A stretch of DNA of 64,000 bases, taken from the NCBI GenBank assembly GCA_028825475.1, contig JAPKAB010000005.1, positions 1 through 64,000 on the forward strand. Reading direction: 5' to 3'. The translations under genes were made by a program, and so were the position numbers. Origin of the DNA: Ascidiaceihabitans sp. (GTDB lineage Bacteria; Pseudomonadota; Alphaproteobacteria; Rhodobacterales; Rhodobacteraceae). Positions within the stretch are counted from its first letter, which is position 1. Each line of letters begins with the position of its first letter. Shown piece by piece: positions 1 to 64,000 of the stretch. The notes under the pieces are model-generated. The model ran no database searches. It was not told the DNA's origin and saw only the letters and a program-made list of their open reading frames with translations.

Positions 1-44
1 TGGTAATGACGAGGTCGGGAGTTCAATCCTCCCCTACAGCACCA
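1..44 (+). tRNA. tRNA-Thr(GGT), 3' part
   Basis: The window opens inside a tRNA gene. Reading back from the encoded CCA (42-44), the discriminator A41, acceptor 3' strand 34-40, T arm 17-33 (5-bp stem GGGAG/CTCCC with loop TTCAATC) and variable loop 12-16 place the anticodon at 2-4, GGT, with T at 1 as U33. That decodes ACC (threonine). The 5' half lies outside the window, so the acceptor and D arm cannot be checked. Identity rests on the inferred anticodon and on resemblance to the bacterial tRNA-Thr(GGT) loop TTGGTAA. Confidence 0.85.
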
Positions 45-249
45 GATTATCCCCTGAGGTTTTTATGATTTTTTTCTGAAAAGAGGCTGTTGTCTTGTGG
101 CGTGATGAACGCTGACGGCAGCTATGAGAACTTAGTTGCCGTTCCCAGCTTAAGTGCCAACATCCACTTTTGCCTTTGACGCTAATTGGGTAAGCGAAAG
201 TATGTTAAAAACGATGATTTACGGCGGTTAACATATCAGTGTTATGCTT

Positions 250-573
250 TTACAGGCGAACTTCCTTTATCACTCCTAGCTTATCTGCTTCCCACGCCGA
301 TACGAAGGACCAGACTTCATCAAAATCCTCGTTCGGATGCGAAGTTGTGCAAATGAACCGTGGATTATTATACTCATACCCAACGATGATCTCGTCGATA
401 ACATCTTCAAGTCTAGCACAACCTTCGCCGAATACTGCGATCAAAGATCCGTTTTCTAGGAGGCAACTTTCCACAAATCCTTCAAGGCGGTTGTTATCTA
501 TTAATGGGCAATGGAGTATAAATTTTGGAGAGGATGACATGTATGGCCAATCAAAAAATACGTTTGGCAACAT
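250..573 (-). CDS. DUF7684-like hypothetical protein
   Basis: Protein of 107 residues of unknown function. The central segment with FGEGCARLEDVIDEI followed by a TTSHPNEDFDEVWSF-like tail resembles the small DUF7684 family (a W/FGEDC-type motif, then a TT-H-E-E-F ending), recognised from memory only. The opposite strand reads as a serine-rich shadow, which supports this strand as the coding one. The start at 573 has no clear Shine-Dalgarno sequence, and the same frame is closed by TAA at 598-600, so the N-terminus may be truncated. The gene sits in an AT-rich patch next to a tRNA gene, which suggests acquired DNA. Confidence 0.5.
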   Translation of the reverse strand: MLPNVFFDWPYMSSSPKFILHCPLIDNNRLEGFVESCLLENGSLIAVFGEGCARLEDVIDEIIVGYEYNNPRFICTTSHPNEDFDEVWSFVSAWEADKLGVIKEVRL

Positions 574-584
574 TCTATCAAATG

Positions 585-838
585 TTGATCCACATTTTTA
601 CAAGTTATCGCTCTTCTTGGCAGAGCCTGAGAGCTTAAGCAAAGAAACTTTTTGCATCATAGTTGACACTGAAGAAGCTGAACTTGGTAGCGATGATTTC
701 ACACCTCTAATCGCCGAGCAGCTGAATATGTCGGAATTCTTGTCAGTCCATGAAATTCGGATGGTATAAGAGTATATTGATAATATTGGTGTCACTGTCG
801 ACGAGGATAACATGGTGCTTGCTGCTAAGTATTAGTTT
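585..838 (+). pseudogene. decayed hypothetical gene
   Basis: On the plus strand an acidic, leucine-rich, protein-like reading runs through about 600-766 (ending NMSEFLSVHEIRMV), meets TAA at 767-769, and continues in the same frame with equally protein-like sequence (EYIDNIGVTVDEDNMVLAAKY) to TAG at 836-838. The minus strand here gives a serine-rich shadow. This fits an old gene with one nonsense mutation and a lost 5' end, overlapped or replaced by the DUF7684-like gene. The family is not recognised. A short intact ORF ending at 769 is the alternative. Confidence 0.35.
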
Positions 839-1186
839 GAACGAGATGCTTATCCATAGGTCAAAATGCATGGACATAATTGATCGATTGCCTCCCCTTA
901 AAGCTGTGCAGCACACCCCGCGTTTGGCGATGTTTGCAGCAGGCCGAGCTTCATGCGTCAGCTCTAACAAATTCTTAGCATGAGACGGGCCTTCCCTTGA
1001 GTGTATCAATAAACGACCGGTAAGCTAATACACTCGATCACCCAAAGCAGACTTTCGGCCGTTGCTACCACTGAACAGCAACGGCGCGCCCCTCCCCCAA
1101 TATCTTCGTGACACCTCACACCTCGAATGCTAGGTGAGAACAAAGCGGGAATGACGCCTAATCTAGCCAAGTGAGACCAGCAGCCG
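839..1186. other. intergenic stretch without a recognisable gene
   Basis: No convincing gene is visible on either strand. It contains one perfect 9-bp inverted repeat (1058-1066 GCCGTTGCT with 1077-1085 AGCAACGGC, 10-nt loop) that is not followed by a T-run. The stretch closes the AT-rich patch downstream of the tRNA and holds the presumed promoter of the methyltransferase gene, for which no clear -35/-10 pair was found. Confidence 0.5.
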
Positions 1187-2335
1187 ATGTTCAATTTCTA
1201 TGAGTTCTTTGCTGGGGGCGGTATGGCCCGCGCTGGCCTTGGGACCGATTGGACTTGTTTGTTTGCCAACGACTTTGATCCCAAGAAAGGCGCGACCTAC
1301 CAGCGCAATTGGGGCAAAGGCACGATGGTCGTTGATGATCTGCGCAACATTTCCCCCACGGATTTACCTGATACCCCCAATTTGATCTGGGGTTCGTTCC
1401 CCTGTCAGGACCTGTCCGTTGCGGGCAATGGCGCGGGGTTACAAGGCAATCGTTCCGGTACCTTCTGGCCGTTCATGTCGCTGATTGCTGAGTTGAAAGC
1501 GGATGGTCGTGCGCCTGAAATGATCGCATTGGAAAATGTGGTTGGTACGCTGACCTCACATTCTGGTGCAGATTTCACCGCGATTTGTACCGCGTTGAAG
1601 GAATTAGGCTATCGCTTTGGCGCGCTGGTGGTGGATGCCGCATTGTTCCTACCCCAATCGCGTGCCCGCCTGTTTGTCGTTGCAGTGCGCGAAGATTTGG
1701 CTGTGATGGGATCAGTCGATGGGCCGCAAAAGCCGTGGCATACCACCGCGTTGAAACGCGCGCATGATAGATTGCCCAGCGGCCTCGCGGCCTCATGGAT
1801 TTGGTGGGATATGCCGGAACCTGCAAAACGCGAGATGCGGTTTGCGGATGTGATCGAGGACAAACCAAAGTGTGTCAAATGGCACACCGCCGCTGAAACC
1901 CGCGCGTTGTTGTCGATGATGAGTGACGTGAACTTGGCCAAGGTCGAAACCGCTAAGGCGGCGGGTGTTCGCATGGTGGGCGGGTTATACAAACGCACAC
2001 GGCTGCATCACGGGATCAAGGTGCAGCGCGCAGAAGTACGCTTTGATGATATTGCTGGCTGTTTGCGAACGCCCGGTGGTGGATCATCACGCCAATTGAT
2101 TTTGGTGGTTGAGGGCGACAAAATTCGGTCTCGTCTTTTGTCTGCGCGTGAAACAGCGCGCCTGATGGGATTGCCTGACAGCTATGTTTTGCCAAAGGTT
2201 TACAACGAAGCCTATCATCTGACGGGCGACGGTGTTGCCGTGCCCGTGGTAAGCTATATTGCCAAGCAGATTTTAGAACCTAATTTGGTTTCCATGCGCA
2301 GAACGCTGGATCAAAGCGCTGAAAAAGCTAAGTAA
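1187..2335 (+). CDS. DNA (cytosine-5-)-methyltransferase
   Basis: A 382-residue C5-cytosine DNA methyltransferase that would transfer methyl groups from SAM to cytosine in a specific sequence. Visible motifs in order: motif I FAGGG (about residues 8-12), motif IV with the catalytic Cys in PCQ (72-74), motif VI ENV (116-118), motif VIII QSRAR (157-161), then a variable target-recognition stretch and a C-terminal motif X region. The length is normal for a stand-alone or type II modification enzyme. It ends 1 nt before the convergent GIY-YIG nuclease gene, so the two could form a restriction-modification pair. The recognition sequence cannot be predicted. Confidence 0.93.
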   Translation: MFNFYEFFAGGGMARAGLGTDWTCLFANDFDPKKGATYQRNWGKGTMVVDDLRNISPTDLPDTPNLIWGSFPCQDLSVAGNGAGLQGNRSGTFWPFMSLIAELKADGRAPEMIALENVVGTLTSHSGADFTAICTALKELGYRFGALVVDAALFLPQSRARLFVVAVREDLAVMGSVDGPQKPWHTTALKRAHDRLPSGLAASWIWWDMPEPAKREMRFADVIEDKPKCVKWHTAAETRALLSMMSDVNLAKVETAKAAGVRMVGGLYKRTRLHHGIKVQRAEVRFDDIAGCLRTPGGGSSRQLILVVEGDKIRSRLLSARETARLMGLPDSYVLPKVYNEAYHLTGDGVAVPVVSYIAKQILEPNLVSMRRTLDQSAEKAK

Positions 2336-2336
2336 A

Positions 2337-2894
2337 TTACTTATCCTGCAATTTGATCAGCGTCTTATGATAACGTTGCAACCGATCAAAATGCGCCTCA
2401 ATCGCGCGCAAAATTTCGGTTGAATTCTTCACGTTCAAAAAGTGATCCACCATCTGCGTATAGTGCGCTGATTGGCGCGGCAAACGTTGCACCGGATCGC
2501 TTTTGTCCGCGATTTCTGCATCTGACATGACCTGAACGATCTGCGCAGGTTCGGGCAGTTCCATCACCGCTTCTGGTCGCGGTGGCACGGTGCCGTTCAT
2601 CAGGGGCGATACATCGTTGAACTGGTGATACAGCCGATCTTCGAGCGGTGTAATATCGGCGCGATCCGCCACGGGATAGGCCATCACATAGGCAATTTCC
2701 CAAACGTCGATCTGGCGATTGGCAATGATATCCGAACGCGCAGATGTGAGGTGGCGGCGCACACGGCTGCGGATGCCATCTTTGGATTGGCCCACATACA
2801 TTGGCGTTTTGTCCAGATCGCACAGGACGTACACCCCAATCTCACTGATCAGACTGCCACAGGCTTTGTCGCGAAAATCAAAATTTGTGGCCAT
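2337..2894 (-). CDS. GIY-YIG nuclease family protein
   Basis: A 185-residue protein with an N-terminal GIY-YIG nuclease domain: GVY at residues 20-22, YVG at 33-35, arginines near 42-47 and a probable metal-binding Glu at about 85 (PLEDRLYHQF). The C-terminal half (about 100-185) is helical-looking and unassigned. It is convergent with the cytosine methyltransferase with 1 nt between the stop codons. Several type II restriction enzymes (for example Eco29kI and Hpy188I) use this fold, so a restriction role is plausible, but a repair or housekeeping nuclease is equally possible from sequence alone. Confidence 0.8.
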   Translation of the reverse strand: MATNFDFRDKACGSLISEIGVYVLCDLDKTPMYVGQSKDGIRSRVRRHLTSARSDIIANRQIDVWEIAYVMAYPVADRADITPLEDRLYHQFNDVSPLMNGTVPPRPEAVMELPEPAQIVQVMSDAEIADKSDPVQRLPRQSAHYTQMVDHFLNVKNSTEILRAIEAHFDRLQRYHKTLIKLQDK

Positions 2895-3020
2895 GGTGCG
2901 CTTTCTTGCTGGTTGCGTGATCTATACCCGATCCGGCCTTGGCGTGCCAACCACCCCATTTTCTTGCGTCAGGGCGACAGACCCAGTAGCCTTTGAGAAA
3001 TCAAATTTTAAGGCCCTGTC

Positions 3021-3485
3021 ATGTTTGAAAAGCTAATTGAATTTTTCTCGAACCCGAACACGTACGAAACACCGATGCCCAAAGCGGACGCGGATCATGT
3101 TATTGGCGCATTGATGGTACGGGCGGCCAAGGCGGATCGCGCATATTTGTTTGAAGAGGTCGAAACCATCGACCGCGTGCTGTCGGAACGTCACAACATC
3201 GGCCCAATAGACGCCGCCAAGATGCGCGCCGCCTGTGAACGCCTTGAAGAAGCCATGCCAGATACCGTTGAATTGGCCGCAATCTTGCGCGAAGCGGTTG
3301 GTACGGACGAGTTGGAAGATGCATTGCGTGCCTTGTGGCGGATCGTATTTGCCGACGGTATCGAACGCGATGAAGAAGACGAGGTTTTGCACAAGGTTGA
3401 GGCCATGTTGGGCGTTACGCCAGAGCGTGCAAAAGAGCTGCATGATGAGGTGATCAGCACCAAGCTAGGTGTGGTCAAAGTTTAA
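3021..3485 (+). CDS. TerB-like family protein
   Basis: A 154-residue, all-helical, highly acidic protein matching the TerB/DjlA-type domain: paired D/E-rich helices such as AKADRAYLFEEVETIDRVL and the characteristic ADGIERDEEDEVLHKVEAML repeat. TerB-type domains are metal-associated and named for tellurite resistance, but in Rhodobacteraceae single-domain copies have no established role. It is followed by an intrinsic terminator, so it appears monocistronic. No signal peptide or membrane segment is seen. Confidence 0.8.
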   Translation: MFEKLIEFFSNPNTYETPMPKADADHVIGALMVRAAKADRAYLFEEVETIDRVLSERHNIGPIDAAKMRAACERLEEAMPDTVELAAILREAVGTDELEDALRALWRIVFADGIERDEEDEVLHKVEAMLGVTPERAKELHDEVISTKLGVVKV

Positions 3486-3489
3486 CCCT

Positions 3490-3518
3490 ATAAAAGGGGC
3501 GCGTTCCCCTTTATATTA
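3490..3518 (+). terminator. intrinsic terminator after the TerB-like gene
   Basis: A 7-bp stem AAAGGGG/CCCCTTT around a cgcgtt loop, 9 nt after the stop codon, followed by an AT-rich tail (TATATTATA). Confidence 0.65.
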
Positions 3519-3545
3519 TACCTCGATTCACATGGTTTGGTCCTA

Positions 3546-3574
3546 TTGACCTGCCCCCCAGACTCCCCCTATAC
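3546..3574 (+). promoter_or_regulatory. sigma-70-type promoter of rplS
   Basis: TTGACC (3546-3551), a 17-bp spacer and CTATAC (3569-3574). This is the best -35/-10 pair upstream of rplS and would start transcription near 3581, giving a leader of about 195 nt. Confidence 0.55.
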
Positions 3575-3580
3575 GGATCA

Positions 3581-3776
3581 TGTTCGGAAGACTTAATGAG
3601 TCGGCCGGACCCTTTGTGTTGTGGTCGCTTCTTCGCGGCGTTTAGAGCATCCAAAGGTTTATAAGGAATGTTGACGTTATTCTCTGGCGGGCACCGCGGT
3701 GGACCCGATGAAGGCACAGAGCTCTGACATCACGCACAATCAGTGGGCAAACCACGTAATTTAGGAGAAGCGTCAG
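3581..3776 (+). promoter_or_regulatory. long 5' leader of rplS
   Basis: About 195 nt between the predicted promoter and rplS contain no convincing ORF but do contain self-complementary stretches, including the palindrome CACCGCGGTG within GGGCACCGCGGTGGACCC (about 3690-3710). Ribosomal-protein genes often carry autoregulatory leaders. No known leader class was recognised here, so the regulatory function is inference. A good Shine-Dalgarno sequence (AGGAGAAG) lies just before the rplS ATG. Confidence 0.4.
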
Positions 3777-4151
3777 ATGAACCTGATCGCACAAATCGAG
3801 GCGGAACAAATTGCCGCCCTAGGGAAAGACATCCCTGATTTTAAAGCCGGCGACACCATTCGCGTAGGTTTTAAAGTAACCGAGGGTACGCGTACCCGTG
3901 TTCAGAACTATGAAGGTGTGTGCATCGCGCGCAACAACGGCAAAGGTATCGCCGGCTCTTTCACTGTTCGTAAGATTTCTTTTGGTGAAGGCGTTGAACG
4001 TGTATTCCCGTTGCACTCCACCAACATCGACGAAATCGTAGTTGTTCGTCGCGGTCGCGTTCGTCGCGCCAAATTGTATTACCTTCGTGATCGTCGCGGT
4101 AAATCTGCGCGTATCGTCGAGAATACGAACTACAAGCCACTTAAAGCGTAA
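3777..4151 (+). CDS. rplS: 50S ribosomal protein L19
   Basis: A 124-residue L19 of the large ribosomal subunit, located at the 30S-50S interface. Typical features are the N-terminal Q-I-E-A helix, [19 protein letters not shown] and the [19 protein letters not shown] segment. Length is normal for the family. The start is fixed by AGGAG a few nt upstream. It is followed after 11 nt by rpmE, with a shared terminator. The usual upstream neighbours (rpsP, rimM, trmD) are absent; a promoter and long leader are present instead. Confidence 0.97.
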
Positions 4152-4162
4152 GGACTGGGTAG

Positions 4163-4384
4163 ATGAAAACAGATACACATCCCGATTACCACATGATCAA
4201 CGTCAAAATGACCGACGGTACGATCTTTCAAATGAAATCCACTTGGGGCGCAGAGGGCGACCAATTGGCTTTGGACATCGATCCAACAGTACACCCTGCG
4301 TGGACTGGTGGCGGCGGTCGTTTGCTTGATACTGGCGGACGCGTTTCCAAGTTCAAAAACAAATATGCTGGTCTTGGCTTCTAA
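4163..4384 (+). CDS. rpmE: 50S ribosomal protein L31
   Basis: A 73-residue L31 with the usual [18 protein letters not shown] start and HPAWTGGG core. The zinc-ribbon cysteines of the C+ form are absent, so this is a cysteine-free L31. It is co-transcribed with rplS and ends at a strong terminator. Confidence 0.96.
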
Positions 4385-4407
4385 GCTTTTACCACTTTGT
4401 TGGATTG

Positions 4408-4440
4408 AGGGCGTTACCTGCGAGGGTAGCGCCCTTTTTC
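4408..4440 (+). terminator. intrinsic terminator of rplS-rpmE
   Basis: GGGCG..TACC / GGTA.GCGCCC stem with a tgcgag loop, followed by TTTTTC. It lies 24 nt after the rpmE stop codon. Confidence 0.85.
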
Positions 4441-4606
4441 TTTGTCAGCGCCAATTTTGGTTTGTTCAGATGCAGCCCAACAGCAACGTCATAAATTGGC
4501 TTTCTATCAAAGCTCTACGTGCCACTTCCCAATCCATGATCAGCGCCATATACTCTTTCACAATAGACCCACTACCGATTATCTCGTGGGCGAAGGGGAC
4601 TAAAAA

Positions 4607-5416
4607 ATGGCGCATATAATTGTTGTGGGCAACGAAAAAGGCGGCGCGGGCAAATCCACCGTGTCTATGCACGTGGCAACTGCCCTTTCGCGTATGGGCC
4701 ATAAGGTTAGCGCGCTTGACCTTGATCTGCGCCAACGCACCTTTGGTCGCTACATTGAGAACCGCACCGAGTTCCTCGAGGCCTCTGGCCTGAACCTACC
4801 CAGCCCACAAGTGCATGAGTTGCCAGAGATCGACCCAAAAGCGCTAAAGCCTGGTGAGAACATTTATGACCACCGCCTGTCTGCCGCGGTTGCGTCCCTT
4901 GAAGCTGACAACGATTTCATCTTGATCGATTGCCCAGGCTCCCACACCCGCCTTAGCCAAGTTGCACACTCACTGGCCGACACCTTGGTCACGCCGCTGA
5001 ACGACAGCTTTGTAGATTTTGATCTGCTGGCGCGCATCGATGCAACAGGGGACAAGATCAAAGGCCCATCCGTTTATTCAGAGATGGTGTGGAACGCCCG
5101 CCAACTGCGGGCGCAAGCTGGGCTAAAGCCAATTGACTGGATCGTTGTGCGTAACCGCATGGGCGCGCAGCGCATGACCAACAAAGAAAAGATGGAACGC
5201 GCGATTGAGATGTTGGCCAAACGGATCGGATTTCGCGTTGGCACGGGCTTTAACGAGCGCGTCATTTTCCGCGAGCTGTTCCCGCGCGGCCTGACATTGC
5301 TTGACCTCAAAGACATCGGCGTCAAACAACTCAACATCTCAAACGTTGCCGCCCGCCAAGAGCTGCGCGATCTGATGAAGTCCCTGAAACTACCTGGCGT
5401 CGAAGTCGACTTTTAA
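4607..5416 (+). CDS. mipZ: division plane positioning ATPase MipZ
   Basis: A 269-residue ParA/MinD-superfamily ATPase. The deviant Walker A motif KGGAGKST lies at residues 11-18, and the following LDLDLRQRTFGRYIENR and DCPGSHTRLSQVAHSLADTLVTPLNDSFVDFDLLA segments are characteristic of MipZ rather than of ParA. In alphaproteobacteria MipZ forms a gradient from the ParB-bound origin and inhibits FtsZ polymerisation away from midcell. It has its own transcription unit, between the rpmE terminator and the downstream binding-protein gene. Confidence 0.93.
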   Translation: MAHIIVVGNEKGGAGKSTVSMHVATALSRMGHKVSALDLDLRQRTFGRYIENRTEFLEASGLNLPSPQVHELPEIDPKALKPGENIYDHRLSAAVASLEADNDFILIDCPGSHTRLSQVAHSLADTLVTPLNDSFVDFDLLARIDATGDKIKGPSVYSEMVWNARQLRAQAGLKPIDWIVVRNRMGAQRMTNKEKMERAIEMLAKRIGFRVGTGFNERVIFRELFPRGLTLLDLKDIGVKQLNISNVAARQELRDLMKSLKLPGVEVDF

Positions 5417-5790
5417 TTTAAGAAATTCAGATCATCTGGACGACGTGTTAGTTGAATCTTTGGCTGTTGAAAAACGGAACCATCTATTAAGGATTACCAA
5501 ATAGGTGATCTGACTGCGCAACGCGACCTTCCACAGTTGGCTGAGCGGCCAAACAGACGGCCCCTCACCCACAAACGCCAAAAACCAACCTATAATCTCA
5601 TATTCTATTCACAATCCCATATGCTTTGAATCGCGTCATGGGGTTGACCTAGAGCGTTTGCTTGTCAACACTCCCAACATCCTCAGCACGGGGACCAAAA
5701 CAAAGCAGAAAAACCTGCAAAGATCAGTGCAGCAAACGATTGCACAACAAAGCCACGCACAATCTCGTGGCGACAACAGAGAGGAAGAAT
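5417..5790 (+). other. 374-nt intergenic region upstream of the orphan binding protein
   Basis: No gene seen. An in-frame extension of the downstream gene back to 5662 exists but lacks a ribosome binding site and does not read like a leader peptide. TTGACC at 5643-5648 could be a -35 element; no good -10 is obvious. GAGAGGAAG just before 5791 is the ribosome binding site that decides the start of the next gene. Confidence 0.4.
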
Positions 5791-7449
5791 ATGACCTTTT
5801 TAACAAGCACCGGTAAGCCGCTGCCACAACACGTCGTGGATTCAGCGAAAGCCGCTGGTGACTCCGAAGTAAGCCGCCGCGAATTTCTAGCTATCGCAAG
5901 TGCCTTTGGCGCGACTGCTGCAACTGCTTATGGCATGTTGGGCATGGCGTCCCCTGCAATGGCTGCTGGCCACAAAATGGGCGGCACACTGCGCTACCAA
6001 ACAGAAGTACGCGGACTAAAAGATCCACGCACATATGACTGGTCCCAAATCGCCAACTTCTCACGTGGTTGGCTTGAGTATCTTGTTCACTACGAGAACG
6101 ATGGTACCTTTGAAGGCCGTCTTCTAGAAAGCTGGGAAATCTCAGCCGACGCTAAAATCTATACACTGAACGTACGCAAAGGCGTGAAATGGAACGACGG
6201 TTCTGACTTTACGGCTGAAGACGTTGCACGCAACATCACCGGCTGGTGTGACAAGAGCCTTGAAGGCAACTCGATGGCTGGTCGTTTCGCGACACTCATC
6301 GATGCCGACACTGAGCAAGCCATTGAAGGCGCGATCGAAGTTGTTGATTCACACACCGTACGTTTGAACCTACCAGCGGCTGACATTTCGTTGATCCCAG
6401 GCATGGCCGACTATCCAGCGGCAATTGTTCCAGCGTCCTACACAGCTGAAACTGCGCTTAGCAACCCAGTTGGTACTGGCCCATATCTTCCAGAGTCTTT
6501 GGAAGTTGGCGTTAAAGCTGTCTTGGTTCGCAATGAAGATCACGCATGGTGGAACGCTGGCAACGGCGCATACATGGACCGTATCGAATACATCGATTAC
6601 GGCACTGATCCATCAGCATGGGTTGCGGCAGCAGAAGCTGACGAAATCGACATGACCTATGAGATGAACGGCGAATTCGTTGACATCTTTGATACGCTCG
6701 ACGGTTGGAACACCAACGACGTGGTTACAGGTGCAACTGTTGTTGTGCGTCCAAACCAATTGGCCGAAGTTGATGGCAAGAAACCGTATGCGGACAAACG
6801 CGTTCGTCAGGCGATTGCTATGGCTGTCGACAACGAAATCTTGCTTGAGCTTGGTATTGCTGGTCGCGGCGTAACTGCTGAAAACCACCACGTTGGTCCT
6901 GTGCACCCTGAATACGCAGAACTGCCACCACGCAAGTATGATCCAGTCGCGGCCAAGGCCCTGATGGATGAAGCAGGCATGGGCGACTATGAGCACGAGT
7001 TGATTTCGATCGACGACGCGTACCGCAAGGACACAACCGATGCTGTAGCTGCGCAATTGCGTGATGCTGGCATCAAAGTGAAACGGACCATTCTACCGGG
7101 CTCTACGTTCTGGAATGACTGGGCAAAATATCCGTTCTCGTGCACCAACTGGAACCACCGTCCATTGGGCGTCCAAGTTTGGGCTTTGGCTTATCGTTCT
7201 GATGAGGCATGGAACGAATTTGGTTGGTCCAACGCAGAGTTTGACGGCATCCTTGCCGAAGCGCTTGCAACACCTGATCTAGAAGCACGTCGCGCATTGA
7301 TGGCCAAAGGCCAAGCGATTGTTCAAGGTGAAGGCGTAACGATCCAGCCGTACTGGCGTTCCCTATACAACAACACCCGCGAAGGTATTGTTGGTGGTGA
7401 CATGCACATCTCGTTCGAGTTCCGCCCAGAGCGCGTTGCTTGGTCATAA
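5791..7449 (+). CDS. ABC transporter substrate-binding protein (peptide/opine type, family 5)
   Basis: A 552-residue periplasmic binding protein of the SBP_bac_5 (DppA/OppA) type. The N-terminus carries a Tat signal, [19 protein letters not shown] (about residues 30-48), ending in an AMA cleavage site. Family hallmarks include [34 protein letters not shown] and [12 protein letters not shown]. The start at 5791 is set by GAGAGGAAG; an upstream in-frame start is rejected. No permease or ATPase gene follows: a terminator comes 20 nt after the stop and the next gene is convergent, so this is an orphan component. The substrate is unknown. Confidence 0.9.
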
Positions 7450-7469
7450 GGTAGTGTAACGAGATTATA

Positions 7470-7499
7470 AGGGGGCTACGTTTTCGTGGCCCCTTTTTT
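7470..7499 (+). terminator. intrinsic terminator of the binding-protein gene
   Basis: GGGGCTACG / CGTGGCCCC stem (one G-T pair) around a tttt loop, followed by TTTTTT. Confidence 0.85.
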
Positions 7500-7504
7500 G
7501 TTGG

Positions 7505-8005
7505 CTAAAGGGTTGCGGTTTTGGCGGCAGGGAAGTGCAGGCGTTCAATTGCTAAGGCGATCATGGCCCCTCGATCTGCGCCATTTGAAACAGTATCTTC
7601 AATCGATCGTGCCAATGCCGCGTTGAGATGTTTCACCAACGCATCATCACTCGCCGCTGTGCGTATTTGTTTGGCAAAATACGCTTCTTCAAGGATCAGA
7701 TCTTCGATCAAAGGGTCAATGACTGCACCACCGCCACCGGGATAGCGGTAATGCCCTACGCCACCTATTTTACCGATCCGCCCCTCGGCCACCATGCGTC
7801 TTAGTATAGGTGATCCAGTGCCCGCGCGTCGTTCCAAGACGATATGTAGCCCAAGGTGGTCCATCACTTCACAGGGGCCCGTGGCATAGCCCCACGCGCA
7901 CAGTGCTTCGTCTAATTCCCATGGGTTTGTGTAGCACATCAACAGGTGATCACAGGCCAGCCAAAACGCGTCTTGAAGCGCATCACCCAAATCATCTGTC
8001 ACCAC
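7505..8005 (-). CDS. stand-alone 3-hydroxyacyl-CoA dehydrogenase C-terminal domain protein
   Basis: A 166-residue protein that resembles only the second, helical domain of 3-hydroxyacyl-CoA dehydrogenases: a YATGPCEVMDHLGLHIVL motif (compare the FP-GPFELxDxxGLD signature) and an EGRIGKIGGVGHYRYPGGGG motif. The N-terminal NAD-binding Rossmann domain is missing, so catalysis on its own is doubtful. It starts 2 nt after the boxR stop and is probably translationally coupled, making it the last gene of the benzoate operon. It may pair with a separate dehydrogenase, or be a degenerate remnant. Confidence 0.7.
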   Translation of the reverse strand: MVTDDLGDALQDAFWLACDHLLMCYTNPWELDEALCAWGYATGPCEVMDHLGLHIVLERRAGTGSPILRRMVAEGRIGKIGGVGHYRYPGGGGAVIDPLIEDLILEEAYFAKQIRTAASDDALVKHLNAALARSIEDTVSNGADRGAMIALAIERLHFPAAKTATL

Positions 8006-8007
8006 GT

Positions 8008-8892
8008 TTATGGGCCCGGCTTATCGATGAACCGATGCTTGGCAATCACCGCCAGAACATCGTTGATAGAAGACTTTTCTGGACGGTTAGAGGTGTTCAC
8101 CTGTGCCAACGCCTGCTCGTACAATGGCGTACGTGTCTGCAAAAGTGACTTCAGCTGATCCATCGCCGCTGGATTGCCTTCCATCGGGCGCAAGTCACCT
8201 TGTTCGCGCACCCTCTGCATGTGTTCTGCGGGGGTCGCGCTGATCCAGATTGTATGGAAATGGGCGCGTAAATTTGCATAGGTTTCGGTGTCATTCACAA
8301 GCCCACCACCAACAGCCATGATGACGCGTGAATGATCTTTGATCACCGAATTCAGCGCCTCGTTTTCCATCGCACGAAATCCGTCTTGGCCGTACAGACC
8401 ATGGATTTCAGACATCGGCATACCGACCTGTTCCTCGATCACATTATTTAGTTCTACATAGGGCAATCGCAGCGCCTTGGCCGTGCCTTTGCCCAGCGTC
8501 GATTTACCTGCACCGCGCAAGCCAATCAGACATACGCGTTGCGCACGCTGCGCCGTTTGAATTTGTGGTGCCAGCAGGTTGCGAATTTTACCCTGCACCT
8601 CACTGTGTGCCCCTTGATACAATTGTGCGACACGTTGGGTGTCTTCTGAAAATGGAGTGCCCGAGACAAGGAAATCTTCGATCCGAAGTTCAAGCGCACT
8701 TGCCACCCGTTCCAACAATAGGACTGAGATATTGCCCTCACCCGCTTCTAATTGCGCAAGGTAGCGTGGTGATACGCCTGACAGCTCAGACAACTCACGG
8801 CGCGGCATTCCTGCCTTGCTGCGGGCCGCGCGTACGCGTTCCGCCAACCGCATGATCAATTCGGATGGTTCATGGATTGGTGTAACCTTCAT
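8008..8892 (-). CDS. boxR: benzoyl-CoA-responsive regulator BoxR (XRE plus shikimate-kinase-like domain)
   Basis: A 294-residue regulator of the BoxR/BzdR family. An N-terminal XRE helix-turn-helix (about residues 17-73, with LSELSGVSPRYLAQLEAGEGNISV) is joined by a linker to a shikimate-kinase-like domain with a P-loop GLRGAGKST (about 123-131) and GGGLV. In this family the kinase-fold domain binds benzoyl-CoA and releases repression of the box genes. It lies directly downstream of boxA. Candidate operators with TGCA repeats are seen upstream of boxC and of the benzoate-CoA ligase gene. Confidence 0.93.
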   Translation of the reverse strand: MKVTPIHEPSELIMRLAERVRAARSKAGMPRRELSELSGVSPRYLAQLEAGEGNISVLLLERVASALELRIEDFLVSGTPFSEDTQRVAQLYQGAHSEVQGKIRNLLAPQIQTAQRAQRVCLIGLRGAGKSTLGKGTAKALRLPYVELNNVIEEQVGMPMSEIHGLYGQDGFRAMENEALNSVIKDHSRVIMAVGGGLVNDTETYANLRAHFHTIWISATPAEHMQRVREQGDLRPMEGNPAAMDQLKSLLQTRTPLYEQALAQVNTSNRPEKSSINDVLAVIAKHRFIDKPGP

Positions 8893-8933
8893 GGTGCCAC
8901 CGTAAAACAGAGAGGCAATTCAACCAAATTCAT

Positions 8934-10118
8934 TTAGTATGTTTCCAAGTGATAGCGGCCATCTTCACGCATTGCGTCGCGCACCTCGGTCCATTCAAGC
9001 CCTGCAGAACGCGCTATGTCTGACAGGGCTTCTTCGACCCCGACTTCCATCGCTTTTAGACCACAAACATAGATATAGCCATTTGGGTCTTTCAACAGAG
9101 CCGCAACGCTATCGGCATCCTCGCACAGTTTGTCTTGGACGTATTGTTTGGGCGTATCGTCCTGACGGCTAAAAGCGAACGCCTTTTTCAAAAACGCATC
9201 GGGAACTTTTTTGAGTGGACCAAAGTATGGCAGGTCACGCGGGGACCGTGCGCCAAACACCAATGACAGCGCATCGTTGACTGATGGCATCTCGCGTTGG
9301 CGGTGCATCGTCATGCCACGAAACGGGGCAGACCCCGTACCTGTGCAAATCATCAAGATGTGCGCAACTGGATCAGAGGGCAGCAGGAATGTTGCGCCAA
9401 ATGGACCTGTCAGTTGAACACTGTCACCCTTGTTCAAATCACAGATAAAGTTAGAGCAGACACCCCCTTCATCCCGCTTGACCGTAAGGGACAGGTTGTT
9501 GAAACCCGCGCGTTCGCCGTCACGTGGACTGGACACTGAATAAAGACGTGGCAGATGTGGATTGCCATCACCGTCTACGCCCGGTGGGATGATACCCACG
9601 CTTTGCCCTTCCAACACAGGAAATGGGAGGCTGCCCAGATCAAGGATGATGTGACGTACATCGCTGTCGCTGTCGCCGTCCGTCAGACGATAATTGCCCT
9701 GAACCGATGCTGTTGCAGGCTTGCCCAAGTTGTACATGTTGATGGTGGGTTTAGCCGCTGTTGCTGGGGCTTTGGCTTTGCCACCTGCACCTGCATGGGC
9801 TTGGGCGAACAGTTGGGTGATCACGGCGTCTTGGTCGTCGTCCCCATCAGCGGCTGCTACAATGTCTTCTTGGTCTGGCAGTTCTTCCCAACCAAATTGT
9901 TCTTCGACGGTGTAGGCCGTATTCACCACCCGCCATTCATCAATCGAACCCGTTGGGCAGACCGAAATACAGTCCATGCACATGTTGCAGATGTCTGCGT
10001 TGACCACCACGTTGTCATCGTTGTGTACGATTGCCTCAATCGGGCAGCTCATTTCACAGGTGTAACACCTGATACAAATCTCTGGGTCAATAAGGTGCTG
10101 TTTAAACGGCTGGTTCAT
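8934..10118 (-). CDS. boxA: benzoyl-CoA 2,3-epoxidase reductase subunit BoxA
   Basis: A 394-residue iron-sulfur flavoprotein that passes electrons from NADPH to BoxB. Residues about 13-60 hold two 4Fe-4S ferredoxin motifs (CIRCYTCEMSCP and CNMCMDCISVCP). A linker of about 60 residues follows, then a ferredoxin-NADP reductase domain with the FAD motif RLYSVSSPR and the nucleotide motif CTGTGSAPFRG. The start at 10118 has AAGGA upstream. It lies 60 nt downstream of boxB in the same operon; a GC-rich hairpin is present in the gap. Confidence 0.96.
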   Translation of the reverse strand: MNQPFKQHLIDPEICIRCYTCEMSCPIEAIVHNDDNVVVNADICNMCMDCISVCPTGSIDEWRVVNTAYTVEEQFGWEELPDQEDIVAAADGDDDQDAVITQLFAQAHAGAGGKAKAPATAAKPTINMYNLGKPATASVQGNYRLTDGDSDSDVRHIILDLGSLPFPVLEGQSVGIIPPGVDGDGNPHLPRLYSVSSPRDGERAGFNNLSLTVKRDEGGVCSNFICDLNKGDSVQLTGPFGATFLLPSDPVAHILMICTGTGSAPFRGMTMHRQREMPSVNDALSLVFGARSPRDLPYFGPLKKVPDAFLKKAFAFSRQDDTPKQYVQDKLCEDADSVAALLKDPNGYIYVCGLKAMEVGVEEALSDIARSAGLEWTEVRDAMREDGRYHLETY

Positions 10119-10178
10119 ATGCGATCCTTTGGCGGGGCACTGGGCCCCGCTTTGGTACTTGATTTGGATGGTGAAGCG

Positions 10179-11627
10179 TTACGCCATGTGCAATTTGACG
10201 TACTCAAAATCACCCGGTTTGTTGTCGATCCCGACCTTTGGTGGTGCGATCCACGTGGCGTATTTGCCCGGCTCATAGCACGGCTTCATCAAGGACTGGA
10301 TGAAGGCACCATCTTCTTTTGTTGGTAGCCATTCGTCCTGACGTTTCGCCCATTCTTCAGCCGAAACAATTGCGCCATCTGGGTCGACTGCAACGGATGA
10401 GAACACACCGATCTGACGGTGGAACCCTTCGTGAGGCATTTTGAATTCAAACTGAACACCCGATTTTGCGATCAATTTATTCCAACGTCCAACACCACCC
10501 GATGCATCACGCACATAGTCATCGCGCAAACGCATGTTGATCGCGGTCAGGGCTGGTACGTCCTCAGTCAGGATTTTACCGTCTTTGATAGAGGTCACCG
10601 GATAGGTGTCATTTTGCAGCTTGTGATCATCATCAATGCGCTGCTCCATGTAGCGCCCTTTGATGCCGTAGTTGAATGCGTTGGCCGCATTCGTCGACAC
10701 CTCTTGACCAAACAGATCAAGGGAAAGGGTATAGTGCAGGTTCAATTTCTTCTGGATCGTTGGCAGGTCGATGACGCCAAGATCACGAATTTTCGCGATG
10801 TCATATGGATCAGTGATCCCCGCCTTGTTCATCGCATCTAAGGTTGCTTGGATAGTGCGACCAACACCCGTTTCGCCCACGAACATGTGGTGGGCTTCTT
10901 CGGTCAGCATAAAGCGCACAGTGCGTGATAGCGGATCAAAGCCGGACTGCGCCAATGATTCCAGCTGCATTTTTCCGTCACGATCGGTGAAGTATGTGAA
11001 CATGAAGAAGGACAGCCAATCTGGCGTTTCCTCGTTAAACGCGCCCAACATACGCGGGGAGTCATCAGACCCTGATGAACGCACCAACATGTCATCCGCT
11101 TCTTCACGGCCATCTTTGCCGAAATACTTTTGCAGCAGATACACCATCGCCCAAAGGTGACGGCCTTCTTCCACGTTCACCTGAAACAGATTACGCATGT
11201 CATAAAGGGACGGCGCAGTCAGACCAAGGAAACGTTGTTGTTCAACTGATCCCGGTTCTGTGTCGCCTTGGATCACGATCAAACGTTTGAGCATGTTGCG
11301 GTATTCGCCTGGCACCTCCTGCCACGCAGGTTCGCCCAAGTGTTCGCCCATTGGAATGGTGCGCCCCTCAACCGCGGGGGCCAGCAAGATACCCCAACGA
11401 TAGTCAGGCATTTTGACGTAGTCGAATTTGGCCCAGCCCTTGGGATCGACTGAAACCGCAGTGCGCAAATAGACCATGCTGTCTTGGAAATTTTGCGGGA
11501 TCAGATCGTTCCACCAGTTGATGTAACCGGGGTGCCATTTCTCAAGCGCCTTAAGCACTTTCTTGTCACTGCTTAGGCCCACGTTGTTGGGGATTTGGCT
11601 GTCGTAGCTTACGTTGATCAAGTCCAT
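10179..11627 (-). CDS. boxB: benzoyl-CoA 2,3-epoxidase oxygenase subunit BoxB
   Basis: A 482-residue class I diiron oxygenase that epoxidises benzoyl-CoA at C2-C3 using O2 and electrons from BoxA. Diiron ligands are visible in the EEGRH motif (VNVEEGRHLWAMVYLLQ) and the EEAHH motif (MLTEEAHHMFVGE). Length matches the family. The ATG at 11627 is preferred over the one at 11633 because AGGAG then sits 6 nt upstream rather than adjacent to the start. It lies between boxC and boxA. Confidence 0.97.
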   Translation of the reverse strand: MDLINVSYDSQIPNNVGLSSDKKVLKALEKWHPGYINWWNDLIPQNFQDSMVYLRTAVSVDPKGWAKFDYVKMPDYRWGILLAPAVEGRTIPMGEHLGEPAWQEVPGEYRNMLKRLIVIQGDTEPGSVEQQRFLGLTAPSLYDMRNLFQVNVEEGRHLWAMVYLLQKYFGKDGREEADDMLVRSSGSDDSPRMLGAFNEETPDWLSFFMFTYFTDRDGKMQLESLAQSGFDPLSRTVRFMLTEEAHHMFVGETGVGRTIQATLDAMNKAGITDPYDIAKIRDLGVIDLPTIQKKLNLHYTLSLDLFGQEVSTNAANAFNYGIKGRYMEQRIDDDHKLQNDTYPVTSIKDGKILTEDVPALTAINMRLRDDYVRDASGGVGRWNKLIAKSGVQFEFKMPHEGFHRQIGVFSSVAVDPDGAIVSAEEWAKRQDEWLPTKEDGAFIQSLMKPCYEPGKYATWIAPPKVGIDNKPGDFEYVKLHMA

Positions 11628-11708
11628 CTTCATCTCCTAAAAGGCCATTTGGTTGCGCATGGCCAAAACATTTCACTGCACGGGGGCGTTGCCCCACGCG
11701 ATCAAAAA

Positions 11709-13367
11709 TTAAACACGCTCCATATTGTATTTGCCGCGCACACCCGTGCCGTAGCGCTGCAATGCACCTTCTTCGCCAACCGCGTTCGGGCGCTGAAAGA
11801 TCCAGTTTTGCCATGCAGTCAGACGCCCAAAGATGCGTGTTTCCATTGTCTCAGGCCCCGCAAAGCGCAGGTTGGCTTCCATGCCCGTCATCGCATCGGG
11901 GCTAAAGCTGGCGCGCTCTTCCATGAATAGGCGCACTTCGTCTTCCCAATCGATGTCATCATAAGCGTAAGTGACAAGGCCCAGTTCCTCGGCATCCCCA
12001 GCCTCAAGTGCCTCACCAATCCGCATTTGCGCAGTGTCGACATCCTCTGGCGTGCCAAGGAACCGGGTTTGCAAACGGGTCAGATCATTGCCCATTGGAT
12101 AGGTGTCAAAGTTACCCGCACTTAACGTCAAACTTGCCATCGGGCGATTGTCGCCATCAAATTCCTCAAGCATCATATAGCTGCGATCGACGGACCACAG
12201 CAGTTCAGCCAATGGACCGGCAAAACAGCTGCCATGCTCAACGGTGGCGACCAAGCTGCGCGATGTCATGTCGACACGTTTCAAAACGCGTTTCCAATAT
12301 TTCAGCACCTCATTGGACAACCAGTGATCTGGATCATTCAACATCAACGCTTCATGCGCGATCACCGATTCAGGGTCGCCTTGGGTTTGAAACTCCATCA
12401 AACCCAACTCCATCTCGTTCAAACGAAGGTGCAAGATCGCGTCATCCAATTCACGCGCACAGCGCAGCATCCATGACTGATCGCCCATCGCCTCAAATGC
12501 AGCCATATCGGCAGGGGCCGCATCTGTTGGCCCTTTGATCAAGATTGTGGAACGACGGCCCGCGCGATCCAACGTCACTTCAACCGTGGAATAGATCACG
12601 GCGTCTTCTGAAATTTCGCGGGTCAATGGCGTTAGGTTGATCCCTTTGGCCACATCAGCTTTGGCTGAATTTTCTGCCATCTCGTGGGCACGTGCAACAA
12701 CCGCTTCGTCGAATTTGGAGTTTGGAATAACCTCATCCACCAAACGCCACGTGAGCGCGCGTTTGCCTTTAACGCCCTCTTCAACAGAGCAGAACACATC
12801 AGCCAAATCACGGCGCACTTTGCGTTTGTCCGTAACACGCGTCAGGCCCCCTGTTCCCGGAAGAACCGCCAACAATGGCACCTCAGGCAAAGACACCGAT
12901 GACGCGCTGTCGTCTGTCAACATGATGTGATTGCACGCCAACGCCAGTTCATAACCGCCACCCGCACAGGCCCCTTTGACTGCACAGATATAGTTCTGCG
13001 CACTGTCGGCCAATGCCGCCTCATAGGTGTTGCGTGTCTCGTTCGTGAATTTACAAAAGTTCACTTTGTGACTGTGCGCCGCGCCGCCAAGCATCCGAAT
13101 ATTCGCGCCAGCGCAGAACACCTTGTCCTTGGCTGATTGCATCACCACCACTTTGACTTCGGGGTGTTCAAAGCGCATCCGCTGCACCACGTCCGCCAAT
13201 TCGATATCGACGCCAAGGTCATATGAATTCAGTTTCAGCTGATAACCATCGAACAGACCACCATCTTCATCAACGTCCATGAACAGATTGGCGACCGCGC
13301 CGTCATATTCGACCTTCCAGTGTTTGTATTGGGAGGGATCAGTTTGAAAATTGATAATCTTAGTCAT
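11709..13367 (-). CDS. boxC: 2,3-epoxybenzoyl-CoA dihydrolase BoxC
   Basis: A 552-residue crotonase-superfamily enzyme that opens the ring of 2,3-epoxybenzoyl-CoA by adding two waters, giving 3,4-dehydroadipyl-CoA semialdehyde and formate. The enoyl-CoA hydratase fold is seen in KVVVMQSAKDKVFCAGANIRML and in CAGGGYELALACNHIML. The start at 13367 has GAAGGAG 7 nt upstream; a 13-residue upstream in-frame extension is rejected. It is first of the boxC-boxB-boxA-boxR group, with a possible BoxR operator about 115 bp upstream. Confidence 0.96.
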   Translation of the reverse strand: MTKIINFQTDPSQYKHWKVEYDGAVANLFMDVDEDGGLFDGYQLKLNSYDLGVDIELADVVQRMRFEHPEVKVVVMQSAKDKVFCAGANIRMLGGAAHSHKVNFCKFTNETRNTYEAALADSAQNYICAVKGACAGGGYELALACNHIMLTDDSASSVSLPEVPLLAVLPGTGGLTRVTDKRKVRRDLADVFCSVEEGVKGKRALTWRLVDEVIPNSKFDEAVVARAHEMAENSAKADVAKGINLTPLTREISEDAVIYSTVEVTLDRAGRRSTILIKGPTDAAPADMAAFEAMGDQSWMLRCARELDDAILHLRLNEMELGLMEFQTQGDPESVIAHEALMLNDPDHWLSNEVLKYWKRVLKRVDMTSRSLVATVEHGSCFAGPLAELLWSVDRSYMMLEEFDGDNRPMASLTLSAGNFDTYPMGNDLTRLQTRFLGTPEDVDTAQMRIGEALEAGDAEELGLVTYAYDDIDWEDEVRLFMEERASFSPDAMTGMEANLRFAGPETMETRIFGRLTAWQNWIFQRPNAVGEEGALQRYGTGVRGKYNMERV

Positions 13368-13480
13368 GTCATTCTCCTTCAACGGCGCGCGGCGGTGGCC
13401 CGTCAATTTGGAATGATAGTACGCAAAAGCATTCAGATCGGGAGAATGATATGCATAATGATGCGTAAGTTGACAAAAAA

Positions 13481-13495
13481 GTGCAATTTAGTGCC
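13481..13495 (-). promoter_or_regulatory. candidate BoxR operator upstream of boxC
   Basis: The plus strand reads GTGCAATTTAGTGCC, closely matching GTGCAGTTTACTGCA at 16335-16349 in front of the benzoate-CoA ligase gene. Another TGCA lies at 13452-13455. BzdR/BoxR regulators are reported to bind TGCA-containing repeats; assigning these sites to BoxR is inference. Confidence 0.45.
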
Positions 13496-13917
13496 TATTT
13501 GAGCTGAATACGCAGCTCATTGGTCCAGCGCGTTACGTCCTCAACAGGTATTCCCAGAATCGAACCGCTGTGAGATCGCAGCAATTCATCAACGATATAG
13601 CACAACCGAAGGGTTGCTTTGGGACGGTTCATTTTGACCTTAAGGCGTGCATTGGCCAATTGAATGATCGCTTGGGTCATGTCGCGCTCAGCTGATGGGT
13701 CAGGTAGCGACAACCACACCGCTTCCAGAACCTCATGACATTCCCAGAAATAACCCGCGTGCAGATAGGCCAATCCAATCTGCCATGCCTGTGTGTCTTG
13801 AACCGCGACATCAGGCATGACGCTGGATTTGATGTGATCAAACCAATCCTCAGGATGGCGTGCATTTTGTCCCGGCACATAGGCGTGGCTGGGGCGAAGG
13901 GCGTCAGGCAGACTCAA
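13495..13917 (-). CDS. DUF309 domain-containing protein
   Basis: A protein of about 140 residues with the DUF309 signature: GLAYLHAGYFWECHEVLEAVWL (the H-F-E-H-E-LE-W pattern) followed by a QAIIQLANARLK helix. The family is small, helical and of unknown function. The first in-frame ATG upstream would sit deep inside the hydrolase gene. TTG at 13917 with AGAGG upstream, overlapping the hydrolase 3' end by 14 nt, is a better start. The overlap indicates translational coupling within the benzoate operon. Confidence 0.75.
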   Translation of the reverse strand: MSLPDALRPSHAYVPGQNARHPEDWFDHIKSSVMPDVAVQDTQAWQIGLAYLHAGYFWECHEVLEAVWLSLPDPSAERDMTQAIIQLANARLKVKMNRPKATLRLCYIVDELLRSHSGSILGIPVEDVTRWTNELRIQLK

Positions 13918-14734
13918 GCAAAACCTCTGCCTGTTCCAAACGGACCAGCGTTGCGCAGAATTCAGCGATCGCCGCTGTTGTTTGGTCCGGTTGCTCAAGA
14001 TGGGGCGCGTGGCCACACCCCTCAAGGATCAGCGTCTCGAGAGGTGAATAGATGCGTTCATCAATCTCTGAAATTTGGGCCATAGTGCCATAAGGATCGC
14101 TTGACCCTTGAATGGCCAGCACAGGAATGCGCCAGTGGTCGATGGTATCTGCGACCGTCCATTTGGCGAAATCAGGATGGGTCCAGCTGTCGTACCAACC
14201 GTGGAATGCGACGTCAGGATCATCGTGATATTTTGACAGTTTCGATTTCAGATCACCGTTTTGATACTGTGCCAAGGTCTCTTTAATGGTCGCGATACCT
14301 GATGCTTCGGCGAAGAAATGTGGGGCCATCAGGACCAAGCCACGCACGCGTTGATCCGAAACACTGCCCGCATAGATCGCCGCAATCGTTGCGCCATCAC
14401 TGTGCCCTAACAGGATGGCCTGTGTGACACCCAGTTCTGTCATCACGTCCCCAAGGACATCTGTTGCCTCATCCGTCATGTAATCCAGCGAACGGGGCAA
14501 CTTAACCGTTGAAGACCGTCCATAGCCCGCACGTGAATATGCCACGACGCCCAGGCCTGTTTGATCGGCAAGCTGCTGTGGGAAATCGCGCCACAGTTCC
14601 GTGCAGCCCAATCCTTCGTGCAGTAAAACGAGTGTTGGCGCATCGCTGGGCGCAGGGCCAAAACAAGCGTATTCAAGCGTCGCATCCCCGACATTCAGTG
14701 TTTGCGCTGGTGTGTTATTCCATGCTGCGGTCAT
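13904..14734 (-). CDS. alpha/beta hydrolase in the benzoate operon
   Basis: A 276-residue alpha/beta hydrolase. Visible are the oxyanion-side motif LLHEGLGCTELWRDFP, the nucleophile elbow GHSDGA (Ser nucleophile), an Asp-bearing strand near QGSSDPYG and the C-terminal catalytic His in EGCGHAPHLEQP. It overlaps the benzoate-CoA ligase stop by 4 nt (ATGA type), so it is translationally coupled to the aromatic pathway. It may act as a thioesterase or as an aromatic-ester or lactone hydrolase; the substrate is not evident. Confidence 0.85.
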   Translation of the reverse strand: MTAAWNNTPAQTLNVGDATLEYACFGPAPSDAPTLVLLHEGLGCTELWRDFPQQLADQTGLGVVAYSRAGYGRSSTVKLPRSLDYMTDEATDVLGDVMTELGVTQAILLGHSDGATIAAIYAGSVSDQRVRGLVLMAPHFFAEASGIATIKETLAQYQNGDLKSKLSKYHDDPDVAFHGWYDSWTHPDFAKWTVADTIDHWRIPVLAIQGSSDPYGTMAQISEIDERIYSPLETLILEGCGHAPHLEQPDQTTAAIAEFCATLVRLEQAEVLLESA

Positions 14735-16260
14735 GCGTCTGGCCCTCTTAATTTGAAACGTTGAATTTTACCGGTTGCCGTCTTTGGCAACTCATCGACG
14801 CACTCGATCCAGCGCGGGTATTTCCATTTACCGATCTTATCTTTGACGTGTTCTTTTAATATCTCTGCCAACCCGTCGTCATTCACACCCTCATTCAGGA
14901 CAACAAACGCCTTGGGCTTTTCCAATCCTTCGGGATCACGGGCCGCCACCACTGCAGCCTCAAGAATAGCGGGGTGTGCGATCAAGGCAGACTCAACCTC
15001 AAACGGAGAGACCCAAATGCCAGACACTTTGAACATATCATCGGTGCGACCACAGTAGACATACCGCCCGTCCGGGCGCTGTTCATATTTGTCGCCCGTG
15101 TGTGTCCAGACGCCTGCAAATGTCGCGCGTGTCTTTTCCCGTTGGTTCCAATAGCCGCTGGCCGCAGAGGCACCATTCACAACCAATTCGCCCACTTCGC
15201 CGCGTGGCACATCATTGCCCACATCATCCACAAGTCGCATTTCATAGCCCGGTACAGCCGTGCCGGAGGTGCCGTAAACAACATCATCGTCCGCGTTGCT
15301 TAAAAAGATGTGCAGCATCTCGGTTGAGCCGACACCGTCTAAAATATCCACGTTCATCATCTTGGCCCAGCGTTGCCCAATATCTTCGGGCAATGCCTCC
15401 CCCGCTGAAATGCAGCGGTGCAATGAGGCATTGGCCGCGCCGTTGGCATCCATGTAAGCCAGCATCGCCGCATATAGCGTAGGTACCCCGCAAAAAACGG
15501 TTGGGGATTGTGTGTTCAGGATATCAACCACAACATCAGGGGTTGGTCGCCCAGCAAACAGAACCGCCGTGGCACCGACCGACATTGGGAAACTCATCTC
15601 ATTGCCCAAGCCATAGGCGAAGAAAAACTTGGCCGCTGAATAGACGACATCGTCCTCTTTGATCTTCAAGACATGCGCACCGTAGGTATCAGCTGTTGCC
15701 TGCATACTGGAATGAATGTGGTGCACACCTTTGGGTAGGCCTGTTGAACCGGATGAGTACAGCCAAAACGCGGTTTCGTCATCGCTGGCTTCAACCGCCG
15801 CACATGGTTTCGCACCTGTTGTGAAGGCTTCAATGGACGTTGTTCCGGCGGGCGCGTCACCGACCACCACGACCTGGCGCAAGTAGGGGTTGTCGGCCAG
15901 GACAGGCTTCACCGTCGCGTATAACGCGTCCGAAATGAACAGGATGGATGCACGGCTGTCACGCAAAATCGCGTCATAAACAGGAGCGGCCAAAAGGGTG
16001 TTAAGCGGGACAGGAACCACGCCTGCTTTGATCGCACCCCAAAAGATTTGAGGGAATTCGATACAGTCTAAAACCAACATCGCAGCGCGTTCTTCGCGCG
16101 TGATCCTCGCTTGAGCAAATGCACCAGCAATCTTGTCAGAGGTGGCCGCCAACATGCCATAGCTTAGCGCACGTCCATTTGGATATTCGCGAAAGGCAAC
16201 CTTGTCCCCGCGTCCTTCGTGTACGTGGCGATCTACAAAGTAGAGTGCTGCGTTGGCCAT
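14731..16260 (-). CDS. benzoate-CoA ligase
   Basis: A 509-residue adenylate-forming enzyme of the benzoate-CoA ligase family that activates benzoate to benzoyl-CoA with ATP and CoA. Core motifs are YSSGSTGLPKGVHH (P-loop A3), the HTGDKYEQRPDGRYVYCGRTDDMFKVSG hinge and the C-terminal PKTATGKIQR with the catalytic Lys. The ATG at 16260 has GGGAGGGG upstream. It is the first catabolic gene after the TRAP transporter and precedes the box genes, consistent with the first step of the pathway. Other benzoate analogues cannot be excluded as substrates. Confidence 0.92.
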   Translation of the reverse strand: MANAALYFVDRHVHEGRGDKVAFREYPNGRALSYGMLAATSDKIAGAFAQARITREERAAMLVLDCIEFPQIFWGAIKAGVVPVPLNTLLAAPVYDAILRDSRASILFISDALYATVKPVLADNPYLRQVVVVGDAPAGTTSIEAFTTGAKPCAAVEASDDETAFWLYSSGSTGLPKGVHHIHSSMQATADTYGAHVLKIKEDDVVYSAAKFFFAYGLGNEMSFPMSVGATAVLFAGRPTPDVVVDILNTQSPTVFCGVPTLYAAMLAYMDANGAANASLHRCISAGEALPEDIGQRWAKMMNVDILDGVGSTEMLHIFLSNADDDVVYGTSGTAVPGYEMRLVDDVGNDVPRGEVGELVVNGASAASGYWNQREKTRATFAGVWTHTGDKYEQRPDGRYVYCGRTDDMFKVSGIWVSPFEVESALIAHPAILEAAVVAARDPEGLEKPKAFVVLNEGVNDDGLAEILKEHVKDKIGKWKYPRWIECVDELPKTATGKIQRFKLRGPDA

Positions 16261-16334
16261 TATCCCCTCCCAAGGCAATGCATTGACTGTACCCTGCACC
16301 ATGCGCGCAGTAGCGCAACTTTGACCCTTAGGTT

Positions 16335-16349
16335 GTGCAGTTTACTGCA
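16335..16349 (-). promoter_or_regulatory. candidate BoxR operator upstream of the benzoate-CoA ligase gene
   Basis: The plus strand reads GTGCAGTTTACTGCA, holding the near-palindrome TGCAGT-tt-ACTGCA. Further TGCA copies occur nearby within the 105-bp gap (16261-16365) between dctM and the ligase gene. It shares 12 of 15 positions with the site upstream of boxC. Confidence 0.5.
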
Positions 16350-16365
16350 TCAACTTGTCGCACCT

Positions 16366-17718
16366 TTAGGGGATAAGGAACAGTGTGATTGCAGGGAAAG
16401 CGACCAAAATCGCAACCCGCACAATGTCTGATCCAACAAAGAACATGACCGCTTTGTAGGTCTCTGTAATCTTGGTTTCGCGGTCCATGGCATTGATGAT
16501 GAATAGGTTCATTCCAACGGGCGGCGTAATCAGCCCCACCTCAACCACAATCAGAACCAAGATACCAAACCAGATCGCAACGTGTTCTGGGCTAAGGCCG
16601 AAGTCCATCGCCGAGATGACGGGAAAGAAGATCGGGACCGTCAGCAGGATCATGGACAGGCTGTCCATCACACATCCAAAGACCAAGTAGAATGTCAGGA
16701 TGATGATCAATACAAACCAAGGGCTAAACCCTTGGGCCAACACATAGTCGGCCATAATTTGCGGCACACCAGAAAGCGCAAGGAAGCCATTATAAAAACT
16801 AGCACCCAACACGATGAAAAAGATCATCGCAGTGGTTTTGCCCGTTTCCAATAGCGCGATTTTGAAGACTGGCCATTTTAGGTTTCCAGACAGCATGGCA
16901 ACAATACCCGTGCCCGCCGCACCAATCGCAGCCCCTTCAGTAGGCGTGAACCAACCTGCATAAATACCACCTACAACCAGGCCAAAAATCATGAGAACCG
17001 GCCATGTGTTTCCCAGTGCCTTCCAGCGTTCGGCCATCGGTACAGCAGGACGTGTGCCCGCAGAATTCGGATAAAGCCGGACATAAAGTGAGATGGTGAG
17101 TACGTAGCCAATTGCGGCAAGGATGCCGGGAATAAACGCCGCCAAAAACAGTTTGGCGATGTTTTGCTCAGTAATGATCGCATAAAGGACAAGGATCACT
17201 GAGGGCGGAATGAGGATGCCAAGCGTCCCACCAGCCGCCAATGTGGCCGTGGAAAACCCACCGGAATAGCCATAGCGGCGCAATTCTGGCAGTGCGACTT
17301 TGCCCATGGTGGCAGCCGTAGCCAAAGACGATCCACAGATCGCACCAAAACCGGCACATGCACCCACAGCCGCCATCGCAACACCGCCGCGGCGATGCCC
17401 AAGGAAGCTTTCGGCGGCTTTGAACAGGGCTGTGGACATGCCAGACAAGGTTGCGAATTGCCCCATCAAAAGGAACAGCGGAATGATCGTCAGCGAATAG
17501 CTGGAGAAGGTTGTATAGGTTTCAGACTTTAGCTTGGCCAACAACGGAACAGGATTGCCGTTCATCGCAAAGTACCATCCGCCAAAACCACACAACAGCA
17601 TCGCCAATCCGATAGGTGCGCGCAGAAAGATAAAGAACAACAGAACCGCAAAAGACCAAAAGCCCAGTTCAAGTCGCGACATGTCTGCAAATGGCAGAAG
17701 ATCAAGGAAGGCGGTCAT
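16366..17718 (-). CDS. TRAP transporter large permease (DctM family)
   Basis: A 450-residue inner-membrane protein with about 12-13 hydrophobic segments and DctM signatures such as GFGAICGSSLATAATMGKVALPELRRYGY, GTLGILIPPSVILVLYAIITEQNI and VEVGLITPPVGMNLFIIN. It forms the sodium-driven translocation unit with the DctQ protein. It is encoded 11 nt after dctQ and just before the benzoate-CoA ligase gene, so the transporter probably imports benzoate or a related aromatic acid (inference from context). Confidence 0.94.
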   Translation of the reverse strand: MTAFLDLLPFADMSRLELGFWSFAVLLFFIFLRAPIGLAMLLCGFGGWYFAMNGNPVPLLAKLKSETYTTFSSYSLTIIPLFLLMGQFATLSGMSTALFKAAESFLGHRRGGVAMAAVGACAGFGAICGSSLATAATMGKVALPELRRYGYSGGFSTATLAAGGTLGILIPPSVILVLYAIITEQNIAKLFLAAFIPGILAAIGYVLTISLYVRLYPNSAGTRPAVPMAERWKALGNTWPVLMIFGLVVGGIYAGWFTPTEGAAIGAAGTGIVAMLSGNLKWPVFKIALLETGKTTAMIFFIVLGASFYNGFLALSGVPQIMADYVLAQGFSPWFVLIIILTFYLVFGCVMDSLSMILLTVPIFFPVISAMDFGLSPEHVAIWFGILVLIVVEVGLITPPVGMNLFIINAMDRETKITETYKAVMFFVGSDIVRVAILVAFPAITLFLIP

Positions 17719-17729
17719 ACTGTGACCCT

Positions 17730-18299
17730 TTATTTTTCAGGAAGAATTGCGCGGCCTGTTGCCGCCTCACCCACACGCATGATTGCGCAGTAGGCCGCGA
17801 TAATGCAGGCAACGGAGGCAGCCGTGAAACTGGCAGCATAGGACCACCACAGTGGCATCTGTAGAAACAGCGTTGTTTCCCCGTTGCCAATGTAGCGCTG
17901 CATGCCCTCATACAAACGCCAAGTGATGAAGATGATTGTCACGCTCAGAACCACCTCCCAGAAGGCGCGCAAAATGCGCAGCGCCTTGGGGGACATGCCC
18001 GATGTGAAAACATCAACAGTCGCGTGTTCGTTATAAAGCTGACAGATCGGAAAGAACGAGAAAATGGCAAAAGCCACCCCTGCCTCAAGCAGTTCATAGT
18101 TGCCGTTGATTTCACCAACGCCCAGATCAATGATCCACTGCGAGAGGGATCCAAAACTCGACATCGCAAAGTCTGAATGAAACATTTTGCTGAGCGTGCG
18201 GCCGATGATGGACAACGTGGTCATTGCGACCAAAACCATCAGGACGAACCCACCAAGAATGGCTGTCACACGGGCCAGCCATATAATGAAACGGTGCAT
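17730..18299 (-). CDS. TRAP transporter small permease (DctQ family)
   Basis: A 189-residue protein with four predicted membrane helices, including LARVTAILGGFVLMVLVAMTTLSII at the N-terminus. The ATG at 18299 is chosen because GGCAGGAAT lies just upstream; a 10-residue extension has no such site. It is the partner of the large permease and lies downstream of the binding-protein gene, separated by a strong hairpin with a T-run. Confidence 0.9.
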   Translation of the reverse strand: MHRFIIWLARVTAILGGFVLMVLVAMTTLSIIGRTLSKMFHSDFAMSSFGSLSQWIIDLGVGEINGNYELLEAGVAFAIFSFFPICQLYNEHATVDVFTSGMSPKALRILRAFWEVVLSVTIIFITWRLYEGMQRYIGNGETTLFLQMPLWWSYAASFTAASVACIIAAYCAIMRVGEAATGRAILPEK

Positions 18300-18326
18300 A
18301 CCATTCCTGCCTTTTAATATTAGTAC

Positions 18327-18360
18327 CAAAAACTGCGGCGCATCAAATGTGCGCCGCAGT
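18327..18360 (-). terminator. intrinsic hairpin between dctP and dctQ
   Basis: Perfect 11-bp stem (plus strand 18332-18342 ACTGCGGCGCA with 18350-18360 TGCGCCGCAGT) and a 7-nt loop. On the minus strand it is followed by TTTTT. It probably works as a partial terminator or mRNA stabiliser that keeps the binding protein in excess of the permeases. Confidence 0.8.
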
Positions 18361-18376
18361 CAAATTCAAAACCCGA

Positions 18377-19420
18377 TTAGTTCGAGTGTTTTTCGATCAA
18401 AGCACGTGCCTCGTCGATCAAAGCCTGACCATCGATACCCTTGCTTTCCATGTCAGCAACCCAACCCGCGTAGATTGGTTCTGCTGCTGCTTTCCATGCA
18501 TCAATATCGGCACCGGACACAGTAACAATGTTGTTGCCACGATCCACGGCCAATTGACGGGCTGGGCCATCAGCTGCTTCTTGGGTTGTACCCGCGAATA
18601 CAGAGAATTCCATACCTGAATTGTCATCAATTATCTTTTGCAAATCTGCAGGCAAGCTTTCAAAGCGTGGTTTATTCATCGCCAGAACGAATGTCAGCGT
18701 ATAAAGGGACACGCCATCAAATTCTGTGTGGTTTGAAACCAGTTCTGGAACCTTCAGCGCAGCTGTAACTTCCCACGGAATTGTAGTTCCGTCGATTACA
18801 CCTTTTGAAAGGGCTTCAGGAACTGCAGGAACTGGCATCCCAACTGGCGTTGCACTTAGCTCTTCAAGGAAGCTGTTGACCAAACGGGAACCGCCACGAA
18901 TTTTCAGGCCTTCCATATCGCTAGGTGATTTAACTTCTTTGTTCGTGTGCAACATGCCTGGTCCGTGAACCCAAGTGCCCAGAATTTTGAGATCTTTGAA
19001 TTCACCGTCTTTCATGTGTGTTTCAAACATATCCCAAAGCGCGTGGCTTGCAGGGCCTGCACCGGATTCTGTCATCATAAATGGCAGCTCAAAAACTTCA
19101 GTCGTTGGGTAACGACCAGGTGTATACCCCACAACGGTCCAGACAATGTCTGCCACGCCGTCAATCGCTTGGTCCATCAACTCTGGAGGACGGCCGCCCA
19201 ATTGCATACCAGGGTAGCGATCAATTTTGATGCGACCACCGGAGTCAGCTTCGACTTTGTCGGCCCAAACATCCAAAATTTGTACAGGAACGTTGGCTTG
19301 TGCTGGCAGGAATTGGTGAAGTGACAATGTCACCTCTTGCGCACTTGCAGGTGCACCGATGCCCATTGCCATCGCAGCAGCACCAGCCATGCCTAGAAAT
19401 GATTTACGTGTCAGTGTCAT
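18377..19420 (-). CDS. TRAP transporter substrate-binding protein (DctP family)
   Basis: A 347-residue periplasmic protein. A signal peptide (MTLTRKSFLGMAGAAAMAMGIGAPASA, cleavage near residue 27) precedes a DctP domain with LHQFLPAQANVPVQILDVWADKVEADSGGRI and a carboxylate-binding region around KIRGGSRLVNSFLEELSATPVGMP, where the conserved Arg binds the organic-acid ligand. As first gene of the dctP-dctQ-dctM-ligase series it likely captures benzoate or a similar aromatic acid. Confidence 0.93.
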   Translation of the reverse strand: MTLTRKSFLGMAGAAAMAMGIGAPASAQEVTLSLHQFLPAQANVPVQILDVWADKVEADSGGRIKIDRYPGMQLGGRPPELMDQAIDGVADIVWTVVGYTPGRYPTTEVFELPFMMTESGAGPASHALWDMFETHMKDGEFKDLKILGTWVHGPGMLHTNKEVKSPSDMEGLKIRGGSRLVNSFLEELSATPVGMPVPAVPEALSKGVIDGTTIPWEVTAALKVPELVSNHTEFDGVSLYTLTFVLAMNKPRFESLPADLQKIIDDNSGMEFSVFAGTTQEAADGPARQLAVDRGNNIVTVSGADIDAWKAAAEPIYAGWVADMESKGIDGQALIDEARALIEKHSN

Positions 19421-19602
19421 AATTTATTCTCCCTTATTCGCCGCACTAATTTAGCTGCGCGACTCAATGATATGGAAATTGTTAGGTCAGATCGTGGGCA
19501 CTGTCACCTCTTTGTATTTTATCGCGATAACTGCTTTTTTCGCCGAATACGTTTGACAGTTACAATCAGCGCTTGTTTGGCTGCACCTAACGGAGCAGCG
19601 AA

Positions 19603-20871
19603 ATGGGTGGCCAATCTATGAAACATGTACTTATTGCAGGAGCTGGGATCGTTGGGGTTTCATCTGCCATCTGGCTCCAACGCGCTGGATGTCGCGTGAC
19701 CATAGTAGATCGCGCAGGCCCAGCCAGCGGAACAAGTCATGGCAACGCAGGTGTCTTGGCCGCAGGTGCCGTTGTCCCCGTAACGGTGCCCGGATTAATG
19801 CGCAAAGCACCTTCAATGTTGTTCACGCCCTCGTCGCCCCTTTTTTTGCGGTGGTCCTATTTGCCTAAACTATTGCCGTTCTTGGCAAAATACATGTCCT
19901 ACGCCAACGACAAGCATGTGGATCACTATGCTAAATCCATGTCCAGCTTACTGCACGACTCGGTCGATCAACATCACGCATTGGCAAAGGGAACAGGGGC
20001 TGAAGGTTTCGTTACTGAGGAAGATTATTGTTTTGGCTATCAAACACATGCTGCATTTGAAGCGGATGGATACGGTTGGTCCAAGCGCCAAGATCAGAAC
20101 GTTCCTTACAAAGTAGTAAGCGGAACAGAGTACGCAAAGTATGATCCGCTGTACGACGGGCAATTTGAAACTGTCGTTCGGTGCAAATCCCATGGCCGTA
20201 TTTCGGACCCCGGTGCATACGTCAAAGCGCTGGCTGATCATTTCGTGCAGCAAGGCGGTGAACTGGTCATCACCAACATCACTGACGTTCAGATGGACGG
20301 TGATCAAATCGCTGCCTTGGTCACTGATGACGGTCTGATGTCTGCCGATACCGTACTGCTAGCAATGGGCCCGTGGTCAAAAAGGGTTGCGCACAAATTA
20401 GGCATTAAAGTGCCATTTGAGTCGGAGCGCGGGTATCACATCGAACTCATGAACCCCTCTCAGATGCCCCGCGCGCCCATGATGGTGGCGTCTGGAAAAT
20501 TTGTTATCACCCCAATGCAGGGGCGAATTCGCGCGGCGGGCGTCATCGAATTTGGCGGGCTGGATGCACCAGCCAGCCGTGCACCATTGGATTTATTGCG
20601 CACTCAAGTCGCTAATTTATTACCTGAAGTTGAATATGATGACGTTGTCGAATGGATGGGCCACCGCCCAGCGCCTGCGGATTCTCTGCCTTTAATCGGG
20701 GCCAACGACGCATCGGGAAAAAGCTATAGCGCATTCGGGCATCAGCACGTTGGCTTGACAGGTGGTCCTAAAACGGGTCGGATCATCGCAGATCTGATTA
20801 CTCAGAAAAAGCCGAACATAGATTTGGCACCATTTGATCCAACTAAATACGATTCAAAAAACGGCCAATAA
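19603..20871 (+). CDS. FAD-dependent D-amino acid dehydrogenase-like oxidoreductase
   Basis: A 422-residue DadA-type flavoprotein of the DAO family. The N-terminal FAD motif is LIAGAGIVGVSSAIWLQRAGCRVTIVDR, followed by a GTSHGNAGVLA segment and, near the C-terminus, RPAPADSLPLIG and the GHQHVGLTGGPKTGR motif. Such enzymes oxidise D-amino acids or N-alkyl amino acids to imines and pass electrons to the respiratory chain. GGAG lies upstream of the ATG at 19603; the ATG at 19618 is an alternative. The neighbouring TRAP transporter, racemase and RidA fit an amino-acid catabolic unit. Confidence 0.88.
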   Translation: MGGQSMKHVLIAGAGIVGVSSAIWLQRAGCRVTIVDRAGPASGTSHGNAGVLAAGAVVPVTVPGLMRKAPSMLFTPSSPLFLRWSYLPKLLPFLAKYMSYANDKHVDHYAKSMSSLLHDSVDQHHALAKGTGAEGFVTEEDYCFGYQTHAAFEADGYGWSKRQDQNVPYKVVSGTEYAKYDPLYDGQFETVVRCKSHGRISDPGAYVKALADHFVQQGGELVITNITDVQMDGDQIAALVTDDGLMSADTVLLAMGPWSKRVAHKLGIKVPFESERGYHIELMNPSQMPRAPMMVASGKFVITPMQGRIRAAGVIEFGGLDAPASRAPLDLLRTQVANLLPEVEYDDVVEWMGHRPAPADSLPLIGANDASGKSYSAFGHQHVGLTGGPKTGRIIADLITQKKPNIDLAPFDPTKYDSKNGQ

Positions 20872-20899
20872 TAGGCTGTACCAACTAGGGAGATTACCA

Positions 20900-21874
20900 A
20901 TGAAAACGATGACAACACTTGCATGCACGGTGGCCATGACGGCTGGTGCAGCATTCGCAGACGGACACGCGCAAAATTGGGACATGCCGATGGCGTATTC
21001 CGCGACAAACTTTCACTCAGAACAAGGTGTGATGTTTGCTGAGCGCGTCAAAGAATATACCAACGGCGCTATCAACATCACTGTTCACCCAGGCGGTTCA
21101 CTGTTTGGCGGCGGCGATATCAAGCGCGCTGTTCAAACCGGTCAGGTTCCAATTGGCGAACGCTTTATGTCTGCACACGCAAATGAAGCCCCTCTTTTGG
21201 GCTGGGATAACCTGCCGTTCTTAGCAACCACATATGCGGACAACTCCAAACTATGGGAAGCGGCACGCGACACTGTGAACGCACAATTGGCCGACCTAAA
21301 CTTGGTCGCGCTCTATACGTGCCCATGGCCTGGTCAGGGTTTCTATTTCAACAAAGAAGTAAATTCCTCTGCTGATACCCAAGGCATCAAGTTCCGTTCA
21401 TACAACTCTGCCACTGCTACCTTTGCCGAAGAATTGGGCATGATCCCAGTACAGGTTGAAGCCGCTGAATTGTCCCAAGCCTTGGCAACGGGTGTTGCCT
21501 CTGCCTTCATCTCTTCAGGTTCCACAGGTTATGACCGCAAAGTTTGGGAGCACCTAAGCCACTACTACAAAGTGAACGCATGGTTGCCACGCAACTACGT
21601 CATCGTGAACTCACAATCGTGGGACGCCTTGGATGACGCAACACGCGCAGGCATGCAAAAAGCAGCAGACGAAACTGGTGCTGCTTGTGCTGCTAAGTCA
21701 GAAGAATTGGCTGATTTCTACTTCGCTGAACTGGCTAAAAACGGCATGACTGTTGAAGATGCTGGCCCTGATTTCTTGGCCGAGCTGAAAGCAATCGGTG
21801 AGAAAATGACTGCTGAGTGGCTGGAAACAGCTGGCGCAGACGGACAAGCAATTATCGACGCTTACAACAACTAA
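20900..21874 (+). CDS. TRAP transporter substrate-binding protein (DctP family), second system
   Basis: A 324-residue periplasmic protein with a signal peptide (MKTMTTLACTVAMTAGAAFA) and a DctP domain: NFHSEQGVMFAERVKEYTNGAINITVHPGGSLFGGGDIKRAVQTGQV at the front and KFRSYNSATATFAEELGMIPVQVEAAELSQALATG in the ligand-binding region. The ATG at 20900 is preceded by GGGAGA; an in-frame upstream extension into the previous gene is rejected. It begins 28 nt after the dehydrogenase gene and is followed by a terminator-like hairpin. Confidence 0.92.
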   Translation: MKTMTTLACTVAMTAGAAFADGHAQNWDMPMAYSATNFHSEQGVMFAERVKEYTNGAINITVHPGGSLFGGGDIKRAVQTGQVPIGERFMSAHANEAPLLGWDNLPFLATTYADNSKLWEAARDTVNAQLADLNLVALYTCPWPGQGFYFNKEVNSSADTQGIKFRSYNSATATFAEELGMIPVQVEAAELSQALATGVASAFISSGSTGYDRKVWEHLSHYYKVNAWLPRNYVIVNSQSWDALDDATRAGMQKAADETGAACAAKSEELADFYFAELAKNGMTVEDAGPDFLAELKAIGEKMTAEWLETAGADGQAIIDAYNN

Positions 21875-21889
21875 TCTTTACGCTGATCT

Positions 21890-21931
21890 GACCAGCCCCT
21901 GCGTTCGCATAGGGGCTGGTCTTTCTTATTT
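21890..21931 (+). terminator. intrinsic hairpin between dctP and dctQ of the second TRAP system
   Basis: Perfect 11-bp stem GACCAGCCCCT / AGGGGCTGGTC (21890-21900 and 21911-21921) with a 10-nt loop, followed by the T-rich tail TTTCTTATTT. It separates the binding-protein gene from the permease genes. Confidence 0.8.
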
Positions 21932-21945
21932 AGGGACTGAGAAAT

Positions 21946-22659
21946 ATGCGCGATTGGTCACCCGTTTTGGGAATGCCGCTGTGGGTTTGGCTGTTTGTTA
22001 TGCCCACGCTGTTTGGAGTTGTCTGTCTGTTTTATGGCAACCAGATTGAGGGGTTCTTGCGTCCGATCTGGCGCTTTCTTGATAAGGTCTATGTGGCTGG
22101 TGGTGTTCTGGCTGCGTGCTTTATGGTGACAATTCTGGGCTTGATCGTTGCAGGTATGATCGCGCGGTGGATCAGCGTCCCGCTACCCGGCACAACCGAA
22201 TTTGCAGGCTACGCGATGGCTGCCACGTCTTTCTTTGCAATGGCCCACGCCTTGACCCGCGGCGCACATATCCGCGTTTCGATTATTTTGAACATGAACC
22301 GCTTTCTAAATCGCTGGCTGGATGCCTTTGCCGTTCTTGGCGCGGCAATCATTGCGACCTATTTCGCCCGCTACGCGATCAAGACGACCGTCTTTTCCGA
22401 AATGCTGAACGACCGCACCCAAGGTCAGGATCAGATCCCTGCGTGGGTTGATGCAGGTCTGCGTTTGATTGGCAGCAGCCCTTCAGATTGGGGCACCGTT
22501 TGGTCCAAAGCCTCATCCGAGCTGATTTACACACCCGTTTGGATCCCCCAGCTGGCCATGTGTATTGGCACAGTTTTGTTGGCTGTCGCCCTTTGGGACA
22601 CCCTGTACCGGATGCTTGTTACTGGTGTGAACCCAATCGTATCGGAGGCAGTAGAATGA
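21946..22659 (+). CDS. TRAP transporter small permease (DctQ family), second system
   Basis: A 237-residue membrane protein, longer than typical small permeases because of an N-terminal helix (PLWVWLFVMPTLFGVVCLFYG) and a hydrophilic loop around residues 155-185. The core DctQ helices include VYVAGGVLAACFMVTILGLIVAGMIARWI. Its stop codon overlaps the dctM start by 4 nt (ATGA), indicating translational coupling. Confidence 0.88.
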   Translation: MRDWSPVLGMPLWVWLFVMPTLFGVVCLFYGNQIEGFLRPIWRFLDKVYVAGGVLAACFMVTILGLIVAGMIARWISVPLPGTTEFAGYAMAATSFFAMAHALTRGAHIRVSIILNMNRFLNRWLDAFAVLGAAIIATYFARYAIKTTVFSEMLNDRTQGQDQIPAWVDAGLRLIGSSPSDWGTVWSKASSELIYTPVWIPQLAMCIGTVLLAVALWDTLYRMLVTGVNPIVSEAVE

Positions 22660-23966
22660 CCGAGCTTTATGCGACACTGATCTTCCTGTTCGTTTTATTC
22701 ACCCTGCTTGGCAGTTCCATTTGGATCGGCCTTGCCTTGATGGGCGTTGCCTTTGTTGGGATGGAGTTGTTCACCACGCGCCCTGCTGGCGATGCGATGA
22801 TCACTACCATTTGGACCAGCTCTAGCAGCTGGACCCTCACAGCCCTGCCCCTGTTCATTTGGATGGGCGAGATCCTCTATCGAACGCGACTGTCCCAAGA
22901 CATGTTTCGCGGCCTTGCCCCTTGGATGCGCTGGTTGCCCGGTGGCTTGCTGCACACCAACATCGCGGGCTGTACTATTTTTGCGGCGGTATCTGGTTCA
23001 TCCGCTGCGACGCTCACAACCGTTGGCAAGATGTCGATCCCAGAACTGCGCAAGCGAGGTTATCCTGAATACATGATCGTTGGCACCCTCGCCGGTGCTG
23101 CGACCCTTGGCCTGATGATCCCACCGTCATTAACGCTGATCGTCTACGGTGTTTCGATCAACGAGAGCATCATTAAGCTGTTCATGGCCGGCATCTTTCC
23201 GGGCTTGGTATTGGCTGCATTGTTCATGTCCTACATCGTTGCATGGCACTACATCCGCCCTCACGAGCGTCCAGAACCTGAGCCACCCATGTCCTTTGGA
23301 ACAATGCTGGCAGAAAGTCGGTTCTTGATACCCGTGCTTTGCTTGGTCTTTGCCGTCATCGGTTCAATGTATTTTGGTTGGGCCACCGCGACGGAAGCGG
23401 CGGCTGTCGGCGTCATTGGTGCGCTTACCCTTGCAAGCTTTCAACGGTCCCTAACGTGGGAAGCCTTTCGCGAAAGCCTGATGGGCGCAACGCGCACCTC
23501 AGCCATGATCGCACTGATCTTAATGGGGGCTGCGTTCTTGTCCCTGTCTATGGGGTTCACTGGCTTGCCACGCGCATTGGCGGCATGGATTGATCAGATG
23601 AACCTATCGCCGATCACGCTGATCGCTGCACTGACGGTGTTCTATATCATCCTTGGCATGTTCCTTGATGGGATTTCATCCGTGGTGCTGACTATGGCAA
23701 TCGTTGAACCGATGATCCGCCAAGCAGGCATTGACGTCATCTGGTTTGGTATCTTCATCGTTGTCGTGGTTGAGATGGCACAAGTTACCCCCCCAATCGG
23801 TTTCAACCTTTTCGTTTTGCAGGGCATGACCAAACACGAGATTTCATACATTTCCAAAGTGGCCCTCCCAATGGTTGGCCTAATGCTTTTGATGGTTGTG
23901 ATCTTGGTCGTGTTCCCAGAACTCGCGACGTGGCTGCCAAACAATCTGCGCCAAGGGCCGTCATAG
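22656..23966 (+). CDS. TRAP transporter large permease (DctM family), second system
   Basis: A 436-residue inner-membrane protein with DctM signatures: IFAAVSGSSAATLTTVGKMSIPELRKRGYPE, ATLGLMIPPSLTLIVYGVSINESIIKLFMAGI and EMAQVTPPIGFNLFVLQGM. The start overlapping the dctQ stop is chosen over a 56-residue upstream extension, which would be a shadow of dctQ. Followed by the racemase-family gene after 8 nt, within the same apparent operon. Confidence 0.94.
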   Translation: MTELYATLIFLFVLFTLLGSSIWIGLALMGVAFVGMELFTTRPAGDAMITTIWTSSSSWTLTALPLFIWMGEILYRTRLSQDMFRGLAPWMRWLPGGLLHTNIAGCTIFAAVSGSSAATLTTVGKMSIPELRKRGYPEYMIVGTLAGAATLGLMIPPSLTLIVYGVSINESIIKLFMAGIFPGLVLAALFMSYIVAWHYIRPHERPEPEPPMSFGTMLAESRFLIPVLCLVFAVIGSMYFGWATATEAAAVGVIGALTLASFQRSLTWEAFRESLMGATRTSAMIALILMGAAFLSLSMGFTGLPRALAAWIDQMNLSPITLIAALTVFYIILGMFLDGISSVVLTMAIVEPMIRQAGIDVIWFGIFIVVVVEMAQVTPPIGFNLFVLQGMTKHEISYISKVALPMVGLMLLMVVILVVFPELATWLPNNLRQGPS

Positions 23967-23974
23967 GTTAGGCC

Positions 23975-24640
23975 ATGCGCCCCTCTGTCACCGTTCTACA
24001 GCTAGATACCCATTTCCCGCGCGTTGCGGGGGATGTTGGGGCGCCAGCCACCTATCTGAATGAGGTAGAGATCATTCGCGTCACAGGCACGTCAGTCGCA
24101 GGGATTGTGACGGGCGATCCTGCATCGATTGATGTGGCACCTTTTGAGACTGCGCTAAAGGCTGCCAAGGGTGATGTCGTTGTCACATCTTGCGGGTTCC
24201 TAAGTTATTGGCAAAACCACCTAGAGGGCCAAATTCAACGCCCCTTTATCAGCTCGTCTTTGACCGCATTGGACCGGTTGGCGGATCACGACATCGACGC
24301 GCTGTCGATCCTAACCTTTGATGCTGCAAAACTGGGTGTAGCGCATTTGGGAAACAACGCACGCTTTATGCCATCGATCATTGGCCTAGATCCAAACGCG
24401 CACCTACGTGCGGTGATTGGTGGTAATAGGACAGAATTAGACATTGATCGTGCGGCGCGCGAAACCATCGAAACAGTTCGGGCTGCAACGACAAGCCAAC
24501 TTGAAACATTGCTGTTGGAATGCACCAATTTACCCCCATACAAAGGCGCATTGCGCCGCGCCTTTGATGTAGAGATTATCGATATACTGACCCAGATTGA
24601 GCGCGTAAGGCCCCGCACAATCCAGCCCGATTTTCTTTAG
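23975..24640 (+). CDS. aspartate/glutamate racemase family protein
   Basis: A 221-residue protein of the Asp/Glu/hydantoin racemase superfamily. The two catalytic cysteines expected for cofactor-independent racemases are visible in VVTSCGFLSY (about residue 73) and LLECTNLPPY (about residue 188). It follows the TRAP dctM gene by 8 nt. With the DadA-like dehydrogenase upstream it could convert an L-amino acid to its D-form for oxidation. Its 3' end overlaps the convergent ridA gene by 4 nt. Confidence 0.82.
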   Translation: MRPSVTVLQLDTHFPRVAGDVGAPATYLNEVEIIRVTGTSVAGIVTGDPASIDVAPFETALKAAKGDVVVTSCGFLSYWQNHLEGQIQRPFISSSLTALDRLADHDIDALSILTFDAAKLGVAHLGNNARFMPSIIGLDPNAHLRAVIGGNRTELDIDRAARETIETVRAATTSQLETLLLECTNLPPYKGALRRAFDVEIIDILTQIERVRPRTIQPDFL

Positions 24641-24981
24641 TAAGCAGCCGTTACCAGAATTTCGACCTTCAGGCCTTTGCGCGCCAGCTTTGCTTCGCCG
24701 CACGCACGTGCAGGGGCATGACCCTCTGGAACCCAAGCGTTCCAAACGCCGTTCATATCAGCGAAGTACCCCATGTCGGACAACCAAACGGTCACCTGCA
24801 ATAGCTGTTTGTTAGAGCTGCCCGCTTCTGCCAATAGCGCGTCGATCTTATCCAGACATTGTTGCGTCTGGTCCTGAATGCTGTCGTCAGATGTGCCCAC
24901 CTGACCGGACAAGTAAACGGTTCCGTTGTGCTTAACGATTTTGCTGGCGCGTTCGCCGGTGTGCATACGTTCAATGGTCAT
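24637..24981 (-). CDS. RidA family protein
   Basis: A 114-residue member of the RidA/YjgF/YER057c family, which hydrolyses reactive enamine/imine intermediates to keto acids and ammonia. The fold signature is visible: HNGTVYLSGQVG near the N-terminus, DKIDALLAEAGSSNKQLLQVTVWLSDM in the middle, and APARACGEAKLARKGLKVEILVTA with the conserved Arg and Glu at the C-terminus. It lies on the opposite strand but next to the DadA-like/racemase operon, whose products would be imines. Confidence 0.92.
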   Translation of the reverse strand: MTIERMHTGERASKIVKHNGTVYLSGQVGTSDDSIQDQTQQCLDKIDALLAEAGSSNKQLLQVTVWLSDMGYFADMNGVWNAWVPEGHAPARACGEAKLARKGLKVEILVTAAY

Positions 24982-25056
24982 GACATTTCCCTTTTGTAAG
25001 TGTTGCCCAACTCATAGATCCTAAGATGCATGCGCACCAGACCTGTGGAGATGACG

Positions 25057-25443
25057 TTACGCGGTGCCCTCACCGTCAAGTTCTGCCAACGTCGCCTTGG
25101 CCAGTTTGATCGCGTGGTTTGCCTTTGGCACACCTGCGTAAACAGCCACATGCATGAAGGCCTGCAAAATATCATCGGGGGACGCACCGGTATTCTTACA
25201 GGCCCGCACATGCATCGGGATTTCTTCGAAATTTCCAGTCGCAGCCAACAACGCCAATGTCAGCATCGAACGTTCACGACGGGTGATTGTATCATCAGCC
25301 CACAAAGTGCCCCATGCCCCTTCGGTGATCATGGATTGAAACGGTTGGTCAAAGGGCGTCTTGGCCGCCTCTGCACGATCAACATGTGCGTCGCCCAACA
25401 CTTCGCGGCGCACGGCCATCCCTTGATCCAAACGGTTCGTCAT
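25057..25443 (-). CDS. carboxymuconolactone decarboxylase family protein
   Basis: A 128-residue protein of the PcaC type: RREVLGDAHVDRAEAAKTPFDQPFQSMITEGAWGTLWADDTITRRERSMLTLALLAA followed by the EEIPMHVRACKNTGASPDDILQAFMH motif with the catalytic-type Glu and His. This matches 4-carboxymuconolactone decarboxylase of the protocatechuate branch, but no other pca genes are in the window, so a role in the neighbouring cluster is also possible. The start at 25443 has GGAG upstream; a longer in-frame extension is rejected. It is 75 nt upstream of ridA on the same strand. Confidence 0.82.
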   Translation of the reverse strand: MTNRLDQGMAVRREVLGDAHVDRAEAAKTPFDQPFQSMITEGAWGTLWADDTITRRERSMLTLALLAATGNFEEIPMHVRACKNTGASPDDILQAFMHVAVYAGVPKANHAIKLAKATLAELDGEGTA

Positions 25444-25710
25444 TATGTTCTCCAAGTTTAGCAGCCCGCGATGGGCATTTGCAGAACATAGTTTACAGAC
25501 AACGCCCTGTGCGCAAGTGGAATGCTGGAAAACAGTGAGTTCCCCTTGTCGGATGTTTGGATCGCCTGTGAGTTTGGGTCTGCCGAAACCTTTCGCAGAG
25601 GATTCCACAAAGTTGGGAATGCGGTCAGAAAAACCACTGATCCACGTCGCAAACTGACAACCCGTCCTGTGAAAACTACGCAAAGCTATAGGGATTGGAG
25701 GAGTGTCGAA

Positions 25711-27051
25711 ATGAACCAACATCACAGCACCATCCGCAAAATCGACCCATCACGCGGTGCAACCCTGGGCGATGGTTCCCCCAACGATCAAGACCGGATC
25801 GAAATTGGCCCCACCCAACTTGCCATGCGCGAATGGGAGGCAGCGGGTCTGACCCTGCCCAATCTTGCGAATATGCGCAGCTATCGCCATGCGCGATTGA
25901 CGCAACATATTGTCGATCGGGGCTATGGCGGTCTTTTGATGTTTGACCCGCTAAACATCCGGTACGCGACCGACTCAACCAACATGCAGCTATGGAACAC
26001 GCACAACCCATTCCGCGCTGTGTTGCTGTGCGCAGATGGGTACATGGTAATCTGGGATTACAAAAACTCCCCCTTCCTCAGCACGTTTAATCCGCTGGTT
26101 GCTGAACAACGATCTGGTGCTGATCTGTTTTACTTCGACCGTGGAGATAAGGTAGATGTTGCCGCCGATGTCTTTGCCAATGAGGTGCGCGCGCTGTTGC
26201 AAGAACACGCACCCAACCATTCAAAACTGGCTGTCGACAAGATCATGTTGCACGGGTTGAACGCGCTTCAGACCCAAGGGTTCGAGATAATGGACGGCGA
26301 AGAGGTCACCGAAAAATCGCGTTCCATCAAAGGCCCCGATGAAATCCTAGCAATGCGCTGCGCCTCGCATGCTTGTGAAACCAGCGTCAAAGTAATGGAG
26401 GATTTTGCCCGTGCCAACGTAGGGGATGGGAAGACGTCAGAAGACGATGTTTGGTCGATCTTGCACGCCGAAAACATCCGACGCGGTGGAGAATGGATAG
26501 AGACACGCCTGCTCACGTCTGGCCAGCGCACCAACCCGTGGTTCCAAGAATGCGGACCACGGATTACGCAAAGCAACGAGATCATCTGCTTTGACACCGA
26601 CCTTGTTGGATCATACGGAATCTGCGTTGATATCTCGCGCAGTTGGTGGATTGGGGATCAAAAACCACCCTCTGAAATGATCTATGCGATGCAACATTCC
26701 CATGAACACATCATGACCAACATGGAGATGTTAAAGCCGGGCGTCATGATCCCCGAACTAACCGCGAATTCCCATCGATTGGATGACAAGTATCAGGCCC
26801 AAAAATACGGATGTCTGATGCACGGTGTTGGCATGTGTGATGAATGGCCCTTGGTTGCCTATCCGGATCAGGCTGTGGCTGGCGCGTTCGACTATCCGCT
26901 TGAGGCGGGCATGGTGCTGTGCGTCGAGGCAGCAGTGGGCGAAGTTGGCGGTGCCTTTACCATCAAATTGGAAGATCAGGTTTTGATCACCGACGATGGA
27001 TATGAAAACCTAACCAAGTATCCATTTGACCCCGCCTTGATGGGGTTATGA
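25711..27051 (+). CDS. dddP: DMSP lyase DddP
   Basis: A 446-residue M24-peptidase-fold protein that cleaves dimethylsulfoniopropionate to dimethyl sulfide and acrylate. Length equals the characterised DddP enzymes, and the N-terminal IDPSRGATLGDGSPND and DPLNIRYATDSTNMQLW blocks are DddP hallmarks. Metal ligands known for DddP fall at the expected positions: D295, D297, D307, H371, E406 and E421, with the catalytic D377 in HGVGMCDEWP. GGAGGAG sits upstream of the ATG at 25711; a 63-residue upstream extension is rejected. It is monocistronic and adjacent to pseudogenes. Confidence 0.95.
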   Translation: MNQHHSTIRKIDPSRGATLGDGSPNDQDRIEIGPTQLAMREWEAAGLTLPNLANMRSYRHARLTQHIVDRGYGGLLMFDPLNIRYATDSTNMQLWNTHNPFRAVLLCADGYMVIWDYKNSPFLSTFNPLVAEQRSGADLFYFDRGDKVDVAADVFANEVRALLQEHAPNHSKLAVDKIMLHGLNALQTQGFEIMDGEEVTEKSRSIKGPDEILAMRCASHACETSVKVMEDFARANVGDGKTSEDDVWSILHAENIRRGGEWIETRLLTSGQRTNPWFQECGPRITQSNEIICFDTDLVGSYGICVDISRSWWIGDQKPPSEMIYAMQHSHEHIMTNMEMLKPGVMIPELTANSHRLDDKYQAQKYGCLMHGVGMCDEWPLVAYPDQAVAGAFDYPLEAGMVLCVEAAVGEVGGAFTIKLEDQVLITDDGYENLTKYPFDPALMGL

Positions 27052-27052
27052 T

Positions 27053-27880
27053 CCCCTGCACCCAAACGTTAACCCTGCAACGCGTTTCCACAACATCAAG
27101 GATGCGATAGGTGAGATCCGTATTCCGAATGTCATAGGCTTCAACACTCTGGTTTGGGTCCTCGCCTAGACGTGTTGCACCGCTGGGTCTGTTGGCCGCC
27201 GAATACTTGCCCGTCAGCCACCCACCGCCAAGTGGCGACCAATGGGACAACGAGATGTTGTTTTCCAAACAACAGGGCAGAACCTCGGCCTCTATCCCAC
27301 TTTCCAAAAGATTGTATTGCGGCTGCATGGCCACAGGCATCGCAAAGTATTCAGCCTGAGCAGTCGACACTATTTTTTGCACCTGTCAGCCACTTACGTT
27401 GGGCCATCCGATATTGTGAATCTTGCCGGCTTTGACCAAATCAATGAGCGTGGCCAAGGTTTCCAAGATTGGGTTATGGCGATCCCACCCATGGACGAAA
27501 TAAACATCTATCACATCTTGTCCAAGACGTTTCAAACTCCCCTTCAACAGCACGTGTTAGACCGCGCCTTGACGCCCTATGGCTGCCTTTGGCGGGTGAA
27601 AACCGTCCTTTGGTTGCTATCGCCAAGTCATCCAAACCACCGCGTGCTTTGCCCCACTTGCCGATCATCTGTTCAGAGGCACCCGCGCTGTACAAATCCA
27701 ATGTTTCGATGAAGGTTCCGCACCGACAGGCAAACAAATCCAATTGCGTAAATGCGCCTTGTTCATCTGTTTTGCGCCAAATGTCATGGTCCCCAACGCC
27801 AGCCGCCAAACGGTTGGTTCGCCATGTCCTAGGCGTGCTTGAGGCATCGATACGCGGAAAAATGGAACGTGCTAAATCTG
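27053..27880 (-). pseudogene. broken aldo/keto reductase gene
   Basis: Pieces of one aldo/keto reductase are read in order on the minus strand but in changing frames: LALGTMTFG (near 27800), then GTFIETLDLYSAGASEQMIGKW, then LGQDVIDVYFVHGWD and LIDLVKAGKIHNIGWPNVSG, then PQYNLLESGIEAEVLP and SPLGGGWLTGKY. At least two frameshifts are needed, plus a TGA (27386-27388) at the position of the Trp in the conserved SGWQ motif. The C-terminal quarter is missing and homology stops at the 3' end of dddP. Confidence 0.88.
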
Positions 27881-27926
27881 GCATTCTACGGCTAGAAGAG
27901 CCACCCCAACAAATCGGCCGCCCATT

Positions 27927-28467
27927 GTGAAGGTATCAGCGGGCACTTGGACAACGATGGCCCTGCTTGCCCGAATAGATGATCTGTCAGCTGAACCCGC
28001 AGATGTTCGGTTTCGTTTCGCAGAGGCGTTATTGGATATTGCACAGCGTAAAGTTGTCATTGGCATTCGAAACGCCCCCCACCAATACAGCCCTTGCAGG
28101 CCGCAAACTCACACGGATCGAATTCGCGCCCGACGCGACCGATCCCGATACCAAAGGCTGGATCAAAGTGGCGGCCCAAACCGCCTCTGCACGTTGGGTC
28201 AGCAAAACAATCGGTAACGATGCCCATTGCGAAGTCAGCGCCCCCCGCCACAGCCTTGATCTGGCGCTTGCTGGAAAAGGCATTGCCGTGCTTCCAACAT
28301 TCATTGGAGACGCACAACCAACGCTGCAGCGCGTTAGTGAAACGATACCAGAATTGACCCACGATCAATGGATCGTCACACATTCAAATGATCAGCATTG
28401 TCCCCGAATCCCGACCGGATGTGCACTGTATTGCAGTCATGAGGGGCTGAAGCACACGTTTGATTAA
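27927..28467 (+). pseudogene. broken LysR-type regulator gene
   Basis: Only the effector-binding half of a LysR regulator remains. VSAGTWTTMALLARIDDLSAEPADVRFRFAEALLDIAQRKVVIGIRN is read in one frame; after a C6 tract (28075-28080) the reading continues in another frame as TALAGRKLTRIEFAPD and LDLALAGKGIAVLPTFIGDAQP to the stop. The DNA-binding N-terminus (about 90 residues) is absent. Divergent from the broken aldo/keto reductase, it looks like a decayed regulator-target pair. Confidence 0.85.
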
Positions 28468-28490
28468 CGACGCGAGGCAGTGCGTCGCAT

Positions 28491-28524
28491 AAAAAAAACC
28501 GCGCCTCGAAGGGCGCGGCTTTTA
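28491..28524 (-). terminator. intrinsic terminator of tauABC
   Basis: On the minus strand CCGCGCC-cttcga-GGCGCGG is followed by TTTTTTTT. It lies 22 nt beyond the tauC stop codon. Confidence 0.88.
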
Positions 28525-28546
28525 ATTTCAGTCAAAGACTAGCTGA

Positions 28547-29815
28547 TTAGCTTTTGCCCTTCCATGGGACCAAGATTTTCTCAGCCCAACGCATCAGCAG
28601 ATCGATCCCAAAACCAATCACACCAATCATGATGATACCCATCACAACGATGTCCGTTTGTTGGAACTTAGCCGCGACCATAATCATCATGCCTGCGCCT
28701 TGGGATGCCGCAACCAATTCGGCCGCAACAACGGTACCCCAGCAAACACCCATAGCAACACGTGCACCGGTAAAGATCTCAGGCAGTGAGTTAGGGATAA
28801 TTACGTGGCGCATGATCTGTGGTTTGCTTGCACCCAACGAGTAGGCAGCGTGCACCTTAGCGATGTTCACACCAGACACACCGGAACGAGAAGCGATTGC
28901 CATGATCCAAAGAGCCGCTAGGAACAACAAGATGATCTTACCTGTTTCACCAATACCAAACCAAATGATGATCAGTGGGATCAAAGCAAGTGGTGGCACA
29001 GGGCGCATGAATTCAACGATCGGATCGAACCAACCACGGAACCAGTTGCTCAAGCCCATCGCATATCCAAGTGGGATACCGATGATCGCACCAAAGAGGA
29101 AACCAACAACAACGCGGAACAATGAGTAACCCACGTGCTCCCAAAGTGAGAAGTTGCGGTAGCCTTCGTTCGCGATCTCAAGTGTACGGGCCCAAACCTT
29201 TTCAGGAGGAGGCAAGTACAACGGGGCCATCTGCCAACCTGTCTTTGCCTTAAAGTTAGGTGTGCCTTTGTCGGTCAACGTCACAGAACCACCATCAACG
29301 ACAACGGTTGAACGCGCGACAACTGGTTCACCATTGATCGCAACGACCTTGGCACCATCTGCTTTTTTCGCGTCATCATTGCCTTGGACAACAATAACCT
29401 TCGTGCCCCACTTGTTCACAATCGCCGTGTCATTTTTGGCGAAACCGTCGCCGGCCTCTACCTCTGGCTTAACCGCGTCTTCACCTTGTGGACGGACCAA
29501 AACGGTAACTGTCGCATCGTCTTGTTCGCCAGCTGCATTTTCAACAGTGTAGTTAAAGGTCGTCGTGCCTTCAAACGGGCCAGGCATGTGCAAAAAGCTT
29601 GGGATCAAAGCAGAGCCCGTAAAGGTTGCCCACATGAAGAAGATAGATAGTACCGAAATGATCGATGCCGCACGGTTAGGGCGCACAGCACTTTCGTCAC
29701 CAAAGGTCACTGTCTTTAGGGATGTATAATCTTTGGTACCACGGCCTTCAGAAACCATACGAACCACGAAAAACGCTGCAACAAAAATGGCAACGTAAAG
29801 AATGAGAGGGATCAT
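28547..29815 (-). CDS. tauC: taurine ABC transporter permease TauC with extra periplasmic domain
   Basis: A 422-residue permease. The C-terminal part (about 200-422) is a normal SsuC/TauC-type BPD_transp_1 domain with the EAA-like loop HAAYSLGASKPQIMRHVIIPNSLPEIFTGARVAMG. In front of it, two hydrophobic segments (about 1-20 and 50-66) flank or precede a soluble acidic, beta-rich insert of roughly 115 residues (about 80-195), starting FNYTVENAAGEQDD, that the 275-residue E. coli TauC lacks. The start overlaps the tauB stop by 4 nt. Its substrate is inferred to be taurine from the tpa-xsc context. Confidence 0.9.
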   Translation of the reverse strand: MIPLILYVAIFVAAFFVVRMVSEGRGTKDYTSLKTVTFGDESAVRPNRAASIISVLSIFFMWATFTGSALIPSFLHMPGPFEGTTTFNYTVENAAGEQDDATVTVLVRPQGEDAVKPEVEAGDGFAKNDTAIVNKWGTKVIVVQGNDDAKKADGAKVVAINGEPVVARSTVVVDGGSVTLTDKGTPNFKAKTGWQMAPLYLPPPEKVWARTLEIANEGYRNFSLWEHVGYSLFRVVVGFLFGAIIGIPLGYAMGLSNWFRGWFDPIVEFMRPVPPLALIPLIIIWFGIGETGKIILLFLAALWIMAIASRSGVSGVNIAKVHAAYSLGASKPQIMRHVIIPNSLPEIFTGARVAMGVCWGTVVAAELVAASQGAGMMIMVAAKFQQTDIVVMGIIMIGVIGFGIDLLMRWAEKILVPWKGKS

Positions 29816-30618
29816 TTGCTTTCCTCCGTCCGGCCCATGATTTCTTCTTCCATGTCCCAGATCATTTCGAGGATTTCTTCACGCTTCACAGCAAAATCCG
29901 GATGTTTTTTAACTTCACGAAGATCGGCATCTACGCCCATCTCAGCAAACGGCAGACGGTATTCTTTGTGAATACGACCAGGGCGCGGGGCCATAACGAT
30001 CAGGCGTTCGCCCAACAGCAATGCTTCCTCAACCGAGTGGGTAATCAAGATGATCGTCTTACCGGTTTCTTTCCACAACTTCAGAACCAGCCCTTGCATC
30101 TTTTCGCGCGTCAAAGCGTCCAAAGCGCCAAGCGGCTCATCCATCAAAATTACGTCGGGGTCATTGGCTAGGCAGCGGGCCAAAGCCACACGTTGCTGCA
30201 TCCCACCAGACAACTCGTAAACTGCCTTTTCCTTGAAGTCCTGCAAACCGACAACGTCCAGCAGGTGATCAACGATCTCTGCCTTGTCAGCCTTTGGCAT
30301 GCCTTTCATTGAGGGACCAAAGCCTACGTTTTCACGCACAGACATCCACTCAAACAAAGCGCCTTGCTGGAAAACCATACCGCGGTCCGCATCCGGCCCA
30401 CTGATACGCTTTCCGTTTAATTCCATCACGCCTTCAGTCGGAGCCAAAAAGCCCGCAACGATATTCAGCAATGTAGTTTTACCACAGCCCGACGGGCCAA
30501 GTACGCTCATCAACTCACCTGCTTTGAGGTTGAGCGAGACGTCTTTCAACGCTTGAACAGATCCGCCGTTTGGCAAATCGAACCGCATCGAGAGTTTGTC
30601 AATTGATAGTCCAGACAT
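29812..30618 (-). CDS. tauB: taurine ABC transporter ATP-binding protein TauB
   Basis: A 268-residue ABC ATPase. Walker A GPSGCGKTT, Q-loop QQGALFEW, signature LSGGMQQRVALARCLA, Walker B DVILMDEPLGALD and H-loop ITHSVEEA are all intact. The ATG at 30618 is preferred because AGGTGGGA lies upstream; an 8-residue extension is possible. It follows tauA after a 131-nt gap holding a strong terminator-like hairpin, and overlaps tauC by 4 nt. Confidence 0.93.
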   Translation of the reverse strand: MSGLSIDKLSMRFDLPNGGSVQALKDVSLNLKAGELMSVLGPSGCGKTTLLNIVAGFLAPTEGVMELNGKRISGPDADRGMVFQQGALFEWMSVRENVGFGPSMKGMPKADKAEIVDHLLDVVGLQDFKEKAVYELSGGMQQRVALARCLANDPDVILMDEPLGALDALTREKMQGLVLKLWKETGKTIILITHSVEEALLLGERLIVMAPRPGRIHKEYRLPFAEMGVDADLREVKKHPDFAVKREEILEMIWDMEEEIMGRTEESK

Positions 30619-30695
30619 GTTCCCACCTGTCATTAAGGTCACCGCTCAAATTATAGCGTCTGCCCTGTATCGCGGAATAAACCCGCTTCATGTCG

Positions 30696-30730
30696 AAAAA
30701 AATAGCCCGCGCGAAATGATCCGCGCGGGC
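30696..30730 (-). terminator. intrinsic hairpin between tauA and tauB
   Basis: Perfect 9-bp stem (plus strand 30705-30713 GCCCGCGCG with 30722-30730 CGCGCGGGC) and an 8-nt loop. On the minus strand it is followed by TATTTTTTTT. It probably limits read-through from the highly expressed binding-protein gene. Confidence 0.85.
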
Positions 30731-30749
30731 AAGGTTTAAGCCCTAAAGC

Positions 30750-31757
30750 TTACATACCTTTGACAGCCATCAATGGTGCAGTGTTCACTGTACCTGCATA
30801 GCTGTCGAGTGCTGCATCGATGTTACCTGAGTCTAGGAACACTTTAGCTACGCCACCCATGAAGTCTTGAGCGCCGCCACCGAGCCAAGCAGCACCAAGC
30901 TGTTCGTCTACAGATGGGAATACAAAGCCAGCCAAAGTTTCAGCAGTTGCTGTTTCATCCATACCCGCGTCTTTCGCGATTACTGGAAGCATTTTAGCTT
31001 GGTTTGCTTCGTCAGCCCACATAGCGTTTGCGTCTGCAGTGACTTTTAGGAACTTAGCAAGCAAGTCGCCTTCTTCAGCAACGAATGCTGCAGGTGCTGT
31101 TGTCGCATCAAATACCAAAATGCCCAGCTCTGATTTCTCAGCGCCAGTCAACAATACGTTGCCAGATTCTTTCATACGACGAAGCGCGCCGCCCCAACCA
31201 CATGCCATGTCGACAGCGCCTTGAGATAGTGCAGCTGCACCTTCTGCTGGTGCCATGTCGACAACGTCCATGCCGCCTACATCAACACCGAAGTGAGACA
31301 TTTGCTTTAGGAAGCCGTAGTGCGCTGCTGTGCCCAAAGGAACCGCAACTTTTTTGCCAGCCAATTCGCCAGCAGACATTTTGTCGATCTCTAGACCTGA
31401 AGCAACAACACAGTTGTCGTTTTCAGAGTAAGAAACTGCAACGTCAACGATTTGCAAATCTTGGCCGCCAGAAACCGCACCTACGAAAGGTGGAACGCCT
31501 TGGGATACAGAGATTTGAACGTCGCCAGACGCCATAGCTGCGGACATCGCAACACCTGAGTCAAAGCTAACCCAGTTGATTTTTGCGCCCATAGCTTCTT
31601 CGTACATGCCAGTCTCTTTGGCGAACTGGAATGGCATTGGCCACTCAAGGAAGTACGCTACTGTGATTTCAGAGTGGCCATCTGCAGTCGCGGCTTGTGC
31701 ACCAGCGATCATTGCAACGCCAGCTACAGCACCCAGCAATTTGGATTTCAAAGTCAT
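30750..31757 (-). CDS. tauA: taurine ABC transporter substrate-binding protein TauA
   Basis: A 335-residue periplasmic binding protein of the SsuA/TauA group. A signal peptide (MTLKSKLLGAVAGVAMIAGAQAATA) precedes ITVAYFLEWPMPFQFAKETGMYEEAMGAKINWVSFDSGVAMSAAMASGDVQISVSQGVPPFVGAVSGGQDLQIV, typical of taurine-binding proteins. CGGGAGAA lies upstream of the ATG at 31757; an 8-residue extension is rejected. It is divergent from tpa, sharing a 404-bp control region. Confidence 0.93.
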   Translation of the reverse strand: MTLKSKLLGAVAGVAMIAGAQAATADGHSEITVAYFLEWPMPFQFAKETGMYEEAMGAKINWVSFDSGVAMSAAMASGDVQISVSQGVPPFVGAVSGGQDLQIVDVAVSYSENDNCVVASGLEIDKMSAGELAGKKVAVPLGTAAHYGFLKQMSHFGVDVGGMDVVDMAPAEGAAALSQGAVDMACGWGGALRRMKESGNVLLTGAEKSELGILVFDATTAPAAFVAEEGDLLAKFLKVTADANAMWADEANQAKMLPVIAKDAGMDETATAETLAGFVFPSVDEQLGAAWLGGGAQDFMGGVAKVFLDSGNIDAALDSYAGTVNTAPLMAVKGM

Positions 31758-32161
31758 TTTATTCTCCCGTTGTGGCACCACATTGTGTGATGCTCGTTAT
31801 TCAGCGCAGGTAATCATGCCACCATGCGCAGCCTCGTCCCAGACTTCAACACTGGGATTAGGGCAACGTCGTGATCCCACTCGAAATTCGCTTAGGGATC
31901 AACGGTTTTTATTCCAATTTTGAAAATATAATTTGAACATTTGTGTGCATCCTGCTGCAAAAAACGACACTCCCCCTTTGATAACTTGTGATAATTTGCG
32001 CTTTGTCGCTTTTGAACTATCAAACCTCGTTAGATTCTGGCCTCATATGGAAAATCCAACTGGCCCTACTGGTCGAGGCGGAATCGCTGTCATCTACCGA
32101 AAACGAGGCACGACTCTGCCTTGATTTCATGAAATTCGCATAAAACAATGGAGCATCCGCT
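31758..32161. promoter_or_regulatory. divergent tauA-tpa control region with CTGG repeats
   Basis: No gene is seen in these 404 bp. CTGGYC repeats occur on the plus strand at 32037-32042, 32060-32065 and 32069-32074 in front of tpa. An inverted repeat TCCCAG/CTGGGA (31837-31842 and 31852-31857) and another, GATCCC/GGGATC (31873-31878 and 31895-31900), lie on the tauA side. Characterised TauR targets are direct repeats beginning CTGGAC, so the CTGGYC copies are candidate TauR sites. A GGAG ribosome binding site precedes the tpa ATG. Confidence 0.45.
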
Positions 32162-33556
32162 ATGGACGGCACGTTTAACGAAAATGACCTAACCCGCGTC
32201 ATCGAAGCGGATCGCGCAAATGTTTGGCATCACCTCAGCCAGCATCAGCAATTTATCACCGGTGCTGACCCGAAAATCATCGTCGAAGGCAAAGGCATGC
32301 GTGTCTGGGACCAAAAAGGCATCGAACACCTTGATGCGGTCGCTGGTGGCGTTTGGACAGTAAACGTAGGCTACGGCCGCGAAACAATGGGCGACGCAGT
32401 GCGCGACGCCATTGTTAAGATGAACTTTTTCGGCGGCACAGTCGGCACGATCCCCGGCGCTTTGTTCGCGGAAAAACTGATCTCTAAGATGCCCGGCATG
32501 GACCGCGTCTATTACGCAAACTCCGGCTCTGAGGCGAACGAGAAAGCCTTTAAACTGGTCCGCCAGATCGCCCACAAAAAATATGGCGGCAAGAAGCACA
32601 AGATCCTTTACCGCGACCGCGACTACCACGGTTCAACAATCGCAACCATGTCCGCTGGTGGCCAAGACGAACGCAACGCACAATACGGTCCATTCACTCC
32701 GGGCTTCATCCGCGTGCCGCACTGCCTTGAGTACCGCAAGCACGAACAAGATGGCGCACCTGTTGAGAACTACGGCGAATGGGCTGCGAATCAAATCGAA
32801 GAGATCATCTTGCGCGAAGGAGCCGACACGGTTGGCGCACTTTGCCTAGAACCAGTGACAGCTGGTGGTGGCGTGATCGAAGCACCGGAAGGCTACTGGC
32901 CGCGCGTTGCTGAGATCTGCAAAAAATACGACATCCTGCTTCACATCGACGAAGTTGTGTGTGGCGTTGGCCGTACAGGCACATGGTTCGGCTATCAGCA
33001 CTACGGCATCCAGCCAGACATGGTGACAATGGCCAAAGGTGTGGCCTCTGGTTACGCCGCGATCTCGTGCCTCGTGACAACAAACGAAGTGTTCGACATG
33101 TTCATGGACCCAACTGAGGACAACATGAACTACTTCCGCGACATCTCAACCTTTGGCGGCTGTACTGCTGGCCCAGCGGCAGCGATGGAAAATATGCGCA
33201 TCATCGAAGATGAGGGGCTGTTGCAGAATACAATCGACATGGGTCACTACATGAAGGACCAGTTGAACGCGCTAAAAGACAAACACGAAGTCATCGGCGA
33301 CGTGCGCGGCAAAGGCCTGTTCTTGGGTGTTGAACTGGTCGCTGACCGCACGACACGCGAACCAGCCGCAGAAAAAATGGTCCAAGCGGTTGTTGGCGAT
33401 TGCATGAAGAACGCAGTCATCATCGGCGCAACGAACCGTTCACTTCCAGGGCGCAACAACACATTGTGCTACTCACCTGCATTGATCGCGACAAAAGACG
33501 ACATCGATCAAATCGTGACAGCAACATCCAACGCACTGACCACCGTCTTCGGTTAA
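32162..33556 (+). CDS. tpa: taurine--pyruvate aminotransferase
   Basis: A 464-residue class III PLP-dependent aminotransferase converting taurine and pyruvate to sulfoacetaldehyde and alanine. The sequence shows YYANSGSEANEKAFKLVRQIAHKKYG, the cofactor Asp in LLHIDEVVCGVGRTG and the PLP Lys in MVTMAKGVASGYAAISC. The long, Tpa-specific N-terminus (DLTRVIEADRANVWHHLSQH) supports the assignment over generic omega-transaminases. It is flanked by tauABC and, downstream, by tauR-xsc-pta. Confidence 0.95.
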   Translation: MDGTFNENDLTRVIEADRANVWHHLSQHQQFITGADPKIIVEGKGMRVWDQKGIEHLDAVAGGVWTVNVGYGRETMGDAVRDAIVKMNFFGGTVGTIPGALFAEKLISKMPGMDRVYYANSGSEANEKAFKLVRQIAHKKYGGKKHKILYRDRDYHGSTIATMSAGGQDERNAQYGPFTPGFIRVPHCLEYRKHEQDGAPVENYGEWAANQIEEIILREGADTVGALCLEPVTAGGGVIEAPEGYWPRVAEICKKYDILLHIDEVVCGVGRTGTWFGYQHYGIQPDMVTMAKGVASGYAAISCLVTTNEVFDMFMDPTEDNMNYFRDISTFGGCTAGPAAAMENMRIIEDEGLLQNTIDMGHYMKDQLNALKDKHEVIGDVRGKGLFLGVELVADRTTREPAAEKMVQAVVGDCMKNAVIIGATNRSLPGRNNTLCYSPALIATKDDIDQIVTATSNALTTVFG

Positions 33557-33576
33557 GTCCACGTCACGTTGAATGC

Positions 33577-33606
33577 AAAAGGCGGACCACCACGGTCCGC
33601 CTTTTT
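33577..33606 (+). terminator. intrinsic terminator of tpa
   Basis: AAAAGGCGGACC / GGTCCGCCTTTTT: 12-bp perfect stem with a 5-nt loop, ending in a T-run. It lies 21 nt after the stop codon, so tpa appears monocistronic. Confidence 0.92.
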
Positions 33607-33755
33607 GCGTTTGGGGTAATGACTGCTTAATGTCAGCTTCGAGCCCAGAGTTCATTAATTCCCCAATGCCGCGAATATCTGCTAATGGGGTCGTTGCAGG
33701 CGGGTTTCTAGAAAGAAAAATTGATGACAGAGCATACTTACACGGTGGTTATCTG

Positions 33756-34490
33756 ATGGGGAATTTTGTTCCACAGATTATTTCGAAGACATTGCATTCG
33801 GTTTTCCATCGACTTGTGTTGTTTATTCTTAGACGCCCTTTCCTTACACTCCTTTTTGTTTGTTTTGTTGCCTGTGCCGTGTTGTATCGAGCTTATCATC
33901 CAAGTGTATCTTGGCGTCAGGAGTTGGAGCTTACGATTGCAACCCCCAACGGCGTGGTTACTGCGGCGAGTGTTGTTAAAATTAAAGTTTGGCGAACGCC
34001 CATTATTATTGGCGCAGGTGGCCAATTCAGCAGTATTGAGGGCGAAGCCTTGGCGATTGACCTTGGTGATGGCAAGTTTGTTTTTGCATTGTTAGATGGT
34101 CAAGATTTCTTGTTTAAGGCAGCTTTTAAGACTGCTGGTAGTGAGTATCTTTGGATGATCCGCGACATAAGGCTTATTAAAAATCAAGAAACACCGCTGG
34201 CTGTCGATTTCGACGATTTGCCCACACTGGTTACTTTTATTGACATCAATGATCCTGACAGCATTACCCTGGTTGAACCTCACGATTTAGCTTCGTCGTT
34301 TGGTGAAGGGTTCTCGCTTTTAGGCGCTAATTTGAAGTTCAGTCGCAAGGCAATAACGCAAGGACGGTTAGAACAAATTTGGCCGTGCCTTGTATCCGTA
34401 GATCGATGTATTCCGTGGGCTCGCTCATCCCCCCTTACACATCCTTTGCATGGCATTTTGGGCGCGCGTTTTCGAAGTAAACACAAATGA
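33756..34490 (+). CDS. hypothetical single-pass membrane protein
   Basis: The family is not recognised. From the ATG at 33756 the product has 244 residues: a short cytoplasmic start, one hydrophobic segment (RRPFLTLLFVCFVACAVLYRA, about residues 27-47), then a soluble, mostly beta-looking domain with GAGGQFSSIEGEALAIDLGDGKFVFALLDG. The start is uncertain: GGTGG lies upstream of 33756, but the frame is open further upstream. AT content is higher than in the taurine genes around it. The stop overlaps the next ORF (ATGA), suggesting coupling to it. Probably an insertion into the tau locus. Confidence 0.6.
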   Translation: MGNFVPQIISKTLHSVFHRLVLFILRRPFLTLLFVCFVACAVLYRAYHPSVSWRQELELTIATPNGVVTAASVVKIKVWRTPIIIGAGGQFSSIEGEALAIDLGDGKFVFALLDGQDFLFKAAFKTAGSEYLWMIRDIRLIKNQETPLAVDFDDLPTLVTFIDINDPDSITLVEPHDLASSFGEGFSLLGANLKFSRKAITQGRLEQIWPCLVSVDRCIPWARSSPLTHPLHGILGARFRSKHK

Positions 34491-34726
34491 CAATTTCCAA
34501 AGAGCTATTTCTCGCCATTTTGGCGGTTGATGCCTACAATCAAAATTATAACCCAAGCATTGGGCATGGCAAAACTAATATTGGCTCCGCAAAGGTTGGT
34601 CTGGATTCCGAAGATATCTTCGCGGATACTGATAGTGACCCTAATAACCCACTGCCATCTCCCAAGCATCAAGTTTGTCAGCTTCCAACCCCGCCAAACC
34701 AAACGACCCCAAACCGACAGCCCTAA
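34487..34726 (+). CDS. short hypothetical protein, probably a truncated lipase-like N-terminus
   Basis: 79 residues. The first 18 (MTISKELFLAILAVDAYN) resemble the start of a group of Rhodobacteraceae lipase or alpha/beta-hydrolase-like proteins (recalled, not searched). The remainder is Asn/Pro/Ser-rich with no domain and ends convergent with trmL, so the body of the original gene appears lost. It overlaps the preceding membrane-protein gene by 4 nt, as an intact two-gene unit would. Confidence 0.4.
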   Translation: MTISKELFLAILAVDAYNQNYNPSIGHGKTNIGSAKVGLDSEDIFADTDSDPNNPLPSPKHQVCQLPTPPNQTTPNRQP

Positions 34727-35193
34727 ATAAACTGCGGTCGCATCGCTTGAAACACCACGGCCGCCGCCACGTTCGCCAAATTCAGTGACCGCACCCGTTT
34801 GTCCAACATCGGCAGGTTAAAGGTACGGTCTTCCATCCCATCCAAAATCGTTTTTGGCAGGCCAGCGGATTCACAGCCAAACACCAAATATGCATCGCGT
34901 TGATATTCGGGTGTGTAAAAGCTGTGCGCCCCGTGCTCTTCAAAAAAGTGCAGGTTTTCGCGCGGCGGATTGCGCTGCGCTAGGAAATCTTCCCAATTGT
35001 CATATTCACTTAGATTGACGTGCTTCCAATAATCCGTGCCTGCACGGCGCACTGATTTCTCATCCAGTGAAAAGCCATAGGGTTTGATCAGGATCAGTTC
35101 CAAATTCAGCGCCACACATGTCCGCCCAATGGCACCCGTGTTGTAGGGAATTTCTGGCGTGACCAATACCATTTTCATATGTGGTTCTGACAT
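34723..35193 (-). CDS. trmL: tRNA (cytidine(34)-2'-O)-methyltransferase
   Basis: A 156-residue SPOUT methyltransferase. Motif 1 EIPYNTGAIGRTCVALN, motif 2 YLVFGCESAGLP and motif 3 LNLANVAAAVVFQAMRP identify TrmL, which 2'-O-methylates the wobble base of tRNA-Leu. The long upstream open frame lacks family similarity, so the start is placed at 35193; ATG at 35178 is an alternative because neither has a strong Shine-Dalgarno sequence. It lies inside the taurine locus without an obvious functional link. Confidence 0.9.
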   Translation of the reverse strand: MSEPHMKMVLVTPEIPYNTGAIGRTCVALNLELILIKPYGFSLDEKSVRRAGTDYWKHVNLSEYDNWEDFLAQRNPPRENLHFFEEHGAHSFYTPEYQRDAYLVFGCESAGLPKTILDGMEDRTFNLPMLDKRVRSLNLANVAAAVVFQAMRPQFI

Positions 35194-35338
35194 AGCTGTG
35201 GGGCTTTCATATGCGCGGGCACAGGTACGGTCCGCTGTTGGCAACCTGTTAGACGAAATGCGGCGGCAATACCAACGCCCGCCAAAATAATTTCGCCGTG
35301 TTAACCTGATTCTCTGGTTTTTGACCGCAAACGCCATG

Positions 35339-35445
35339 AACTGTGCAATTAGGGCCCCATTCTGTACATTTCCCCACAAAACCTCATTTTTGCGGCCTCT
35401 TTAGGTCCGTCAAACTGTACAATTCATAGCCCAAACTGTGCAGTA
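35339..35445. promoter_or_regulatory. two pairs of CTGTRCA direct repeats between trmL and tauR
   Basis: CTGTRCA occurs at 35341, 35362, 35415 and 35436 (extended forms AACTGTGCAATT, TTCTGTACATTT, AACTGTACAATT, AACTGTGCAGTA). Within each pair the spacing is exactly 21 bp, two helical turns, with 53 bp between the inner copies. This is the layout expected for a dimeric activator on direct repeats, and TauR (MocR family) is the obvious candidate. The rest of the 469-bp gap (35194-35662) shows no gene. Confidence 0.5.
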
Positions 35446-35541
35446 TCCCCGTTATTTCACCGCTCGAACGCCCCTTTGGTGCATCATTTGCAGGGTTAAC
35501 ACTACGTGCCCCAGCTAATTTTATGTCAATAATTGCAAAAT

Positions 35542-35558
35542 TGAGACGTGCAGTCTCA
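35542..35558 (+). promoter_or_regulatory. inverted repeat in the tauR promoter region
   Basis: TGAGAC-gtgca-GTCTCA, a perfect 6-bp inverted repeat about 105 bp upstream of tauR. It overlaps a possible -35 (TTGAGA) and precedes an AT-rich TATATA stretch (35569-35574) that could serve as -10. It may be an operator for autoregulation; the binding protein is unknown. Confidence 0.4.
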
Positions 35559-35662
35559 TTAAAAATGATATATACGGGTGGTAAGTCACGGATATTGGTG
35601 ACCTTTTCACCTATTGATAAGTCCAGTTTGCGCCTCGGTTATATCCAGAGTATACGTATTTT

Positions 35663-37171
35663 ATGGCCCTACCTGTCGAAACATTTTTCCTTCATCCCGA
35701 TTATCAGGGAACGCTGCAAAGCCAGATCCAGCAGATGATTGCGCAGGGTATTCTATCAGGCCGTTTTCAACCCGGTGAAAAGTTACCTTCGACCCGCAAG
35801 CTTGCCACCCACCTCAGCGTCAGCCGCATCACCGTGACGCTTGCCTATACTGAATTGTTATCAAACGATTATCTGACCTCTCGTGGTCGATCTGGGTATT
35901 ATGTTTCACGCAACGCGCCCTCCCCGCCCAACTTTAAATCCGTCGAACCGATTGAAGATGCCGTCGATTGGACCCGCGCCATTGGGCAACGCTTTTCCGG
36001 CGGACAAACACCCCGAAAACCTCAAGAATGGGCCAAATACAAACACCCCTTCACCTACGGTCAAGCGGACCCAACCCTGTTCGACCACGCCAACTGGCGT
36101 TTGTGCGCTCTAAAGGCCCTTGGTCAACGCGATTTCACGCCCTTAACCACCGATTATTACGACCAAGATGACCCACAACTGATCGAATTCATCGCCCGTC
36201 ACACCCTACCCCGCCGCGGTATCTCTGCCCGTCCGGAACAGATCCTGATTACACTCGGCGCGCAGAACGCCTTGTGGCTAACCACGCAGGTGCTTTTGAC
36301 CCAGCGCCGCACAGCCGCGTTTGAGGACCCGTGCTATCACGCATTGCGCGATATTTTGACCCAATCGCGCTGCAATATGGCACCTGTGCGTGTAGACCAA
36401 GATGGCCTGCCTCCAGACGCTATCCCCCCAGATGCAAACGTTATTTTCACAACGCCCAGCCATCAATGCCCCACAAACGGCACCATGCCGATGAACCGTC
36501 GCCGCGCCTTGCTAGAGCGAGCACGCGAGATGGATGCGTTGATCGTTGAGGATGATTACGAATTTGAAATGTCCTTCCTCAAGCCACCTTCCCCTGCCCT
36601 CAAATCTCTCGATGCTGATGGGCGTGTGATCTATGTGGGGAGCTTCTCAAAATCGCTATTTCCGGGTCTGCGATTGGGCTATCTTGTTGGCTCTGAACCC
36701 TTCATCAAAGAGGCCCGTGCCTTGCGCGCCTCTGTCCTGCGCCATCCTCCCGGCCACATCCAACGCACCGCAGCATATTTCCTGTCATTGGGTCACTACG
36801 ATGCATTGGTCCGCCGAATGGGCACAGCGTTCCACGAACGGCGTGAAGTGATGCAGCAAGCGATCGAGGACAATGGCCTACAGATCGCGGGCCAAGGGGC
36901 CTATGGCGGATCGTCCTACTGGATGCGCGCACCAGAGAATGTTGACACCTCAGAACTTGCGAAAACGCTGCAATCCCAAGGGGTTTTGATCGATCCAGGC
37001 GAGTCATTCTTTGGCGGCGAACAACGTCCCAAACACTTCTACCGGCTCGCGTACTCATCGATCCCCTCAAATCGGATCGCCAAAGGGATCGAACTGGTTG
37101 CCCAAGCCATTCGCGCAGCCGAAGTATCTGGACCTACGCGGAAAGGCGATTTGGCCCTATCTGAGTCGTAA
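35663..37171 (+). CDS. tauR: taurine-responsive MocR-type regulator TauR
   Basis: A 502-residue MocR-family regulator. The N-terminal GntR winged helix (about residues 15-78) contains ILSGRFQPGEKLPSTRKLATHLSVSRITVTLAYTELLSNDYL. It is joined to a fold-type I aminotransferase-like domain with the PLP-binding motif VGSFSKSLFPGLRLGYLV. In characterised Rhodobacter, TauR activates tpa in the presence of taurine. The location between tpa and xsc supports this name over other MocR members. xsc starts 66 nt downstream in the same direction. Confidence 0.9.
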   Translation: MALPVETFFLHPDYQGTLQSQIQQMIAQGILSGRFQPGEKLPSTRKLATHLSVSRITVTLAYTELLSNDYLTSRGRSGYYVSRNAPSPPNFKSVEPIEDAVDWTRAIGQRFSGGQTPRKPQEWAKYKHPFTYGQADPTLFDHANWRLCALKALGQRDFTPLTTDYYDQDDPQLIEFIARHTLPRRGISARPEQILITLGAQNALWLTTQVLLTQRRTAAFEDPCYHALRDILTQSRCNMAPVRVDQDGLPPDAIPPDANVIFTTPSHQCPTNGTMPMNRRRALLERAREMDALIVEDDYEFEMSFLKPPSPALKSLDADGRVIYVGSFSKSLFPGLRLGYLVGSEPFIKEARALRASVLRHPPGHIQRTAAYFLSLGHYDALVRRMGTAFHERREVMQQAIEDNGLQIAGQGAYGGSSYWMRAPENVDTSELAKTLQSQGVLIDPGESFFGGEQRPKHFYRLAYSSIPSNRIAKGIELVAQAIRAAEVSGPTRKGDLALSES

Positions 37172-37237
37172 GCAAAACCCTATCCTCCGCTCAAAGATTG
37201 AATCACCTGTAAACTCACCGCACTCGGAGTCTCCCCC

Positions 37238-39016
37238 ATGAAAATGACTACAGAAGAAGCTTTTGTAAAAACGCTACAGATGCACGGCATCGACAACGCA
37301 TTCGGGATCATCGGCTCTGCCATGATGCCAATCTCTGACATCTTCCCTGACGCGGGCATCACTTTCTGGGACTGCGCCCACGAAACATCTGGCGGCATGA
37401 TGGCTGACGGTTTCACCCGCGCCACCGGCAAAATGTCCATGATGATCGCGCAAAACGGCCCAGGCATTACCAACTTCGTAACTGCTGTTAAAACAGCATA
37501 TTGGAACCACACGCCTGTACTTTTAGTTACACCACAGGCCGCTAACAAAACAATCGGTCAAGGCGGCTTCCAAGAGATGGAACAGATGAACCTGTTCGCT
37601 GACTGTGTTGCCTACCAAGAAGAAGTACGTGACCCAACCCGCATCGCGGAAACGCTGAACCGCGTTATCATGCAAGCAAAACGCGCATCTGCGCCGGCAC
37701 AGATCAACGTACCACGCGACTTCTGGACACAAGTGATCGATATCGACCTTCCAGTCATCGTTGACTTCGAATTGCCACAAGGCGGCGAAGTAGCAGTACA
37801 AGACGCAGCTGATCTTCTTTCAACTGCTAAGTTCCCAGTGATCTTGAACGGTGCTGGCGCGATCTTGTCCAAAGGCGGCATCGAAGCCTCTCGCGTTTTG
37901 GCTGAAGCACTCGACGCACCAGTTTGCGTTGGCTACCAGCACAACGATGCGTTCCCGGGCAACCACCCACTTTACGCAGGTCCATTGGGCTACAACGGTT
38001 CAAAAGCTGGCATGGAATTAATTTCCAAAGCTGACGTTGTTCTTTGCTTGGGTACACGTTTGAACCCGTTCTCAACTCTACCGGGTTACGGCATTGATTA
38101 CTGGCCAACTGAGGCAAAGATCATTCAGGTTGACCTGAACCCAGACCGCATTGGTCTGACGAAGAAGGTAACTGTTGGTATCGTTGGTGATGCGGCGAAA
38201 GTTGCAACTGCAATCTCCTCCAAACTGGCAGACGATGCTGGTGACGCAGGCCGCGCAGATCGCAAAAACTTGGTTGCACAAACCAAATCTTCATGGGCTC
38301 AAGAGTTGACTTCCATGACAGAAGAGCAAGACGATCCAGGCACTGATTGGAACGTACGTGCACGTGCAGCGAAACCTGATTGGATGGCACCACGCATGGC
38401 ATGGCGCGCAATCCAAGCAGCATTGCCGGTTGAGGCGATCATCTCGTCTGACATCGGTAACAACTGTGCGATCGGTAACGCGTACCCGTCCTTCAATGAA
38501 GCACGCAAGTATTTGGCACCGGGCTTGTTCGGTCCATGTGGTTACGGCCTTCCGTCCATCGTTGGCGCGAAAATCGGTCGTCCAGATGTGCCAGTTGTTG
38601 GTTTCGCTGGTGACGGCGCATTCGGGATCTCTGTGAACGAATTGACAGCGATTGGCCGCGGCGACTGGCCAGCGATCACGCAGATCGTGTTCCGCAACTA
38701 CCAGTGGGGTGCTGAAAAGCGTAACTCTACACTTTGGTTCGATGACAACTTTGTTGGCACTGAATTGGACGAAGGCGTTTCATACGCTGGCATCGCAAAC
38801 GCATGTGGTCTCAAAGGTGTTGTCGCCCGCACACAAGACGAGCTGACAGCGGCCCTTGCCCAAGCGATCAAAGATCAAATGGAAAACGGCATCACCACAT
38901 TGATCGAAGCGATGATCAACCAAGAACTAGGTGACCCATTCCGTCGTGACGCAATGAAGAACCCTGTCGAAATTGCAGGCATCAACAAAGACGACATGAA
39001 ACAGCAAGTGGTCTAA
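37238..39016 (+). CDS. xsc: sulfoacetaldehyde acetyltransferase
   Basis: A 592-residue thiamine-diphosphate enzyme that converts sulfoacetaldehyde and phosphate to acetyl phosphate and sulfite. Family hallmarks are EEAFVKTLQMHGIDNAFGIIGSAMMPISDIFPDAGI at the N-terminus, the ThDP-binding GDGAFGISVNELTAIGRGDWPAITQIVFRN motif and NYQWGAEKRNSTLWFDDNFVGTEL. Length matches Xsc. GGAG precedes the ATG. It heads xsc-pta-tauE-soeABC. Confidence 0.97.
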   Translation: MKMTTEEAFVKTLQMHGIDNAFGIIGSAMMPISDIFPDAGITFWDCAHETSGGMMADGFTRATGKMSMMIAQNGPGITNFVTAVKTAYWNHTPVLLVTPQAANKTIGQGGFQEMEQMNLFADCVAYQEEVRDPTRIAETLNRVIMQAKRASAPAQINVPRDFWTQVIDIDLPVIVDFELPQGGEVAVQDAADLLSTAKFPVILNGAGAILSKGGIEASRVLAEALDAPVCVGYQHNDAFPGNHPLYAGPLGYNGSKAGMELISKADVVLCLGTRLNPFSTLPGYGIDYWPTEAKIIQVDLNPDRIGLTKKVTVGIVGDAAKVATAISSKLADDAGDAGRADRKNLVAQTKSSWAQELTSMTEEQDDPGTDWNVRARAAKPDWMAPRMAWRAIQAALPVEAIISSDIGNNCAIGNAYPSFNEARKYLAPGLFGPCGYGLPSIVGAKIGRPDVPVVGFAGDGAFGISVNELTAIGRGDWPAITQIVFRNYQWGAEKRNSTLWFDDNFVGTELDEGVSYAGIANACGLKGVVARTQDELTAALAQAIKDQMENGITTLIEAMINQELGDPFRRDAMKNPVEIAGINKDDMKQQVV

Positions 39017-39054
39017 CTGATCGCTGTTTCTATCAATAAGGCTAGGAACCCGTC

Positions 39055-40056
39055 ATGAGTGTTTTGGACAGTTTACAAACACGCGCGGCGGCCTCCCCTG
39101 CCCGTATCGTACTAAGCGAAGGCCACGATCCTAGGATCGTGGCTGCCGCCGTTTCTGCGGTTGCAGCGGGAATTGCGACGATCGTTCTTGTTGGCCCAAC
39201 CGACGAGATCACCAAACAATTATCAAATGCAGGAAGCGCACCAAGCGATGCCATCCGCATTGAAGACCCCGCCACATCGCCTTTGACTGCAGAAGTTGCC
39301 CAAACCTATTTTGAGTTACGCCAGCACAAAGGCGTCTCAATGGAAGTCGCCGAAAAGCAGGCCCTCGATCCGCTTGTGTTTGCAGCCATGTTGGTGCGAA
39401 ACGATCACGCTGACGGAACCGTCGGCGGCGCAGTTGCCACCACATCAGATACCGTGCGCGCAGCACTGCAGGTCATTGGCAAAGCCAAAACCGCACCACT
39501 CGTGTCATCCTTCTTTTTGATGGTTCTGCCAGAGGGGCACCCATCGGGGCGCGGCGGCATGATCTATTCTGATTGCGGATTGGTCATTGATCCATCAGCC
39601 GAAGAACTTGCAGCCATCGCCCAACAATCCGCAGCCTCCTGCGTTGCATTGATGAATGAGACACCAAAGGTTGCGATGCTTTCTTTCTCTACCAAAGGCA
39701 GCGCCCGCCACCCAAACGTGGATAAAGTGACCCAAGCCGCCGCACTGGTAAAAGAACAAGCACCCGACCTAAACGTCGATGGCGAACTTCAATTTGATGC
39801 CGCCTTTGTCCCCTCTGTGGGCGACAGCAAAGCCGCCGGTTCATCCGTCGCAGGCCACGCCAACGTCATGATCTTTCCAAACCTAGACGCAGGCAACATC
39901 GGCTACAAAATCACCCAGCGCATCGGCGGTGCCACAGCGATTGGCCCTGTCCTTCAAGGTCTTGCAAAACCCGCCAACGATCTATCGCGTGGGTGTGTTG
40001 CTGACGATGTCCTGCACATGATCGCAGTCACCGCCCTTCAGGCCGCGCATGGCTGA
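39055..40056 (+). CDS. pta: phosphate acetyltransferase
   Basis: A 333-residue phosphotransacetylase of the short, single-domain type, converting acetyl phosphate from Xsc to acetyl-CoA. Typical segments are RIVLSEGHDPRIVAAAVSAVAAGIATIVLVGP, NVDGELQFDAAF and MIFPNLDAGNIGYKITQRIGGATAIGPVLQGLAKPANDLSRG. AGGAA lies upstream of the ATG. It overlaps tauE by 8 nt. Confidence 0.95.
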   Translation: MSVLDSLQTRAAASPARIVLSEGHDPRIVAAAVSAVAAGIATIVLVGPTDEITKQLSNAGSAPSDAIRIEDPATSPLTAEVAQTYFELRQHKGVSMEVAEKQALDPLVFAAMLVRNDHADGTVGGAVATTSDTVRAALQVIGKAKTAPLVSSFFLMVLPEGHPSGRGGMIYSDCGLVIDPSAEELAAIAQQSAASCVALMNETPKVAMLSFSTKGSARHPNVDKVTQAAALVKEQAPDLNVDGELQFDAAFVPSVGDSKAAGSSVAGHANVMIFPNLDAGNIGYKITQRIGGATAIGPVLQGLAKPANDLSRGCVADDVLHMIAVTALQAAHG

Positions 40057-40807
40057 TCTTTGGTCTAGCCTATTCCTCAGCCCCTCCGAGGCAATCGCGT
40101 TTGCGGCGATTTGCTTTGCTGCGGGATTGGTACGAGGTTTTACTGGTTTTGCCTTATCTGCTTTTGGACTTGCGCTTGCTGTCCTTATTATTCCACCGGT
40201 TGAGCTGATCCCTGTAATGTGGTGGCTAGAAATGGCAGCTTCCGTTGTAATGTTACGCCACGGATGGGGCGGAGCGGACATGAAGGCCGCTGTCACTTTG
40301 GTCGTCGGATCAATCTTTGGGCTTATTATTGGCTTAAACATTACGACAAGCGTGGATGCTGAACTTTCTCAGCGCGTGGCACTATGCCTACTAATTAGCC
40401 TTGCCGTACTTCAACTTGCAAAAATCCGTATTCCCCACTTGGCTAGCCGACCTGGAACCATTGCAACGGGCGTCCTTGCAGGGATTGCCACAGGGCTTGC
40501 GGGCGTTGGTGGCATGGTCGTGGCCCTATATGTTCTCGCCCGCAACGATGAACCCGCGAAAATGCGTGCCACATTGGTTGCCTTCCTGTTTATCAGCTCT
40601 ACGACATCAATGCTGACCCACATTTGGTTTGGCACGATGAGCACCACATCCACCTTGCGTGGCTTAGTCTTTATTCTACCCTGCGTCATCGGCGTCCTTA
40701 TCGGACAACGCCTCTTTACGCCCCGCCTTCAACCCTATTATCGCCCAACCTGTTTGACCTTGCTGATCGGCCTCGGAGCCGTATCGCTGGGCCGCAGCGT
40801 CCTTTGA
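40049..40807 (+). CDS. tauE: TauE/SafE family sulfite exporter
   Basis: A 252-residue membrane protein with about 8 hydrophobic segments and the repeated TauE/SafE motifs (AAGLVRGFTGFALSAFGLALAVL in the first half and GIATGLAGVGGMVVALYVLARNDEPAKMRATLVAFLF in the second). In taurine-degrading bacteria such proteins are thought to export the sulfite released by Xsc. It is encoded between pta and soeABC and overlaps pta. Confidence 0.92.
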   Translation: MADLWSSLFLSPSEAIAFAAICFAAGLVRGFTGFALSAFGLALAVLIIPPVELIPVMWWLEMAASVVMLRHGWGGADMKAAVTLVVGSIFGLIIGLNITTSVDAELSQRVALCLLISLAVLQLAKIRIPHLASRPGTIATGVLAGIATGLAGVGGMVVALYVLARNDEPAKMRATLVAFLFISSTTSMLTHIWFGTMSTTSTLRGLVFILPCVIGVLIGQRLFTPRLQPYYRPTCLTLLIGLGAVSLGRSVL

Positions 40808-40824
40808 AATTTAAGGAGCCGAAC

Positions 40825-43641
40825 ATGAACCAGCCAAAGATTGATCTCTCGCCCAAAGTTTCCGACGAGATTCGCAAAACGACCTGTTACATGTGCGCCT
40901 GCCGCTGTGGGATCAACGTCCACATGAAGGAAGGCAAAGTTGCCTATATCGAGGGCAACCGCGATCACCCTGTGAACAAAGGTGTCCTTTGCGCAAAGGG
41001 GTCTGCTGGCATCATGCAGGTCAATGCACCTTCACGCCTAAACGCACCGATGAAACGCGTTGGTCCACGTGGCTCTGGTGAGTTCGAAGAAATCAGCTGG
41101 GACGAAGCGCTTCAAATCGCAACAGATTGGCTTGAACCTATCCGCAAAGAGAACCCAGAAAAGCTGGCGTTCTTCACGGGCCGCGACCAATCACAGTCGT
41201 TCACATCTTTCTGGGCACAGCACTTTGGCACGCCAAACTACGCAGCCCACGGCGGCTTTTGTTCTGTGAACATGGCCGCGGCTGGCATCTATACGATGGG
41301 CGGCGCGTTCTGGGAATTTGGTCAACCCGATTGGGACCACACCAAACTGTTCATGCTGTTCGGCGTGGCCGAAGATCACGATTCCAACCCGATCAAAATG
41401 GGCATTGGCAAGATCAAAGCCCGCGGCGCGCGCGTCATCGGCGTGAACCCAATCCGCACAGGATACAATGCTGTGGCTGATGATTGGGTCGGCATTACAC
41501 CAGGCACAGACGGCTTGTTCATCCTCGCGATGATCCACTGCCTGATGAAGGCCGGTAAGATCGATCTGAACTATTTGGCACAATATACCAACGCGCCAGT
41601 GCTCGTGAACTCAGACGAAAAGTCGCCAGAATTCGGCCTATTGATGCGCGACGAAGATGGCAAAGAACTGGTTATCGACCGCGCCACTGGCAAACTCACT
41701 CCGTTCGACCAACCGGGCGTCAAGCCAGATCTATCCGCAACGCACCGCGTTGCAGGCATCACTCACCGCCCTGTGTTCCACATGATGGCCGAACGCTATC
41801 TCGAAGACGAATACGCACCAGAAGCTGTAGCCGAACGTTGTGGCATCCCAGCTGAACGCATCCGTGCCATTGCTGCCGAACTGGCCCGCGTCGCGTTCGA
41901 AGAAAGCTTTGAGCTAGATCAGGAGTGGACCGACTTCCGCGGCGAACATCACAAAACAATGACGGGCCGCCCAGTGTCCTTCCACGCCATGCGCGGAATT
42001 TCAGCACACGCCAACGGCTTCCAAACTTGCCGCGCACTGCACGTCTTGCAAATCTTGCTTGGTACTGTCGAAGTCCCTGGTGGCTTCCGCTTCAAACCGC
42101 CTTATCCAAAACCAGCAACTGCGCACCCAAAACCACACGTTGGCGTCACGCCAGGCAAACCACTTGATGGCCCACACCTTGGCTTCGTGCATGGCCCAGA
42201 CGATCTTGCGTTAAAGGCAGACGGCACGGCAGCACGCATCGACAAAGCCTTCACATGGGAAAACCCAATGTCCAGCCACGGGCTGATGCACATGGTGATC
42301 TCGAACGCGCACGCAGGAGATCCTTACAAGATCGACACGCTGTTCATGTACATGGCCAACATGTCGTGGAACTCTTCCATGAACACGCGCGGCGTGATCG
42401 AAATGCTGACAGATAAGAATGAGGAAACAGGCGAATACGTGATCCCACGGATCATCTATTCCGATGCCTACTCCTCTGAAATGGTGGCCTACGCCGATCT
42501 TATCTTCCCTGACGCCACATACCTTGAGCGTCACGATTGTATCTCCATGCTCGACCGCCCAATTTGTGAAGCAGACGCAGCCGCCGATGCAATCCGCTGG
42601 CCTGTCATCGAACCTGACCGCGATGTGCGCGGTTTCCAATCCGTACTTTGCGAACTTGGTGCAAAACTAAACCTGCCAGGTTTCGTCAATGAAGACGGCA
42701 GCCAAAAATACGCAGATTACGGGGACTACATCGTCAACCACATCCGCAAGCCGGGCATTGGCCCGCTCGCAGGTTTCCGCGGCGAAAACGGCGACAAAGC
42801 AGGGCGCGGTGAAGTGAACCCTGACCAACTCGATAAATACATCGAAAACGGTGGCTTTTTTGTTGAACACATCCAAGCCGGTGCGAACTACTACAAGCCG
42901 TGGAACAAAGCCTACCAAGATTGGGCAGTTGGCATGGGTCTACTGGACTCACCGCAGCCTTACCTGTTCAACCTTTACGTTGAGCCAATGCGTAAATTCC
43001 AACTTGCCGCCGAAGGGCACGGGGATCGCCAACCGCCAGATCACCTGCGCGAACGGATCAAAGAAAAGATGGATCCACTGCCGATTTGGTACTCAAATGA
43101 GGACGAGAACAAAGGCGACGAATACCCAATCACAGCGCTGACACAGCGCCCCATGGCGATGTACCACTCTTGGGGCAGCCAGAACGCGTGGCTACGTCAG
43201 TTGCACGGCCACAACCCGCTTTATGTGCCAACGAAACTGATGCAAACCAGCGGCCTGAAAGATGGTGATTGGGCCAAAGTGACATCGCCCCACGGCGAGA
43301 TCACAGTGCCTGTTCTTGAAATGGCAGCTTTGAACGAAAACACGATCTGGACATGGAACGCCATCGGCAAACGCAAAGGCGCGTGGGCCTTGGAAGAGGA
43401 CGCACCTGAGGTAACCAAAGGGTTCTTACTCAACCACCTGATCCACGAACTGCTGCCCCCAAAAGGCGATGGGCTTCGCTGGGCCAACTCCGACCCAATT
43501 ACAGGTCAGGCCGCTTGGTTCGACCTCAAGGTCAAAATCGAAAAAGCGGACCCACCATCGGAATCACAGCCGGTCCTCCCAGCAATCAAATCTCCTGTTG
43601 GCAAAGGTCCAAAAGACCTGACTTGGAAGGTGGGCAAATGA
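40825..43641 (+). CDS. soeA: sulfite dehydrogenase molybdopterin subunit SoeA
   Basis: A 938-residue molybdopterin oxidoreductase of the DMSO-reductase family. An N-terminal 4Fe-4S motif CYMCACRCGINVHM with the downstream CAKG cysteine precedes the Mo-bis-PGD domains. No Tat signal is seen, consistent with the cytoplasmic SoeABC sulfite-oxidising enzyme. The ATG at 40825 has AAGGAGCC upstream; a 67-residue upstream extension is rejected as a shadow of tauE. Assignment as Soe rather than formate or polysulfide enzyme rests largely on the xsc-pta-tauE context and on the soeBC partners. Confidence 0.88.
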   Translation: MNQPKIDLSPKVSDEIRKTTCYMCACRCGINVHMKEGKVAYIEGNRDHPVNKGVLCAKGSAGIMQVNAPSRLNAPMKRVGPRGSGEFEEISWDEALQIATDWLEPIRKENPEKLAFFTGRDQSQSFTSFWAQHFGTPNYAAHGGFCSVNMAAAGIYTMGGAFWEFGQPDWDHTKLFMLFGVAEDHDSNPIKMGIGKIKARGARVIGVNPIRTGYNAVADDWVGITPGTDGLFILAMIHCLMKAGKIDLNYLAQYTNAPVLVNSDEKSPEFGLLMRDEDGKELVIDRATGKLTPFDQPGVKPDLSATHRVAGITHRPVFHMMAERYLEDEYAPEAVAERCGIPAERIRAIAAELARVAFEESFELDQEWTDFRGEHHKTMTGRPVSFHAMRGISAHANGFQTCRALHVLQILLGTVEVPGGFRFKPPYPKPATAHPKPHVGVTPGKPLDGPHLGFVHGPDDLALKADGTAARIDKAFTWENPMSSHGLMHMVISNAHAGDPYKIDTLFMYMANMSWNSSMNTRGVIEMLTDKNEETGEYVIPRIIYSDAYSSEMVAYADLIFPDATYLERHDCISMLDRPICEADAAADAIRWPVIEPDRDVRGFQSVLCELGAKLNLPGFVNEDGSQKYADYGDYIVNHIRKPGIGPLAGFRGENGDKAGRGEVNPDQLDKYIENGGFFVEHIQAGANYYKPWNKAYQDWAVGMGLLDSPQPYLFNLYVEPMRKFQLAAEGHGDRQPPDHLRERIKEKMDPLPIWYSNEDENKGDEYPITALTQRPMAMYHSWGSQNAWLRQLHGHNPLYVPTKLMQTSGLKDGDWAKVTSPHGEITVPVLEMAALNENTIWTWNAIGKRKGAWALEEDAPEVTKGFLLNHLIHELLPPKGDGLRWANSDPITGQAAWFDLKVKIEKADPPSESQPVLPAIKSPVGKGPKDLTWKVGK

Positions 43642-43724
43642 CCCACCATTCATCTTACCAACTAAACTCCGGGGTCTGGGGCAGCGCCTCAGTCGACACC
43701 AACAAACAAGCGGAGCGCCAATAA
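43638..43724 (+). CDS. possible 28-residue small protein between soeA and soeB
   Basis: An ATG overlapping the soeA stop codon (ATGA) opens a 28-codon frame (MTHHSSYQLNSGVWGSASV... ending KQAERQ) that stops immediately before the soeB ATG. The tight ATGA coupling and exact fit between the two genes suggest translation, perhaps only to couple ribosomes to soeB. There is no homology basis; it may simply be spacer. Confidence 0.3.
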   Translation: MTHHSSYQLNSGVWGSASVDTNKQAERQ

Positions 43725-44477
43725 ATGACCACGCTACCAAACCTCACCCAAAAGAAACTGGGCCTCGTCATTGACCTCGACACCTGTGTCGGCTGCCACG
43801 CTTGCGTGATCTCGTGCAAAGGCTGGAACACCGAAAACTACGGCGCGCCACTGTCAGACCAAAACGCCTATGGCGCGGACAACTCGGGCACCTTCCTGAA
43901 TCGTGTCCACAGTTTCGAAGTCCAGCCAACAGGCGACGAAGCAGCCGCACAGCTGATCCACTTCCCCAAATCCTGCCTGCACTGCGAAGACGCACCCTGC
44001 GTCACCGTGTGCCCAACAGGCGCAAGCTACAAACGCGAAGAAGACGGCATTGTTCTAGTCAATGAACAAGACTGCATCGGTTGCGGTCTTTGCGCATGGG
44101 CCTGTCCATACGGCGCACGCGAACTTGATCAAGCCGAAGGCGTGATGAAGAAATGCACACTCTGCGTGGACCGCATCTACAACGAAAACCTCGAAGAGGT
44201 TGACCGTGTCCCAACATGTGTACGCACCTGCCCATCAGGCGCGCGTCACTTTGGTGATCTGGGTGACGAAAACTCTGACGTTTCCAAACTGGTCGCTGAA
44301 CGCGGTGGTATGGACCTGATGCCAGAACAAGGTACAAAGCCAGTTAACAAATACCTGCCACCACGGCCCAAGGACGCGCTACCAGAATTCGACGTTCTAG
44401 CGCCCTTCCTTGAACCTGTAGCGCAAGAGGCCAAAGGCTTCCTTGGCTGGCTCGACAAAACACTGGAGAAACTCTGA
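43725..44477 (+). CDS. soeB: sulfite dehydrogenase iron-sulfur subunit SoeB
   Basis: A 250-residue electron-transfer subunit with four 4Fe-4S cysteine clusters: CVGCHACVISCKGWN, CLHCEDAPCVTVCP, CIGCGLCAWACP and CTLCVDRI followed by CVRTCP. This matches the DmsB/SoeB group. It passes electrons from SoeA to the membrane anchor. The ATG has GGAG upstream, and the stop overlaps soeC by 1 nt. Confidence 0.92.
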   Translation: MTTLPNLTQKKLGLVIDLDTCVGCHACVISCKGWNTENYGAPLSDQNAYGADNSGTFLNRVHSFEVQPTGDEAAAQLIHFPKSCLHCEDAPCVTVCPTGASYKREEDGIVLVNEQDCIGCGLCAWACPYGARELDQAEGVMKKCTLCVDRIYNENLEEVDRVPTCVRTCPSGARHFGDLGDENSDVSKLVAERGGMDLMPEQGTKPVNKYLPPRPKDALPEFDVLAPFLEPVAQEAKGFLGWLDKTLEKL

Positions 44478-45349
44478 TGCATCCCGCACCATCCGTCATC
44501 ATCTTCACCACATTCTCCGGCTTAGGCTTTGGCCTTCTGTTCTGGCTTGGGATCGACCCAACGCCACCAACAGGTTGGGTCGCTTTTGTCTTCTGGCTGA
44601 TCGCCTACGCAATGGCAGTGGGCGGCTTGCTGTCCTCAACCTTCCACCTTGGCCGTCCAGAACGGTTCCTTAAGGCGTTCAGCCAATGGCGCTCTAGCTG
44701 GCTCAGCCGCGAAGGTATCGCAGCCGTAACCACGCTGGTTGCTATGGGCCTGTACGGCCTTGGCCTCGTGTTCTTTGGCACCGCTTGGCAACCTCTTGGA
44801 TGGCTTGGCGCACTTGGCGCACTGGCGACCGTGTTCACCACCTCAATGATCTATACCCAGATGAAGACCATTCCACGTTGGAACATGAACCTGACACCTG
44901 CAATGTTCATGTCATACGCGTTGGCTGGCGGTGCATTGCTAAAGGGTAACATCACAATGGCGATCGTCCTTTTGGCCATCGCTGGTGTGGTCCAAGTGTT
45001 CACTTGGGTCATGGGCGACAAAGCCTTTGAAAACTCAGGCACCACAATGGCCACGGCAACCGGCCTTGGAAACATCGGCAGCGTGCGCGCCTTTGAACCA
45101 CCGCACACAGGTACCAACTATCTGATGCGCGAATTCATCCACGTGGTAGGGCGCAAGCACAGCCAAAAGCTGCGCATCATCGGTGTGGTAATCGGGATCG
45201 TTGTTCCAGTCGTCTTGCTGCTCTTGCCAATCGGTCACTGGATCGCATTGATCGCTGTGGCCAGCCACATCGCAGGTGTCCTTGCCTCGCGTTGGTTGTT
45301 CTTTGCAGAAGCAGAGCACGTCGTTGGCCTGTACTACGGCAAACGCTAA
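44477..45349 (+). CDS. soeC: sulfite dehydrogenase membrane anchor subunit SoeC (DmsC-like)
   Basis: A 290-residue membrane protein with about eight hydrophobic segments and DmsC-like features (SSTFHLGRPERFLKAFSQWRSSWLSREGI). It anchors SoeAB at the cytoplasmic face of the membrane and delivers electrons to quinone. It is the last gene of the xsc-pta-tauE-soeABC operon, followed by a hairpin terminator. Confidence 0.92.
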   Translation: MHPAPSVIIFTTFSGLGFGLLFWLGIDPTPPTGWVAFVFWLIAYAMAVGGLLSSTFHLGRPERFLKAFSQWRSSWLSREGIAAVTTLVAMGLYGLGLVFFGTAWQPLGWLGALGALATVFTTSMIYTQMKTIPRWNMNLTPAMFMSYALAGGALLKGNITMAIVLLAIAGVVQVFTWVMGDKAFENSGTTMATATGLGNIGSVRAFEPPHTGTNYLMREFIHVVGRKHSQKLRIIGVVIGIVVPVVLLLLPIGHWIALIAVASHIAGVLASRWLFFAEAEHVVGLYYGKR

Positions 45350-45383
45350 AAAACCTGTGCGGCACCTGACGGGCGCCGCACAG
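45348..45383 (-). terminator. bidirectional terminator between soeC and the methyltransferase gene
   Basis: CTGTGCGGC / GCCGCACAG, a 9-bp stem (45355-45363 and 45375-45383). On the minus strand it is followed by GTTTTTTA, serving the methyltransferase gene best; it may also stop soeC transcription. Confidence 0.75.
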
Positions 45384-45404
45384 CTTCGCTTTACTTCATA
45401 AGAC

Positions 45405-46019
45405 CTACGGTTTCTGCGCCACGATGAAGACCCGCGGAACCATCCCGCCCTGAACCAGCTTTTCGGCAACCTTGAAGCCAGCGTTCTCAAGCAAGCCAAT
45501 CAAACTTTCCTCGCTCAGGCTGCGCACAAACGGCGCTTTACCAATGGCCCGCATCAACGGGATCACCAACGGTAACAGCCATAGCCCATCTTTCAACAAG
45601 CCCGTTTTTGAAATCAATAAACCGCCTGAAGGCAGAGCTTTGTAAATTTCGGCCAGCGTGTTTTCCAGATCAGGCAAAAGATGCAAAAGGTTCAGCGCAA
45701 GGACCACATCATTGGATCCCGACGTCATCACGCCCGCGTCTTGTACTGCAAAGCTTAGGTTCTGGGGCGATTGTTCAGTCAATTTGCCCTGTGCAATTTC
45801 AACCATTTTCGATGCGACATCTGTTCCAATATAGCGGTCCACACTGTCAGCCAACTCAAGCGCTGTTGACCCCGTCCCACACCCCAACTCAATAACACGG
45901 TGATGAGGCTGAAGGATTTCACGCATCCGATCAAGCGTCTCTTCGTACGCCGGTATGTCACCAATCGTATCTTTTGCGTATTTTGGGGCTGCTTTGTTCC
46001 AGAATGCTGCGTTGGTCAT
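45405..46019 (-). CDS. class I SAM-dependent methyltransferase
   Basis: A 204-residue methyltransferase with the SAM-binding motif VIELGCGTGSTALELA, an acidic loop after the second strand (YIGTDVASKMVEIA), motif IV NDVVLALNLLHLL and a hydrophobic stretch near the C-terminus. The substrate is unknown. The ATG at 46019 with AAGGA upstream is chosen; a TTG two codons upstream is less likely. It is divergent from a LysR gene, which probably regulates it. Confidence 0.85.
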   Translation of the reverse strand: MTNAAFWNKAAPKYAKDTIGDIPAYEETLDRMREILQPHHRVIELGCGTGSTALELADSVDRYIGTDVASKMVEIAQGKLTEQSPQNLSFAVQDAGVMTSGSNDVVLALNLLHLLPDLENTLAEIYKALPSGGLLISKTGLLKDGLWLLPLVIPLMRAIGKAPFVRSLSEESLIGLLENAGFKVAEKLVQGGMVPRVFIVAQKP

Positions 46020-46095
46020 GATCAATCCTTTTCATTTCCTAGACCCTAACATTTGTATGATACGCTAAGGAATTGCCAAAAATTGCCTGAGTGGT

Positions 46096-46109
46096 ATGCA
46101 TATATGCAT
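46096..46109. promoter_or_regulatory. 14-bp perfect palindrome over the LysR start
   Basis: ATGCATATATGCAT reads identically on both strands and covers the start region of the LysR gene, 77 bp upstream of the divergent methyltransferase gene. It may be an autoregulatory operator. Confidence 0.35.
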
Positions 46110-47019
46110 GAAACAGATCGCCTCAAACTTCGACTGGAACCACGCGCGCGCCTTTTTGGCCACCGCTGAAACCGGCTCGTTTTCCGCCGCGGCCCGTGCG
46201 CTGAACCTGACGCAACCGACACTGGGCCGCCAAGTCGCTGCATTTGAACAAAGCCTTGAGTTGGTTCTGTTTGAGCGGATCGGGCGCAAACTTGAACTCA
46301 CACCAGCAGGTTGTGATTTGTTAGACGAACTGCAAGGCATGGGCGACGCAGCCAACCGCGCATCCTTGGTGGCCTCAGGCCGTGGTCAATCAGTGGCTGG
46401 GGATGTCTGCATTTCAACAACCGATATGTTTGCATATTACGTGATGCCCCAAATCGTCACGGACCTGCAAAAGATCGCCCCACAAATTCGCATACGGGTG
46501 CTGGCCTCAAATTCCTTATCAGACCTGCAACGCCGCGAGGCGGACATCGCGGTGCGCCACGTTGCCCCCACACAACCTGAACTGATCAGCCGCAAAGTCT
46601 GCGAAGCCAAAGGGCGCATTTACGCCAGCCAATCCTACCTTGAACGCCACGGCGAGATCAAAACCTTGGAAGACGTAAGATCTGCACACTTCGTTGGCAT
46701 TGGCGAAAACGATGAGTTGTTGGATTTCCTCAAAAACTGGGGGCTGCCCATCACGCAAACCAATCTGCGGGTTTTGGGCGACAGTGGTCTTGTGGGTTGG
46801 CAGATGGCCCGTCAGGGGCTTGGGATTTCGGCCATGACCGACGACATTGCGCACCACTTTCCAGAGATGAAATTGGTCCTTCCCGAACTGGAGCCCATTC
46901 CGGTCCCCTATTGGCTGACCACGCACAAGGAACTTCATTCCTCAAAACGAATCCGGTTGGTATATGATCGAATTGCAGAAACCTTGTCCGCGAACAAATT
47001 GCCGGTGCGCGTGGGCTAG
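46096..47019 (+). CDS. LysR family transcriptional regulator
   Basis: A 307-residue LysR protein. The N-terminal helix-turn-helix contains ARAFLATAETGSFSAAARALNLTQPTLGRQVAAFEQSLELVLFER, and an effector-binding domain follows. The first ATG (46096) and a second at 46108 are both possible; neither has a strong Shine-Dalgarno sequence. It is divergent from the SAM-dependent methyltransferase gene, its likely target. Confidence 0.9.
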   Translation: MHICMKQIASNFDWNHARAFLATAETGSFSAAARALNLTQPTLGRQVAAFEQSLELVLFERIGRKLELTPAGCDLLDELQGMGDAANRASLVASGRGQSVAGDVCISTTDMFAYYVMPQIVTDLQKIAPQIRIRVLASNSLSDLQRREADIAVRHVAPTQPELISRKVCEAKGRIYASQSYLERHGEIKTLEDVRSAHFVGIGENDELLDFLKNWGLPITQTNLRVLGDSGLVGWQMARQGLGISAMTDDIAHHFPEMKLVLPELEPIPVPYWLTTHKELHSSKRIRLVYDRIAETLSANKLPVRVG

Positions 47020-47090
47020 TCCCAACCGATCCGTTCACCGACCAAATACCGACGTTATACCGACACGATACCAACATTGAAAAACCAACA

Positions 47091-47118
47091 AAAAAGGCGG
47101 GGAAAAACCCCGCTCTTT
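47091..47118 (-). terminator. intrinsic terminator of dapA
   Basis: GCGGGG / CCCCGC stem with an aaaaa loop (47097-47102 and 47108-47113). On the minus strand it is followed by CTTTTTTG, 22 nt after the dapA stop. It may also serve the convergent LysR gene. Confidence 0.8.
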
Positions 47119-47140
47119 GTCGTAGTAATTGTTGCTTGGT

Positions 47141-48013
47141 TTACAGCAAACCAGCGTGCTTTAGCCCCGCATCAAGCAGTGCTTTTGTCTCGTCTGTCAG
47201 CTCTGTGAGGGGCAAACGCACCTCGTCGCTGCAAAGACCTAGGCACGACATTGCATACTTCGCGCCGACCAATCCTGGCTCTGTAAAGATGGCTTTGTGC
47301 AGTGGCATAACCTTGTCTTGGATCTCAAGCGCAGTCACGTAATCACCCGCCAAACATGCTGTTTGCATCTTGGACAAAAGCCCCGGTGCCACGTTCGCTG
47401 TGACAGAGATACAACCTGTGCCGCCTTGGGCGTTAAAGCCGTGTGCCGTGGCGTCTTCGCCAGACAATTGGATAAAGTCGGAACCGCATGCAAGACGCTG
47501 ATCACAGACCCGTGCCAAATCGCCAGTAGCGTCTTTAACACCCACTATACGTGGGAGTTTGGCCAGTTCAGCCATTGTCGCAGGTGTCATATCAACAACA
47601 GAGCGACCCGGGATATTGTAGATGATAATTGGGATGTCAGCGCAGTCATGCAATGCAGTGAAATGCGCGATCAAGCCACGTTGTGTTGGCTTGTTGTAAT
47701 ACGGTGTCACGACCAATGCCGCGTCCGCACCAGCTTCGGCTGCGAACTGCACAAGGCGCATCGCCTCAACGGTGTTGTTAGACCCAGCACCAGCCACCAC
47801 AGGGATGCGGCCAGCAACGGCCTTCACAACTGTCGCGATGACTGTTTCGTGCTCTTCATGGGTTAGGGTTGGGCTTTCGCCAGTGGTGCCAACGGGGACG
47901 AGCCCGTGGCTTCCTTCTGAAATGTGCCATTCAACCAGTTTTTTCAGTGTATCCAGATCCAGCTCGCCGTTCTGAAACGGCGTGATGAGGGCAGGCATAG
48001 AACCTTTAAACAT
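47141..48013 (-). CDS. dapA: 4-hydroxy-tetrahydrodipicolinate synthase
   Basis: A 290-residue class I aldolase condensing pyruvate and aspartate semialdehyde in lysine and meso-diaminopimelate synthesis. Typical segments are [45 protein letters not shown] with the catalytic Tyr, and the Schiff-base Lys in [11 protein letters not shown]. The ATG at 48013 has AAAGGAG upstream. It is divergent from the lytic transglycosylase gene. Confidence 0.97.
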
Positions 48014-48137
48014 AGTCACGCTCCTTTTTTCATTGATGGCCGGCAAATGGCCTGTGAACCGCCTATGCCCCGATCGTGAGTTGAAGATCGAAACTTAAGC
48101 GATATGTTGCAAGGCTCTAGCCTTTGACCGATAGGAA

Positions 48138-50102
48138 ATGCAAGTGAAGTCACGCTTTGCGGTCGCTATGACCCTGATATTTGCGCTTGCGGCCCCAGCT
48201 GTGGCCGAACGCCCACGCCCATTGGGTTGGGCAATGGACGCTGTGCGTGCTGGAAATTGGGAAAATGCAGCTAGAATAGCCTCCCGTGATGGTGACGTTG
48301 CGGCAGATGTTGTGGAGTGGCATCGCCTACGTGCTGGACGTGGAAATTACGATGATGTGGCTGCGTTTTTAGAACGTCGGCCTGACTGGCCGGGCGAGGC
48401 ATATCTGCGTCGGCAATCTGAAAAGGTTGTGTTGGATGCAGGGCCCGCCAAACTCCAGTCGTTCTTTGCCCAAAACGCCCCACAAACGCCACGAGGTGTA
48501 TTGGCATACGCTGATGCTAAGCGTCCGCTGGGACAACCGTTTGAGGCCGATATCGTCCTTGCGTGGCGCACGATGCGCATGAGCGAAACCCACTATGCGC
48601 TGTTCCTATCTACATATGCTGATCTGCTAAAACCGCATCACAAGGCGCGTCTATCTAATATGCTGTGGGATGGTCAGGCCACCGACGCCCGCCTCATGCT
48701 AAAACTGGTCGATGAAGGGCAGCGGGCCTTAGCGGTTGCCCGCCTTTCGTTACAAAACCTAGATGACAACGTGAACCGCCTGATTAACAAAGTACCCCCA
48801 GCTTTGGGCGGTGATGCTGGCCTGCAATATGACCGGTTTGTTTGGCGTGCACGTAAAGGCAACCGCGCTGATGCCAAGGCGTTGCTGCGTGATCAATCAA
48901 CAAGCGCGGCTGCCTTGGGCCAACCCCAAAAATGGTCCAACCGCCGCCGTTCACTTGCCCGCGATGAAATGCGTGATGGTGACCCAAAGCTGGCCTACCA
49001 ATTGGCTTCACGCCACTACCTAACGGAAGGGTCCGCCTTTGCCGATCTTGAATGGTTGTCTGGTTACATTGCACTGCGAAAATTGAATGACCCTGTCACC
49101 GCGCTGGGACATTTCCTGCGTTTTGACAAAGCGATCCTTTCACCTATTTCAAAAGGCCGCGCAGGATATTGGATCGGGCGTGCTTATGATGCACTCGATG
49201 ATCCGGCCCAAGCGGATCAAGCGTATACAAACGCTGCACAGCACCAAACTTCGTTTTATGGATTGTTGGCCGCAGAACGCGCAGGATTGCCTTTTGACGT
49301 TGAGTTAGGTGGTGGCAGTGCTGTCCCTGATTGGCGCGGTTCTGCCCTTGCACAAGAGCCTCTATTTCAAGCGGGCCTCCTGCTTCAAGCATCAGGAGAA
49401 TTGGAAATTGCCGAACGTTTCTGGACCCATCTGGCCGAGCGCCTTGATCGAGATCAAGCGACACAGCTGGGTCAAGCAGCCATTGATGTGGGGCAGCCAC
49501 ACTTGGCAGTGATGATAGGAAAGCGTGTGGCACAACGCGCGATTACTTTGACCGAACCTTATTATGCTTTGCATCCTGTGGCGCAACGCGACCTGCCCAT
49601 GGCTACAGAGATGGTATTGGCCATTGCCCGACGCGAAAGCGAATTTGACCCTAAGGTTCAAAGCGGTGTGGGTGCCCGCGGATTGATGCAGATTATGCCT
49701 GCCACTGCGCAAGAGGTTGCAGGAAAACTTGGCCGTAGCGATGAACATTCAACCGCACGACTGACCCAAGACCCCGATTACAATTCCGATCTGGGTGCTG
49801 CATTTCTATCCACATTGGCAGGGCGATTTGAAGGGAACGTTGTCATGATGTCCGCCGCCTACAACGCGGGCCCCAGCCGCCCAATCCGCTGGGCAGAACA
49901 ATATGGTGATCCGCGTAGCCGTACGGATGTTGTGGACTGGATTGAACACATTCCGTTTCGGGAAACGCGCAATTACGTGATGCGCGTCACTGAAAGCCTG
50001 CCGATTTATCGCGCCCGTTTGGGAAAAACAGCGCTGCCAATCGGGTTCACGGAAGAACTGAAGGGATCAACTTTGCTGCCGTTCGCGCCAAAAGGTGAAT
50101 AG
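48138..50102 (+). CDS. soluble lytic murein transglycosylase (Slt70-like)
   Basis: A 654-residue periplasmic protein that cleaves peptidoglycan to 1,6-anhydromuropeptides. A signal peptide (FAVAMTLIFALAAPAVA) is followed by a long helical superhelix (about 30-460) and a C-terminal SLT domain with catalytic Glu in ARRESEFDPKVQSGVGARGLMQIMPATAQ and the AYNAGPSRP motif. AGGA lies too close to the ATG, so GTG at 48144 is a plausible true start. The 3' end overlaps the convergent EamA gene by 36 nt. Confidence 0.92.
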   Translation: MQVKSRFAVAMTLIFALAAPAVAERPRPLGWAMDAVRAGNWENAARIASRDGDVAADVVEWHRLRAGRGNYDDVAAFLERRPDWPGEAYLRRQSEKVVLDAGPAKLQSFFAQNAPQTPRGVLAYADAKRPLGQPFEADIVLAWRTMRMSETHYALFLSTYADLLKPHHKARLSNMLWDGQATDARLMLKLVDEGQRALAVARLSLQNLDDNVNRLINKVPPALGGDAGLQYDRFVWRARKGNRADAKALLRDQSTSAAALGQPQKWSNRRRSLARDEMRDGDPKLAYQLASRHYLTEGSAFADLEWLSGYIALRKLNDPVTALGHFLRFDKAILSPISKGRAGYWIGRAYDALDDPAQADQAYTNAAQHQTSFYGLLAAERAGLPFDVELGGGSAVPDWRGSALAQEPLFQAGLLLQASGELEIAERFWTHLAERLDRDQATQLGQAAIDVGQPHLAVMIGKRVAQRAITLTEPYYALHPVAQRDLPMATEMVLAIARRESEFDPKVQSGVGARGLMQIMPATAQEVAGKLGRSDEHSTARLTQDPDYNSDLGAAFLSTLAGRFEGNVVMMSAAYNAGPSRPIRWAEQYGDPRSRTDVVDWIEHIPFRETRNYVMRVTESLPIYRARLGKTALPIGFTEELKGSTLLPFAPKGE

Positions 50103-50927
50103 GCCCGCACCGACAACAATCGCTGCACCAATACTGACGTTCAACGCGATCATCTCTCCAAAGACCGTCACGCCAATCATCGCACCAAACACAAGATGGA
50201 AATAGGCGAATGGTTGGACCGCGCTGGCTTCTGCTGTCTCGTAACACTTGATCAGCAACCAGTGTCCAAACGCGCCAGTGACACACAATGCTGCCATCCA
50301 AACCCAATCAGATGAAATCATCGGTTCCCAGAACCAAATCCCGACACAGGTCATGAAAACGCTGCCCACTGTACCCGTCCAGAAAAAGCTGGTGGCCGTG
50401 CTGTCGAGGCGCGCAGCGTATCGTGTGAGCAATGCATAAAGCGCAAACATGATCGCAGAGATAAGCGGCAAGATCGCAACAACATCAAACACGCCAATAC
50501 CTGGCTGAAGGATGATCAAGACCCCAACAAACCCAACTGCAATCGCGGCCCAGCGCCGCCACCCAACTTGCTCGCCCAAGACCGGCCCAGAAAGAGCAGC
50601 GACCATCAATGGATAGCAAATGAAGATCGCGAGTGTTTCAACCAGTCCCAAGAAAGTAAGTGCCAAAATCGCAACGCAAATTTCGGCAGCCAGCAGAACA
50701 GCACGCCCTATCTGCAATAGCGGCTGTTTGGTATGGGCCGCCGCGCGCAGCCCGCCAGCGCCACGAGACGCAATTGTCATGACAAAAAATGCAAAGAACC
50801 AATAGCGGATCATCACCACCATCAGCACATTGTATTCGCTGGCCAAGTGGCGTGAAATTCCATCTTGGACCGCAAACACGAATGTCGCTGCGACCATCAG
50901 CATAATGCCTGCGCGGGGGTTATTCAT
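50067..50927 (-). CDS. EamA family (DMT superfamily) transporter
   Basis: A 286-residue membrane protein with ten predicted helices in two EamA repeats. The N-terminus reads AGIMLMVAATFVFAVQDGISRHLASEYNVLMVVMIRYWFFAF and the second repeat begins near GHWLLIKCYETAEASAVQPFAYFHLVFG. It probably exports small metabolites; the substrate is unknown. It overlaps the mnmD gene by 4 nt, so the two are co-translated. Confidence 0.9.
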   Translation of the reverse strand: MNNPRAGIMLMVAATFVFAVQDGISRHLASEYNVLMVVMIRYWFFAFFVMTIASRGAGGLRAAAHTKQPLLQIGRAVLLAAEICVAILALTFLGLVETLAIFICYPLMVAALSGPVLGEQVGWRRWAAIAVGFVGVLIILQPGIGVFDVVAILPLISAIMFALYALLTRYAARLDSTATSFFWTGTVGSVFMTCVGIWFWEPMISSDWVWMAALCVTGAFGHWLLIKCYETAEASAVQPFAYFHLVFGAMIGVTVFGEMIALNVSIGAAIVVGAGLFTFWRERQQS

Positions 50928-51610
50928 GTTGCGGGAACTCCAAATTGCGCAACGGTCATATGCCGTTTACGCCCATAGCCTTTAATCCGTTGTACGTGGA
51001 AACCAGCGTCTGACAATCCCCTGCGTACAAATCCCGCCGCCGTATAAGTGGCTGCGGTCCCGTCTGCGGTTGTATGATCCCCAACCGCCTGCATCAATTC
51101 TGGGGTCCACAGTTCGGGGTTCTTGGCAGGCGAAAAGCCATCCAAAAACCATGCGTCCGCTTTGCCATGCCATTGGGGCAAGGTTTCGCGTGCATCGCCC
51201 ATGATTACGTTCAGCGTGATATTTGGCGCGTATTGGATGGGTTGCAAGTTCGCCCCCCAACGGCGCACCAAAGGGGCCGCTAACTCTGCCAGTTCTGGGA
51301 ATGCGGACAACGCGCGTTCCATTTCCAGATCTGTCATAGGAAACGCTTCAAAACTAGTGAAGTGCAGATGCCCTTCAGTTCCAGACGCCCGCCAGGCCTG
51401 AACCGCAGTTAAGAACCCCAACCCCGTACCAAAGCCTAGTTCCCCAATGTGAAAACCACCGCAAAAGCGCGTGGGCAATTCATTGCCCGTCAAAAAGACA
51501 TGACGCGTTTCTTCCAGCCCATTATCCATGCTGAAATATGGGTCATCAAACTGGTTGGAGACAGGAACCCCGCTGTCGCGCCATTCTAGATCTGCTTGCT
51601 GGTCCTGCAT
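50924..51610 (-). CDS. mnmD: tRNA 5-(aminomethyl)uridine(34) methyltransferase MnmD
   Basis: A 228-residue SAM-dependent methyltransferase equal to the N-terminal domain of MnmC, completing mnm5(s2)U at tRNA wobble position 34. Signatures are GFHIGELGFGTGLGFLTAVQAW and DAWFLDGFSPAKNPELWTPELM. The FAD domain found fused in E. coli MnmC is absent here; a separate FAD oxidoreductase is divergently encoded 69 bp away. Confidence 0.9.
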   Translation of the reverse strand: MQDQQADLEWRDSGVPVSNQFDDPYFSMDNGLEETRHVFLTGNELPTRFCGGFHIGELGFGTGLGFLTAVQAWRASGTEGHLHFTSFEAFPMTDLEMERALSAFPELAELAAPLVRRWGANLQPIQYAPNITLNVIMGDARETLPQWHGKADAWFLDGFSPAKNPELWTPELMQAVGDHTTADGTAATYTAAGFVRRGLSDAGFHVQRIKGYGRKRHMTVAQFGVPAT

Positions 51611-51679
51611 TGGCTTGCCCTATATGTATCCCATAAGCGGGACTTCGATTTTAGGCGACTGTGAAGAAAGGCGATCACT

Positions 51680-52726
51680 TTGACAACGGCTGACATCACC
51701 ATTCGAGGCACGGGTATCTTGGGGTTATCCATAGCATGGGCCTGCACCCTGCGCGGTGCCAAAGTGTGCTTGGTTGATCCCAATGGGCCTGCCTTTGGCA
51801 GCAGTGGCAGTATTGTTGGTGCCCTATCCCCCCACGTCCCCGAAAGATGGGAACCGAAAAAGCAGTTTCAGTTGGAAAGCCTTTTGATGGCCCAAGACTT
51901 TTGGGACAGGGTGACAGAACACGGCGGCCTTAGAACCGGCTACATGCGCACCGGACGTCTGCAGCCAATCGCCACCGACAATGTGCTAAAACTGTCCCAA
52001 ACGCGATCTGAGGCCGCAAAAACGCTTTGGCAAGGCCATGCGCAGTGGTCCGTCATTCCATCCGATCCGGCGAACCCTTGGGAACCACGCAGTCCCACCG
52101 GCATGTTGATCCACGACAACCTTAGCGCCCACATGCATCCACGCATGGCTTGCGCCGCATTGGTTGCCGCGCTGCAGTCCAAAGGCGTCGAGGTAGTGAC
52201 CGACGCACCTGACGTTGGACAAACAATTTGGGCAACTGGCGCGCAAGGTTTGGCAGACCTAAGCGAAGTATATCAACACGAAGTAGGTGCTGGTGAAAAA
52301 GGACAAGCCGCGTTGCTAAAGTTTGATATGCCCAATGCCCCACAACTATATGCCGATTACCTACATGTGATCCCTCATGAAAACGGTACCGTTGGCGTTG
52401 GGTCCACATCAGAGCGCTATTTTGACGATCCAAAATCAACCGATGAGCAGCTCGAAGATATCATTAACCGCATACGCATTGCGCTACCCGTTTTGGCTGA
52501 TGCACCCGTGATTGAAAGATGGGCTGGGTTGCGGCCACGTTCGCGCACACGCGCACCAATGCTGGGTGCGTTGCCGGATCGCCCTGATCATTTCGTCGCA
52601 AACGGCGGCTTCAAAATTGCCTTTGGGTTGGCACCAAAAATCGCGGAGGTTATGGCCGATCTCGCTTTAGAGGATCGTAACAACATTCCCGATATTTTTG
52701 ATATTCGCGCCTCACTAAAGCCTTAG
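51680..52726 (+). CDS. FAD-dependent oxidoreductase, MnmC C-terminal-domain-like
   Basis: A 348-residue DAO-fold flavoprotein. The FAD motif is ITIRGTGILGLSIAWACTLRGAKVCLVD, and the C-terminal part has WAGLRPRSRTRAPMLGALP and GGFKIAFGLAPKIAEVMADL. Length and position beside mnmD suggest it does the oxidative step of MnmC (cmnm5U to nm5U). A free amino-acid oxidase is the alternative. The start is TTG at 51680 with AAAGG upstream; no better ATG exists. Confidence 0.78.
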   Translation: MTTADITIRGTGILGLSIAWACTLRGAKVCLVDPNGPAFGSSGSIVGALSPHVPERWEPKKQFQLESLLMAQDFWDRVTEHGGLRTGYMRTGRLQPIATDNVLKLSQTRSEAAKTLWQGHAQWSVIPSDPANPWEPRSPTGMLIHDNLSAHMHPRMACAALVAALQSKGVEVVTDAPDVGQTIWATGAQGLADLSEVYQHEVGAGEKGQAALLKFDMPNAPQLYADYLHVIPHENGTVGVGSTSERYFDDPKSTDEQLEDIINRIRIALPVLADAPVIERWAGLRPRSRTRAPMLGALPDRPDHFVANGGFKIAFGLAPKIAEVMADLALEDRNNIPDIFDIRASLKP

Positions 52727-53520
52727 GCAGTCGCAGTCATACAAAGGCGACCATCAGGACCACGCACCCACAGCTTGCGGCCCTTACGGCACAGCGTTGC
52801 TGTTTCATAGTGCATCAATGGGGACGTGGCGCGGAAGGAGAACTCTTTTAAATCACCCAGAGAACTCTGTGCCATCAACATTAGATGTTGTGCTAACAGT
52901 GGCCCGTGTACGACTAGGCCATCATACCCTTCAACATCCTTCGCATAGTCCAAATCATAATGGATACGATGCCCATTGAAGGTAAGCGCGGAATAACGAA
53001 ACAGCATCGTTGTATCAAAGCTAATTTCAATCTGCTCTTCTTCATCTATATCTGCGGCCACGGCAGCTGAGCGGGGTGCAGGTAAATCGGGATCTTCGCG
53101 GTAAACCAAATCTTGCCACTCAGTCAGACACAGCGCATTATCCTGCCAAACCTCGTGGCGCAAAGTCACAAATGCCAAGGGGCCCGTACGCCCTTCTTTG
53201 TGCAACGCCTTTTCACAACGTGACGTTCGTGTCGCGGGAAGGCCCGTCAAAATAGGCGTGTCAAACTTGAGCCGCCCACCGGCCCACATACGACGCGGCA
53301 GTCCCATATCAGGAACAAGCCCGCCCACCTTTGGGTGTCCATCACGGCCCAGCGTTGTTGGCGGTTGGGGATCCCAAAAGTACAGTTGGTGAAAAAATGG
53401 CAGCAACGGATCACCAACACCAATTGAGGGCGGCAATCCTAAAGACACTTGCATCGCGTTTGCGCGCGCAGCGTCCATAACATCGCTTTGACTTGTTGTT
53501 CTGCTTGGATCAAAAATCAT
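52723..53520 (-). CDS. MaoC/HTD2-family hot-dog dehydratase
   Basis: A 265-residue double hot-dog protein of the MaoC N-terminal dehydratase type (mesaconyl-C4-CoA hydratase/HTD2 group), with GDPLLPFFHQLYFWDPQP near the N-terminus and the catalytic region FNGHRIHYDLDYAKDVEGYDGLVVHGPLLAQHLM. It likely hydrates an enoyl-CoA. The ATG at 53520 lacks a Shine-Dalgarno sequence at normal spacing (GGAGG is 17 nt away). Divergent from the VOC gene with only 26 bp between starts. The 3' end overlaps the flavoprotein gene by 4 nt. Confidence 0.82.
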   Translation of the reverse strand: MIFDPSRTTSQSDVMDAARANAMQVSLGLPPSIGVGDPLLPFFHQLYFWDPQPPTTLGRDGHPKVGGLVPDMGLPRRMWAGGRLKFDTPILTGLPATRTSRCEKALHKEGRTGPLAFVTLRHEVWQDNALCLTEWQDLVYREDPDLPAPRSAAVAADIDEEEQIEISFDTTMLFRYSALTFNGHRIHYDLDYAKDVEGYDGLVVHGPLLAQHLMLMAQSSLGDLKEFSFRATSPLMHYETATLCRKGRKLWVRGPDGRLCMTATA

Positions 53521-53546
53521 ATCAAATGGATAAGGACATTCCTCCA

Positions 53547-53954
53547 ATGGAACAATCCCCTCGCGTCAATGCCCTCGATCACTTGGTTTTAACCGTCGCC
53601 AACATTCCTGACACCTGTCGGTTTTATCAAGACGTTCTTGGGATGCAGGCAGAAGCATTTACTGTTGCAGATGGTACGCGGCGGTGGGCGCTGAAATTCG
53701 GACGACAAAAGATCAATTTGCATGAGGTTGGATCGGAGTTTGACCCGAAGTCCGCCCATCCAACGACGGGCAGTGCGGATTTATGTTTCTTAACCTCAAC
53801 ACCGCTCGAAGATTGGATTAAACATTTTTCGGTTAACCATATAACCATCCTGCAAGGACCTATCGCACGCACAGGTGCCACCGGCCCTATTCATTCGATT
53901 TACATCCGTGATCCTGATGAAAACTTAATCGAAGTCAGCGTTCAAAAAACCTAA
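53547..53954 (+). CDS. VOC family protein
   Basis: A 135-residue glyoxalase/dioxygenase-fold protein. VNALDHLVLTVANIPDTCRFYQDVLGMQ and the closing GPIHSIYIRDPDENLIEVS give metal-ligand positions (His near residue 10, Glu near the end). It resembles virulence or glutathione-transferase-like VOC members; the substrate is unknown. AAGGAC lies upstream of the ATG at 53547. Followed by a bidirectional terminator. Confidence 0.85.
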   Translation: MEQSPRVNALDHLVLTVANIPDTCRFYQDVLGMQAEAFTVADGTRRWALKFGRQKINLHEVGSEFDPKSAHPTTGSADLCFLTSTPLEDWIKHFSVNHITILQGPIARTGATGPIHSIYIRDPDENLIEVSVQKT

Positions 53955-53961
53955 TCTGAAA

Positions 53962-53992
53962 CAAAAAGGCCCCGAACAATCGGAGCCTTTAA
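53962..53992. terminator. bidirectional terminator between VOC and OmpA-family genes
   Basis: AAAGGCcCCGA / TCGGaGCCTTT stem with an acaa loop (53965-53990), flanked by A-runs on the left and TTT on the right, so on the minus strand it ends in TTTTT. Confidence 0.75.
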
Positions 53993-54014
53993 ATAACTTT
54001 GCATTTGCAGCCTA

Positions 54015-54686
54015 TTAAGCGTTAGGCAAAATCACAATTTCAACACGACGATTTTGTGATTTACCCGCTGGGTCAAGGTTGCTTGCCAAAGGTTGGCTTT
54101 CGCCACGACCAAATGTTTGGATGCGCGCAAACGGAATTCCCGCATCCAGCAATACATCTGCGACGGCATTGGCGCGACGTTCACTAAGCTGTTGGTTATA
54201 CGCTGCATCACCATCACTGTCAGTATGGCCAACAATTTGAATTGTTGAATTCGGGTATGCCTGCAAATTGCTGGCGACCGTGTTCAGGTCACGCGTCAAA
54301 TCACTGCGCACTGCAAAACTGTCTGTTGCGAACAAAATGTCCTGCGGCAGTGTCACGATCAAACGATCACCTGTGTTCTGAATGGAAACGTTGTCGTTGC
54401 CCAAATCACGGCGCAAGTCTGCTTCTTGCTGGTCAAGACCATGACCAACACCAGCACCAATCGCTCCACCGACCAGCGCACCGGCAAGTGCACGGTCGCC
54501 GCGCTTACCATCTTTGCTAACCAACGCACCAAGAATAGCACCACTGGCCGCACCCAAAATGGCACCCTGTTTTGTATTGTGGTTAGGATCATTTGGATTG
54601 TTACCCAAGAGAGATGGATCCGTACAAGCGCCCAGCGCAAATGTACTGCACATCGCTAGGATAATCGGAGTTTTCATAAATTTCAT
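54015..54686 (-). CDS. OmpA family lipoprotein with glycine zipper
   Basis: A 223-residue outer-membrane lipoprotein, YiaD-like. A signal peptide ends in the lipobox ALGAC (Cys about residue 20). Glycine-zipper stretches GAILGAASGAILGALVS and ALAGALVGGAIGAGVG follow (about 40-80). The C-terminal OmpA domain binds peptidoglycan (IQIVGHTDSDGDAAYNQQLSERRANAVADVLL and SQNRRVEI). AAGG lies upstream of the ATG at 54686. Confidence 0.92.
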   Translation of the reverse strand: MKFMKTPIILAMCSTFALGACTDPSLLGNNPNDPNHNTKQGAILGAASGAILGALVSKDGKRGDRALAGALVGGAIGAGVGHGLDQQEADLRRDLGNDNVSIQNTGDRLIVTLPQDILFATDSFAVRSDLTRDLNTVASNLQAYPNSTIQIVGHTDSDGDAAYNQQLSERRANAVADVLLDAGIPFARIQTFGRGESQPLASNLDPAGKSQNRRVEIVILPNA

Positions 54687-54804
54687 TTCATACTGCCTTC
54701 AAAGTTGCGGCCCCGTTCGGGCAGGGCGTCATTGTGTGGCTAGTATATAGGCCAGAATACGCACATCAAATAAGGGGAAAGAAATTTCGGCGGCATCTCG
54801 CTGA

Positions 54805-55659
54805 TTATGCCTCAGCCCGTGCCGCTTCATATGCAAGCATCGCCCGTTTCATCGGCAACCCCCAGTGATATCCACCCATAGCGCCAGATTTACGAAGTGC
54901 GCGGTGGCATGGGATTAACCAACTGACGGGATTACGGCCAATCGCGGTTCCCACCGCGCGAACGGCTTTGGGATTTCCAACGGCCTGCGCTATTTCTGAA
55001 TAAGTTGTAACCTGACCCGATGGCACATTCAGCAATGCCTCCCATACTTTCACTTGAAAAGGAGCACCTATCAAAAGGAGCGGGGTCTTGTCTGATGCTG
55101 AATCAGCAGCGCCAAAAGCCGTCTGAACCCACGTATCTAACCGCTCTGGTGCCTCTATGAACACTCCGTCCGACCAACGATCCCGAAGATCATCAAATGC
55201 TACCTGTTCGCCCAATTCCGCCGCGAACCCCAAGCCACAGATTCCTCGGTCTGTCCCCATAACAATTGCGCGACCAAAAGCAGTATCGAACCATCCCCAA
55301 TAGATTGTCAGTCCCGCACCACGTTTGGCATATTCACCCGGACTCATAGCCTCCCACTTTAAAAACAAATCATGCAACCTGCCACTTCCCGAAAGGCCAC
55401 TAGCATGCGCGGTCTCCACCGTTGAAAATTTATTATGCAGTAGCGTTTTAGCATGACGTAGAGTTAAGTATTGCTGGTAACGTTTAGGCGAAACACCAAC
55501 CCAACGACTGAATATTCGCTGAAAATGTGTAGGGCTCATGCCCATCTGCACTGCCATTTCCTCAAGCGATAAATTGTCTTCAGCGGCATCGATCAACGCG
55601 ATCGCACGTCGCATGACATTGTAGTGGTAACCGCTATGTTCTTCGTCATTGTGTATCAT
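54805..55659 (-). CDS. Ada-like AraC regulator / O6-methylguanine-DNA methyltransferase
   Basis: A 284-residue protein combining an AraC helix-turn-helix (about residues 15-100, with LSLEEMAVQMGMSPTHFQRIFSRWVGVSPKRYQQ) and a C-terminal DNA-alkyltransferase domain with the acceptor Cys in PVSWLIPCHRALR. The N-terminal methyl-phosphotriester-accepting zinc domain of E. coli Ada is absent, so sensing would have to be through another route. The ATG at 55659 is taken because the domain starts soon after; a 24-residue extension is possible. Divergent from nth. Confidence 0.9.
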   Translation of the reverse strand: MIHNDEEHSGYHYNVMRRAIALIDAAEDNLSLEEMAVQMGMSPTHFQRIFSRWVGVSPKRYQQYLTLRHAKTLLHNKFSTVETAHASGLSGSGRLHDLFLKWEAMSPGEYAKRGAGLTIYWGWFDTAFGRAIVMGTDRGICGLGFAAELGEQVAFDDLRDRWSDGVFIEAPERLDTWVQTAFGAADSASDKTPLLLIGAPFQVKVWEALLNVPSGQVTTYSEIAQAVGNPKAVRAVGTAIGRNPVSWLIPCHRALRKSGAMGGYHWGLPMKRAMLAYEAARAEA

Positions 55660-55748
55660 GGCCAATACGTAACCTGTACACGACACCCGATCGACCCGTT
55701 TTTTGCGCAAAGGTTGCAGCAGCCCAGACAAACAGGCATAGGAACACT

Positions 55749-56393
55749 ATGGCAAAACAGCTCGACTATCATACCATCCGCGAAATATTCACGCGCTTTC
55801 AAGATATTGCTCCGGAGCCCGAAGGGGAGTTGGAGCACGTCAACGTTTACACATTAGTTGTCGCCGTTGCCTTGTCTGCTCAAGCAACAGATGTGGGCGT
55901 CAACAAAGCCACCCGCGCACTATTTCAGGTCGCCGATACGCCACAGAAGATGCTGGACCTTGGTATTGAGGGCTTGACGGAACACATCAAAACAATCGGT
56001 CTATTTCGTCAAAAGGCGAAAAACGTGATCAAGCTGAGCCAGATCTTAGTCGACGACTACAATGGCGAAGTCCCCAATTCACGTGCAGCGTTGCAATCTC
56101 TGCCCGGTGTTGGACGTAAGACTGCCAATGTAGTGCTGAACATGTGGTGGCACCAACCGGCCCAAGCTGTAGATACCCACATTTTTCGCGTCGGAAATCG
56201 CACCGGTATTGCCCCTGGTAAAACCGTCGATGCGGTAGAACGCGCTGTTGAAGATAACATCCCCGCTGATTTTCAGCTTCACGCCCATCATTGGTTGATC
56301 CTACATGGGCGTTATCACTGCAAAGCCCGCAAACCATTGTGCGGTACATGCTTAATCCGCGATCTCTGCCCGTTTGAGGAAAAAAATCTATGA
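55749..56393 (+). CDS. nth: endonuclease III
   Basis: A 214-residue DNA glycosylase/AP lyase removing oxidised pyrimidines. The helix-hairpin-helix LPGVGRKTANVVLN with the catalytic Lys, the catalytic Asp in QAVDTHIFRVGNRTG, and the C-terminal 4Fe-4S cysteines (CKARKPLCGTCLIRDLCP) are all present. AGGAA precedes the ATG. It overlaps the adenosine kinase gene by 4 nt and is divergent from the Ada-like repair gene. Confidence 0.97.
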   Translation: MAKQLDYHTIREIFTRFQDIAPEPEGELEHVNVYTLVVAVALSAQATDVGVNKATRALFQVADTPQKMLDLGIEGLTEHIKTIGLFRQKAKNVIKLSQILVDDYNGEVPNSRAALQSLPGVGRKTANVVLNMWWHQPAQAVDTHIFRVGNRTGIAPGKTVDAVERAVEDNIPADFQLHAHHWLILHGRYHCKARKPLCGTCLIRDLCPFEEKNL

Positions 56394-57382
56394 CCAAGTA
56401 TCAAGTTGTCGGCATCGGCAACGCCGTTGTTGATGTTATCACGCAATCCACCGACGCCTTTTTAAATGAAATGAACATCGACAAAGGCATTATGCAGTTG
56501 GTCGACCAAGACCGCAGCGAAGCCTTGTTCAACAAAATTGACCAAAGTGTTCAGACCTCTGGTGGTTCGGTCGCAAACACCGTTTCAGGTGTTGGTTCGC
56601 TGGGTTTAAAGACTGCATTCATCGGGCGGGTTCGTGACGACGCTTTGGGCAACTTCTACGCAAAATCCATGATCGACGAAGGCACTGATTTTGTGAACGC
56701 CCCTGCAACTGACGAAGATTTACCAACATCGCGTTGCATGATTTTCGTCACGCCGGACGGTGAGCGTTCCATGAACACCTACCTTGGCATCTCAACCAAC
56801 CTTGGCCCAAAAGATGTGTCTGAGGATGTAGCAGGGAATGCCGCCATCATGTTCCTTGAGGGCTATCTGTTCGACAAAGACGCGGGAAAAGAAGCGTTTC
56901 TACAAGCATCCCGCCTAACCCGTGCCGCTGGTGGCAAAGCAGGCATCGCGATTTCTGATCCATTCTGCGTCAACCGCCATCGTGCAGATTTCTTGCGCAT
57001 GATCGGAGACGAACTTGATTTCGTCATGGGCAATGAAGCCGAAGTAAAATCCCTGTTCGAAACTGACGACCTAGAAGAGGCACTTGCTAAAACAGCAGCG
57101 CTTTGCCCGCTGGTTGTATGCACACGTTCAGGTGACGGTGTGACAATCATTCGCGGCGATGAGCGCGTAGATGTACCTGTAAAAACAGTCATTCCTGTTG
57201 ATGCGACTGGCGCAGGCGATCAATTCGCTGCTGGCTTTATCTATGGCATGGCCACGGATCGTGATTTGGAGACATGTGGGCGCATGGGCAACATCTGTGC
57301 AGCCGAAGTTATCAGCCATATCGGCCCACGCCCTGAGCAAGACATCTTAACGCTGTTCAAAGCCGAAGGTTTGGTCGATTGA
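56390..57382 (+). CDS. adenosine kinase (PfkB family)
   Basis: A 330-residue sugar kinase of the PfkB/ribokinase group resembling bacterial adenosine kinases. VGIGNAVVDVITQSTDAFLNEMNIDKGIMQLVD at the start and the anion-hole/catalytic DATGAGDQFAAGFIYG motif are clear. It would phosphorylate adenosine to AMP in purine salvage. Start overlaps the nth stop (ATGA); stop overlaps the next gene by 1 nt. Confidence 0.92.
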   Translation: MTKYQVVGIGNAVVDVITQSTDAFLNEMNIDKGIMQLVDQDRSEALFNKIDQSVQTSGGSVANTVSGVGSLGLKTAFIGRVRDDALGNFYAKSMIDEGTDFVNAPATDEDLPTSRCMIFVTPDGERSMNTYLGISTNLGPKDVSEDVAGNAAIMFLEGYLFDKDAGKEAFLQASRLTRAAGGKAGIAISDPFCVNRHRADFLRMIGDELDFVMGNEAEVKSLFETDDLEEALAKTAALCPLVVCTRSGDGVTIIRGDERVDVPVKTVIPVDATGAGDQFAAGFIYGMATDRDLETCGRMGNICAAEVISHIGPRPEQDILTLFKAEGLVD

Positions 57383-58032
57383 TGCTTACCAATGGGTTTC
57401 ATGAAGTGCCAACAGGCAAGTTGGCAATGGTTGTCACCCATCTAGAAATGCGCACACGGGCGGATACCCGCCCTGTGCCAACCCCTGATGGGATTGAACT
57501 TCACCCCATCGAAAACATCACAGTTGATGAATATCGCGATCTTTACCGGCGCGTTGGGGAGGACTGGCTTTGGTTCTCGCGCCTCAATATGAGCGAAATA
57601 GAATTATCTAAGATCATCGATGACCCCAAAGTCGTTTTATTCACACTGATGAAAAACGGTGTACAGCACGCGCTGCTTGAATTGGATTTCCGTACGGCAG
57701 GTGAGTGTGAACTGGCATTCTTTGGTCTAGCCAAAGAGCTGATCGGCTCAGGTGCAGGTCGTTATCTGATGAACCACGCGATTGATGTTGCCTGGAACCA
57801 TGACATCACAAGGTTTCATGTACACACCTGTACAATCGACAGCCCCGCAGCGCTAAACTTCTACATCAGAAGTGGCTTCACCGCGATCGGTCGCCAGGTA
57901 GAGGTTGCCGATGACCCGCGCGTAAGCAACGGGTGGGACACCAGAATTGCCACACACATTCCGATTATTCAGCCTCAATCACATCTGACAAGCATCACAG
58001 ACGATCAAGCAAGCATTATAAATGCTGTTTGA
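57382..58032 (+). CDS. GNAT family N-acetyltransferase
   Basis: A 216-residue GNAT-fold protein with [31 protein letters not shown] (the acetyl-CoA-binding Q/RxxGxG/A equivalent is GSGAGRYL) and [18 protein letters not shown] near the C-terminus. The substrate is unknown. The ATG at 57382 overlaps the kinase stop codon. The 3' end overlaps convergent rppH by 17 nt. Confidence 0.85.
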
Positions 58033-58498
58033 ATTCTTCGATGACCTTCACGTAAACATCCCGTTTGAACGGTACGATATTATCTACAAGTTCATCAGTT
58101 TTGAGCCAGCGCCACTTAGAAAACTCAGGATGCTCTGTCTGGATGTTCACCTGATTATCAGAGCCGTGGAAGCGTAATAAAAACCACTTCTGCTCTTGGC
58201 CACGGTAGCGACCTTTCCATAACTTCGGCACAAGGTTGTGTGGCAGGTCGTAGGGAATCCAGCCATCACTCACGGCAGCCACAGTCACCAAATCAGGCGT
58301 GATCCCCGTTTCTTCCTCAAGTTCACGCAATGCAGCAACTTGTGCATCTTCGCCCTCATCAATGCCGCCTTGAGGCATTTGCCATGCAGCAACATTATTG
58401 TCCTTGCGCTGTCCAACGAACACATCACCGGCTTCGTTCAGCACCATCAGACCTACGTTCTGGCGATAGGGCAGTTTTTCAATCTCTTGAGGCGTCAT
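58016..58498 (-). CDS. rppH: RNA pyrophosphohydrolase
   Basis: A 160-residue Nudix hydrolase that removes pyrophosphate from mRNA 5' ends. The Nudix box [23 protein letters not shown] is intact, with [21 protein letters not shown] at the N-terminus typical of RppH. AAAAGGAGA sits upstream of the ATG at 58498; a 6-residue extension is rejected. Confidence 0.95.
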
Positions 58499-58565
58499 TG
58501 TGATCTCCTTTTGCAACGCCTTACCCTGCGTTGCGCTATTTCACAAACACGATGACGCGGCGTAG

Positions 58566-60656
<2,091 letters not shown>

Positions 60657-60676
60657 TACGAAATCCCCATAAAAAC

Positions 60677-60711
60677 ATGGCTCACATCGCCTTTTTAGAA
60701 ATGTGAGCCAT
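60677..60711. repeat. perfect 11-bp inverted repeat downstream of fadH
   Basis: ATGGCTCACAT (60677-60687) and ATGTGAGCCAT (60701-60711) flank a 13-nt spacer, 21 nt after the fadH stop. There is no T-run on the plus strand; on the minus strand GTTTTTATG follows. It may be a transcript-stabilising hairpin, a terminator of unusual form or an operator. Confidence 0.6.
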
Positions 60712-60875
60712 CGATCACTCAAATCAGAAACAGACTGTTCCGCTGTTTCCATGCCATGAACGATCCACTCAATTACCCCTTTATTATCCCACCAGTGCCC
60801 TGTTCTTGCCCAGATTGGGGTCGATAGATGTTCTCAACAAACTAGCAATAGAACAATTATTGAAGGGATCGTCCC

Positions 60876-61781
60876 ATGGACCGTCTGACAGAAATGGAAG
60901 CTTTCGCCACGGTCGTAGACCAAGGCGGGTTTACCGACGCTGCCAAGAAAATGGGCATCTCCAAGTCCGCTGTATCCAAACACGTCTCAAGCCTAGAGGC
61001 ACGCCTTGGTGCACGCCTTTTGAACCGCACAACACGACGTGTTTCGCCAACGGAAATTGGCCTTGCTTATTACGATCGTGCTCGCCGCGTTTTGAATGAT
61101 GCAGGTGAAGCTGATGCCTTAGTAACATCTATGCAATCCGCCCCTTCTGGGCTTTTGCGCATCTCAGTTGCTACCGACTTTGGGGTCAATCATCTATCAC
61201 CCGCGCTGTCCGAGTTCCTAGAAGACTTTCCTGACATCACGGTGAACATGGTTCTGAACAATCGTTATGTTGAGTTGATTTCAGAAGGCTTTGATATGGC
61301 CGTTCGTATTGGTGAGTTGGAAGACAGCAGCTTGCGTGCTCGCAAATTGACCGAAACAACCCAACGTATGATCGCATCCCCCGGCTATTTCGAAAAATAT
61401 GGCCGCCCAGAAAAAATCGACGATTTAAATGATCACAAGCTACTGCACTATTCGAACCAAAGCAGTGGCAACATGTGGAAACTAACCGCACCGTCCGGTG
61501 AAAAGCGTCAAGTTCGCACCGCTGGTTGGCTGTCTGTCAACGATGGTCAATCTTTGTTGAACGCCGCAATCTCAGGCCTTGGCATCGCATATCTCCCCAG
61601 CTTTCTTTACGCTGATGCGATGCGCCAAGGACTGATTGAGGACGCCATTCCTGATCTTCCAGTAGACACCCAAGGTATCTACGCCGTGTACCCACCGGGC
61701 CGTTTTACTCAGCCCAAAGTACGCGCATTCATCGACTTCCTAGCGCACGCCTTTGCCGACAAAGGTCCTGCCGACTGGTAA
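60876..61781 (+). CDS. LysR family transcriptional regulator
   Basis: A 301-residue LysR regulator. The N-terminal helix-turn-helix (EAFATVVDQGGFTDAAKKMGISKSAVSKHVSSLEARLGARLLNRTTRRVSPTE) and a C-terminal effector domain are complete and of the DmlR-like group. AAGGGA lies upstream of the ATG. Located downstream of fadH in the same direction but with a 219-nt gap, so probably its own transcript. Its target is unknown. Confidence 0.93.
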   Translation: MDRLTEMEAFATVVDQGGFTDAAKKMGISKSAVSKHVSSLEARLGARLLNRTTRRVSPTEIGLAYYDRARRVLNDAGEADALVTSMQSAPSGLLRISVATDFGVNHLSPALSEFLEDFPDITVNMVLNNRYVELISEGFDMAVRIGELEDSSLRARKLTETTQRMIASPGYFEKYGRPEKIDDLNDHKLLHYSNQSSGNMWKLTAPSGEKRQVRTAGWLSVNDGQSLLNAAISGLGIAYLPSFLYADAMRQGLIEDAIPDLPVDTQGIYAVYPPGRFTQPKVRAFIDFLAHAFADKGPADW

Positions 61782-61813
61782 ACGTTTCCAACTCCCCTCG
61801 GAAAACAACTCGC

Positions 61814-61841
61814 CTCGATACTTTATGTATCGGAGCCTTTT
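61814..61841 (+). terminator. weak terminator-like hairpin after LysR
   Basis: CGATAC / GTATCG (61816-61821 and 61827-61832) with a 5-nt loop, followed by GAGCCTTTTCC. Short stem and interrupted T-run. Confidence 0.4.
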
Positions 61842-61881
61842 CCGTTTTAGAACATCATTAAATTTTGTGTCCACCAACGGG

Positions 61882-62832
61882 CTATCGAAGCGGCAAGATT
61901 ATTGCCTCGACCCGACGGTTCGCTTTGCGACCCTCGGCATCAAGGTTCGAGCGAATTGGCCCTAAAAAGCCGTTGCCCTCGGCCGAAATACGGGCAGCAT
62001 CCAACCCATATTCATCAAGCAATCGTTTGCGAACAGACGCCGCGCGACGCTTGGACAATTCGATATTGAAGTCCAAAGCCCCATCGCTGTCCGTGTGCCC
62101 CACCAAAACAATCAGAATATCATCACGGCTTTTATAGAAAGCTGCCAACTCATCTAGAACTGGGAAAGGTCCTTGCCCCAAATCTGAAGTTCCAGATGCA
62201 AATGCCAGGTCATTCAGCACAACCGACCCTGTGCGCAAAAGGTTGCTTTTCAAATCGACGCCTGTCGGCAACGCACTAGGAGTTGATGTCGGAACAGTAC
62301 CACTCACCGTAACGGCAACCTTTTGACCACTCTTTGATCCCGCTTGAATGATCTGAACAAATGCCGCCGTCCCCGATGTGCTGACAAGCAAGCTTACCAC
62401 CTCCGAGGGGGATGCACCGTTTGGTTTGGCAGCAGTCAAGAAACGAAAGGCCCGAATATTCACATACATATCCGGCGCTGGCAGCACCTCTGTACCGAAC
62501 CGGAAATCAAAACCACCACAGGTGTTTTGATCACAATCCAGAACAACGTCATATCCGGCTTCAATGAGCTGGTCACGCAAGGGGGCAAGAACCTGCAAGG
62601 TCGTCACACCAGCCGACCCCACGCGCCATGAGGACCGTTCAACTTTACCCTCAATCAGTTTGGTTTTCATCGCTCCACCTTTAAATGGCCCAATGGGCGC
62701 GATGTAACTATCGAGGTTGCTGTTCGTTTGTTGCATTTTTTGAGCATTGGCAGGCAAATTCAATCCCAACCCAAGGGCTGGATGAGCAAAAAAAATAGCG
62801 GCACTCAATATGCTAAACGATAAACGGTTCAT
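61882..62832 (-). CDS. OmpA family protein with unassigned N-terminal domain
   Basis: A 316-residue envelope protein. A signal peptide (FSILSAAIFFAHPALGLGLNLPANA) is followed by a soluble domain of about 170 residues with no recognised family, containing a Cys pair in DCDQNTCGG, and a C-terminal OmpA domain (ILIVLVGHTDSDGALDFNIELSKRRAASVRKRLLDEYGLD, then GRKANRRVEAIIL). The OmpA part would bind peptidoglycan. Overlaps the downstream-facing AhpD-like gene start by 4 nt, so it is last of a three-gene coupled unit. Confidence 0.9.
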   Translation of the reverse strand: MNRLSFSILSAAIFFAHPALGLGLNLPANAQKMQQTNSNLDSYIAPIGPFKGGAMKTKLIEGKVERSSWRVGSAGVTTLQVLAPLRDQLIEAGYDVVLDCDQNTCGGFDFRFGTEVLPAPDMYVNIRAFRFLTAAKPNGASPSEVVSLLVSTSGTAAFVQIIQAGSKSGQKVAVTVSGTVPTSTPSALPTGVDLKSNLLRTGSVVLNDLAFASGTSDLGQGPFPVLDELAAFYKSRDDILIVLVGHTDSDGALDFNIELSKRRAASVRKRLLDEYGLDAARISAEGNGFLGPIRSNLDAEGRKANRRVEAIILPLR

Positions 62833-63395
62833 CTGTGTTGGCTATGGTATTCGTCATTCGGACGCATATCGATGCCACTCGCAATGCGGTTGGTCATGTT
62901 GAAGAACCCTGTAACGGATGCGAGATCAAAGATGTCTGCGTCACTAAAACCAACCTCACGCAATGCCTCACGATCCGCCTCAGACGTCTTAGCACTGGCG
63001 TGGGTTAGGTTCTCAGCAAATAGCAACATCGCAAATGTGCGGGCGTCCAAATCAGCAGCGCGCCAGTTCATGACCATCAACTCGCCCAACATCGGATCGC
63101 CAGACAATTGACGAACAGCAGCACCATGCGCCGTCAGGCAATAGAAGCATTTGTTGATAGAACTAACGACAACAGCAATCATTTCACGTTCCAGCTTCGT
63201 TAGCCCGCTGTCAGCCAACATTATATCGTTGTACATCGCTGTGAAAGTATTGAGTTTAGAAACGTCAAACGCATAAGACTGCAAAACATTCGGCACCATG
63301 CCCAGTTTTTCCTGACATATATCGAAATATTTCTGTGTCGCCTCAGGCAATGGATCAGCCATTGGGAGGTCTAAGGCATTTGGGTGCTTGATCAT
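62829..63395 (-). CDS. peroxidase-related (AhpD-like) carboxymuconolactone decarboxylase family protein
   Basis: A 188-residue AhpD-like protein. The redox motif with two Cys and His is CFYCLTAHGAAVRQL (CxxC then H), preceded by LTKLEREMIAVVVSSINK, as in the peroxidase-related subgroup. It likely reduces peroxides with an unknown partner. The start overlaps the upstream GNAT gene stop by 4 nt and its own stop overlaps the OmpA-family gene by 4 nt. Confidence 0.9.
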   Translation of the reverse strand: MIKHPNALDLPMADPLPEATQKYFDICQEKLGMVPNVLQSYAFDVSKLNTFTAMYNDIMLADSGLTKLEREMIAVVVSSINKCFYCLTAHGAAVRQLSGDPMLGELMVMNWRAADLDARTFAMLLFAENLTHASAKTSEADREALREVGFSDADIFDLASVTGFFNMTNRIASGIDMRPNDEYHSQHR

Positions 63396-64000
63396 GAAGT
63401 TTCCTTTTGCATTTGGCGATAATGGTAGTGGCCCTTTGCAGAGAAGCCGAGCGATTTATACAATCCGTTCGCAGCAATATTGGCAGTCGTACATAAAACC
63501 GCCAATTCTTGTACACCTTGCTCAGCCGCCCAGAATGCGGCTTGGCGCATCATCCAAACACCAACACCCTGTCTGCGTTGGTGTTCCAAGATCTCAACAG
63601 CATGAACCATGCAAACACCGTCACTGATTGCAGCAAATGCTGCACCAGCCGGCTGTTCATTCCAACGTGACAAAATTCCTGTTTTATTGACTGCACGTGC
63701 CATCACATCCAGCCGCGCAGGGCCTATCCCACCCTTGGCCCATATCTCTGCCATAATCGCCAACGGTTCCCAAACACAAAACGTTGTCACAAGGGGGATC
63801 TCAATCTCCGTCAGCGCATTCACCGGTATTGAGTACATCACAACCGGATCAACAACCTCATAACCATGAGATTCTAACAACTGATCCAATGCCTCATCGC
63901 CGACACGGATCATGAACAATGGCGTCTGGCCCATATCCTGCATAGCGACCTCAGCTATACGAATATCCGTCTTTTTTTGCACTGGACCCTCAGCAGTGGC
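63392..64000 (-). CDS. GNAT family N-acetyltransferase (partial, runs off the window)
   Basis: The 3' part of an acetyltransferase gene. The C-terminal GNAT core is clear: VHAVEILEHQRRQGVGVWMMRQAAFWAAEQGVQELAVLCTTANIAANGLYKSLGF, including the acetyl-CoA loop RRQGVG. The frame is open to the window edge; a GTG at 63982 could be read as a start, but family members continue upstream, so the 5' end is probably beyond 64000. It is first of a three-gene unit with 4-nt overlaps. Confidence 0.85.
   Translation of the reverse strand, partial: ATAEGPVQKKTDIRIAEVAMQDMGQTPLFMIRVGDEALDQLLESHGYEVVDPVVMYSIPVNALTEIEIPLVTTFCVWEPLAIMAEIWAKGGIGPARLDVMARAVNKTGILSRWNEQPAGAAFAAISDGVCMVHAVEILEHQRRQGVGVWMMRQAAFWAAEQGVQELAVLCTTANIAANGLYKSLGFSAKGHYHYRQMQKETS

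Follow-up and report, generated by a model that had tools for sequence, protein, structure and literature searches.

Crystal structures of the Bordetella pertussis TRAP binding proteins DctP6 and DctP7 contain pyroglutamate (5-oxoproline), and DctP7 binds it with a KD of 0.3 µM; excerpts of these accounts place a eukaryotic-type 5-oxoprolinase gene nearby and do not mention a racemase or dehydrogenase of the kind described below (PMC5812351, PMC13274462). A further solved relative, 6WGM, comes from a marine TRAP system, and its database title calls it 'specific for pyroglutamate'. In Corynebacterium glutamicum, pxpTABC likewise feeds imported 5-oxoproline to PxpABC; the transporter there belongs to the APC superfamily rather than to the TRAP family, and the excerpt of that account makes no mention of a racemase (PMC13274462). 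Our literature search returned no description of a racemase/dehydrogenase side of pyroglutamate metabolism, and among the matches listed no pyroglutamate racemase or dehydrogenase was named. We know of no earlier racemase or flavin dehydrogenase for this compound. The Pseudomonas dguABC system for D-glutamate catabolism resembles the present locus in pairing an FAD D-amino acid dehydrogenase with a Rid protein, but is not known to include a TRAP transporter or a racemase.

Here we describe an operon within the window (the whole 64,000-nucleotide stretch of DNA that was analysed) that joins a TRAP transporter of the DctP6/DctP7 and 6WGM type to a racemase-family gene and a DadA-like dehydrogenase gene. 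We propose that this operon is probably a pyroglutamate scavenging locus, which would use both enantiomers through the racemase, PxpABC and the dehydrogenase.

Organization of the locus

Profile searches and open reading frames indicate that the genes of the interval 19603-25443 are real and correctly read (Table 1). The earlier note on this DNA had assigned the dehydrogenase, dctPQM and the racemase-family gene to a single operon, with a convergent and overlapping RidA gene, and the coordinates and profile matches confirm this arrangement: spacing along dehydrogenase-dctP-dctQ-dctM-racemase is 28, 71, -4 and 8 bp, and the racemase gene overlaps the RidA gene on the opposite strand by 4 bp. 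An alternative ATG of the dehydrogenase gene lies at 19618. The interval also includes a PcaC-like gene, on which that note was silent; it adjoins the operon in loci L031, L032 and L034, is absent there in L033, and is not taken as a member of the system.

Table 1. Features of the interval 19603-25443
Feature	Position	Strand	Basis
DadA-like FAD dehydrogenase, DAO superfamily	19603-20871	+	PF01266, 169.5 bits (cut-off 27.9)
DctP, TRAP solute-binding protein, pyroglutamate-binding subfamily (by homology)	20900-21874	+	PF03480
Hairpin in the dctP-dctQ gap, 12-bp stem and T-rich tail	21890-21921	+	Terminator scan, folding
DctQ, small TRAP permease subunit	21946-22659	+	PF04290
DctM, large TRAP permease subunit	22656-23966	+	PF06808; TIGR00786, 372 bits (cut-off 268)
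Asp/Glu/hydantoin-racemase-family gene, proposed 5-oxoproline racemase	23975-24640	+	PF01177-type
RidA-family gene, convergent with the operon	24637-24981	-	PF01042, 92.3 bits (cut-off 27.3)
PcaC-like carboxymuconolactone decarboxylase family gene	25057-25443	-	Profile match

The region around the hairpin (21872-21945) folds with a z of -3.71, and 0 of 200 shuffles fold equally well; the hairpin probably lowers dctQM relative to dctP. Over 19400-25720, terminator-like sites (8, against a shuffle mean of 6.9) and promoter-like sites showed no excess over shuffles, and a search of 14000-30000 against Rfam gave nothing at gathering score.

The binding protein and its predicted ligand

Sequence and fold both place DctP in one group with 6WGM, DctP6 and DctP7, distinct from other TRAP binding proteins. 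A phmmer search against solved structures returned 6wgm (E 2.7e-164), followed by the B. pertussis pyroglutamate receptors 2pfz (1.2e-75) and 2pfy (5.1e-62), and the best remaining match reached just 1.7e-17. Identity to 6WGM is 78%, with a predicted-model Z of 45.4, and comparison of folds gave Z 43-45 to the pyroglutamate-binding group versus 36 for the next structure. Homology to these solved relatives gives good support to the view that this DctP type binds pyroglutamate and, likewise, that the predicted DctPQM transporter takes it up. Judged from the solved relatives, the substrate is not the unknown amino acid of the earlier note but an amino-acid derivative, which still agrees with that note's test that the ligand be related to amino acids.

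Conservation of the gene set

We surveyed 295 genomes from the window's family, nearly all of different genera, and found this DctP type in 87 of them. The racemase is present in 80 of the 87, versus 9 of the 208 genomes without this DctP (Fisher 7e-53, with genomes treated as independent). It lies within 10 kb of DctP in 64/87 genomes; in the other 23, some of which have short contigs, no racemase was found within that distance. In 77 of 88 genomes, the dehydrogenase lies no more than 3 kb from this DctP type; in the other 11, none is that close. Dehydrogenase matches at the same level occur in 118 genomes, of which 39 have no such DctP, and hence the dehydrogenase family is wider than the system. 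The dehydrogenase-dctPQM-racemase set that had been singled out from the window alone is kept across genera and families. This gene context supports the idea that the dehydrogenase and the racemase act for pyroglutamate, the same compound as the transporter. The pyroglutamate scheme does not explain two neighbors seen in relatives, a TPP enzyme (beside the racemase in 9/20 class loci) and an enolase-superfamily protein (4/20), which both occur near the same DctP type on a Ruegeria plasmid. A longer version of the cluster is present in Ruegeria sp. THAF33.

Linkage to 5-oxoprolinase

In several genera, the 5-oxoprolinase genes pxpBCA lie downstream of the operon. At least 12 of the 87 genomes have pxpC no more than 10 kb from this DctP, and in 10 of these the distance is 4.4-4.7 kb. 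Three genomes carry a dadA-like–pxpBCA operon, with no TRAP genes and no racemase alongside. No pxp genes are linked to the uptake operon in the window; in the window's genome, pxpBCA consists of three intact frames on a different contig, where it adjoins AlkZ-like and LacI-type genes; in three other genera, genes of these two kinds are neighbors of the full cluster.

Type B, a clade sister to the window's DctP type, has a long 5-oxoprolinase-type frame within 4 kb in 8 of the 11 genomes searched for PF02538, and one further genome has pxpC beside DctP. In the DctP alignment, several positions, among them R88, F150, Y211 and R231, do not vary within the window's type but differ in type B. Twelve type-B loci were inspected: pxpC was present in 3, the long frame in 8, and the racemase and the dehydrogenase in none. 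Seven of the 12 were chosen after the adjacency had been seen, and it appears in 4 of the 5 others; the searched genomes, together with the one beside pxpC, therefore give a fairer count than 11/12 loci. None of the 102 racemase matches lay near a type-B DctP.

The presence of a 5-oxoprolinase in every cluster genome was dropped as evidence. Among genomes lacking pxpC, a long PF02538 frame was found in 14/14 with this DctP (829-1396 codons) and in 14/15 controls (958-1412 codons), 6 of the 15 carrying the sister DctP. Because the frame is about equally common in controls, its presence is not discriminating.

The racemase and the dehydrogenase

The racemase-family protein scored 27.9 bits (E 2.5e-6) against PF01177, under the curated cut-off of 31, and phmmer against solved structures gave nothing at E 0.1. 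Its predicted model (pLDDT 96.6) matched racemases at Z 11-14, and residues C73 and C183 were invariant in 23/23 sequences. It shares the fold of the allantoin and hydantoin racemases of PF01177 at 12-16% identity, but aspartate and glutamate racemases match it about equally well or better. Foldseek placed aspartate and glutamate racemases on top, whereas VIA Z put allantoin racemase ahead of aspartate racemase by less than 1, a lead so small that we count it as a tie; with the order reversed between the methods, an allantoin-type fold was rejected as proof of substrate. The known allantoin and hydantoin racemases have two cysteines and act on five-membered cyclic amides, as proposed for the protein here. 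By analogy, we infer that this two-cysteine enzyme interconverts the 5-oxoproline enantiomers. A scan of genome contigs with the racemase alone returned 4 near relatives.

The dehydrogenase scored 193 bits against the NCBIfam DadA model PRK00711, far below its cut-off of 383, and we therefore call it DadA-like and claim no orthology to DadA; it is 24% identical to the E. coli protein. G8, G10 and G13 of the FAD motif and R305 were invariant in 13/13 aligned sequences. Arg305, which the alignment shows to be common to E. coli DadA, is a carboxylate-binding residue. The usual substrates of DAO-family enzymes are free amino acids, and flavin oxidation of a lactam is not known to have a precedent.

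RidA and other enzymes sought

The RidA protein falls below the cut-off of the Rid family detoxifying hydrolase model TIGR00004 (66.4 bits, cut-off 106.25), and RidA-family PA5083 is among its nearest solved relatives. A search of 65 loci found RidA by the operon in 5, all from the window's own clade, and at no other TRAP-bearing locus; one locus without TRAP genes gave a weak match (E 3e-4). RidA, which the earlier note had made the last step of the pathway, was thus rejected as a core member, and this clade-specific placement is a further difference from dguABC.

At E 1e-10 or better, no match to the D-glutamate cyclase family PF07286 turned up in the genome of the window, which is 94.8% complete, and a cyclase route from D-5-oxoproline to D-glutamate was rejected. 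The family occurs in 25/87 genomes with this DctP versus 33/208 without it (Fisher 0.016), and may contribute in other genomes without explaining the gene set. Clustering of the neighborhoods, judged by eye, revealed no recurrent omega-amidase family near the clusters; one frame, nitrilase-like on visual inspection, was seen at locus L103, where the dadA-like gene is 3.4 kb away.

Proposed pathway and alternatives

We propose that DctPQM would import pyroglutamate and that the racemase would interconvert the two enantiomers of 5-oxoproline, a reaction like that of allantoin and hydantoin racemases on other cyclic amides with five-membered rings. The ATP-dependent PxpABC, encoded elsewhere in the genome, would open the L form to L-glutamate. 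The DadA-like FAD enzyme may remove D-5-oxoproline, yielding 2-oxoglutaramate, or else D-glutamate derived from it; this is the least certain step. In the window's clade, the adjoining RidA may hydrolyse an imine. The order of import, racemisation and oxidation proposed previously may still hold, with pxpBCA added to the pathway and RidA removed from it. The suggestion that the pathway was undescribed agrees with our search for the racemase-dehydrogenase side; pyroglutamate binding was already described for DctP relatives.

An ATP-free oxidative variant is conceivable, if doubtful: the racemase would supply D-5-oxoproline, which the DadA-like enzyme would oxidise to a cyclic imine; hydration of the imine would give 2-oxoglutaramate and finally 2-oxoglutarate, with the TPP enzyme acting on the keto acid in relatives. 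If true, this would provide the first pyroglutamate racemase and the first pyroglutamate flavin dehydrogenase to our knowledge.

We think it unlikely that the racemase merely turns imported D-pyroglutamate to the L form for PxpABC while the DadA-like enzyme, as a dehydrogenase of D-glutamate or other D-amino acids, has no direct action on pyroglutamate. Such a division of labor would suit the position of pxpBCA after the operon in several genera, its intact state in the window's genome, the free amino acids usual for the DAO family and the arginine shared with E. coli DadA. However, DctP has a tighter partner in the dehydrogenase (77/88 within 3 kb) than in the racemase (64/87 within 10 kb), the dehydrogenase also stands in an operon with pxpBCA where no racemase lies alongside, and the window's genome yielded no PF07286 D-glutamate cyclase.

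Quite improbable is the earlier note's scheme with a different substrate, in which the transporter brings in a free L-amino acid that is turned into its D form and oxidised to an imine, from which RidA releases a keto acid; the pyroglutamate in the crystals would then be a surrogate or contaminant. Three related binding proteins have been described with pyroglutamate, one at a KD of 0.3 µM, the 5-oxoprolinase linkage is repeated and RidA is not conserved, although the gene functions fit this order and the relatives' TPP enzyme could process a keto acid. Least probable of all, and very much so, is that the cell takes up a cyclic acid resembling pyroglutamate (for example hydroxylated or N-substituted) and that the racemase-GntR-TPP-enolase-dehydrogenase module, reduced in the window, is its pathway: the module does recur by the same DctP type, as at the class loci and the Ruegeria plasmid above, but DctP is closest to a protein described as pyroglutamate-specific.

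Under the pyroglutamate scavenging scheme, the TRAP, DadA-like and racemase-family proteins, whose names say little of their function, gain a named substrate to assay. Given the frequency of this DctP type across the family (87/295 genomes, nearly all of different genera), a branch with racemase and dehydrogenase would be widespread there. People are reported to excrete the D enantiomer, 5-oxo-D-proline (PMC5339696).

Pyroglutamate as the predicted substrate of the TRAP transporter

We found that the mature DctP protein matched PDB sequences 6wgm (E 2.7e-164), 2pfz (1.2e-75) and 2pfy (5.1e-62), with the next match at 1.7e-17. The entry title of 6wgm describes a TRAP binding protein from a marine metagenome specific for pyroglutamate (5-oxoproline); those of 2pfy and 2pfz describe pyroglutamate-binding receptors. 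An AlphaFold2 model of DctP, built from 20 aligned sequences (mean pLDDT 87.5), aligned with 6wgm at Z 45.4, rmsd 1.2 and 78% identity. A passage in a TRAP review (PMC5812351) states that both Bordetella DctP proteins were crystallised with pyroglutamic acid, and an excerpt of a 2026 C. glutamicum paper (PMC13274462) gives DctP7 a KD of 0.3 uM and places a 5-oxoprolinase gene near it. Because these solved relatives bind pyroglutamate, this compound is very probably what the window's transporter takes up, with good support from homology; the substrate that the earlier note had left as an unknown amino acid can thus be named.

Organization and conservation of the operon

The intergenic gaps from the dehydrogenase gene through the racemase gene (28, 71, -4 and 8 bp) fit a single operon, and the coordinates and strands bear out the gene order of the earlier note. 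A terminator-like hairpin with a T-rich tail (z -3.71), between dctP and dctQ, could set dctP expression above that of the permease genes dctQM. The PcaC-like gene, included in the interval first assigned to the pathway, is not counted as part of the system. Nor did the proposed membership of RidA hold up: of the 65 loci searched, the only ones with ridA next to the operon were those of the window and four close relatives (L031-L034).

Coordinates of the operon, its neighbours and compared loci (TRAP genes looked for within stretches of 14.6-17 kb)
Feature	Sequence	Position	Strand	Remark
DAO-family dehydrogenase gene	window	19603-20871	+	
dctP	window	20900-21874	+	
Hairpin	window	21890-21921	+	
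dctQ	window	21946-22659	+	
dctM	window	22656-23966	+	
Racemase-family gene	window	23975-24640	+	
ridA	window	24637-24981	-	4 bp overlap with racemase gene
PcaC-like gene	window	25057-25443	-	
DMSP lyase gene dddP	window	25711-27051	+	
Second dctPQM with ligase gene	window	14731-19420	-	divergent
dadA-like-pxpB-pxpC-pxpA	L103	6283-10063		no TRAP gene
dadA-like-pxpB-pxpC-pxpA	L104	5933-9762		no TRAP gene
dadA-like-pxpB-pxpC-pxpA	L105	5213-8972		no TRAP gene
Hydantoinase A/B-like pair, oxidoreductase frame	L102	4758-9792		window's genome, contig C35
Frame after dctM	L087	12939-14123		
Longer cluster	L096	2295-12770		Ruegeria sp. THAF33 plasmid

In a sample of 295 genomes (294 genera) of the window's family, 149 had a DctP match at E 1e-40 or better. 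Among the matches listed, those with at least 48% identity (88 hits in 87 genomes) were taken as type A, the window's type, predicted to bind pyroglutamate, and the next 62 hits (61 genomes) as type B, a sister clade, although the first type-B entry (G160) is actually a truncated type A. The racemase matched in 89 of the 295 genomes: 80 of the 87 type-A genomes versus 9 of the 208 others (Fisher 7e-53, with genomes treated as independent). It lay within 10 kb of type-A DctP in 64 of the 87, and none of the 102 racemase hits in family genomes had a type-B DctP closer than 15 kb. Dehydrogenase matches (E 1e-80 or better) occurred in 118 genomes, lying within 3 kb of type-A DctP in 77 of 88 (G160 included) and near a true type-B DctP in no family genome. 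Because 39 of the 118 carry no type-A DctP, the dehydrogenase family reaches beyond the pyroglutamate TRAP system.

Twenty loci of the same class but outside the window's family, hand-chosen from the upper part of a list of 92 DctP-positive genomes (385 searched), contained the racemase (13), the dehydrogenase (10), a TPP enzyme (9), an enolase-superfamily protein (4) and a eukaryotic-type 5-oxoprolinase frame (2); pxpC and RidA were each found at 0 of the 20. Conservation of the gene set apart from RidA, which the earlier note had named as a check, is borne out in family and class genomes.

Association with 5-oxoprolinase genes

The 5-oxoprolinase gene pxpC lay within 10 kb of type-A DctP in at least 12 of 87 genomes (P about 1e-10 if chance would give roughly 1% per genome), 10 of these at 4.4-4.7 kb. 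The gene order at pxp-linked loci (L042, L045, L047, L052, L055, L058 and L060) is dadA-like, dctP, dctQ, dctM, BASS-like membrane protein, pxpB, pxpC, pxpA; the BASS-like protein was named by eye and had no Pfam or NCBIfam match. Type-B DctP likewise keeps close to 5-oxoprolinase genes: among the 11 type-B genomes searched with PF02538 for other reasons, 8 had a long PF02538 frame no more than 4 kb from it, and a ninth had pxpC at about 2 kb. Annotated plasmid records from Azospirillum, Leisingera and Acidovorax pair DctP relatives with pxp or hydantoinase/oxoprolinase genes; a Thermus plasmid record lists none within 9 kb.

Three genomes carry a dadA-like-pxpB-pxpC-pxpA operon with no TRAP gene within the stretches of 14.6-17 kb examined, two of them with 4-bp overlaps among the first three genes; this arrangement links the dehydrogenase itself with 5-oxoproline.

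Intact pxpBCA genes are present on another contig of the window's genome (C71, locus L101), adjoining AlkZ-like and LacI-type genes. In three other genera (L045, L047 and L052), the same two genes (62-67% and 79-83% identity, respectively) are also found close to the complete cluster of racemase, dehydrogenase, TRAP and pxpBCA genes, from which we infer that the two halves were formerly together. These surroundings represent a chromosomal site with the TRAP/racemase part present or absent; by eye, pxpBCA of L104 likewise has a LacI-type regulator and a gene for an AlkZ-like DNA glycosylase close by.

Elsewhere in the window's genome (L102), a hydantoinase A/B-like pair precedes a frame that by eye looks DAO-family, and a frame after dctM in L087 resembles it. 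In seven genomes from several genera (G187, G072, G001, G173, G277, G113 and G279), a gene of the D-glutamate cyclase family PF07286 lies 4.2-5.3 kb from pxpC, hinting at a bacterial link from D-glutamate to 5-oxo-D-proline.

Predicted roles of the racemase and dehydrogenase

The racemase protein scored below cut-off against PF01177 (27.9 bits; cut-off 31) and the unnamed NCBIfam model PRK07475 (121; 231). All 23 relatives compared, the most distant at 27% identity, keep cysteines C73 (TSCGF) and C183 (ECTN), and the protein is likely a two-base racemase. Its structure model (pLDDT 96.6) matched allantoin (VIA Z 14.1-14.4), aspartate (13.6), hydantoin and fungal OpaE (both 13.3) and glutamate (13.1) racemases within a spread of about 1, whereas in the Foldseek ranking aspartate and glutamate racemases came out on top and allantoin racemase was 40th. 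Because the scores are nearly equal and the orders differ, the modelled fold does not discriminate the substrate. Some members of the family racemise five-membered cyclic amides, and a pyroglutamate transporter is encoded alongside, which makes 5-oxoproline the best candidate substrate.

The dehydrogenase belongs to the DAO superfamily (DadA model 193 bits, below the cut-off of 383) and shares with E. coli DadA 24% identity and R305, which we take to be a carboxylate-site residue. The cluster sequences feature ESERGYH and GHQHxGLTGGPKTG motifs, and the gene is present at 6 of 8 type-A TRAP loci with no racemase near. In our reading it handles the D side, with D-5-oxoproline or D-glutamate as its predicted substrate. 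Oxidation of the lactam, a hypothetical and chemically bold reaction, would yield 2-oxoglutaramate in its ring form. The alternative, that the enzyme acts on D-glutamate, calls for ring opening, but PF07286, a known enzyme family for that step, was not found in the window's genome.

Pyroglutamate would thus enter through DctPQM, the step best supported by homology, and genomic context supports placing the dehydrogenase, racemase and 5-oxoprolinase in one metabolic field. The racemase would interconvert the 5-oxoproline enantiomers, PxpABC would convert the L form to glutamate, and the FAD enzyme would handle the D side; this scheme does not account for the BASS-like protein or for the TPP enzyme and enolase-superfamily partner of relatives. 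Both PxpABC and pyroglutamate-binding TRAP proteins have been described before. In the open-licence literature, we found no description joining a pyroglutamate TRAP system with a racemase or D-amino-acid dehydrogenase and, among the matches listed, no named pyroglutamate racemase or dehydrogenase.

A longer cluster form and neighbouring genes

A module that adds the TPP enzyme and the enolase-superfamily protein is a longer form of the same cluster. The order annotated on a Ruegeria plasmid is racemase, GntR, TPP enzyme, LysR, enolase-like, FAD oxidoreductase, TRAP binding protein and two permeases. This form (L096) also occurs, whole or in part, in L048, L049, L053, L054, L077-L084 and L089.

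Beside the operon in the window is the gene for the DMSP lyase DddP (NF043017, 888.7 bits; cut-off 600), which likewise adjoins it in L031 and L032 but does not do so in L033 and L034; its function is separate from that of the operon. On the other side lies a second, divergent TRAP system with a benzoate-CoA-ligase-family enzyme (TIGR02262, 725.9 bits; cut-off 375). The TRAP genes of this system adjoin the pyroglutamate operon in L031-L034, and its ligase does so in L031 and L032.
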